Position numbers and translations under genes: made by a program. Below the pieces are notes generated by a model. It was not told the origin of the DNA, made no database searches, and worked only from the letters and a program-made list of their open reading frames with translations. Shown here piece by piece: positions 1 through 45,357 of a stretch of 45,357 nt of DNA. The stretch is from an uncultured bacterium (lineage in GTDB: Bacteria > Oederibacteriota > PGYV01 > Palsa-1178): positions 1 through 45,357 of the forward strand of contig CALAOR010000080.1 of assembly GCA_937889595.1 (NCBI GenBank), written 5' to 3'. Position 1 is the first letter of the stretch. Every line of letters begins with the position of its first letter.

Positions 1-71
1 AAAGCCGCTGCGGGTTTTTTGTACTCCGAATCCTCAAACATATTCTCAATCAAAACTCCTATTATAGCCAT
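1..71 (-). CDS. DJ-1/PfpI family protein, N-terminus only (runs off the window)
   Basis: The reading frame starts with ATG at 71 and gives MAIIGVLIENMFEDSEYKKP before leaving the window at base 1. This is the first beta strand and following loop typical of DJ-1/PfpI/YhbO proteins, whose family start is close to IAVLITDxFEDSE. Family members are small cytoplasmic proteins with a nucleophilic Cys, described as proteases, chaperones or deglycases; the Cys region lies outside the window. AAGGA is 8 nt before the ATG. The function is inferred from the first 23 residues only, so the subfamily cannot be named. Confidence 0.7.
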   Translation of the reverse strand, partial: MAIIGVLIENMFEDSEYKKPAAA

Positions 72-150
72 ATCAGCATCCTTTATCACTTTCTAAAATC
101 TTATATCTGCCACAAACTAAATTCAGGATCACAATTTCTTTATTCTGGTA

Positions 151-399
151 TCAATGCCCCGGTTTAAGAACGACCTTGGTCCAGCCATCCTTGCGCGCAT
201 CAAAGTTTTTGTAGGCTTCGGCCGCCCGGTCGAGTGGCAGTTCGTGCGAGATGATGAAGGACGGTTTTGCCTTTCCCTCTGCGATCAGCTTACACAACTT
301 GCGGTTATATGCTTTTACATTTGCCTGGCCAGTCCCGATGTGCTGGCCCTTGATCCAAAACTGGCCAAAATCGAACTCAATCCGGCCTTGTTTGGCCAA
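151..399 (-). pseudogene. C-terminal fragment of zinc-type alcohol/formaldehyde dehydrogenase
   Basis: About 80 codons match the C-terminal end of the glutathione-independent formaldehyde dehydrogenase branch of zinc alcohol dehydrogenases. Visible landmarks are GQHIGTGQANVKAYNRKL, then AKPSFIISHELPLDRA and the terminal FDARKDGWTKVVLKP. An intact enzyme has roughly 350-400 residues. The catalytic zinc site and the Rossmann NAD(P)-binding fold would lie upstream and are absent, so this piece cannot be an active enzyme. The frame opens only at a TTG (399) without a ribosome site. Directly upstream, in another frame, the sequence becomes the beginning of a cis-prenyltransferase, so this looks like a deletion junction. 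Confidence 0.8.
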
Positions 400-508
400 T
401 TTCTTTGGGCATTCCTCTTACCTCTGACCATCTCCTGTTACCATCCGGAATGACCCCGATATGCGCTGGCAATCTTGTGCCAACAGCCTCAACTGTGCTT
501 GTGTGCAT
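377..508 (-). pseudogene. N-terminal fragment of cis-prenyltransferase (UppS-like)
   Basis: An ATG at 508 follows a strong AAAGGAGG site and opens a 43-codon frame. It contains [20 protein letters not shown], the signature of undecaprenyl diphosphate synthase and relatives: DGNRRW carries the Asp that binds magnesium diphosphate and the Arg residues that grip the isoprenyl diphosphate. Intact enzymes have about 230-260 residues. Here the similarity stops after GMPKEIGQ, exactly where alcohol dehydrogenase sequence begins in another frame, and a stop follows within a few codons. Translation signals survive, so a short peptide could still be made, but the active site is incomplete. Confidence 0.75.
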
Positions 509-541
509 CTCTGCCTCCTTTCACAGCGTTGTGCCATATCT

Positions 542-1063
542 CTATTCCGTAGTTTTGCCGTTGAAGTGCTCGTTGTCGGCTTCCGCCTCGGCGCGGGTAT
601 GGTGGACAACGTCTTCCCTATGATTCGGTGGCGCATAGAGCGTATAGAGCTTCATTGGAACGCTGCCGGTGTTGATGATGTTGTGTTTCGTTCCACCCGG
701 AATGACTACCGCGAAGCCCGCGCTAATCGTAGTCCGAACGCCATCGAGAACCGCCTCACCGGAACCCGCTTCCACACGAAAGAACTGGTCGGACTTGTGG
801 ACTTCCGCCCCAATATCTTCCCCGGGCTTTAACGCCATAACAACGAGCTGACATTGTTTTGTCGTGTAAAGAACCCGGCGGAAATCAATGTTTTTGATTG
901 CGATACCTTTGATGTCTTGCACATATCCTTTCATAACGACTCCATTTTCGTTCTTGTTAAGTGATTTTTCTGTCTCGTGTCCTTTCCCCCCGAAACCCTG
1001 GGCTAACAAAGTGACTATTCCAAAAAACATTACAACCATGACACATCCAAAAATTCTCTTCAT
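542..1063 (-). CDS. exported cupin-domain protein
   Basis: The 173-residue product has a signal peptide (MKR, then a hydrophobic stretch to about residue 20). The mature part is a single cupin_2 barrel at about residues 50-150: LKPGEDIGAEVHKSDQFFRV matches cupin motif 1 (His and Glu/Gln metal ligands) and the later PGGTKHNIINTG matches motif 2. Related small cupins bind a metal and act as dioxygenases, isomerases or sugar-binding proteins, often annotated as mannose-6-phosphate isomerase-like. The substrate cannot be read from the sequence. The start is supported by AAGGAGG 7 nt upstream; TATAAA lies farther upstream but no good -35 box was found. The gene stands between a gene-fragment junction and a truncated response regulator. 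Confidence 0.85.
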   Translation of the reverse strand: MKRIFGCVMVVMFFGIVTLLAQGFGGKGHETEKSLNKNENGVVMKGYVQDIKGIAIKNIDFRRVLYTTKQCQLVVMALKPGEDIGAEVHKSDQFFRVEAGSGEAVLDGVRTTISAGFAVVIPGGTKHNIINTGSVPMKLYTLYAPPNHREDVVHHTRAEAEADNEHFNGKTTE

Positions 1064-1093
1064 AAGACATTCCTCCTTTGAAAAAAAATATTT

Positions 1094-1192
1094 TTATACG
1101 ATTAACCTAAACCTTTTTAAGAAACCTGTATTCTGCCACGCGTTACTCAGATTGCTCTTATTATCATCAACTGCCAATACTTTCTGCTTCAT
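1094..1192 (-). pseudogene. response regulator, N-terminal stub
   Basis: An ATG at 1192 overlaps the stop of the histidine kinase gene (ATGA), the usual arrangement for a coupled response regulator. The first residues, MKQKVLAVDDNKSNL, are the first beta strand and acidic pocket (DD) of a CheY-like receiver. Similarity then stops abruptly. The next codons (SNAWQNTGF) are unlike any receiver, and a stop comes after 32 residues. The phosphoacceptor Asp, expected near residue 52, is missing. The cognate regulator of the kinase has therefore been cut off, with the break near 1146-1150, and the cupin segment follows. Confidence 0.7.
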
Positions 1193-2793
1193 CTGACACT
1201 ACCACCACGGGATACAACCGGCAGGGTAAACTTAACCGATGTGCCTTTATTTAAACCCATGGATTCCACGGAAAGTTTCCCCCCGTGCAGTTCAACCAAC
1301 TTTCTAGACAGCGGCAAGCCAAGTCCTGTCCCTTCGGTTACCCGGGAAAATGGGGTATCGACACGGAAAAAACCTTCAAATATTTTATCCATATTTTCAA
1401 CTGCGATACCCACTCCAGTATCCCATACCGTTACTTCTATATCTGAACCGGTTTTCTTCGCCCTCATGCCGATCTTACCGCCCTCGGGTGTGAATTTAAC
1501 CGCGTTTGAAAGCAGGTTGTAAACTATCTCTTTTACCTTGAGCTCATCAGCCTCAATATCCGGCAGATCCGCGGCTATTTCAAGCTGCATATTAAGTTTC
1601 TTTTTATCTACAGTATCAGCCAGCAGGCATGAAATTTCATTTAACAAATTTTTCATGGGTAATCTGGATAATGCCAGATTCATCTTTCCGGATTCAACTT
1701 TTGCCATATCAAGTATCTGATTAATCAGCAATCGCAGGTGATTCCCGCTGGTTAAAACATTATTAACGTAATTCTTCTGTTTCTCATTGAGCGGCCCGAA
1801 AATCTCGTCGTATAATATCTCGGAGAAACCATTAATGGAGTTAAGCGGGGTCCTGAGTTCATGCGACATGTTTGCCAAAAACTCGGATTTTGCCCGGGCT
1901 GTGCGTTTTAACTCGATGGTCAGCGCTTCCAGGTCTTCATGGGCTTTTTTCAGGCCATTTTCCACTTCCCTGCGGTCCGTGATATCATCTATGGCAAGGA
2001 GTATTATCCTTTCCTTTCCCAGCACCCTTTCGATCTGCCGGGCATTCAAAAGCATTATGCGCCTGCCTATGCCGGCAAAATCATGTTCCACCTCATAGTC
2101 ATCAAATGACGTTTTCTGGGGAAGGATGGTTTCGAGGAGTTCCCGGAGTTTGGGGATATCCCACTGCTTGTTCCCAAGGTCATAAATAAGCTGGTCTATC
2201 GTCTCCTCGGGTTTTACCTTAAAAAATTTATAAAAGGATCGGCTGGCAGTGACTATCCTTAAGTCCTGGTCCAGCGCTATCAGGGGTTCGCGTATGGTGT
2301 TGATCATGCTTTCGGCGTATTCGCGCGCCGCTTCTTCGGATATCTTGGTCTTCACCAGTTCTTTCCAGGTCTTTTCCAGACCGTTTTCTATTTCCCTGCG
2401 ACCGGTAATGTCCTCGATGGCCAGCAGGATTATCCGCTCTTTTCCCGACGCTCTTTTGATCTGCCGGGCATTCAAAAGCATTATGCGCCTGCCTATGCCT
2501 GCAAAATCGTGTTCCACCTCATAGTTGTCAAAGGTGGCTTTCTGGGGAAGTATGGTTTCAAGGAGTTCCCGAAGTTTGGGGATGTCCCACTGCTTGTTTC
2601 CAAGGTCATAAATAAGATGTCCCACTGTCTCCGCGGGCTTTACCTTAAAGACTTCATAGAAAGAACGGCTTACGGATACCACCCTTAAATCCTTGTCCAG
2701 CGTTATCAAAGGCTCGCGCACCGTGTCGATGATGCTCTCGGCGTATTCCCGGGCTTCATCCTCAAGCATGGACACTCTGTGTTTCTTTGCCAT
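1189..2793 (-). CDS. PAS-PAS sensor histidine kinase
   Basis: The 534-residue protein has no transmembrane segment. Two PAS domains (about residues 13-135 and 155-277) are close copies of each other with a 142-residue period, sharing LIYDLGNKQWDIPKLRELLE and MLLNARQI. The duplication is still obvious in the DNA. A short coiled linker leads to the HisKA domain with [12 protein letters not shown] (phospho-accepting His about residue 311). The HATPase_c domain has an N box near LLSNAVKF and the G boxes DTGVGIA and GTGLGLPLSRK. It should autophosphorylate in response to a cytoplasmic signal. Its partner regulator, translationally coupled downstream, is truncated. The start follows AAAAGGGG. It lies downstream of the chemotaxis operon, separated by three hairpins. 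Confidence 0.92.
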   Translation of the reverse strand: MAKKHRVSMLEDEAREYAESIIDTVREPLITLDKDLRVVSVSRSFYEVFKVKPAETVGHLIYDLGNKQWDIPKLRELLETILPQKATFDNYEVEHDFAGIGRRIMLLNARQIKRASGKERIILLAIEDITGRREIENGLEKTWKELVKTKISEEAAREYAESMINTIREPLIALDQDLRIVTASRSFYKFFKVKPEETIDQLIYDLGNKQWDIPKLRELLETILPQKTSFDDYEVEHDFAGIGRRIMLLNARQIERVLGKERIILLAIDDITDRREVENGLKKAHEDLEALTIELKRTARAKSEFLANMSHELRTPLNSINGFSEILYDEIFGPLNEKQKNYVNNVLTSGNHLRLLINQILDMAKVESGKMNLALSRLPMKNLLNEISCLLADTVDKKKLNMQLEIAADLPDIEADELKVKEIVYNLLSNAVKFTPEGGKIGMRAKKTGSDIEVTVWDTGVGIAVENMDKIFEGFFRVDTPFSRVTEGTGLGLPLSRKLVELHGGKLSVESMGLNKGTSVKFTLPVVSRGGSVR

Positions 2794-2825
2794 ATTGAAC
2801 CCCTTTTATTCCGCGTTGTGAATTC

Positions 2826-2887
2826 CCCGGGCTTCAGCCCGGGGATGAACATACGCTAAATATCGCACGCTTCTTCAGAAGCGTGCG
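2826..2887. other. two adjacent hairpins between kinase gene and cheB
   Basis: Bases 2826-2845 form an 8-bp GC-only stem (CCCCGGGC/GCCCGGGG) with loop TTCA. Bases 2866-2886 form a second stem (GCACGCT/AGCGTGC) with TTCA again in the loop. Both lie between the chemotaxis terminator and the kinase start. They could be extra terminators, RNA-stability hairpins or small palindromic repeats; the sequence does not decide. Confidence 0.55.
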
Positions 2888-2900
2888 CACCAATCGGATC

Positions 2901-2932
2901 AAAATACCCCGGACTTCAGTCCGGGGTATTTT
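2901..2932 (-). terminator. terminator of the chemotaxis operon, overlapping the cheB stop
   Basis: A 14-bp stem (AAAATACCCCGGAC paired with its exact complement) closes a TTCA loop. In the minus direction the stem runs into a T run, as expected for intrinsic termination. Its distal arm overlaps the cheB stop codon at 2931-2933. The stem is also a good terminator read from the other strand. Confidence 0.75.
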
Positions 2933-3974
2933 ATATTTCTTCCTGTTTTCCGTTTTTTCTGCAAAGTTCCAATATTAATCCTGCTATGTCAGACGGCGGC
3001 GCCACGTAATCAGCCGCGCCTATGTCTATTGCGGCCTTAGGCATGCCAAATACAACCGAGCTTTTCTCGTCCTGCGCCACTGTTAAAGCGCCTGCTTTTT
3101 TCATGTTCAGGAGCCCTTCTGCGCCGTCTTTTCCCATCCCTGTCAGCAGGACCCCTACGGCATTTGCGCCGGCATACAGGGCAGCGGATGAAAACAGCAC
3201 GTCTACAGACGGCCTGTGCCTGTTTACCCTGGGCCCGTCTTTTATTTCTATATAATAATCCCTGCCCATGCGTTTTAAAAGCATGTGCCGGTTTCCGGGT
3301 GCAATGAATACCTTCCCGGGTGATGCTTTATCTCCGTTTTGCGCTTCTTTTATCTCAGGCCTGCATACATTATTTAAATGCGCGGCAAAACTGGTCGTGA
3401 ACTTCTCAGGCATGTGCTGGGTAATCAGAATAGCAGGTATGTCTTCAGTGTACTGTATTAAAATATCCCTGATGGCATCTGTGCCGCCTGTGGAAGCGCC
3501 CATTACCACTATTTTTTCAGTTGTCTTGTTCATGGCAAGAGTGGCCGGTTTTGTTTCCTGCGCTTCTCGGGTTTTTTCCCTGATTCTTACCTTTGCAGCG
3601 GCTTTTATCTTGCTTATGAGGTCAACTGCCATATCACCAACTGTATACGACGGCCCGGGCTTGCAAAGCACCTCAATTGCGCCGGACTGCAGCGCTTCTA
3701 TGGCCAGACTGCCGGCTTTTTCAGTCAGGGAAGAAACCACTATGACCGGCATGGGATGATAATGCATGATTTTTTTCAGGAAAGTAATGCCGTCCATCCC
3801 GGGTAGTTCTATGTCCAGAGTCACCACATCCGGCTTTAACGTTACTATTTTATCACGCGCCACATAGGCGTCAGAAGCCGTGCCTATGACCTCAATATCA
3901 GGGTCGTGGCCAAGCTCTGCGGCCAGGATTTTCCTGACAACTGCCGAGTCGTCTACAATGAGGACTTTTATCAC
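2931..3974 (-). CDS. cheB: CheB, chemotaxis protein-glutamate methylesterase
   Basis: The 347-residue protein has an N-terminal receiver domain (residues 1-120; VDDSAVVR, phospho-Asp 54 in LDIELPGMDG) and a C-terminal methylesterase domain. The catalytic triad is visible: Ser in MGASTGGTDA, His in ITQHMPE and Asp in GMGKDGAEG. CheB removes methyl groups from chemoreceptor glutamates and deamidates glutamines; phosphorylation by CheA relieves inhibition by the receiver. The GTG start follows AAGGGG and sits 2 nt after the cheX stop. It is the last gene of the operon, with the terminator hairpin overlapping its stop. Confidence 0.97.
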   Translation of the reverse strand: MIKVLIVDDSAVVRKILAAELGHDPDIEVIGTASDAYVARDKIVTLKPDVVTLDIELPGMDGITFLKKIMHYHPMPVIVVSSLTEKAGSLAIEALQSGAIEVLCKPGPSYTVGDMAVDLISKIKAAAKVRIREKTREAQETKPATLAMNKTTEKIVVMGASTGGTDAIRDILIQYTEDIPAILITQHMPEKFTTSFAAHLNNVCRPEIKEAQNGDKASPGKVFIAPGNRHMLLKRMGRDYYIEIKDGPRVNRHRPSVDVLFSSAALYAGANAVGVLLTGMGKDGAEGLLNMKKAGALTVAQDEKSSVVFGMPKAAIDIGAADYVAPPSDIAGLILELCRKNGKQEEI

Positions 3975-3976
3975 AG

Positions 3977-4426
3977 TTACCCCTTTTCAAAATAGTAATA
4001 TACAGGATGCCCTTCCACTAAAAAACCTATACCGTCCTTTTTCAGCAGCTCTTTCCATTTTTCTGCGCTGATTTCCTTTATCTGCGGGAGGCCGATTTTG
4101 CCCTCAAATCCCTTTTTCCTGAATGTTGCTATGAAATTCCCGCAAATCAGGTTCATGAGTTCCATGCAGGCGTCATATTTGTTAGCCTGGGCAACCGGGT
4201 CCTTTTCATTTGTCCCGAGGGAACTGGCTGCAAGCATGGTAATAAATTCTTCATCCGCCGCCAAACCGATCTTACTTTCCGCGCCTTTTTCACAGTTAAT
4301 TTCAATGCTTCTGAATTTGTGCCCTGACGGCTGAAGTTCATCCGCGGTCACAATATCACCGAAAACCAGTGCAAACTTGGCCATTACCTCTGTTGCCACC
4401 TGCGCCAGCACTGTTTTTTCATTCAT
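3977..4426 (-). CDS. cheX: CheX-like CheY-P phosphatase
   Basis: The 149-residue protein fits the CheC/CheX/FliY phosphatase family. The diagnostic pattern D-x3-E-x2-N followed about 22 residues later by Pro is present (DACMELMN, with Glu 89 and Asn 92, then LPQI). In this family Glu and Asn position water to hydrolyse the aspartyl phosphate of CheY. There is one active-site helix, as in CheX, not two as in CheC. I chose the ATG at 4426 over an upstream start because GGGAGG lies 7 nt before it. It overlaps the end of the cheY-like gene by 8 nt, so translation is coupled. It probably ends the signal of the CheY encoded upstream. Confidence 0.85.
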   Translation of the reverse strand: MNEKTVLAQVATEVMAKFALVFGDIVTADELQPSGHKFRSIEINCEKGAESKIGLAADEEFITMLAASSLGTNEKDPVAQANKYDACMELMNLICGNFIATFRKKGFEGKIGLPQIKEISAEKWKELLKKDGIGFLVEGHPVYYYFEKG

Positions 4427-4805
4427 TTGAGCCTCCCAGGATCTCAAAAAGAATCTTTTTAATGGACTCAGGCGTAAACGGTTTGCGCAGGTAAGCCTTT
4501 ACTCCGGCGGCCATCATTTCCTCCACCATGATTTCACTGCCGTCGCTTGAGATAATAACCACGGGCATTTTTTTCAGCAGGCCGTGCTTTGACATTATCT
4601 TTATCATTTCATGGCCGGACATCACAGGCATATTTATGTCCGCAAAGACCAGATCAATCCATTCCTTGTCGAGGATTTTCAGGCCTTCCTGCCCGTTTTC
4701 CGCCTCGTAAATACCGCCCACTCCCACTTTTGAGAGCCCGATGATTTTTTTTATTATCATCCTCGCAGTTGAAGAATCGTCAACAATCAGAAAATTATAT
4801 GCCAT
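4419..4805 (-). CDS. cheY: CheY-like single-domain response regulator
   Basis: The 128-residue protein is a stand-alone receiver: acidic pair DD at 9-10, phospho-Asp 56 in FADINMP, Ser/Thr switch region in VVIISSDG, and conserved Lys in YLRKPFTPE. There is no output domain, as in CheY, which carries the phosphate from CheA to the flagellar switch. Position inside the operon next to a CheX phosphatase supports that role. AAGGAGG lies just before the ATG. Confidence 0.92.
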   Translation of the reverse strand: MAYNFLIVDDSSTARMIIKKIIGLSKVGVGGIYEAENGQEGLKILDKEWIDLVFADINMPVMSGHEMIKIMSKHGLLKKMPVVIISSDGSEIMVEEMMAAGVKAYLRKPFTPESIKKILFEILGGSNE

Positions 4806-4824
4806 TTTTCGCCTCCTTGGATTA

Positions 4825-5301
4825 TTATATCGCCACTTCGCGTTTTCCGGATCTTACTGTCAGCATGCCTGTGGCCACGTCCAGCGATAATGACCTGGGC
4901 ATGGCACCGCCCACGTCTTCGGCGGATATGAGCACGTCATTTTTCCACAACAACTTGCGCGCCAGTATGTAATTGCGCTCGCCTATGTTATAAATTGAAT
5001 CCTTATTGCCCACATGGCTGCACCCTGTTAACTTGACTATGGCCCTTTCCTTTTTCAGGCCCAGCTTGTAGGACTGTTCAAAAAGGTACGGTATGCCCGT
5101 GTCCACGAACATGCACGGGTTCTTTTTTGCTTTTTCCGGCGACACGCTTGAGAGCGGCAGTTGCGAGTGAAGCATGCCTGCCACGCCCGCCACAGGGTCA
5201 TAAACGGTAATGCCCAGGCATGACCCGAGCGCGTATGTGACTATGGAGTCGCCTTTTTTTGTGGATATCTTCATGTCGCTTACTTCCACTGTTACTTTCA
5301 T
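4825..5301 (-). CDS. cheD: CheD, chemoreceptor glutamine deamidase
   Basis: The 158-residue protein carries the CheD catalytic signatures: the nucleophilic Cys 28 in YALGSCLGITVYD, His 45 in GMLHSQLP and the Thr in FVDTGIP, followed by KLTGCSHV. CheD deamidates specific receptor glutamines to glutamate, and in Bacillus and Thermotoga it also pairs with CheC to tune adaptation. Here the partner phosphatase is CheX-like. The start codon overlaps the cheR stop (ATGA), with the ribosome site AGGAGC inside cheR. Confidence 0.95.
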   Translation of the reverse strand: MKVTVEVSDMKISTKKGDSIVTYALGSCLGITVYDPVAGVAGMLHSQLPLSSVSPEKAKKNPCMFVDTGIPYLFEQSYKLGLKKERAIVKLTGCSHVGNKDSIYNIGERNYILARKLLWKNDVLISAEDVGGAMPRSLSLDVATGMLTVRSGKREVAI

Positions 5302-6125
5302 GCTCCTGCTCCCGCGTCTTTTATATGAATCGAGTTCACTGCCCTCTTAAAGTGCGTCTTAAAACCTATCAGGCCCTCTGTATTCCCGAGCATCAAATAC
5401 CCTCCCGGCTTTAACAGCCGGTAAAATTCATTTACAAGCTTTTCCTTGAAGGCATTGTCAAAATATATCATCACATTCCTGCAGAATATGAAATCCATGT
5501 TTCCCTTCATCGGGAAAGGAATAGCGCATAAATTCAGCCTTTTAATCATTACCAATTCCCTTATTTCATTTTTTATCGAGTAAAAATTCTTTTTATTCGT
5601 TCCTTTGATCAGGGACATATGCTCTTTTATGTATTTTAGCGGCATCTCGCTTTTTACCCTTGCCTCCGGATAAATCGCCTGCTTTGCCTTGCCGAGCGCC
5701 GTTGCTGAGATGTCGGTGGCCAAAATTTTAAATTTCGACGGCATGTTTCCCGCTGCTTCTTTCAGTGCAAATGCTATGGAATACGGTTCTTCGCCCGTGG
5801 AGCACCCGGCTGACCATATCCTGAATTTTTCCTGTCCCCTTTTGGCCCATGCGGATATTTTTTCCATGAAAAAATCAAACTGCGCAGGCTCCCTGAAAAA
5901 CGAGGTCACGTTAGTGGCAATGGAATCCATCAGTATCACAAGCTCCATGCCCGACCTGTCTTTTATCACGTGGTCGTAATATTCGCGGGGTCCATTCATG
6001 CCCAAAAGCCGCATGCGTTTTGATATGCGCGCCGCCACGAGCATTTTCTTGCTGTCATTGAGCGAAATGCCGCAGTTATTATATATTACTTCCCGCATGT
6101 CATTAAATGTCTGCACGTCTATCAT
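5298..6125 (-). CDS. cheR: CheR, chemoreceptor methyltransferase
   Basis: The 275-residue protein has the small N-terminal helical domain (FNDMREVIYNNCGISL) and the SAM-binding Rossmann domain, with WSAGCSTGEEPYSIA binding S-adenosylmethionine, then LATDIS and FIFCRNVMIYF. It methylates glutamates on chemoreceptors and is the opposite number of CheB in the same operon. A good GGAGG site precedes the ATG. Length is typical for a stand-alone CheR. Confidence 0.96.
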   Translation of the reverse strand: MIDVQTFNDMREVIYNNCGISLNDSKKMLVAARISKRMRLLGMNGPREYYDHVIKDRSGMELVILMDSIATNVTSFFREPAQFDFFMEKISAWAKRGQEKFRIWSAGCSTGEEPYSIAFALKEAAGNMPSKFKILATDISATALGKAKQAIYPEARVKSEMPLKYIKEHMSLIKGTNKKNFYSIKNEIRELVMIKRLNLCAIPFPMKGNMDFIFCRNVMIYFDNAFKEKLVNEFYRLLKPGGYLMLGNTEGLIGFKTHFKRAVNSIHIKDAGAGA

Positions 6126-6170
6126 AGAGCCTCCAAACGCCTTCTATTTCGTCGTTTACAGTAATTCATA

Positions 6171-8144
6171 TCAGAAATTCTTCAGGTCCTTATCCTCTTC
6201 CATGGGTATTATCTGTTCCGGTGTCAACGCAGGCTTCTTTATCTTGACAACGGCTTTTTTCAGCAGTGCCTTTGCCCCCGGCGCATGCTGCATGGCATGC
6301 AGGGGCTTATCAGCAAAAACTTTTTTATCTACTGTCTCGCCAGCCACTGCCGCGAGTTTTGCGACAAGCTCATTTAACTCCAGTGTCTGCGACGCCAGTT
6401 CCTCGCTGGCTGACGCTGTTTCCTCAGCGCCTGATGAATTCCGCTGGGTCACGGTGTCCATATCCGCCACTGCTGAGTTTACCTGTTCCAAGCCCCTGGT
6501 TTGCTCTTCTGAAGCGGCAGCCACTTCAGCGGCAAGCCCTCCTGTTTTAGCCGCAACTTCGCTTATTTTTGCAAGGATATTTTTTACATCCTCTGTTATC
6601 TTTGAACCGGTCTCCACATTTTTCTGTGATTTCGCGATTAACTCGCCTGTATACTTCGCGGAATCCGCGCTTCTCCTGGCAAGGTTCCTTACTTCTTCTG
6701 CGATTACGGCAAAACCCTTGCCTGCTTCCCCGGCGCGGGCCGCTTCCACTGACGCGTTTAGGGCAAGGAGGTTGACCTGGAAAGCTATATCTTCAACTGT
6801 TTTGACAATTTTAGAACTCTCCACAGAATCATCCGTGATATCAGCGATGGTTTTTACCATTTTTTCCACCGATGCCTGCGCGTCATCAATTGTCTTTTTT
6901 GACTCTCTCATCATTATATTTACCTGCCGGGAATTATCAGCGTTCTGGATGACCATTGACGTTATTTCCTCCATTGATGACGTGGTCTCTTCCAGGGAGG
7001 CAGCCTGCTCTGACGCACCCTGAGCTATTTCCTGGCTGGACTGGGTTATCTGCCCTGCCGCGGCAGCCACCTGCTCTGAACCTGCGGTTAACCCCTTTAT
7101 TACCTCGCTGATCGGCCCGGCTATAGAACCGGCTGTCAAAACACCTGCAAGCGTGATTAATAAGGCTGAAATCGATACAAGCACCCATATAAACATATTC
7201 AGATTGTTTACCGGCTCGAAAATTTCATTGCTTAAAACTTTGGCAAGTACTGCCCATTTTTCACCAAGTATTTCCACGGGTTTGTAAACCCATATCACCT
7301 TATCCCCCACGTAGCCTGTGCCTTCCATTTTTCCGGACTTGCCTGCGAGGGCTTCCCTTACGCTTTCATTGTCAATTCCATTATTTTGGACATTGCCTTT
7401 AAAAGACGCTTCAATTGAGTGGTTAACCGGATCCGAGTGCGAAGTACTGCGCATTTTGAAATCTGGCCCCACAAGCACTGTCTCGCCCATCTTTCCCATG
7501 CCTATGCGGGACTGCATCATTGCATCAATCTCGGCAAGCGTGAGTTTCAACGCAAAAACCCCGATTATCTTATTGTTTTTCCTGACAACCGCCGCTACAA
7601 AACAAGCGGGTGTATTTCCTGAAGGCGCGTATAAAGCATATTCACCAAAGCCGCTGCCGCCGTTCATAGCGCTGTTAAAAGCCGCTGCGAGGGGTGAATC
7701 TTTATACGGGCCTGTTTTCAGGTTTGTCCCAAAATCAGATTCCTTTGTAACTGAATAAACAACATCGCCGTCCATGCCTATGAGTTTAAGGTCGTCAAAA
7801 CCGCGTTCCTTGATATATTGCGGGAAATAATTTTTTATGTCAACCAGACGGGCTTTCAGGCCTGTGTTGTTCGATCCCGTATAGGACTTGTCAAACAATT
7901 CGAGCGATTCCACCACAAACGGGTTAATAGCCATACCCAGAACCGTGCCTTGCGAGCTTTTAAACCATTTTTCCACTTCGCTTTTCTTCAGGTCCGATAT
8001 CGAGTCCAGCCTGTCAAAAATCATTGTTTCAACTGTGGCTCTTGAGCGGTTCAGGCTCATTATGCCTACCACGCACACGGGCAGCAGCCCTACCAGCAGG
8101 AACATCGCAATCAGTTTCACCCTCAGGTTAATTTTCTTAAACAT
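6171..8144 (-). CDS. methyl-accepting chemotaxis protein with dCache sensor
   Basis: I place the start at 8144 ([15 protein letters not shown]) because GGAGGAGAAAA lies directly before it; it overlaps the cheW stop by 8 nt. This gives 657 residues: TM1 at about 10-30, a large periplasmic dCache-like domain with [19 protein letters not shown] and an LIGPD-like repeat, TM2 near residue 320-345, and a long cytoplasmic signalling hairpin. The hairpin tip is visible ([32 protein letters not shown]). A canonical HAMP domain is not recognisable: the helix after TM2 runs straight into the coiled coil. No CheR-tethering pentapeptide ends the protein (it ends KDLKNF). It is the only receptor in the operon, so it is probably the main input of this CheA. 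Confidence 0.93.
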
Positions 8145-8694
8145 TTTTCTCCTCCTTTTCGTTTCCTTCGTTGTTGTTTTCAATGCCGGCGTCAAATACG
8201 CCGGCAATTTCGTCCGTTGTCAGGACCTTGTCTATGTTTAAAAGGATTATTACTCCCTTGTCTGTTTTAGCCATGCCGTGAATGAACTCTGTATTAATTT
8301 CAACTCCAAAAGACGGCACTGCTTCTACGTCTTTTTCGTAAATATCCAGCACATCCTCCACCGAGTCCACCACTATTCCCATCTGCGCCTTACCGCCGCC
8401 TGTAGTTATTTCCAGCACGACTATGCAGGTTACCTTTTTGTCAGCCGCGTTTTCCATGCCGAACTTTATCCGCATGTCTATTACCGGCAGTATGGCGCCC
8501 CTTAAATTAATCACGCCCCTGACGAATTCAGGCGTGCGCGGCACTTTTGTGGCTTCCACTACACCCGTGATTTCCATTACGCGCATGACTTCCACGCCAT
8601 AAATCTCGTTTGCCAGCCTGAAAGTCAGGTACTTGCCTTCTTTTACAGCCGCTTCTATGCTTTTTTTCTGCTTTTGTTCCGGTCCAAAATTCAT
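8137..8694 (-). CDS. cheW: CheW coupling protein
   Basis: The 185-residue protein is a single CheW domain (about residues 20-160): [38 protein letters not shown] and the conserved [11 protein letters not shown] region. It links the receptor to CheA. The start overlaps the cheA stop (ATGA) and its stop overlaps the receptor gene, so the three partners are translationally coupled. A short acidic, Asn/Lys-rich tail follows the domain. Confidence 0.95.
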
Positions 8695-10991
8695 ATCAGA
8701 ACCTCCTCTTTTTCCGTGCCGTCAGCAATCTTAATGGTTTCAGCCACGTCCAGTATCAGGCCTACCCTGCCGTCAGGCAGGACAGTGCACGCGGCAATGC
8801 CGTTTATCTTTCCCAACCCCGCTGGCATGCTTTTTATCACCACCTGCCGCGGTTCAAGTACATGGTCCACGAGCAGGGCTATCTTTTTATTATTGTTTTC
8901 CACTATTACGGCGATATTGCCCGCGAAATTATCTTTACTTTCTTCATGGAAAAGGCTTTCAAGGGAAAACACCGGCACAATCGCGTCCCTGAAAACGAGC
9001 ATTCTGCCTTTTCCCGCCACCTGCGACACCATGCCCGGCTCTATTTTTATGGATTCCACAATGGACAGGGACGGGATTATGTAATGCTCTTTGCCTGACA
9101 CTATGGTGAGGCCCTCGATTATTGCCGAAGTCAGCGGCAGTATTATCCTTATCGTGGAACCTTTGCCCTGTTCAGTGGCAAGCTCAAGACTGCCGTTTAA
9201 CGTTTCCACTTCCCTTTTCACCACGTCCATGCCCACACCGCGGCCTGATATGTCTGTTATTTCTTCCGCTGTTGAAAAACCCGGCAGGCAGATTATTTCC
9301 AGCATTTTTGAATCGGTCATTTCCCCGTTTTCCTGGATGAGCTTCTTCCTGACAGCAGACTTTTTTACGGCCTCCCTGTCAAAGCCCCTGCCGTCGTCTG
9401 TCATTTCAATGAAAATATTGCCGCTCCGCTGGAACGCCCTGATGGCAATGTTCCCCTGCGGCGCCTTTCCCATCGCAGCCCTGGCTGTACTGTCTTTTTC
9501 AATGCCGTGGTCAATTGCGTTCCTTATCATGTGCAGAAGCGGGTCGCTCATGCGCTCCACTATGCTCCTGTCCATTTCTGTTTCCTCGCCTGAAAGCGTT
9601 ATATTGACGTTTTTCGCGCAGGACACTGCCGCGTCCCTGCCTGTCCGCGCTATGCGCATGAAAAGCCGCTTCAAGCTGACCAGCCTTAGCGAAATGCCAA
9701 ATTCCTGGAGCTGTTTTGTGGTCTTGCTTATCAAACGGAGCCGGTCAAGGAAAGGCCCCTGCATTTTAACCTGCTGCGCTTCCCTGCCGAACATGGCTTC
9801 GTTTATCACGAGCTCGCCTATGGAGTCAATCAGCCTGCCCAGCCTGCGCGAGTCAACCCTGAGTACGTCCTCGGAAGCCTGCTGTTTTTGAACCTCCCGG
9901 ATTTCTTTTTCCGGGGCGCCGGTTTCTTCGCCGCCATCAAATCCTTCGAACTGCGTCAGGTCATTGTTGCCTGTTGCTCCGCGCATTTTGGCTATAATAG
10001 CGCCAGCCCCGGGACTGTTCAAAAACGGCTTTCCCTGTTTCCATCTTTCCCTGTGTTCAAGTATGATTGCCTTGAGCAAATCCACTGCTTCCAGGAACAG
10101 CCCTATGACGCCCGGCGTGACCGCGAGCTCCCCCCGCCTGATGTATTCAAGTATGTTCTCGGCTTCCCTTGAAATGGCGTGCACATCGGATATTTTCAGG
10201 AATCCCGAAACGCCTTTCATTGAATGAAAAGCGCGGAAAATAATGTTTACCGATTCCTTCAGGGATATGTCTTTTTCCAGCAGTAACAGCTGTTCCTCTG
10301 ACGCGTCGAGGCGCTCCACAGACTCCTCGAAAAAGTCCTTTAAAATATCGTCATCCTGGCGCAGGGCTTTTTCTTCCGCTTCCGCAGTTTGCGCCGGCTC
10401 AATTTCATTTTCATGCTTCCCGTTTTTACCGTTTTCGATCGCGTCATTCTGCAGCTCATCCACCACGCTTATGATGGCTCCCAGCACATAGGGCACCAGG
10501 TTGTTGTCCTTTATGCGCCTGCTGAGTATCCTGTTTAATATCCTGGATGAGGACATGACCAGGCTGTAAATCCCGTCTTTTGTGGATTTTTTTGTTATCA
10601 GGGAAAATTCATAAAGGGCATTGTATATTTTTTCAATTGCTTCAGTCTCTGCCTGCTCCGGTATTATTATGCCGAGCTCGACGGGAAAATCAGAATCAGC
10701 CTCAGGCCGGTTTTCATCCACCACCATCTGTATCGCAGAAATTGTTTTTCCGGCAACTGCAAATACCGCTTCCGCACCGCCTGCGGCTTCCTGCAACGAT
10801 AAGCCAAACAGGGCCGCTGCCTTAGCCGCGGCAGCAGCGCAGGCATGAAGCGACTCCGCAGCTGCCAGGCCGGATATTTCTTCAAGGCGGCCGGCAATGA
10901 CGATGAGTGTTTCCCTGTCGCCTGAATCAGCCGCTATATAAAACTTCGCGAGTTGCTCAAGCTTTTTTGATAGTTCCTCATGCTTTGCCAT
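8691..10991 (-). CDS. cheA: CheA histidine kinase with long N-terminal extension
   Basis: The 766-residue kinase has the phospho-accepting His in an HPt domain (FHSMKGVSGFL, His 256), a dimerisation domain (VDSRRLGRLIDSIGELVINEAMF, about 378-440), a HATPase domain (MIRNAIDHGIE, DDGRGFD, SGRGVGMDVVK) and a C-terminal CheW-like domain. In most CheA proteins the HPt lies at the very N-terminus; here about 210 residues precede it. That part is all-helical, Ala-rich and without an HPt motif. The stretch between HPt and dimerisation domain is short, so no separate P2 CheY-docking domain is apparent. AGGAG precedes the ATG. The upstream neighbour is only a response-regulator tail. Confidence 0.95.
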   Translation of the reverse strand: MAKHEELSKKLEQLAKFYIAADSGDRETLIVIAGRLEEISGLAAAESLHACAAAAAKAAALFGLSLQEAAGGAEAVFAVAGKTISAIQMVVDENRPEADSDFPVELGIIIPEQAETEAIEKIYNALYEFSLITKKSTKDGIYSLVMSSSRILNRILSRRIKDNNLVPYVLGAIISVVDELQNDAIENGKNGKHENEIEPAQTAEAEEKALRQDDDILKDFFEESVERLDASEEQLLLLEKDISLKESVNIIFRAFHSMKGVSGFLKISDVHAISREAENILEYIRRGELAVTPGVIGLFLEAVDLLKAIILEHRERWKQGKPFLNSPGAGAIIAKMRGATGNNDLTQFEGFDGGEETGAPEKEIREVQKQQASEDVLRVDSRRLGRLIDSIGELVINEAMFGREAQQVKMQGPFLDRLRLISKTTKQLQEFGISLRLVSLKRLFMRIARTGRDAAVSCAKNVNITLSGEETEMDRSIVERMSDPLLHMIRNAIDHGIEKDSTARAAMGKAPQGNIAIRAFQRSGNIFIEMTDDGRGFDREAVKKSAVRKKLIQENGEMTDSKMLEIICLPGFSTAEEITDISGRGVGMDVVKREVETLNGSLELATEQGKGSTIRIILPLTSAIIEGLTIVSGKEHYIIPSLSIVESIKIEPGMVSQVAGKGRMLVFRDAIVPVFSLESLFHEESKDNFAGNIAVIVENNNKKIALLVDHVLEPRQVVIKSMPAGLGKINGIAACTVLPDGRVGLILDVAETIKIADGTEKEEVLI

Positions 10992-11003
10992 TTTTCTCCT
11001 GTT

Positions 11004-11087
11004 TTAACTGCTGCGGCCGGTTGCCGCGAGGGCCGTTTTCTTGAATATTTCCACTTCAATGGGCTTTATAAAGTACGAACTGGTTTT
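11004..11087 (-). pseudogene. response regulator, C-terminal remnant upstream of cheA
   Basis: A frame closed by stops at both ends reads KTSSYFIKPIEVEIFKKTAL and ends TGRSS with a stop 12 nt before cheA. SSYFIKPIEVEIFKK is the beta5-alpha5 region of a CheY-like receiver, including the conserved Lys-Pro. There is no start codon and an in-frame stop lies directly upstream, so only the last quarter of a regulator gene remains. It sits where a first gene of the chemotaxis operon would be expected. Confidence 0.65.
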
Positions 11088-11126
11088 TTATGGTTTAAAA
11101 TGAATGTTTTTATTTGTTTTTAATCC

Positions 11127-11306
11127 TTAACTTGCGGTTTTTGACTTAATTCCCCGTAAATCCCGTGCTTTCCCCTTTTTAACACGTTCCGGTAATTTCT
11201 TTCCTTTACTGGCATTATTCCACTCATCCACATTTACGCCCTGGGATTCCAGTTTTTTCCTGTTTGAATTAAAATACCGTTCCTGCGCCTTGGATTTATA
11301 TGGCAA
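11127..11306 (-). CDS. small basic protein with KSKAQ..LPERV motif
   Basis: A 59-codon frame begins MPYKSKAQERYFNSNRKKLE when read from a TTG at 11306, and continues with VNVDEWNNASKGKKLPERV and a Lys/Arg-rich tail. A start of the type xPFKSKAQRRxF and a KxLPERV element are features I recall from a family of small proteins of unknown function common in phages and bacteria. AGGGG lies 8 nt before the TTG. No ATG is available. The ribosome site lies in the edge of the adjacent palindromic repeat element, so expression may have been altered by that insertion. Function unknown. Confidence 0.6.
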   Translation of the reverse strand: MPYKSKAQERYFNSNRKKLESQGVNVDEWNNASKGKKLPERVKKGKARDLRGIKSKTAS

Positions 11307-11428
11307 GTTGGAAACCCCTAAAAGACATCGTTGTGGGCCGAATAGTATTCGGCCCCTACAAATATCTACCGCACTTGTAGGGGCAGCATATCATGCTGCC
11401 CGCCCCTTGCGGACTTTTCCGACAGTCT
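11307..11428. repeat. palindromic intergenic repeat, copy A (GGCCGAAT/GCAGCAT core)
   Basis: The element has a degenerate left end (GTTGGAAACCCC) and a right end TTTTCCGACAGT. Its core contains two hairpins: GGGCCGAATA with its complement around one base, and GGGCAGCAT with its complement around ATC, joined by CCCCTACAA / TTGTAGGGG. The same core recurs at 33271-33397 and, inverted and expanded, at 16861-16984. It carries no reading frame. A miniature inverted-repeat or REP-like element is the simplest description. Confidence 0.75.
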
Positions 11429-11433
11429 CCAAA

Positions 11434-11607
11434 TGATGCTGGCCGAAAACCCTCATTAATATGACGTGTTTCCTTTCGTGTCCGGTGCAGGTCAAATTTT
11501 TCTATGGCCTGGCGCCACTAAAACCCTTATAATACCGGGCGGCCAATCCATAGAAAAATTTGACCTGTGCCGGACACGACCTATCATAAGGACTTTTTGG
11601 ACAGTAT
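11434..11607. repeat. palindromic intergenic repeat, copy B (CGTGTCCGG core)
   Basis: The outer ends are CTGGCCGAAAACCC and TTTTTGGACAGTAT, resembling the ends of the other elements. Inside, 32-base arms at 11476-11507 and 11548-11579 are complementary except at two positions, where the plus-strand RNA would form G-U pairs. The 40-base centre has no frame. The same arms, with three paired base changes, occur at 19852-20132. Confidence 0.75.
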
Positions 11608-11691
11608 CCAAATACCCATAGCAATATTTTAAGTATTTAACGCTCTTCCTTTTTCAACGTTTACAATATTCGCGCCCAACAACATTAACCG

Positions 11692-11724
11692 CCATGTACC
11701 ATTCGCAGTAGCTCAGGTACATGG
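11692..11724 (-). terminator. possible terminator after the second OmpA-like gene
   Basis: A perfect 9-bp stem (CCATGTACC/GGTACATGG) encloses a 15-base loop just downstream of the gene ending at 11732. No clear T run follows, so intrinsic termination is uncertain; it may only protect the 3' end. Confidence 0.35.
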
Positions 11725-11731
11725 TATGCTA

Positions 11732-12808
11732 TTATTTAAGTATTCTAAACACTATCCTTCTGTTCATTGCCCTGTCTTCCGGGGTCTTGCTGTCTTCAAG
11801 CGGATTTTTCATCCCGTAACCGGCTGTTGTCAGCCTGTTCGCGGCTATGCCTTTGGAAACGAGATAATCCTTGACCGACTCCGCCCTGTCTAACGCAAGC
11901 TTCCGGTTTGCCGCACCTGTTCCGGCATAGTCGGTGCATCCTTCAATTTCAACTTTCACATTGGGTTTGCTATTGAATAACTTTACCGCTTTATCAAGCA
12001 CTGCGTTTGATTCCGGCAAAAGACGCGGGCTTCCCACCGCAAAATTTACGCCGGCTAAAAGCACCCTGTCGTCGGAGATCTGTATGATAAAGTTGTCGGC
12101 AACAGGTGTTATCGGCGGGATCTTCGCGTTCATATCCTCGATCTGCTCTTTTTCGGTCTGTGCGGATTTTTCCCTGCATGGGACGCATTTTTCCGATGGT
12201 TTGCCCTGGCCAAAAATATAATTTACGCCTGCGCTGAGCGCTATATATGAATCGCGCCCGTTCAGTTCGGTCTGGATTATACTGCCGTCAAGCGCTGAAT
12301 TGGCCGTAACATAATAACCAAACTCCGTTACCAGGTTCCAATCCGGGGTCAGCTTTGCCTCGAAACCGCCGCCTATGTTTAATTGAAACCCGAGCCTGTC
12401 GTTGTCGGCAATTATCGTTTGCGCATAGCCTATGGTTTTGTAATTGCCTCCGACCCCCACAAATAAATATGGCGATATCGTTTCGCACGGGATGATATAA
12501 TACAGCCAGTCAAGATCGGCTGTTATGAGGTTTGTTTTCTCGGTTACCAGATTAAGGGACGTATCGGTCCATTGCCCTTCTATGTGATAATAACCGCCTT
12601 TCAGCCGCAATCCCACATACTCGGTAAAATTCCGCTGGATCGAGATATATCCGCCATAATTGGAATTTAAAATATCAATGTTCACCGAGTAATACCTGGG
12701 ATAACTTACGCCAAAACCCAATGCCCAGCTGTCGGCTGCTGTTTCAGCGTAAGACACGCCAAAACCTACCGCCAACAGCAACGTGAGCGCCATTAGAAAT
12801 TTTTTCAT
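11732..12808 (-). CDS. OmpA-family outer-membrane protein (downstream copy)
   Basis: The 358-residue protein has a signal peptide (cleavage probably after SYAE), an outer-membrane beta-barrel-like region to about residue 200 with alternating aromatic strands (GGYISIQRNFTEYVGLRLKGGY), a Cys-containing linker (CVPCREK) and a C-terminal OmpA domain from about 240. The OmpA domain has VEIEGCTDYAGT, NRKLALDRAESV and MNRRIVFRI, including the Asp and Arg that bind diaminopimelate in peptidoglycan. It should tie the outer membrane to the wall. It is clearly a paralogue of the gene at 14255-15331. AAAAGGAG precedes the ATG. It is the last gene of the four-gene kelch/OmpA array. Confidence 0.9.
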   Translation of the reverse strand: MKKFLMALTLLLAVGFGVSYAETAADSWALGFGVSYPRYYSVNIDILNSNYGGYISIQRNFTEYVGLRLKGGYYHIEGQWTDTSLNLVTEKTNLITADLDWLYYIIPCETISPYLFVGVGGNYKTIGYAQTIIADNDRLGFQLNIGGGFEAKLTPDWNLVTEFGYYVTANSALDGSIIQTELNGRDSYIALSAGVNYIFGQGKPSEKCVPCREKSAQTEKEQIEDMNAKIPPITPVADNFIIQISDDRVLLAGVNFAVGSPRLLPESNAVLDKAVKLFNSKPNVKVEIEGCTDYAGTGAANRKLALDRAESVKDYLVSKGIAANRLTTAGYGMKNPLEDSKTPEDRAMNRRIVFRILK

Positions 12809-12842
12809 TTTTTTCTCCTTTTATGTATGATTGAAATATATT

Positions 12843-14219
12843 TTATTGTGAATGCCAGACATCTCTTACATAACCGGGATTTATATATCCGCCGATAACC
12901 CACATCTGGGAATTAAATACCAGCGCCGTGTGCCCGTCCCTCGGCCCGAACGCCGTTGCTGCCGTTGCCTGCGCCCATATGACCCCGTCGCTTGACCACC
13001 AAACGTCATTTTGCAGGCTTCCGGTCGCGTACAGGCCGCCTATGACCCACATACTATTGTTAAATACAATGCTTGCGTGTGAATACCTTCCGCTGAACCC
13101 GGCTGATGCCGCGGCCAGCGTCCAGGTAAGACCGTCAGTGGACCACCATACGTCATTCCTGTAGCTTCCGTCCCATCCGCCGATTACCCACATCTTATTA
13201 TTATATACAAGGCCCGTGAACCTGTCTCTCGTGCTGAATGCGGCATTTGGCTGCACGCACGTCCATGCAAGCCCGTCGCTGGAACTCCATACGTCATTTT
13301 TTAAGCCCCCAGTCCCGGCATTTCCACCGATCACCCACATCTTGCTGTTATATACCAAAGCCGTGAACCCGTCCCTCGCGCTGAATACGTTGGTTGTCGA
13401 CGCCTGCGCCCAGGTAATACCGTCGCCGGAACTCCATACATCGTTTTGTAAACTTCCGTCCCATCCGCCGATTACCCACATCTTATTATTAAATACAACG
13501 CTCGAGTGCGCGTATCTCTTTGTGAATTCCGCCGTTCCTGTCACCTGCGTCCAATCTATGCCATTGCCCGATTGCCATACGTCATTCTTGGAACCGCCGT
13601 CATTTCCGCCTATGACCCACATCTGGTTGTTGAACACCACGCTCGAATGCAAGGCCCTGGCGCTGAATTGCGCCGTAATTGTCGAGTATATCCAATTCTG
13701 CCCGGGGACCGGGGTCGGTGTGGATGTCGGAGTAGTGGTTGGCGACCAAAAACTCGCGATATAAGTCTGCGTTTTCCGCGCTCCCTCCGTGCTTGTGGCA
13801 TTTGCGTTCCCCACTACAGTCAATATTTCCCCGGCCGTTAATGTTAAATCCGGTGTTTGAGTGCTTGTACTTGTAATTGTAGGTGTAAAAGAACTCGCGA
13901 TAAATGTTTGTGTTATACGCGCCGCTTCCGTCGCCGTCGCGTTGTCCGCCCCCACAGCCGTAATTATCGCGACTATTGTCTGTGTCATATTCGGCGATGA
14001 TGTTATTGTGGGGGTAATAGTCGGTGAATATAACCTTGCTATCTGTGTTTGCGTGGCATTGGCGTTAATCGCCGCCGTCAATACGGCCACCAGCGTTTGC
14101 GCTACATTTGGCGTGGTTACCGTCACCACGGGAGCGGTAAGCGCGGGCCTTTGATCCTGACAGCCGAACATCATTAAGATAAAAACAATAATTGATAATG
14201 CAATTAAGACTTTTTTCAT
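12843..14219 (-). CDS. kelch-propeller lipoprotein with Thr-rich stalk (downstream copy)
   Basis: The 458-residue protein starts with a lipoprotein-type signal (ILMMFGC, Cys about 20). Residues 30-175 form three imperfect repeats of about 45 residues containing ANATxTExAR plus TPTxTxT segments, a likely extended stalk. Residues 180-458 hold six kelch-like repeats, each with ARxxHxSxVxNxxMWVIGG and NDVWxSxDGxxW, enough for one six-bladed beta-propeller. Such propellers bind proteins or glycans; no enzymatic motif is seen. The spacer of 34 bp to the OmpA gene is nearly identical to that of the upstream pair, so pair and spacer were duplicated together. Whether it faces the periplasm or the cell surface cannot be told. 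Confidence 0.88.
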   Translation of the reverse strand: MKKVLIALSIIVFILMMFGCQDQRPALTAPVVTVTTPNVAQTLVAVLTAAINANATQTQIARLYSPTITPTITSSPNMTQTIVAIITAVGADNATATEAARITQTFIASSFTPTITSTSTQTPDLTLTAGEILTVVGNANATSTEGARKTQTYIASFWSPTTTPTSTPTPVPGQNWIYSTITAQFSARALHSSVVFNNQMWVIGGNDGGSKNDVWQSGNGIDWTQVTGTAEFTKRYAHSSVVFNNKMWVIGGWDGSLQNDVWSSGDGITWAQASTTNVFSARDGFTALVYNSKMWVIGGNAGTGGLKNDVWSSSDGLAWTCVQPNAAFSTRDRFTGLVYNNKMWVIGGWDGSYRNDVWWSTDGLTWTLAAASAGFSGRYSHASIVFNNSMWVIGGLYATGSLQNDVWWSSDGVIWAQATAATAFGPRDGHTALVFNSQMWVIGGYINPGYVRDVWHSQ

Positions 14220-14254
14220 AAATTCCCGCCTCCTTGGATGATATTGCGCCTTGA

Positions 14255-15331
14255 TTATTTAAGGATCCTGAACACTATCCTTCTGTTCATGGCCCTTCCT
14301 TCCGGTGTCTTGTTATCTTCGAGCGGGTTGTTCATCCCGTAGCCTATGGTTGTAAGCCTGGCTTCATCCACGCCCTTGGAGACAAGATATGTTTTAACTG
14401 TTTCAGCCCTTTCCAGTGAAAGTTTCTGGTTGTAGGACCCGGTGCCGACATAATCAGTGTATCCCTCTATCTCAACTTTCACCTCGGGCTTGGTATTCAA
14501 TAACTTTACGGCCTGGTCAAGCACACCGTATGATTCCGGCAAAAGGCTTGATTTGTCGAATGCGAACTTTACACCGACTAAAAGCAGCCTGTCATCCGAT
14601 ATTTTCACTATATAGCTGTCGACAACAGGCTGTCTTGACATGTTTTTTATGATCAGGTCTTCGATCTTCCCATAGTCTATCTCTGCGGAGCCCGTCTTGC
14701 AGGGTCCGCACTGTTCTGACGGTGAACCCTGGCTAAAAAGATAATTGACGCCGGCGCTGAAAACAAGATATGAATCGTATCCGTTCAATTCTGCCGCGAC
14801 AATGTCGCCGTCAAGCGCCGAATTTGCCGTAATGTGATAACCAAACTCGCCCGTTACATTCCATTCCGGGTTCAGCTTTACTTCCACGCCCAAGCCGGCA
14901 TTCAGCTGGACGCCGGGTTTGTCCGCGTCCGGTATGGCCGTTTCCGCGCCCGATATCATTTTGTAATTGCCGCCGGCGCCTGCAAATATATAAGGAGAGA
15001 TCAGTTCACATGGAATAACATAATACAGCAGGTCAAGGTCGGCTGTTATAAGGTTTGTTCCCTCGGTTACCAGGCTGTTGACCGGCCCGTTGAGCCATTG
15101 CCCTTCCATGTGCGAATAACCGGCTTTCAGCCTCAATCCCACATGCTCCGTGAAATTCCGCTGGATAGAAATATAACCGCCGTAATTGGAATTTAAAGCG
15201 TCAATATTCACCGAATAATACCTGGGATAGCTTAAGCCAAAACCCAGCGCCCAGCCGTCGGATGCTGTTTCTGCGTTAGACATGCCAACGCCTGCGGAAA
15301 GCAGCGCGAGTATCATAAAAATTTTTTTCAT
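14255..15331 (-). CDS. OmpA-family outer-membrane protein (upstream copy)
   Basis: This is a 358-residue paralogue of the protein at 11732-12808, with identical length and order: signal peptide ending near SNAE, beta-barrel-like region (YYSVNIDALNSNYGGYISIQ), Cys pair linker (CGPCKTG), and C-terminal OmpA domain with VEIEGYTDYVGT, NQKLSLERAETV and MNRRIVFRI. Both copies share the first barrel strands almost exactly and diverge more in the middle and linker, as expected for surface loops under different selection. It lies 34 bp after the upstream kelch gene and 35 bp before the downstream kelch gene, probably in one transcript. Confidence 0.9.
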   Translation of the reverse strand: MKKIFMILALLSAGVGMSNAETASDGWALGFGLSYPRYYSVNIDALNSNYGGYISIQRNFTEHVGLRLKAGYSHMEGQWLNGPVNSLVTEGTNLITADLDLLYYVIPCELISPYIFAGAGGNYKMISGAETAIPDADKPGVQLNAGLGVEVKLNPEWNVTGEFGYHITANSALDGDIVAAELNGYDSYLVFSAGVNYLFSQGSPSEQCGPCKTGSAEIDYGKIEDLIIKNMSRQPVVDSYIVKISDDRLLLVGVKFAFDKSSLLPESYGVLDQAVKLLNTKPEVKVEIEGYTDYVGTGSYNQKLSLERAETVKTYLVSKGVDEARLTTIGYGMNNPLEDNKTPEGRAMNRRIVFRILK

Positions 15332-15365
15332 TTTGTTCTCCTTTTATGTATGATTGAAATATATT

Positions 15366-16652
15366 TTATTGTGAATGCCAGACATCGCTGACATAACCGG
15401 GATTTATATATCCGGCTATGACCCACATCTGGTTGTTATATACCACGCTTGTGTGCCCGTCTCTCGGGCTAAACTGTGCGGCCGCTGTGGCCTGAGTCCA
15501 TACAACCCCGTCGCCCGACGACCATACGTCATTTTTTAAGTTCCCGACTATATCCAGACCGCCTATAACCCACATCTTGAGCCCGGAGCCGGTGCCGTCA
15601 TCATATACCACGCTTGTGTGCAAACTTCTTCCGTTGAACCCCGATGTTGATACCTGAGTCCAGATAATTCCGTCGCTGGACCGCCACACGTCATTTTTAT
15701 AACTCCCGTCATATCCGCCGATGACCCACATCTGATTATTATATACAAGGGCCGTAAACCTGGCCCTCGCGCTGAATTGCGCCGCTGCTGTCAGCTGAGT
15801 CCAGAAACTTCCGTCACTGGAACTCCATACGTCATTTCTATAACTCCCGTCATATCCGCCAATTACCCACATCTTATTATTAAATACAAGGGCCGCAAAT
15901 CCGTCTCTCGCGGTGAATCCAGCAGCTAGTTGCACAGGCGACCAGTTAATCCCGTTGCTTGAATTCCATACGTCGTTTTTCAGGCTTAGGGTATCATCAT
16001 ATCCGCCGATAACCCACATCTTGAGCCCGGAGCCGTTATCATAAACAACACTCGAGTGGGAGTCTCTCGCGCTGAATCCCGCTGATAGAGTCGACCAGTT
16101 CCAGGTAATTCCGTCGCTGGAGCTCCATACGTCATTTTTTTTAGTCCCGTCATTTCCGCCTATAACCCACATCACGCCGTTATACACCAGGCTCGTATGC
16201 GAGTACCTGGGACTGAACTGCGTCACGGTCGTCGAGTATGTCCAATGTTCCCCGCCTACAGGCGTTGGTGTTAATGTCGGGGTACAGGTTGGCGTCCATA
16301 AACCCGCTACAAAGGTCTGTGTTAGCCGCGCTTCAGCCGTGCCTGTGGCATTCGCGTTGGCCACTATGGTCAATATTGCCTGGACCGTCAATGTCGCGTT
16401 CGGCGATTGAGTGATCGTGCTGGTAACTGTAGATGTATATAAACCGGCTGCGGCAGTCGCCGTTTTTTGCGCCGCTGCCGTGCCTGTGGCATTCGCTATT
16501 GCCGCGCTTGTCATAACTGCGGCTACCGTGCTTTCCACATTTGGCGGTGTCATTGTCCCCGCTGGAACGGTGGGTAAAGTCCTTTGATTTTGACAGCCAA
16601 ACATCATTAAAATAAAAACACTGATAAATGATAAAATTGAAATCTTTTTCAT
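15366..16652 (-). CDS. kelch-propeller lipoprotein with Thr-rich stalk (upstream copy)
   Basis: The 428-residue paralogue of the protein at 12843-14219 has a lipoprotein-type signal (LMMFGCQNQ), two to three Thr/Ala-rich stalk repeats (ANATGTAxAxxTxT, with TPTCTPTLTPTP at the end), and six MWVIGG kelch repeats from about residue 140. Two of the repeats contain an insertion (YDDGTGSGLKMWVIGG) absent from the other copy. It is the first gene of the four-gene array; the region upstream contains TATATTAT but no convincing -35 box. Its C-terminal 30 codons and following spacer match the other copy almost base for base. Confidence 0.88.
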   Translation of the reverse strand: MKKISILSFISVFILMMFGCQNQRTLPTVPAGTMTPPNVESTVAAVMTSAAIANATGTAAAQKTATAAAGLYTSTVTSTITQSPNATLTVQAILTIVANANATGTAEARLTQTFVAGLWTPTCTPTLTPTPVGGEHWTYSTTVTQFSPRYSHTSLVYNGVMWVIGGNDGTKKNDVWSSSDGITWNWSTLSAGFSARDSHSSVVYDNGSGLKMWVIGGYDDTLSLKNDVWNSSNGINWSPVQLAAGFTARDGFAALVFNNKMWVIGGYDGSYRNDVWSSSDGSFWTQLTAAAQFSARARFTALVYNNQMWVIGGYDGSYKNDVWRSSDGIIWTQVSTSGFNGRSLHTSVVYDDGTGSGLKMWVIGGLDIVGNLKNDVWSSGDGVVWTQATAAAQFSPRDGHTSVVYNNQMWVIAGYINPGYVSDVWHSQ

Positions 16653-24822: not shown

Positions 24823-26271
24823 CTATGCCTGTTTTAAAGGAAGCGAAATTATAAAAGTTGTGCCTTTACCAGGCATGCTTTCCACGTTTATCTTGCCGTT
24901 GTGCGAGTCAATAATTGATTTTGCTATGCTTAACCCGAGGCCATATCCGTACTCGCTGCGGGACCTGTCAACGCGGTAGAACCTGTCAAAAATATGCTGT
25001 AATTCATCCTGGGCAATGCCTGTGCCTGTATCTGTTATGAAAACTTCGGCATACGGATCTTTTTTTTGGATACCGATTGTTACTCTTCCCCCGGCCGGGG
25101 TGTACTTAACGGCATTATCAATAATATTTGAAAATACGCGTTTTATATTATCCGCGTCCGCATCCAGCCGTACGTCTATGCCCGGTTCAAGTATTAACGC
25201 GATGTTTTTCCTGTCTGCCAGCACTTTCATATTATATATCACCTGTCCGATCATTGCCCGCAGTTCAAACGGAAGCTGTTTGGCTGCGGGTTTATTTTCC
25301 TGCCGCGCCAGGAACAGAAGGTTCTCAACAAGCTGGCCCATACGGTCAATTTCTTCAAGGTTAATCCTTAATACACGTTCATATTCTTCAGGGCTGCGTT
25401 TTTTGTTCAGGGTTACTTCCTGATTGCCTTTTAAAGCGGTTAAGGGCGTTCTTAATTCATGGGAAATGTCCTGGACCAATTGCTGCTGGCTGGAAAATGC
25501 CTTATCTATTCGCGCCAACATGTCATTAAATGTCCCGGCTAAATCCTTTATTTCATCATTTTCGTCGGGCAGCACTATTTTATCCTTTAGGTTCCTTGAA
25601 GTGATCCGGTGTATGGCCGATGTCATATTAACTACGGGACTTAAAGCCATTTTTGTCAGGAATTGCCCCAATCCGACAATAATAAATATGGCAACCGGAA
25701 AAAACAGCAGCAGGGCGGTTATCAGCCTGTTCAACTCAACCTGCATGGGTTTTAAAGAAGTGGAAACCTGTATAAAATACGGGAATTTGTTCTCTTCCAC
25801 GACGGGTATGGTGAATACTTTTAAAGGCGGGAGTTTGGTGTTTGGCGGTTTCAATTGCACAACATTAAAAACACCTGTATTTTCTTCCTTTGTTTTTTTG
25901 ATGATCTTCGATAAAGGCAGGGAAAACAGCATATTCCCTGAATGTACAATTTCCGCTTTATCCGGCCTGAATATCTGGATAAAAATATTTTCGCCGGTAT
26001 TTTCTTCAACAGCATACTTTGCGGCATTAATAAAATCGGCTTTAGGCGCGGACACGGAGGCATTGACGGTAATCTCGGATATATCTTCCTCATTATAGCT
26101 GGATATTACCTGCCCTATATCCCCGGCTTTTGACCTTAACAGATCATTCAGATTCTTATCGAGGCTCCTGGAAAAACTCCCGTATATGAAAAAGCTGAAT
26201 ATAAGGATAACAACGCCCAATACCAGCGTGTACCACAGCGTCATTTTAAAATGAATGGATTTTGTGAACAC
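24823..26271 (-). CDS. membrane sensor histidine kinase (OmpR-partner type)
   Basis: The 482-residue protein has TM1 at 12-32, a periplasmic sensor of about 150 residues, TM2 at about 183-203, a HAMP domain to about 256, HisKA ([19 protein letters not shown], His 271), and HATPase_c with FSNIIDNAVKYTPAGG, DTGTGIA and GYGLGLSIAKS. The layout is like heavy-metal and envelope-stress sensors such as CusS. The periplasmic part contains FIQIFRPDKAEIVHSG, as in that group, but no His-rich metal site is evident. Only 3 bp separate it from the regulator gene upstream, so the two are co-transcribed. Confidence 0.93.
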   Translation of the reverse strand: MFTKSIHFKMTLWYTLVLGVVILIFSFFIYGSFSRSLDKNLNDLLRSKAGDIGQVISSYNEEDISEITVNASVSAPKADFINAAKYAVEENTGENIFIQIFRPDKAEIVHSGNMLFSLPLSKIIKKTKEENTGVFNVVQLKPPNTKLPPLKVFTIPVVEENKFPYFIQVSTSLKPMQVELNRLITALLLFFPVAIFIIVGLGQFLTKMALSPVVNMTSAIHRITSRNLKDKIVLPDENDEIKDLAGTFNDMLARIDKAFSSQQQLVQDISHELRTPLTALKGNQEVTLNKKRSPEEYERVLRINLEEIDRMGQLVENLLFLARQENKPAAKQLPFELRAMIGQVIYNMKVLADRKNIALILEPGIDVRLDADADNIKRVFSNIIDNAVKYTPAGGRVTIGIQKKDPYAEVFITDTGTGIAQDELQHIFDRFYRVDRSRSEYGYGLGLSIAKSIIDSHNGKINVESMPGKGTTFIISLPLKQA

Positions 26272-26274
26272 AGA

Positions 26275-26943
26275 TCAACTCCTTATGATATAGCCCGAAC
26301 CCCTGACCGTATGAATGATCTTTTTTTTGTGCTGCCTGTCTATCTTATTTCTAAGCGCATTTATATGCACATCCACAACATTGGTATCAGCGTCAAAATT
26401 CATGTCCCAGACATGCTCGGTAATGGCCGTTCGTGTCACTACCTGGCCGGAATTATACATCAGGTATTCCAAAAGGGCAAATTCTTTATTGGTTAACAGG
26501 ATTTCCTTGTCTGACCTTGTCACTTTGCGTGCATGCAGATCCATAATAAGGTCATCAGCCTGAAGTTTCCCTGATTCTTTGCCGCTGTTCTTTCTAAGCA
26601 AAACCCGTATCCGCGCAAGCAATTCTTCAAACGCAAAAGGTTTTGTCAGGTAATCATCCGCCCCGCAATCCAAGCCGGTTACTTTATCATTCACGCTGTC
26701 TTTTGCCGATAATATAAGAATGGGGGTTTTATTCCCGTCAGATCTGATCTTTTTGCAGAGTGTTATTCCGTCCATTTTAGGGATCATTAAATCCAGAATA
26801 ACCGTGTCGTACTTTTCCGTCGAGATGAGAAAGTACCCGTTTTCGCCGTCATTTGCCGTATCAACGGAATACCCGTTTTCTTTTAAGCCCTGCCTGATAA
26901 AATTCGCTATGTGTTTTTCATCCTCTATGACAAGTATGCGCAT
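26275..26943 (-). CDS. OmpR-family response regulator
   Basis: The 222-residue protein has a receiver domain (EDEKH, phospho-Asp 51 in LDLMIPKMDG, Lys in YLTKPFAFEELLARI) and a C-terminal winged-helix DNA-binding domain (LTNKEFALLEYLMYNSGQVVTR, TNVVDVHINALRNKI, IHTVRGSGYII). It is the CusR/PhoB-like output of the kinase encoded 3 bp downstream. A likely target is the triple 11-bp repeat at 24769-24797. GAGGT precedes the ATG; its own promoter should lie in 26944-27090, where I see no matching repeat. Confidence 0.95.
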   Translation of the reverse strand: MRILVIEDEKHIANFIRQGLKENGYSVDTANDGENGYFLISTEKYDTVILDLMIPKMDGITLCKKIRSDGNKTPILILSAKDSVNDKVTGLDCGADDYLTKPFAFEELLARIRVLLRKNSGKESGKLQADDLIMDLHARKVTRSDKEILLTNKEFALLEYLMYNSGQVVTRTAITEHVWDMNFDADTNVVDVHINALRNKIDRQHKKKIIHTVRGSGYIIRS

Positions 26944-27093
26944 AATTCAAACCTCTTATCTTTACGCTTAAAATTGTGTTACACGCACATTTACCCGCAT
27001 GTTCTGTACGCCGCAAGGGATCTAGTGTTGAGCATGAAGGTTGTTTTACTGTTTTTGACATTACCACTCCCCTTATTTTCCTGCCGTATACTA

Positions 27094-27312
27094 TCAATTC
27101 ATTTTATCGTTTGTTTCTTCAATTGCCGAAAACACTTGTTTAAGTATTTTTGGATGCAGTATCTTACCGGAATGAAATGGAAGGACAATGCGAGATGTTC
27201 CTTTTAAATATATCCTATGACTCCCTTTTTGTCTTAAAAAAACAAACCCGCCGGAAATTAAAAGTCTTTCAGCTTCTTTTGCGGTCAGCCTGTCTTGCTT
27301 AACCAACGGCAA
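27094..27312 (-). CDS. hicA: HicA-family mRNA interferase toxin
   Basis: The 72-residue protein has the HicA fold signatures: LTAKEAERLLISGGFVF, KGSHRIYLK with catalytic His 32, and VLPFHSGKILHPKILKQV. HicA binds RNA through a dsRBD-like fold and cleaves mRNA until HicB neutralises it. The frame overlaps the end of hicB by 14 nt and opens with TTG at 27312 (a second TTG at 27306); no ATG is available. The poor start and ribosome site suggest low, coupled translation, useful for a toxin. Confidence 0.9.
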   Translation of the reverse strand: MPLVKQDRLTAKEAERLLISGGFVFLRQKGSHRIYLKGTSRIVLPFHSGKILHPKILKQVFSAIEETNDKMN

Positions 27313-27523
27313 TCTCGAGTGAAGTTGTAAGTATTTCCTTGCTTGATATTTTTTTTCTTTCTTTCCTGGATAAAGTTTCTACATATAATTCTATAGCTTC
27401 CTTTATATTTTTCATAACCTCTTCAAGACTCTCGCCCTGCGTATGACAGCCTTTTAAATCCGGCACATATGCAAAATAACCAAAGTCGTCTTTTTCTATA
27501 ACCACATTTACCTTGTATGTCAC
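27299..27523 (-). CDS. hicB: HicB-family antitoxin
   Basis: The 74-residue protein has the partial RNase H-like fold of HicB: YKVNVVIEKDDFGYFAYVPDLKGCHTQGESLEEVMKNIKEA shortened here to its key features, VPDLKGCHTQG and the helix NIKEAIELYVE. There is no clear helix-turn-helix or ribbon-helix-helix tail, so direct DNA binding is uncertain. The GTG start follows GGAGGT. A near-consensus promoter lies 25 bp upstream. Antitoxin-first order with overlap to hicA gives excess antitoxin. Confidence 0.9.
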   Translation of the reverse strand: MTYKVNVVIEKDDFGYFAYVPDLKGCHTQGESLEEVMKNIKEAIELYVETLSRKERKKISSKEILTTSLEIAVG

Positions 27524-27547
27524 AAAACACCTCCAATGCTTTTTATA

Positions 27548-27576
27548 ATTATACCATCAAAAATATGCTCATTCAA
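27548..27576 (-). promoter_or_regulatory. hicBA promoter (TTGAAT-17-TATAAT)
   Basis: Reading the minus strand, TTGAAT (27576-27571), a 17-base spacer and a perfect TATAAT (27553-27548) form a sigma-70-type promoter 25 bp before the hicB start. The -10 region overlaps the palindrome TATAATTATA, a possible autoregulatory operator. Confidence 0.75.
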
Positions 27577-27583
27577 GAACAAA

Positions 27584-27667
27584 TACCCGTCAGACCTGAT
27601 TTTTTTGCAGAGTGTTATTCCGTTCATTTTAGGGATCATATATCCAGGATAACCGCGTCGTACTTTT
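27584..27667 (-). pseudogene. relic of an OmpR-type response regulator
   Basis: About 84 bp closely match codons around the phospho-Asp of the regulator at 26275-26943 (compare 26732-26815), with about eight differences. Translated, it reads KYDAVILD, then after a one-base deletion MIPKMNGITLCKKIRSDG. The deletion and missing flanks show it is dead. It directly abuts the hicBA promoter. Confidence 0.75.
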
Positions 27668-27810
27668 GACACTGCCGAAACCCCTGCAAATAGTCATCGG
27701 TTTTTCCGTTAAGAACAGGCATAACAATACACACGCTTTGCGGGTTTACATGACTGGTTACAGTTTAAGGAACACTCTGTGTGTTTTATCAGCTTGATGA
27801 CTTACTTTTA

Positions 27811-28101
27811 TTATTGCGCCATCGTCCCGGCGGCCGGCGTAGTTTCGTGGAATTTATCAAGGACTTTTGCCTCTATCGACTTGCGCATGTCCGTGTTAAG
27901 CGGGTGCGCTATGTCCTTAAATGTCCCGTCCGAGAGCTTCCTGCTCGGCATGACCACAAAAAGTCCGTTCTTGCCGTCTATCACCTTTAATCCTCTTACA
28001 ACAAACGAACTGTCAAAAGTGATGCTCGCGTACGCTTTCAGTTTCTGGTCCTCTGATGCGCCTGCTCCTCTTGGGAAAACTTTTACTTCTGTGATCTCCA
28101 T
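27811..28101 (-). CDS. spoVG: SpoVG family RNA/DNA-binding regulator
   Basis: The start at 28101 gives a 96-residue SpoVG protein (MEITEVKVFPRG, KAYASITFDSSFVVRGLKVIDG, FVVMPSRK, FKDIAHPLNTDMRKSIE), supported by AGGAGGT 5 nt before the ATG; the longer frame has no such site. SpoVG proteins bind nucleic acid and act as global post-transcriptional or transcriptional regulators in Gram-positives and spirochaetes. The conserved 69-bp module at 28170-28238 lies upstream and probably contains its promoter. It stands alone, with the next gene upstream belonging to the surface-protein locus. Confidence 0.95.
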   Translation of the reverse strand: MEITEVKVFPRGAGASEDQKLKAYASITFDSSFVVRGLKVIDGKNGLFVVMPSRKLSDGTFKDIAHPLNTDMRKSIEAKVLDKFHETTPAAGTMAQ

Positions 28102-28169
28102 ACGGCACCTCCTGTTTTTTTGTCTGCTGATATTTTCATTTTGCGCTTTCTCTTTTTTCGGGATAAGCA

Positions 28170-28238
28170 TACATAAAAGATCCGGGTCCGGGTATGCCGA
28201 CTTTCCACTTTTTTTTGACTTTTTTCAACAAAGAAAAC
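28170..28238 (-). promoter_or_regulatory. conserved upstream module, spoVG copy
   Basis: On the minus strand the module reads GTTTTC, TGTTGAAAAAAGTC, an A-rich run, GGAA, CGGCATACC, 13 variable bases, then TTTATGTA. The 48-bp core matches the copy at 35539-35607 at 41 of 48 positions without a gap, and CGGCATACC-N13-TTTATGTA keeps the same spacing. It begins about 62 nt before spoVG. A promoter with an A-tract upstream element is the likely reading; the sigma factor is unknown. Confidence 0.55.
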
Positions 28239-28247
28239 TTAAAGGCG

Positions 28248-31200
28248 TCAGCGCAGCACTATAAACTTCTTCAAACCGAATTTAACCACGTTTCCGTAAT
28301 TGTAATCCAGCGTGAGAAAGTACATATATACACCGGGCGCCAATCTGGAAATATCGATCACAGAAATCTGCGGCCCTGCGGGCTTATTTTCGTCTTTTAG
28401 CGCAGCCAAATCGCCCGTCTCATTATAAATCCTGATCTTTACGTTTCCCTGGGCCACCATAGCATAGGATATATTAACCGTGTTCCGGGCCGGATTTGGA
28501 TACAGAATATTTGTTCCCTGATTTACAGGCACGACGTCAGCCGCCGGCGTAACTGTTGCGGTAAAGGACGGCCCCGGAGTTGATGTCATGGTTGTTGTCT
28601 GCGCGGCCGTCATGGTCGGCGTTATAGTTCCACTTATTGTTTCCGTAATTCCCGGCGTTACATCCTGGGGCGTAGATGTCACTGTAGAAGTCGGGCTTTC
28701 AGTTCCAGTTGCCGCCGCAGTTCCATTTTCCGTCACACTATAAGTGGCTGTCTGCGTTATTGTGCCCGTGCCGGTGGCGGTATATGTCGCTGTCATAGTG
28801 GCTGTATTGGTTGCGGTCGCGGTCGGGGTGTTTGTTTGTGTGATCGTTCCGGTAAATGTCGGCGTGGCGGTTATTGTCGGCGTATAGGAGGATGTTTGCG
28901 TTATCGTCGGTGTTGCAGTCAATGTAATTGTGGCCGTATTGGTGCCTGTCATGGTTATTGTCGGCGTTACCGTGCTGCTTACGACCGGCGTCACTGTCGG
29001 TGTGTATGTCCTGGTCGATGTTTTGGTCACCGTATAAGTCGGCGCGATGACCCTGTTGTAGTTTATTATGACAGTATCTATAGACGGCGATTGAAAGTCG
29101 TCGTAAGCCGTAAACATTGCCCGCCATTTCAACTTGTCCCCCGCGTTAACGCCGGTAAAAGCAACGCCTATACCCGGTATTGCCGGGAGCCACGTCGACC
29201 CGTTATTGGCTGATAACCAGTAATCTATCTGCTGTCCGTTTAAGGCCTGTACCGAGGTGAGCGTCACGCTTGAGTATCCGGCAAACCACTGGTCTATCAT
29301 CGTGGAATAAACCCAGCCAGGAGATACATATGAAAGGCCGTAACGGTTCAGTTTCGCGTTATCCCCCCCGATGATCCAGTAAACACCGTTAAATGCCACG
29401 GTATTAATGGCCGCCGAGTTGAAATTCACCAGATTACCGCTTTCATCCGTATAAACCCCGGCGCCGGCGCCCGACGCGATATTTATTTTCCCATTCTTCC
29501 CGCCTATTATCCATTGCTGCTGCGACGGGGAATAATCCATGTCATATATATCCGCTGTCCCGAAATTTACAAGCCTGCCGCTTATATTTGAAAAAGCTCC
29601 GGCCTCGTAATCAGCCATTTCAGCGCTGCCGCACCCTATCCTGATCTTTGAAAGACCGTCATATTTTAGCGTGTTTACGCTGTAATAGCCGCCCAGGCAG
29701 CTGTAAAGAGCGTTCTTTAAATCCGCATATGAATTCACTCCGTTGTACATGACCAGACCGCCGTTGCCGCCCCCGATGAACCACGATGATTGGCCCGGAA
29801 TCCATTCAACTTTATTTACAGGATCATAGGCCCCAAAATAAGGCGATATATCCTTTGCCTGAAAATTATCGCCGTCCGCGCTGATGCTTAAGTTCCTGTT
29901 TCCCCCGCCTATGACCCACTGCGATCCGTTCCATTTGATCGTCTTGACGCCGATGTTGCCAAACCCGAGCGCACTGGTCCTGTCAAGAAAATTGGTCCCG
30001 TCAAATTTCGCGAGTTTGCCGCTGGTTCCCCCTATGAGCCAGTAATTATTGGCACTGTTCCACCCCGCGCACAGCACATCATCCGCGGTCCAGTTCAGCG
30101 CGGTCCAGCTCGGGTTCGCTTTCAGATCCGTGAAATTGGTCCCGTCATATGTATTCAGGGAGCCTTCTACGCCGCCCACGAGCCAGTAGGAATTATTGGA
30201 CTCGGCAAAATTTATCGCGTTCGAACCGAAGTCCAGTGCATCGCGGGAGAAATCGGTATTTATGGGGGAGTTGTACGTACCCGTCCTCTTCATTAAACAT
30301 CCGTTTTGGCCGCCGATCATATTAATTCCGTTGGCCTGCCCGTCGCTTGCTATCGCCCATATGGGATGCGCCGAGAAATATGCCGGGTTTGATTGCTCGG
30401 TGTATGGAGTGATGTTTGCGTCCGAAGTGGTGTAAAACACGGTTTGAGTCTGCAGTTTGGAACCGCCAATGAGCCAGTAATATCCGTTCCATTTTATGGA
30501 CCATACAGTGTAAAGGGGGGTGCCGCTGGGATACGTGCTGGTATTGGTAAATGTTGTACCGTCATAAGTCGCGATCTTTCCCGCGCCGCCGCCCAACACC
30601 CAGTAACTGCCGTTCCAGTCCATGGTGTTAATGTCATAATAAACGCTTCCCCAGGCCGCATAAAGCTGCGCGGTCAGGTCCGTAAATGTGAATCCGTCAT
30701 ACTTGGCGATCTTTCCGTTTGCGCCCGCTATAAGCCAGTAAGAGCCGCTGTATCCGATCGTCTTGACGGCATTTGGCTGAAAATTCAGGTTGTATTTAAA
30801 ATCAACCCACGACGTCCCGTCAAAACCGTTTAAGGACCCGGTTTCCCCGCCAAAAAGCCAGTAGTTGCCGCTTGGCGTGCAGTTGATCGCGTTAATGGCC
30901 CCGGAAAAATCAACGAGGCTGTTTTTAACATTGGTCCACGGCCCGTTATTGTCCCGCCTGTTTAAATTCGGGCCGTCGCCGCCTATAAACCAAGTGCTAT
31001 TGTTGTGTTTAATCGCCCTTATATTGGAATTGTAAAATCCCACAAGGGTTGCGGTTCTGTCGATAAAATGCGTCCCGTCAAATTCATTCAGCTTTCCCTG
31101 CAGCCCGCCGATCATCCAGCTTGTCGGCGACCCGTATTCGATGGTGGTGATCCCGCCGCCCCAGTTTATTACATCCATTGTCTGGGCAAATTTGCTGACC

Positions 31201-31376
31201 CTTTGCAGCACGGCCCTGCTGTTTATGGTATCCCAGTTGGCCGTGGTATTTACCGTATCTTTATACGCGGCGGTGTCAAATGTTTCCGTAAAGGCAAAAA
31301 CGCGGCCCGCGAAAACAACGGCGCATAAAAATGCCGTTGTGGCGAACACCGCCCTGCGTAATATCCGCGGGATCAT
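28248..31376 (-). CDS. large secreted propeller-like protein with Thr/Pro stalk and FlgD-like tail
   Basis: I start at 31376 (MIPRILRRAVFATTAFLCAV) because AGAGGT lies 5 nt upstream and a signal peptide ending near FA follows. The 1042-residue protein has about fourteen degenerate repeats of the type NGSYWLIGGxxGKLxxYDGTxF (residues 60-680), expected to build beta-propeller blades. Next comes a beta-sandwich-like domain (GWVYSTMIDQWFAG to VIINYNR), a Thr/Pro-rich stalk of about 160 residues (TPTVTPV, TATPTITQT), and a C-terminal FlgD-like domain beginning ILYPNPARNTVNISY. Such tails resemble type IX sorting domains, but no type IX genes are seen here. The gene follows the PorV/OmpA gene by 35 bp. 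Confidence 0.85.
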   Translation of the reverse strand: MIPRILRRAVFATTAFLCAVVFAGRVFAFTETFDTAAYKDTVNTTANWDTINSRAVLQRVSKFAQTMDVINWGGGITTIEYGSPTSWMIGGLQGKLNEFDGTHFIDRTATLVGFYNSNIRAIKHNNSTWFIGGDGPNLNRRDNNGPWTNVKNSLVDFSGAINAINCTPSGNYWLFGGETGSLNGFDGTSWVDFKYNLNFQPNAVKTIGYSGSYWLIAGANGKIAKYDGFTFTDLTAQLYAAWGSVYYDINTMDWNGSYWVLGGGAGKIATYDGTTFTNTSTYPSGTPLYTVWSIKWNGYYWLIGGSKLQTQTVFYTTSDANITPYTEQSNPAYFSAHPIWAIASDGQANGINMIGGQNGCLMKRTGTYNSPINTDFSRDALDFGSNAINFAESNNSYWLVGGVEGSLNTYDGTNFTDLKANPSWTALNWTADDVLCAGWNSANNYWLIGGTSGKLAKFDGTNFLDRTSALGFGNIGVKTIKWNGSQWVIGGGNRNLSISADGDNFQAKDISPYFGAYDPVNKVEWIPGQSSWFIGGGNGGLVMYNGVNSYADLKNALYSCLGGYYSVNTLKYDGLSKIRIGCGSAEMADYEAGAFSNISGRLVNFGTADIYDMDYSPSQQQWIIGGKNGKINIASGAGAGVYTDESGNLVNFNSAAINTVAFNGVYWIIGGDNAKLNRYGLSYVSPGWVYSTMIDQWFAGYSSVTLTSVQALNGQQIDYWLSANNGSTWLPAIPGIGVAFTGVNAGDKLKWRAMFTAYDDFQSPSIDTVIINYNRVIAPTYTVTKTSTRTYTPTVTPVVSSTVTPTITMTGTNTATITLTATPTITQTSSYTPTITATPTFTGTITQTNTPTATATNTATMTATYTATGTGTITQTATYSVTENGTAAATGTESPTSTVTSTPQDVTPGITETISGTITPTMTAAQTTTMTSTPGPSFTATVTPAADVVPVNQGTNILYPNPARNTVNISYAMVAQGNVKIRIYNETGDLAALKDENKPAGPQISVIDISRLAPGVYMYFLTLDYNYGNVVKFGLKKFIVLR

Positions 31377-31411
31377 AACAACCTCTTTTAATGGATGCGG
31401 TGTGTTTTTCA

Positions 31412-32749
31412 TCACTGCTTCACGGTTTCAAACAACCCTCTCCTGTTTAATCTCGCCGCTTCTGAGTTTATATTTTTAGGATCGGACTCATACGCCGCCG
31501 AGTTGCTTTCGCCGAACCAGATTATAAAAACCCTGTCGGGAGATATGTCCCCTTCCCTTATAATGTAATTCCGGATGCCGTACGCCCTCTTTTCGCTGAG
31601 TTTCATGTTATAGACTTCCCCGCCGCTTATGGATGAGTAACCGGCTATGCGCACTTCTGTTTTGGGATTTTCTTTTAAGATCAAAATATTCCTTTTCAGC
31701 AGCACCAGCGCATCCTGGGAAAGGTCGGACTTCATATTATCAAAATAAACGGTTTCAGAAGTCATTACCCGCTTGTCTGACGCCGGTAAATAGTTCCTGT
31801 CCAGCGCCTTAAATGTGGAGGAGTATGTCAAACTGAGCCTGTGGGATGACCCGAGTTCTCCGGAAGGCACAAACGCGTAATCCAGCGTAAAGTCCTGGAC
31901 TTTGATCCCTATGCCTGCGGTTATTCCCATAAGGCCCGAAAGTCCCTGATTCGAAAAGTTATATATATAGCCAAAACGCAGGGCAGGCATTGAAAATCCT
32001 GTAAATTCAATTCCCGTATTTAAACGGCTTAACCCGTTAGCCTGTGTCTCTCCGGAAAAAGCCAGCAAGAACCGGTTGCTTTTCCCGAAATCAAACCCGT
32101 ACGAACCGCCCGCGCGGAAATCCGAGGCAACAGCGTAGTTTTCGATTTTCCCGCCCAAGTTTGAGTAAGCCGCGCCAAAAGTAAAAGAAGGGGTTGCTTT
32201 CCATAATAAGCCGATATCTCCGGTGAAGGCATAATATACCCTGTCTGCAAGGGTCTTTTGCGCGGCGTTAATTGCCACTCCCGCGTAAACGCCGGGCATC
32301 CATTCCCTGCCCCAGCCTGCCTTGATGCCTTTTTCTCCGGCATTGTTGGTACCCGCAAGAAGCTGCCCTGAGTTATCCCGTATGTCAAATATGCCGTTAT
32401 CGGAGTAATTTATTGATATTGCAAGGCCCCCAAAAGTTCCGGCGGGTATTCCAATAACAGCTATCTCCTGCACAAGGTCCCCGGGCGAGCTGTTGTGATG
32501 TATGCCTATTTCCATATTTTCCATGACACCAAGCCCTGCCGGGTTCCATAGCAACGCGGATGAACCCTCTGCAACGCCCGTATAAGCGGAACCCATGGCC
32601 ATGGCGCGCGCTGTTCCGTTTTGCTCGTCAAGAGGCATTGCCAGGCTGGCCGCAGGCAGTATGGTATCGGCAGGCAGTATCTGCGCGCCAATTAAGAAAA
32701 CAAATATAACCCCTGATACAACCGCCTTGATTTTAATTTTAACCTCCAT
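31412..32749 (-). CDS. PorV/PorQ-like outer-membrane barrel fused to an OmpA domain
   Basis: The protein of about 445 residues has a signal peptide, then a PorV/UPF0164-like barrel opening with GTARAMAMGSAYTGVAEGSSALLWNPAGLG, a motif shared with FadL/PorV proteins. From about residue 325 a C-terminal OmpA-type domain follows (TSETVYFDNMKSDLSQDALVLL, VRIAGYSS, MKLSEKRAYGIRNYI, EAARLNRRGLF). PorV proteins serve as surface shuttles in type IX secretion; an OmpA fusion would anchor the barrel to peptidoglycan. The start is unclear: ATG at 32749 lacks a good ribosome site, while GGAGG lies inside the frame before an ATT codon. A heptanucleotide repeat lies upstream. Confidence 0.85.
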   Translation of the reverse strand: MEVKIKIKAVVSGVIFVFLIGAQILPADTILPAASLAMPLDEQNGTARAMAMGSAYTGVAEGSSALLWNPAGLGVMENMEIGIHHNSSPGDLVQEIAVIGIPAGTFGGLAISINYSDNGIFDIRDNSGQLLAGTNNAGEKGIKAGWGREWMPGVYAGVAINAAQKTLADRVYYAFTGDIGLLWKATPSFTFGAAYSNLGGKIENYAVASDFRAGGSYGFDFGKSNRFLLAFSGETQANGLSRLNTGIEFTGFSMPALRFGYIYNFSNQGLSGLMGITAGIGIKVQDFTLDYAFVPSGELGSSHRLSLTYSSTFKALDRNYLPASDKRVMTSETVYFDNMKSDLSQDALVLLKRNILILKENPKTEVRIAGYSSISGGEVYNMKLSEKRAYGIRNYIIREGDISPDRVFIIWFGESNSAAYESDPKNINSEAARLNRRGLFETVKQ

Positions 32750-32790
32750 CACATCAGTTCCCAGTCTGCTTTTCGTGTATTTGATCTATC

Positions 32791-32839
32791 TGTTCTCTGT
32801 TCTTTGTTCTTTGTTCTTTGTTCTCTGTTCTTTGTTCTT
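32791..32839 (-). repeat. seven tandem copies of TGTTCTY upstream of the PorV/OmpA gene
   Basis: Seven head-to-tail heptamers (five TGTTCTT, two TGTTCTC; AAGAACA on the coding strand) lie about 40-90 bp before the start of the PorV/OmpA gene. Simple repeats of this kind change length by slippage; here the change would alter promoter spacing or leader length, not a reading frame. Confidence 0.85.
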
Positions 32840-32866
32840 TGCTATATGCTCTCCGCGCTTTTGATC

Positions 32867-33235
32867 TTAATTACAGTATCTGTCGATCGCAAGTTTGGTC
32901 TTTTTTCTCTGTATATGACCGTCATCTCCGCGGGCCTCTATTACGGCCACATAAACACCCATAGGGCACATATCCCCTGTATTATTGCGCAGATCCCAGG
33001 TCGCTTTGCCCGTTTTAAGGCTTGCACCTATTGTACGCACCTGTTCACCTGCTTTGTTTAATATAACAACATTGACACAGCCGTTTTTTTTCCTGATTTT
33101 TTCGGTATCCAGGTTTATTTCAATAACATCTTCCGGCCCATCGTCCGGCTTGGGCGCCGCCTCCAGTCCGATCAGCTGAAAAACGCCGTAAGAACTTGTC
33201 CCTTCCTTATAAATCCAGTGATTATACTTGTGCAT
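32867..33235 (-). CDS. small FlgD-immunoglobulin-like protein
   Basis: The 122-residue protein holds one FlgD-like beta-sandwich (about residues 45-118): VNVVILNKAGEQVRTIGA, KATWDLRNNTGDMCPMGVYVAVIEA and a final KTKLAI strand. In related bacteria this fold ends large secreted proteins or forms the hook-capping domain. Here it stands alone with no signal peptide, and AGAGGT 7 nt before the ATG shows the short form is genuine. The N-terminal 45 residues (NHWIYKEGTSSYGVFQLI) are unfamiliar. It precedes the PorV/OmpA and propeller genes and may belong to the same export process. Confidence 0.7.
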   Translation of the reverse strand: MHKYNHWIYKEGTSSYGVFQLIGLEAAPKPDDGPEDVIEINLDTEKIRKKNGCVNVVILNKAGEQVRTIGASLKTGKATWDLRNNTGDMCPMGVYVAVIEARGDDGHIQRKKTKLAIDRYCN

Positions 33236-33270
33236 TCAGATACCTCTTTAAAATTTTTAACTTCCCATGA

Positions 33271-33397
33271 TACTGTCTGAAAACCACTAAAAACCATCGT
33301 TGTGGGCCGAATGATATTCGGCCCCTACAAATATCTAACTGCATTTGTAGGAGCAGCATATCATGCTGCCCGCCCCTTGCGGGCTTTTACGACAGTC
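33271..33397. repeat. palindromic intergenic repeat, copy F
   Basis: This is the best match to copy A: ends TACTGTCTGAAAACC and TTTTACGACAGT, then GGGCCGAAT with its complement around GAT, then CCCCTACAAATATCTA and the GGGCAGCAT type hairpin (here GAGCAGCAT), and a CGCAAGGGGCGGGC edge on the opposite strand. Compared with copy A the ends are better kept. Confidence 0.75.
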
Positions 33398-33448
33398 TTC
33401 CCATAACCGCAAAAAAATCCGCAATCCGCAATCCCATATCCGCAATCA

Positions 33449-33907
33449 TTAATCCTCATATGTTTCGTTGACGATCTTCAGCAGGCTGTTGTCGGTTTTA
33501 TCACCGCGCAGCATTCTCAGGCAATTTTCGCAGACTATGTCTTTTCTCATGTATAATTTCACTCCGTAACCGTAACTCCGCGCCCGGTCGGATTCGTTCT
33601 GCGAGCCTGTTATTACTATGAAGTCTATACCGCCGGCTTTTTTGCTGTGCTTGATCTTTTCCAATATTTCAAAACCGCTTACTTTCGGCAGGGTCAGGTC
33701 AAGCAGTACAAGCATGACTTTTTTATCCGCGCTCTGCGTGTCTTTGACTTTATCCGACAGCAGGTATTTCAGCGCCTTTTCCCCGTCGTTTATCCATAAA
33801 ATATGCTTGCCGGGATTATTTTTTTTTAAAGCGGTAAGCAAAAGCTTCGCTTCCTCCTGATTGTCTTCAACAAGCAATAGGTCCGCGGGTTTTTCCGCTG
33901 CCGTCAT
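33449..33907 (-). CDS. Rcp1-type single-domain response regulator
   Basis: The 152-residue protein is a receiver with the long beta3-alpha3 features of phytochrome-associated regulators: LLLVEDNQEEAKLLLTALKK, phospho-Asp in LVLLDLTLPKVSGFE and Lys in KLYMRKDI. It has no output domain. An extra Cys-containing segment follows the Lys (VCENCLRML). Partner kinases of the right type are encoded at 36-45 kb, but it is not linked to one. GAGGTGATTT precedes the ATG. Confidence 0.85.
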   Translation of the reverse strand: MTAAEKPADLLLVEDNQEEAKLLLTALKKNNPGKHILWINDGEKALKYLLSDKVKDTQSADKKVMLVLLDLTLPKVSGFEILEKIKHSKKAGGIDFIVITGSQNESDRARSYGYGVKLYMRKDIVCENCLRMLRGDKTDNSLLKIVNETYED

Positions 33908-33978
33908 AAATCACCTCAAAGAACTGTTATTTTACACACTAAAGATTTCAGTACCAAAGTCGGCTTCCTGTTAAATCA

Positions 33979-34001
33979 CCCCCGGCTTTTTAACCGGGAG
34001 G
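33979..34001 (-). terminator. possible weak terminator after ytxH-like gene
   Basis: A CCCGG/CCGGG stem with an AT-rich loop lies just past the stop at 34008. There is no T run on the minus strand, so its role is uncertain. Confidence 0.35.
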
Positions 34002-34007
34002 CTGTCT

Positions 34008-34232
34008 TTACTTTTTAGACGTTGTTTTGGGAGGGTGCACAAGTTCTGCGAATGTTTCCCTGCCTTCTTCTATCAATTCCCCTGTCTTTTCGCCTATGTC
34101 GTCAAAAAATATTTTAACCTTTTTTTTGCTCTCTGAACCCGACTGCGTCGCATAAAACAGGCCCAGTCCGACGCCTATTACGCCGCCCAAAAGCAGCGCC
34201 AGGATCGCGTCTCCGCCGTTATTTTCGCTCAT
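34008..34232 (-). CDS. YtxH-family small membrane protein
   Basis: The 74-residue protein has one N-terminal transmembrane helix with Gly repeats (LALLLGGVIGVGLGLFYA), a short SGSESKKKVK segment and an amphipathic helix (DDIGEKTGELIEEGRETFAELV). This is the YtxH pattern known from general-stress genes of Gram-positives and many diderms; the molecular role is unknown. Its start overlaps the stop of the DUF948-like gene (ATGA), a common pairing of these two families. Confidence 0.8.
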   Translation of the reverse strand: MSENNGGDAILALLLGGVIGVGLGLFYATQSGSESKKKVKIFFDDIGEKTGELIEEGRETFAELVHPPKTTSKK

Positions 34233-34477
34233 TTTGATTTTCCTCCTTTCGTTTTTTTAAAAAGAATGTCTTTTATTTTATTGGTTATAGATGTAAGCAT
34301 GCCGCCGCCCAGTAATACCAGGTTAAACAGGGGCGCCAGCATGTTGATGTTTTTCGCAAAACTTCCGATCTCTTTTGTAGCTTTCCTTATTTCTATCATC
34401 GCAAGCACAAAATACACGGTGCCGGCAAGTACGGCGGCTGTCGCAAGTATGACACACACGATCAGAACAGTTTGCAT
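34229..34477 (-). CDS. DUF948-like small membrane protein
   Basis: The start at 34477 (MQTVLIVCVILATAAVLAG) is chosen because GAGG lies 8 nt before it; it gives 82 residues. One N-terminal transmembrane helix is followed by an amphipathic region (MIEIRKATKEIGSFAKNI) and a second hydrophobic stretch (PLFNLVLLGGGM), then a basic tail. The layout fits DUF948/YtxG proteins, which are found with YtxH as here. Function unknown, presumably envelope stress. Confidence 0.75.
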   Translation of the reverse strand: MQTVLIVCVILATAAVLAGTVYFVLAMIEIRKATKEIGSFAKNINMLAPLFNLVLLGGGMLTSITNKIKDILFKKTKGGKSK

Positions 34478-34546
34478 TGTATTGTCCTCTCCTAATTCAT
34501 CGGCCCCGGTTGTCACAATTTATATTCCCCCGGAAAACCCGTATCC

Positions 34547-35254
34547 CTATACTATCCTGGCGGCAGCTCTTGTTTGCCTGACGCCGTAATTCTTTCCTAT
34601 TCTGTCAAAATGAAACTGGCTGTGGGCGTCCCTGACAATATAAAATACCACAAAACTCATCACGGCCGCGAAAAAGCACCATACAGAAGTAAGGCACTGC
34701 ATATAGAACACGGCCGATATTGCGAATGATAAGACCATAAGCACGCCAAGAATAGGGACCCTTTTGATACCCGAAACAAAAAGCGGAACCACAGTCACGG
34801 CCAGATAAAAAAACAGGGCTTTTTTGTCCAAAGTATCCGGCACATTGCTCTGATAAGCTATATGCCTGCCGCTGATCACCGCGTGTATGCCGTGCAAAAC
34901 CAAGCTGTACAGATTATAAAAACAAATAGCGGCGCCTACCGCAAGCAGCGCGTAAAGAATTCTTTTCCTCGTTTTATTTTCTTCAAGCAATAAAACGGAG
35001 AGCGGTATCATAACGGGCCAGATGATCTGCGCCATGATCACAAAAAAGTACGAGGCTGCGGCCTCTACCCCCGCAAAACCCGCGCGCGTCATGCTCAGCC
35101 ATAGAACGCCCTCTGTAAATTGCTGCAGCGCAAAAAATACGGGAATGACCGCAAAAACTATCTGTTGCGGTTTATGGACCTTTTTTATTGTTTCCGTACC
35201 GACAAACGTAAGCAACACGCCCGCCGTAAGACTTGCACTTGCCGAGAAACACAC
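34547..35254 (-). CDS. integral membrane protein, DUF6629-like
   Basis: The 235-residue protein has about seven transmembrane helices. The start MCFSASASLTAGVLL, and QQFTEGVLWLS in helix 3, match a family of uncharacterised bacterial membrane proteins that I know as DUF6629. RDAHSQFHFDRIGKNY forms the cytoplasmic tail. The GTG start follows AAAGGAG. No enzymatic motif is visible. It may share a transcript with the DUF948/YtxH genes, 69 bp downstream. Confidence 0.75.
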   Translation of the reverse strand: MCFSASASLTAGVLLTFVGTETIKKVHKPQQIVFAVIPVFFALQQFTEGVLWLSMTRAGFAGVEAAASYFFVIMAQIIWPVMIPLSVLLLEENKTRKRILYALLAVGAAICFYNLYSLVLHGIHAVISGRHIAYQSNVPDTLDKKALFFYLAVTVVPLFVSGIKRVPILGVLMVLSFAISAVFYMQCLTSVWCFFAAVMSFVVFYIVRDAHSQFHFDRIGKNYGVRQTRAAARIV

Positions 35255-35318
35255 GTTTGTCTCCTTTTACCGGATCATATCCACGGTTTAAACAAAAGTA
35301 ATAACAAGCTATTTTCGC

Positions 35319-35507
35319 TTATTTGCGGTTGAATATCATTTTTTCCGCTTCGAGCCAGTGCTTTTCGTCATTGCCGTGTATAAACCCGCTTTTTTCAAAA
35401 AGTGAATACGCTGCTTCACTGACAAGTTCCGGCAAATTGCGCGGTTTTTCCAAAACCGCGGTTTTTTCCGTTTTTGACGCGTGCTTTACCGCTTTTTTCG
35501 TTTCCAT
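35319..35507 (-). CDS. DUF2934 family small protein
   Basis: The 62-residue protein ends in the DUF2934 motif (VSEAAYSLFEKSGFIHGNDEKHWLEAEKMI): an aromatic and acidic helix pair with the HWLEAE element. The N-terminal 25 residues are basic and disordered. The family is widespread and unstudied, often linked to stress conditions. AAGGATAGG precedes the ATG. The region upstream has the same 69-bp module as spoVG, so the two may be controlled together. Confidence 0.85.
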   Translation of the reverse strand: METKKAVKHASKTEKTAVLEKPRNLPELVSEAAYSLFEKSGFIHGNDEKHWLEAEKMIFNRK

Positions 35508-35538
35508 TTTGCACCTATCCTTCTTTGTACTGTAAGTT

Positions 35539-35607
35539 TACATAAAGACGGATAATTTAGGTATGCCGGTATTCCTCTTTTTTTGGACTTTTTTCAACAG
35601 GGAAAAC
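35539..35607 (-). promoter_or_regulatory. conserved upstream module, DUF2934-gene copy
   Basis: This is the second copy of the module described upstream of spoVG. Here TTTATGTA ends about 32 nt before the ATG, the right distance for a -10 element. The A-tract part (GTTGAAAAAAGTCC, then seven A) lies 40-60 bp farther upstream. Confidence 0.55.
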
Positions 35608-35729
35608 GGGGTTAAAATGGATTTTGGGGAGGATGTTGGATGCTGGGGGCAACCTTCAATAATAAGACGATTAACTATTCGTATCCGGTACAAGCCGATT
35701 TTCTTTATTGCCTGTACGCCATAAGCCAT

Positions 35730-36047
35730 GTAGTCGCGGGCCTGCGTTTCATCGGCCCGCGCCTAGATAAGGAAACTAAACAAGCAAACATTTAGATCGC
35801 CCACACAACCGTGTGATACAATGATTTAATTCCCGCAGGCGCACCCCGATGGATCGTAGAGGGTGCGACTACGAAGTCGTAGATTTTACACACGGCAGGA
35901 TTGTGTAGTCGCGGGCCTGCGCCTCATCGGCCCGCGCCTAGATGAGGAAAATAAACAAGCAAACATTTAGATCGCCCACACAACCGTGTGATACAATGAT
36001 TTAATTCCCGCAGGCGCACCCCGATGGATCGTAGAGGGTGCGACTAC
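35730..36047. repeat. two 143-bp direct repeats with inverted ends GTAGTCGC/GCGACTAC
   Basis: Copies at 35730-35872 and 35905-36047 are nearly identical (differences near CGTTTC/CGCCTC and AAGGAAACT/GAGGAAAAT). Each starts GTAGTCGC and ends GCGACTAC, and carries internal inverted pieces (CGGGCC/GGCCCG; CCTGCG/CGCAGG). They are separated by 32 bp. There is no reading frame. A non-autonomous mobile element in tandem is likely. Confidence 0.85.
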
Positions 36048-36063
36048 ATTACAACCCGCTATT

Positions 36064-37350
36064 TTAAACGACCCGGTTTTTGCCCAATGTAAAATAAAAC
36101 GTGCTGCCTTTTCCGGGTTTTGATTCAACCCATATTTTTCCGCCGTAGATTTGCGTTATTTTCTTGCAGGTGGCAAGGCCTATGCCGCTTCCCGGGTATT
36201 CATTTTCACCGTGAAGTTTTTGAAAAGCATCAAATAACCTGCCGTAGTCTTTTTCATCTATGCCTATGCCGTTGTCCTTAACCGAAAGAATATACTCCCC
36301 GTCTTTTTCCACAGCGCCCACATACACTTCGGGCACGACTTCCGGCGCGGTGAATTTTACCGCGTTATATATCAGGTTCTGGAACAGCTGCGTCATGTGC
36401 GCGTTGACCGCTTTGACGCGCGCAAGGCCGGTGCGGGTCAGGGAGGGTGTCTTTCCGTCTTTTTTCATTTCCAGCCTGACTTCGGAAAATATATTGTCCA
36501 CTACGCCGTTCAGGTCAATAACCTGTAATGTCTTTCCCTCGTCCGTCATTGTCGCGTAGGACAAAAGATCCGCTATCAATTTGCTCATTTTCATCGCCGC
36601 GGTTGTTACAAATTCCATGTGTTCTTTGGCTTCGCTGCTTAAGACACCTTTATTCTGTTGCTCAAGGAGCGTGATAAAACCCGCTATCGTCCGCAGCGGA
36701 GACTGCAGATCATGCGCGACAGTGTAGGCGAACGCCTCAAGCGTTTTATTGGATTGTTCCAGTTTCAGTACAAGGCTTTGTATTTTTTCATCCGCCAGTT
36801 TCCTGTCCGTGATATCTATGACATTCATCGAACATTCGTTGTTGCCCCCGGAAACAATGCCCTCTATATATACATTTACCTGCGCGCCGTCCTTTTTTAT
36901 GAGCACAGCCTCGCATGAAGTTTTGGCGCCGCCTTCAAAAGCCCCCTCGATAAAACCGTCAAAAGAATTCAACGTTCCCGTGGAAACAAACGTCCTGAAG
37001 TTCCTGCCTATCAAATTCGACCTTTCGATCCCCGTCAGCTTCGCGCCGCTTAAGTTCAGCCCTCGTATTATGCCTTCCTGGTTTATGGTAAAATATCCGA
37101 CCGTTGAAAAATCATACAGATCCGTATATATCTTCCTGGCCGTTTCCACGGAGCTATTGGCTCTCTTTAACTCGTCATTTTGCATATCCAGCTCTATCTG
37201 GTGTATCTGCAATTCGTGGAGCATCCTGTCCTTATCCATCTTAGCCGGCGCCGCCCCGGCCTTACCCCGGTTTTTTTTCAGGAACGCTTCGGCTATCACG
37301 CGCAGCTTTTGGGCCGTGGGCGCCATCTTCCTGTTCTTTTTATTTTTCAT
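36064..37350 (-). CDS. PAS-domain sensor histidine kinase
   Basis: The 428-residue soluble kinase has a basic N-terminus, a helical segment with MLHELQIHQIELDMQNDEL, a PAS domain at about 75-185 (DLYDFSTVGYFTINQEG), a HisKA domain of the phytochrome-like class (FAYTVAHDLQSPLRTIAGF, His 213), and HATPase_c (LIYNAVKF, DNGIGID, GSGIGLATCKKI). Its start codon overlaps the end of the CheB-CheR gene by 11 bp, so the two proteins are made together. No partner output domain is encoded next to it; the nearest single receiver is at 33449. Confidence 0.93.
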   Translation of the reverse strand: MKNKKNRKMAPTAQKLRVIAEAFLKKNRGKAGAAPAKMDKDRMLHELQIHQIELDMQNDELKRANSSVETARKIYTDLYDFSTVGYFTINQEGIIRGLNLSGAKLTGIERSNLIGRNFRTFVSTGTLNSFDGFIEGAFEGGAKTSCEAVLIKKDGAQVNVYIEGIVSGGNNECSMNVIDITDRKLADEKIQSLVLKLEQSNKTLEAFAYTVAHDLQSPLRTIAGFITLLEQQNKGVLSSEAKEHMEFVTTAAMKMSKLIADLLSYATMTDEGKTLQVIDLNGVVDNIFSEVRLEMKKDGKTPSLTRTGLARVKAVNAHMTQLFQNLIYNAVKFTAPEVVPEVYVGAVEKDGEYILSVKDNGIGIDEKDYGRLFDAFQKLHGENEYPGSGIGLATCKKITQIYGGKIWVESKPGKGSTFYFTLGKNRVV

Positions 37351-40306
37351 CTTGCGCCGTTTTCATACCGACGATCATGACGCCTACAGCGGCGCCTTTT
37401 TCGTCCATCATCCTGCTTGCTTGCCATTTGACCGTTATCTCGCCCCCGGAAGCCGCCTTGATCCCGGTTTCATATTGGGCAGGCATGCCTCCTTCCAATA
37501 CGGCCCGTATGTCCGTACGGATTTTTTCGCGGATCGGTTCGGGGACCAGCAGATCGAAATAATCTTTGCCTGCGGCTTCCTCGCGTTTAATGGCAAAATC
37601 CTTCTCAGCCACACTGTTAAACCCGAGTATTTTTCCGTCCTTTGACACGTTGATTATCGAAACCTCGCCGGAATCCATGAGCGACTGGAATATCCTTCCC
37701 GTTTCATGCAGGGCCGCTTCAAGATGTTTGGACGCTGTAATGCCGGTAAAGGTAAGCACAAAGCCGTCAATACGTTCGTCTATGGTCTTATAAGGCATGA
37801 TACGCACCCTGAACCAGTCACCACCGCTTGTCGGGACATCTTTCTCCAGGACCGAGAGGGTCCGCATTACTTCCTTTATATCGCTGATTATGTCGGGATA
37901 TACCATGCCGCTGTTAAAATCGGTAAAAGGCCTTCCGATATCGGCCGGTATTAGCCTGAATATCTTTGTCGCCGTGGATGTGAACCGTGTTATCCGCATT
38001 TCTTTGTCTATGAACAGCACGGCAATTTCAGTGCTGTTTAACAAATTTTTCATGTCATTATTGGTCCGCTCAAAAGTGTCCAGTTTTGACTGCATTTCGG
38101 CGTTTACAGTCTGGAGTTCCTCGTTTAAACTCTGCATTTCCTCTTTGGAAGTAGTCAGTTCCTCGTTAGTGGACTGCAGTTCCTCATTATTGGACTGCTG
38201 CTCCTCGTTCGCGCTCCTTAACTCTTCCTCGGACGTCTGCATTTCTTCCAGGTTTGCCTTAAGGTTGTCCCTGGTCCTCTGCAGCTCGGTTTCCAGCGCG
38301 GCTGAGGCGCCTTTCCTTCCGGTTTTGACTTTTTTCCCGGACAATAATTTTGCGGCGCTGTCCACGCGCACGTCCGTAAAAACCACAAGGATCAGCCCGC
38401 TTAATACCGACGGGTTTTCCAGGCGCTTTATTAAAACATCTGTATCCTGGGCCTCATGGAGATACTCCACATGGATGTTCCTGATAATAACCTGTTTTTT
38501 TTGTTTTACCGCCTTGCGGAAACCCTTGGAAAACTCATTAAGCATCCCTTCCCTGAGCATCGCGAATATGTTCCAGTTCGACTTGCCCGCGGCAGGTTCA
38601 AGGTATTTCCCCGTATGCCCTGTTATATATATGATATCCCCTTTTTCGTTAACCAGCACGCTCGCGGGGGAAAAATGGTTCAGGATAAGCTGCTCCGCCA
38701 GGTTCTGGATATTCTCGCCGCTTTTACCGGGTTCGGGTATTTTATTCAAACCGGGTTTATGGCTTAAAAGCACGGCTGGCGTATATGGAATTACCTCTTT
38801 ACCGCCCCGCGCCGCACATTTATATATCTTATTTTGGGGATCAACGGACACAAATACCTGATCCTTATCGCCTATGGTTTCGGCGGAACCCAGCACCATG
38901 ATCCCGTTTAAATTGATGGAATAATGGAACAGGGATATGAGTTTTTTCTGCAGACCGTTCTCAAGATATATCAATAAGTTCCTGCACGATATGATATCCA
39001 GGCTTGTAAACGGCGGGTCCTTGACCGCGTTCTGCGGCGCGAAGATTATCATTTCCCTTATTTCGGAATTCACACGGTAGCCGTTCTTTTCAGCCTTAAA
39101 GAACCTGCTTAAGCGCTCCGGCGACACGTCCGCGGCGATATTTTCCCTGAAAAATCCCTTCCTTGCCTTGTCTATGGCGTCGGTATCTATGTCTGTCGCG
39201 AATATCTGAAGCGACATTTTTTTGCCCGGCAGGGCCGCGTCAAGCGCTTCCTTGAAAATAATCGCGAGCGAATAAGCTTCTTCCCCCGTGGAACATGCGG
39301 GGACCCACCCCCGCAGCCGGCTCTTTCCGGCATTTTCAGCTATCAATTCGGGAATTATTTTTGTTTTCAGGCTTTCCCACACTTTCGGATCGCGAAAAAA
39401 ATTGGTCACACCTATGAGCAGTTCCTTAAAGAGCAGCTGCACCTCGGCAGGATTTTCCCGCAAATACCTGACATAGTCCTCCATTTTGGCAAGCTGGTGA
39501 ATACCCATACGCCGTTCAATACGGCGGCTGACCATGGTGTTTTTATACATTGAAAAATCGTTGCCTGTGCTGTCACGGATAAGGATTATTATTTTTTCCA
39601 GGTTGTTTACGGATTTAATTTCAATTTCCGGCCCTTCTTTGTCGGCCGGTAATATATTGAAAAAAGCGGCAAGCCTTCCCGGCAATTCATTTGCCGGCGC
39701 TGTTATGTCTATGATCACGGCTTCGGCCGCGTTTCTCGGCATGCTGTCGAATTTGGCGTTAGCGGGCTCCTGTATGGCGGTAATTCCGGATTTTTCCTTG
39801 ATATCCCTCATGCCGTTAGAGCCGTCCGAACCCATGCCCGACAGTATGACGCCTATGGCGCGCTCATGCATGTCCTCGGCCAGCGAGCGTAAAAAAAAGT
39901 CGATCGGCAGGCGCAGACCGTCTTTTTCCACAGGTTCGAACAAATAAAGCGCTCCTTTTAATATGGACATGCTTTTGTTTGAAGGTATGACATACACGCA
40001 GTTTGGCATCACTTTGACGCCGTCCGTCACAGGGGCTACTTTCATTTTGGTCATGCGCTGGAGAAGTTCGGGCAGTATGCCTTCCCGTGTAGGGTCGAGA
40101 TGCTGGATGACGACGTACGCCATGCCGCTGTTAATGTCTACATTTGCGAAAAACTGTTCCAAAGCCTCAAGCCCGCCCGCGGACGCGCCTATGCCCACAA
40201 CCGGAAAAAGGGTTGCGTCTTTTGACAGGTCGTGACCCGGCCCGGCTGGAGCGGTTTTCACCTTATTTACGATTTTTATCTTTTTGCTTTTTTTTGTTTT
40301 TTTCAA
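37340..40306 (-). CDS. CheB-CheR fusion with coiled coil and PAS domains
   Basis: I choose a TTG at 40306 because AGAGG lies 7 nt before it; this gives 988 residues. The N-terminal CheB methylesterase domain has Ser 42 (GASAGG), His 69 (QHLDP) and Asp 161 (GMGSDG) but no receiver in front. A CheR domain follows (ACSTGEEAYSLAI, IISCRNLLIYL). Then come a SAM-independent region, a Glu/Gln-rich coiled coil of about 80 residues (EELRSANEEQQSNNEELQS), a PAS domain (TEIAVLFIDKEMRITRF) and a second PAS (DSGEVSIINVSKDGKILG). Such fusions are widespread and unlike classical adaptation enzymes; the target is unknown. The following gene, a kinase, overlaps its end. Confidence 0.92.
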   Translation of the reverse strand: MKKTKKSKKIKIVNKVKTAPAGPGHDLSKDATLFPVVGIGASAGGLEALEQFFANVDINSGMAYVVIQHLDPTREGILPELLQRMTKMKVAPVTDGVKVMPNCVYVIPSNKSMSILKGALYLFEPVEKDGLRLPIDFFLRSLAEDMHERAIGVILSGMGSDGSNGMRDIKEKSGITAIQEPANAKFDSMPRNAAEAVIIDITAPANELPGRLAAFFNILPADKEGPEIEIKSVNNLEKIIILIRDSTGNDFSMYKNTMVSRRIERRMGIHQLAKMEDYVRYLRENPAEVQLLFKELLIGVTNFFRDPKVWESLKTKIIPELIAENAGKSRLRGWVPACSTGEEAYSLAIIFKEALDAALPGKKMSLQIFATDIDTDAIDKARKGFFRENIAADVSPERLSRFFKAEKNGYRVNSEIREMIIFAPQNAVKDPPFTSLDIISCRNLLIYLENGLQKKLISLFHYSINLNGIMVLGSAETIGDKDQVFVSVDPQNKIYKCAARGGKEVIPYTPAVLLSHKPGLNKIPEPGKSGENIQNLAEQLILNHFSPASVLVNEKGDIIYITGHTGKYLEPAAGKSNWNIFAMLREGMLNEFSKGFRKAVKQKKQVIIRNIHVEYLHEAQDTDVLIKRLENPSVLSGLILVVFTDVRVDSAAKLLSGKKVKTGRKGASAALETELQRTRDNLKANLEEMQTSEEELRSANEEQQSNNEELQSTNEELTTSKEEMQSLNEELQTVNAEMQSKLDTFERTNNDMKNLLNSTEIAVLFIDKEMRITRFTSTATKIFRLIPADIGRPFTDFNSGMVYPDIISDIKEVMRTLSVLEKDVPTSGGDWFRVRIMPYKTIDERIDGFVLTFTGITASKHLEAALHETGRIFQSLMDSGEVSIINVSKDGKILGFNSVAEKDFAIKREEAAGKDYFDLLVPEPIREKIRTDIRAVLEGGMPAQYETGIKAASGGEITVKWQASRMMDEKGAAVGVMIVGMKTAQDEK

Positions 40307-40427
40307 GTTTTTTCCTCTGGGACGCAATTTCACTATGTTGATTGCATCATATATACTTCTAATTACAAGATACTGGAAAAACAATTTGTACGATTACGAC
40401 TTTTAACTGCGCCGCTTTCCCTTCCCC

Positions 40428-40465
40428 CGACCCTCTCCCTGACCCTCTCCCGTTGAGGGAGAGGG
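40428..40465 (-). repeat. GA-rich hairpin repeat (CCCTCTCCC type)
   Basis: The word CCCTCTCCC occurs twice in direct repeat; the second pairs with GGGAGAGGG around GTTGA (40443-40465). This type of GC-rich hairpin repeat is scattered in many bacterial genomes. It lies downstream of the REC-PAS kinase gene and may act as its terminator, though no T run is seen. Confidence 0.6.
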
Positions 40466-40527
40466 AAATGCCGGACAAAATTTGTACACAAATATAGGCC
40501 GTATCAAACCAATCCGTTTTCCGCGTA

Positions 40528-41901
40528 TCATGGATTTATCTCCGTGGATTTTTTGCCTATCACTACCTTCAGCCCGCCTGACCGCGACGGTTCCAGCTTC
40601 ACTTCGCGGTTCACGGATTCAGTCAGCCTTTTGACTATGGAAAGCCCGAGGCCCACACCCGCGGTATTGCCAGAGGAATTCTTTGAAATCTGGTAAAATG
40701 TTTCAAATACTTTTTCGTATTCAGCGGCCGGTATCCCCGGCCCGTTGTCTTCCACAGTCAGGCCGTCCGCATCAACCTGGACGTTTAACACAAGTTTTTC
40801 CTTGTCATTGAATTTAAATGCGTTACCGATGAGTTCTTCAGCCGCTGTCGCCTGCCAGTATTTCACGTTCACGGATTCCACATCCGTTATCAATTCACAC
40901 GGTTTTTTGTAAAGCAAGGCAAACCTGTCCGTTATTTCCCTTAAGTTCAGCGGGTTTAAAGAGCCGATCCTTGACGTATTTTCGATCTCCACAAAATACA
41001 GTATCCTTTTTATCAGGTTTTCCATGATGCCGCTGTTGCGTATTATCGCCTCCACCATATCCTTCAGCTTTTCATCGGGCGCAAAAGCGCCGAGCATTTT
41101 CGAGTAGCCGCTTATTACCGTAAGCGGGGTGCGCAGTTTATGCGATATCAGGGATAAAAAATCCACTTTCATTCTTTTTCTGGTATGTTCCTCGGTGACA
41201 TCCCTGAAAATAAAGACATACGTGCCTTTCTCTCCGTTTGGCTGCGCGACCTTGCGGTATTCCACGGACAAAAACAGCGGCGGCCTGGATGTTGTCTCGG
41301 GCCTGCCGATTATAAACTCGCCTTTTTCCGTCTCTCTTTCAATGACGTGCCCGTGTTTTTCCAGGAGAAAGTCCGCGAAGTTGCCATGCGGGTCCTTTAT
41401 GCCGAGAAGTTCCACGGCCGTATTATTCATCTGCTGTATGTTAAAATTATAATCCGTCACAGCCGCCCCTTCGAGCATAAGTTCCATGACGCTTATCAGT
41501 TTTTCTTTTTCATTTATCTGCCTTCTTAAAACCGATAATCCCATCTGGGTCCTTACCTTGAATACAAACTCGGCCTTGTCAAAAGGCTTGGATATGTAGT
41601 CATCGGCGCCCGCGTCTATGCCTTTTATCCTGTCTTCCCTGTCCGTAAGGGATGTGAGCAGGATCACGGGCACTATTTTGGTTCTTTCATTTTTCCTTAT
41701 TTCCGCCAGCACGGTAAATCCCGATATGCCCGGCATCATGATATCAAGCAGGATCAGGTCCGGGACATTATCCGCCAGGTATTTAAGCGCTTCTTCCCCG
41801 TTCTTTGCCTTTATCAGGGTATATCCTTCAGGGGCAAGCAGCGCCCCGAGCAGTGCGATATTTGCCGGTTCGTCGTCAACCATAAGAATTGTTTTATTCA
41901 T
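40528..41901 (-). CDS. REC-PAS-histidine kinase
   Basis: The 457-residue protein starts with a receiver (VDDEPANIALL, phospho-Asp 53 in LLDIMMPG, Lys in YISKPFDKAEF), then a PAS domain (about 135-240), HisKA (LSLISHKLRTPLTVISGY, His 254) and HATPase_c (EELIGNAFKF, DNGPGIP, GVGLGLSIVKR). A receiver in front of a kinase usually lets one phosphorelay control another. It is 13 bp after the HD-GYP gene in the same direction. AAGGGG precedes the ATG. Confidence 0.93.
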   Translation of the reverse strand: MNKTILMVDDEPANIALLGALLAPEGYTLIKAKNGEEALKYLADNVPDLILLDIMMPGISGFTVLAEIRKNERTKIVPVILLTSLTDREDRIKGIDAGADDYISKPFDKAEFVFKVRTQMGLSVLRRQINEKEKLISVMELMLEGAAVTDYNFNIQQMNNTAVELLGIKDPHGNFADFLLEKHGHVIERETEKGEFIIGRPETTSRPPLFLSVEYRKVAQPNGEKGTYVFIFRDVTEEHTRKRMKVDFLSLISHKLRTPLTVISGYSKMLGAFAPDEKLKDMVEAIIRNSGIMENLIKRILYFVEIENTSRIGSLNPLNLREITDRFALLYKKPCELITDVESVNVKYWQATAAEELIGNAFKFNDKEKLVLNVQVDADGLTVEDNGPGIPAAEYEKVFETFYQISKNSSGNTAGVGLGLSIVKRLTESVNREVKLEPSRSGGLKVVIGKKSTEINP

Positions 41902-41914
41902 GTTTTTTAACCCC

Positions 41915-45357: not shown

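Follow-up and report, generated by a model that had tools for sequence, protein, structure and literature searches.

Two candidate surface-display modules, each with an OmpA-domain barrel, at one locus of an uncultured Oederibacteriota bacterium

Type B cargo of the Bacteroidota T9SS is served by a PorP/SprF shuttle and a PorE wall anchor, as set out in PMC9143113 and PMC12618676, and the abstract of the latter has PorV recognising all type A tails. In E. coli the lipoprotein RcsF interacts with OmpA, according to PMC7553776, which also treats the eight-strand OmpA-type barrel as too small for a polypeptide and mentions that OmpA may take a 16-strand form, a point in dispute.

The window analysed here is a stretch of 45,357 nt (CALAOR010000080.1) from an uncultured bacterium of the little-known phylum Oederibacteriota, and the region under study lies at 11732-33235. 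The original prediction saw in it one surface-display unit present three times, in which an OmpA-anchored barrel is partner or exporter for a stalked propeller. We propose that the region encodes two independent surface-display modules, A and B, a reading to which we assign a probability of about 0.68. System A (11732-16652) is a tandem duplicate of an outer-membrane lipoprotein gene and an OmpA-type barrel gene, comprising four genes on one strand:

15366-16652, minus strand, P0004: outer-membrane lipoprotein (lipobox from inspection and rule) with lipid anchor, CQNQR after the lipobox, Thr/Ala-rich stalk and six-repeat kelch propeller
14255-15331, minus strand, P0003: eight-strand barrel (in the model) and OmpA domain, which retains the wall-binding residues Asp293 and Arg308
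12843-14219, minus strand, P0002: second kelch lipoprotein, with CQDQR after the lipobox
11732-12808, minus strand, P0001: second barrel with OmpA domain, 68% identical to P0003

The gaps separating P0004, P0003, P0002 and P0001 are 34, 35 and 34 bp. The Pfam kelch matches of P0002 and P0004 and the OmpA matches of P0001 and P0003 are above cut-off. The two tandem pairs stand as predicted. Each lipoprotein contains six MWVI(G/A)G cores spaced by 47-52 aa; after shuffling, the mean count does not exceed 0.008. In the OmpA domains (PF00691) of both barrel proteins the aspartate and arginine of the DAP site are present at a spacing of 15 residues, and we take these two to bind DAP and the wall. 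An AlphaFold2 model of P0003 as a single chain has an eight-strand barrel (pLDDT 79.8, pTM 0.52), and Foldseek finds it OmpA-like, with 3td3-3td5 among the structures listed.

The exporters of surface lipoproteins known as Slam have larger barrels and carry TPRs. System A resembles them in that a barrel gene lies beside a lipoprotein gene, but its own barrel is eight-stranded in the model and bears an OmpA domain, unlike a large export barrel. Because of these eight strands in the P0003 model we reject the predicted role of exporter for the system-A barrel. With the OmpA-RcsF pair (PMC7553776) it shares the eight-strand barrel and OmpA domain; the E. coli lipoprotein interacts with OmpA, and that of system A is a putative partner. 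It differs from that pair in having its two genes side by side and in the large, exchangeable domains borne by its lipoprotein.

The system-A barrel falls in a clade drawn mostly from Ignavibacteriota (support 99/97), where the upstream neighbor is a lipoprotein in 15 of 16 rows, counting two in which its gene is split (L144 and L181) and one in which it lies 839 bp from the barrel (L152); L149 has the barrel without a lipoprotein. The corresponding figure is 0/22 for the remaining rows in which the upstream gene encodes 100 aa or more, after four flagged by the loose lipoprotein rule were set aside (one doubtful, and three that look FtsZ-like by eye at a distance of 1.4-2.8 kb). The tree was built without L164, which is cut by a contig end, and G002. 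Adjacency is kept across Ignavibacteriota and FCPU426 although the outer domains change. An ice-binding-like domain (DUF3494, PF11999), for which ice binding is only putative, is found in L141-L145, L164 and G005 (by Pfam in L142, G003 = L143 and G005, by phmmer in the rest), and a CarboxypepD_reg-like domain, marginally below cut-off, in L146 and L148. Among the loci found, kelch lies beside a system-A barrel in the window only, and the window barrels fall inside the ice-binding group of the tree (8 rows, 100/100). Judged from these domain matches, the outer domain of the lipoprotein is exchangeable between ice-binding-like, carboxypeptidase-regulatory-like and kelch forms. Within the phylum the distribution of system A is patchy (4/45 genomes). 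In the listed titles and abstract starts of open-licence literature on FCPU426, on DUF3494 with OmpA and lipoprotein or Ignavibacteria, and on kelch with lipoprotein and OmpA, we found no description of the pair.

A common element follows the lipidated cysteine. Of the 16 lipoproteins next to a barrel, 13 have arginine at +4/+5 (C-x2-3-R), compared with 4/123 others, when one loose rule, which admits non-lipoproteins into the 123, is applied to both; a strict rule, which misses 7/16 of the barrel-adjacent set, gives 7/9 against 1/50. The rows compared are related, and the unreadable lipoprotein of L181 was excluded. The arginine is replaced by lysine in L148 and L152 and is missing in G002, where the pair is broken; on C90 a kelch lipoprotein has it yet lacks a barrel neighbor. 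The Bacteroidota LES (C-x-K-(D/E)2, Q-A-(D/E)2 or S-D-D-D-D after the cysteine) is unmatched both by CQDQR and CQNQR in the window and by CDDR, CSQR, CESSR and others in relatives. It is possible, from this pattern of residues, that the arginine acts as a docking signal for the barrel.

System B (28248-32752) is a T9SS-like cargo/shuttle pair, listed here with a small additional ORF; the ranges within P0005 are estimated from the model and the Pfam match:

28248-31415, minus strand, P0005: secreted protein with propeller, beta-sandwich, Thr stalk and Por_Secre_tail
about 29319-31202, minus strand: double 7-blade-like propeller of P0005
about 28521-29033, minus strand: Thr stalk of P0005
about 28251-28520, minus strand: Por_Secre_tail of P0005
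31412-32752, minus strand, P0006: barrel of the PorV family (match over residues 47-311) with a fused OmpA domain (match over 336-426)
32867-33235, minus strand, P0007: stand-alone tail-like ORF of 122 aa, signal peptide not evident by eye

P0005 has 1055 aa counted from GTG and 1042 from Met14. It contains 12 W-type cores (shuffle mean 0.02), together with INMIGG at 365 by a looser pattern and a degenerate core near 590 by eye, and the earlier estimate of about fourteen repeats holds. Foldseek matches to the single-chain model include 7+7 double propellers, and a closed double propeller is suggested since most of the top VIA-align rows align one propeller's worth and span the whole model. A Thr-rich stalk is present in all three displayed proteins, as had been claimed, but the kinds differ, with Thr 24%, Ala 14-19% and Pro 8% in P0002 and P0004 and Thr 40% and Pro 9% in P0005. 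The tail of P0005 was described as FlgD-like; it belongs to PF18962 (Por_Secre_tail, 38.7 bits against a cut-off of 27), a secretion signal family that we take to be the sorting tail of T9SS type A cargos. The FlgD_ig-like sequence belongs to a different ORF, P0007. Of the NCBIfam models, that for T9SSA-dependent protease alone matched the tail, at 20.5 bits, far below its cut-off.

P0006 belongs to the PorV family by NF033709 (99.8 bits, cut-off 90), and scores 24.9 bits with the PorV equivalog NF033710, not reaching the cut-off of 250. Its OmpA domain matches PF00691 and retains the arginine, but serine replaces the wall-binding aspartate of P0001 and P0003, as it also does in four related domains of G015 and G035.

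Strong P0005-like tails elsewhere in the genome are adjoined by PorV in seven of nine cases, against 0/6 weak tails (Fisher 0.006); these 15 places are all P0005 matches other than P0005 itself reaching query residue 1051 or beyond, among 150 of 282 candidates scored, and some of the sequences so classed had themselves served to train the tail profile. Over all loci examined, PorV lies within 250 bp of 15/17 strong tails, the PorV loci having been fetched in part for matching PorV. Two strong tails of the same genome (C81 and C24) are without a PorV neighbor, and one PorV (C89) is without a cargo neighbor. Tail and PorV distances correlate in this genome (r 0.69, p 0.002, n = 9), a co-divergence that could stem from joint duplication of both genes. 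The P0005 family adjoins PorV in 11 of the 12 members whose flank was read; G002 and G020:C66 (contig ends) and the partial or weak G025, G028:C58, G028:C67 (third), G040:C182 and others stand outside the 12. Among the matches listed, an OmpA domain was detected on the PorV of a P0005-family member in the window alone. G015 and G035 have three-pair tandem arrays in which the last element is a PorV-OmpA fusion like P0006. We found neither this fusion nor a per-cargo PorV described in the titles and abstract starts of open-licence literature.

Other T9SS components were sought in the genomes. An ORF of 2131 aa is SprA-like, with three SprA segments scoring 186.4 bits, under the cut-off of 200. 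The SprA search matched 20/21 genomes (own included) at E 0.001, with 2/21 over the cut-off, and 0/14 control genomes. The GldM search matched 0/21 genomes, and the control genomes gave no match either. A C25 peptidase domain is found in the window's own genome and in 2/20 relatives; the protein in the former bears both a propeptide and a sorting tail, and may therefore be a protease exported as cargo and not PorU.

System B has features of both T9SS types. As in type B, a cognate FadL-type barrel gene directly adjoins the cargo gene, there is one shuttle for one or a few cargos, and an OmpA domain would connect the barrel to the wall; unlike type B, the P0005 tail is PF18962, the barrel is of the PorV family and the OmpA domain is fused to it rather than carried by a separate PorE lipoprotein. 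The PF18962 tail and the PorV-family barrel are as in type A, as may be the SprA-like ORF below its cut-off; whereas Bacteroidota type A cargos are reported to share one PorV, several paralogues here each lie beside one cargo gene. We regard per-cargo PorV and fused OmpA as a variant of the Bacteroidota T9SS scheme for which we found no description.

That all three pairs are copies of one machine, a wall-anchored barrel serving a stalked propeller as partner or exporter, would account for two observations: an OmpA domain is indeed present in the neighbor of every propeller protein (PF00691 matches), and the propeller repeats of all three displayed proteins align by profile (hhalign 98.9%). We nevertheless consider it very improbable. 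The two kinds are not related in barrel type, anchor or tail, and probably not in export route either; the third pair is not a reordered copy, its barrel being of the PorV family and that of system A an OmpA type with eight strands in the model; and in no other locus seen does kelch lie beside a system-A barrel. Kelch and OmpA genes are side by side in the window's own genome and one relative of 18 kelch-matching genomes (E 1e-20, own included; lists compared by eye, among the matches listed), and in that relative (G018:C83) the OmpA gene is a PorV-OmpA-TPR fusion. None of the other kelch genes of the window's genome is directly beside an OmpA gene, although on C77 a PorV-OmpA gene is one gene away. 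Propeller-OmpA adjacency as a general rule was rejected on these counts. What is kept is a lipoprotein gene next to the system-A barrel gene (15/16 rows of its clade) and a PorV gene next to the other P0005-like tails of this genome (7/9), whereas the propeller is not the conserved element; it is through gene neighborhood that the predicted role of partner is supported.

Two further alternatives concern system A. The lipoprotein might lie in the inner leaflet of the outer membrane, with its stalk crossing the periplasm, its tip facing the wall and OmpA as a nearby spacer. This is consistent with the pair containing no visible exporter gene, with the unmatched Bacteroidota surface signal in lipoproteins whose topology is not readable from sequence here, and with E. 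coli RcsF, which according to PMC7553776 binds the periplasmic domain of OmpA. However, ice-binding-like, kelch and Big_5 tips on long Thr-rich stalks would better suit the outside, and we think a periplasmic placement unlikely. Alternatively, a horizontally moved general OmpA might share an operon with whatever lipoprotein is there, without contact. The patchy distribution and freely changing outer domains could be so explained, but the adjacency persists through those changes across both Ignavibacteriota and FCPU426 and the arginine follows it, and we judge a merely shared operon to be quite unlikely.

In the two-module reading that we prefer, the lipoprotein of module A would bear an exchangeable outer domain, here the kelch propeller, on its Thr/Ala stalk at the cell surface. 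Its dedicated partner would have a small barrel in the outer membrane and a C-terminal domain that grips peptidoglycan, and we propose that the lipoprotein is thereby held to the wall; the residues after the lipidated cysteine (C-x2-3-R) would be the likely contact with the barrel. In module B, P0005 would be exported by Sec and then by the SprA-like translocon via its type A sorting tail, to be received and held by its own barrel, P0006. The fused OmpA domain would add a link towards the wall, and P0006 would do in one protein the job of PorP and PorE in Bacteroidota. More tentatively, and with the odds against it as a whole, both modules might be seen together: a wall-bound OmpA-type receptor would read the Arg-bearing peptide after the cysteine, so that any outer domain (ice-binding, carboxypeptidase-regulatory-like or kelch) could be plugged in, and every type A cargo of candidate division FCPU426 would have a cognate PorV, in some cases with OmpA built in, giving display without a general PorV or sortase.

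The T9SS is described from Bacteroidota. A phylum in which most type A cargos have a PorV neighbor, and some of these barrels a fused OmpA, would illustrate ways in which the specificity of shuttles and anchoring to the wall can be rebuilt, and the cargo/PorV pairs provide natural cognate sets for tests of specificity. System A offers a short, testable motif that may link a lipoprotein to one particular OmpA-type protein irrespective of its outer domain.

A heptamer array at 32791-32841, in front of P0006, was considered as a sign of phase variation. It was dropped as specific evidence because the genome has the same repeat at 15 places, among them the gap between two genes recognised by eye as ATP-synthase subunits. 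P0007 occupies the slot where a cargo usually precedes PorV; its matches are weak (TailA E 2e-5, FlgD_ig and CHU_C below cut-off), and it is perhaps a decayed cargo end.

The genes and repeats behind the original prediction are real; its reading of them as a single surface-display unit of wall-anchored barrel and stalked propeller in three copies is unsupported. There are two display systems, both with propellers and OmpA domains, and both vary on known themes. Whatever goes beyond the genes present, their adjacency and their co-divergence is inference. Specialists may be surprised to see type A tails with a cognate PorV, and by an exchangeable lipoprotein-OmpA cassette with an Arg signature.

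Contig C80, the window, belongs to a genome of 3.42 Mb that is 99% complete. System A is a tandem duplicate, lipoprotein-barrel-lipoprotein-barrel, running on one strand from 16652 down to 11732, its four genes separated by gaps of 34-35 bp. The barrel proteins P0001 and P0003 are 68% identical, and Pfam finds both the small barrel (PF13505) and the OmpA domain (PF00691) in each. In the lipoproteins P0002 and P0004 a lipobox is followed by a Thr/Ala stalk and then by six kelch cores. About 11.6 kb away lies the system B pair, overlapping by 4 bp: P0006 (PorV family plus OmpA) and P0005 (propeller, stalk and Por_Secre_tail). CheA-like and methyl-accepting chemotaxis genes occupy 6171-10991 on the same strand as system A, about 740 bp beyond P0001, and more che-like genes, judged by eye, reach down to 1189. 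The 494-aa protein encoded at 17190-18674 gave no match at E 0.01 in a Pfam scan.

AlphaFold2 models P0003 as an eight-stranded barrel plus an OmpA fold (mean pLDDT 79.8, pTM 0.52), and Foldseek ranks an E. coli OmpA model first. Of 45 genomes of the phylum, which NCBI names candidate division FCPU426, 4 have orthologues of the barrel, our own included, and one scan of the species-genome collection gave 41 loci. By record title 38 of these loci are Bacteroidetes, Ignavibacteria-type or Chlorobiota, two are unplaced bacteria and one is G003, a relative from our genome's own family. In a midpoint-rooted tree of 45 barrels (locus L164 and genome G002 left out), those with an upstream lipoprotein gene are confined to one clade of 16 rows (support 99/97). 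There, 15 of 16 have it; L149 is without, the gene is split at L144 and L181, and at L152 it lies 839 bp off. Outside the clade 22 of 29 rows show an upstream gene of 100 aa or more, four of which are flagged by the loose lipobox rule: three look FtsZ-like by eye and are 1.4-2.8 kb off, and one is doubtful (L154, 441 bp). No flagged upstream gene of these 29 rows carries the Arg motif discussed below. L164 and G002 also have a lipoprotein by the barrel, in G002 a 100-aa remnant. The window barrels nest within the ice-binding group of the tree (8 rows, 100/100). All four FCPU426 barrels aligned carry a CxxC between barrel and OmpA domain, at residues 208-211 in P0003 and at the equivalent place in P0001; its second Cys falls outside the conserved columns of the wider barrel alignment.

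The outer domain of the adjacent lipoprotein is exchanged. It is ice-binding-like in G003 (L143), G005 and L142 by Pfam PF11999, and in L141, L144, L145 and L164 by phmmer. L146 and L148 have a CarboxypepD_reg-like domain, at E 1.6e-6 and 4.7e-7, just under the cut-off; five more proteins were placed with them by likeness of N-terminus, length and C-terminus, with no domain scan. Among the loci examined, kelch takes this position only in the window. The kelch tips and stalks themselves belong to a family common in the phylum, 18 of 41 genomes giving a kelch match at E 1e-20. In anchor and stalk P0004 is 46-49% identical to three FGE-sulfatase-like lipoproteins of its own genome, two of them assigned as such by Pfam.

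FGE-sulfatase-like lipoproteins sharing lipid anchor and stalk with P0002 and P0004
Locus L128, 5957-7153
Locus L132, 1-553
Locus L135, 4352-5725

The simplest history would be that a resident kelch lipoprotein replaced an ice-binding one beside an acquired barrel.

Under the loose rule, Arg stands at +4 or +5 past the lipidated Cys in 13 of 16 barrel-adjacent lipoproteins, and in 4 of 123 other ORFs that this rule marks as lipoproteins in the fetched loci (3/68 at own-genome loci, 1/55 at others). A stricter lipobox rule gives 7 of 9 against 1 of 50, and this single case is a kelch lipoprotein on contig C90 with no barrel beside it. Lys replaces the Arg in L148 and L152, and the G002 lipoprotein, whose pair is broken, has neither. 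The stalk-sharing FGE-sulfatase-like lipoproteins read CQKN or CKKS from the lipidated Cys on, and a second, non-adjacent lipoprotein of G005 reads CQKS. From these sequences we infer that the motif may help to dock the lipoprotein onto its OmpA partner. It could instead be a sorting signal; the Bacteroidota lipoprotein export signal, as excerpted from PMC5080379, is unlike it.

For system B, the own-genome census of sorting tails starts from that of P0005 and takes in at least 15 other places among the matches listed. A same-strand PorV-family gene lies no more than 250 bp away at 7 of 9 strong matches to the tail profile vs 0 of 6 weak ones (own genome, among the matches listed; Fisher 0.006), and at 15 of 17 strong tails when relatives are included. 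In the reverse count, a tail protein is the neighbour of 6 of the 7 own-genome PorV genes matched at E 1e-15 (among the matches listed, P0006 counted). Cargo then PorV is the commonest order, reversed in the window and on contig C41; in the window P0007, a 122-aa tail-like ORF, fills the cargo slot and may be a remnant of a cargo. PF18962 tails we take to be type A. Tail and PorV distances are correlated within the genome (Mantel r 0.69, p 0.002, n=9), and the correlation holds when the set is restricted to type A tails (r 0.75, p 0.002, n=8). Joint duplication of both genes would yield the same correlation.

A tandem array of three cargo-PorV pairs occurs in each of the genomes G015 and G035, and its last PorV, like P0006, is fused to OmpA; the three cargos scanned contain SBBP propeller repeats, and in G035 the second of the three PorV genes amounts to no more than a 166-aa ORF. 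Our genome has a SprA-like ORF of 2131 aa (186.4 bits, cut-off 200). Large PorV-OmpA fusions (648-785 aa) stand at five own-genome loci (L124, L125, L195, L198 and L199), among them one on contig C76, some 10 kb away from this SprA-like ORF. Another PorV-OmpA fusion, from a distant family of the phylum (L209 92-3142, G018:C83), with a TPR-like end by eye, lies 285 bp ahead of a kelch lipoprotein. The C25 (gingipain-type) peptidase at L222 3854-8344 (G000:C10) bears its own sorting tail; just 3 of 21 genomes yielded a C25 match.

Published systems, as far as the excerpted sources go, offer parallels. In Porphyromonas PorE, with an OmpA domain, binds PorP, which binds type B cargo (PMC9143113). 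Flavobacterium type B cargos have a cognate shuttle, whose gene often follows immediately downstream, PorV serves all type A cargos, and a PorE homologue is also encoded in some of the operons (PMC12618676). P0006 seems to combine shuttle and wall anchor in one protein, which would serve a type A tail. In the OmpA domain P0006 and its G015 and G035 relatives have Ser where P0001 and P0003 keep Asp, which counts against a simple wall anchor.

Residues 40-790 of P0005 are modeled with high confidence (pLDDT 90.7, pTM 0.84), and among its best Foldseek matches are proteins with two propellers, for example 1nr0 with seven blades in each. A sequence comparison with solved structures puts Ycf48-like proteins nearest (E 2e-5). 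Its repeats align with kelch repeats at a profile probability of 98.9%, for which general propeller similarity could suffice; this need not mean more. Relatives of the propeller front proteins of 2618-2736 aa (contig C16, G003, G005, G006, G013) and shorter ones (G020:C82, G020:C38, G028). Scans of two of the long proteins, those from C16 and G005, showed two Thr stalks, Big_1 domains and, under the cut-off, a CHU_C-like tail; P0005 itself is a short paralogue and carries the other type of tail. PorV adjoins the gene in 11 of 12 family members with flank read (the window, C16, G011, G006, G005, G013, G003, two in G028, G020:C82 and G040:C5), the exception being G020:C38.

A 175-bp direct repeat lies at 35729-36047 (1.8 copies, 97% matches). 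The 114-bp gap before P0006 holds an array of the heptamer AAGAACA (7.3 copies, 32791-32841); the genome has this repeat at 15 places, one of them between two genes that by eye resemble ATP-synthase subunits.
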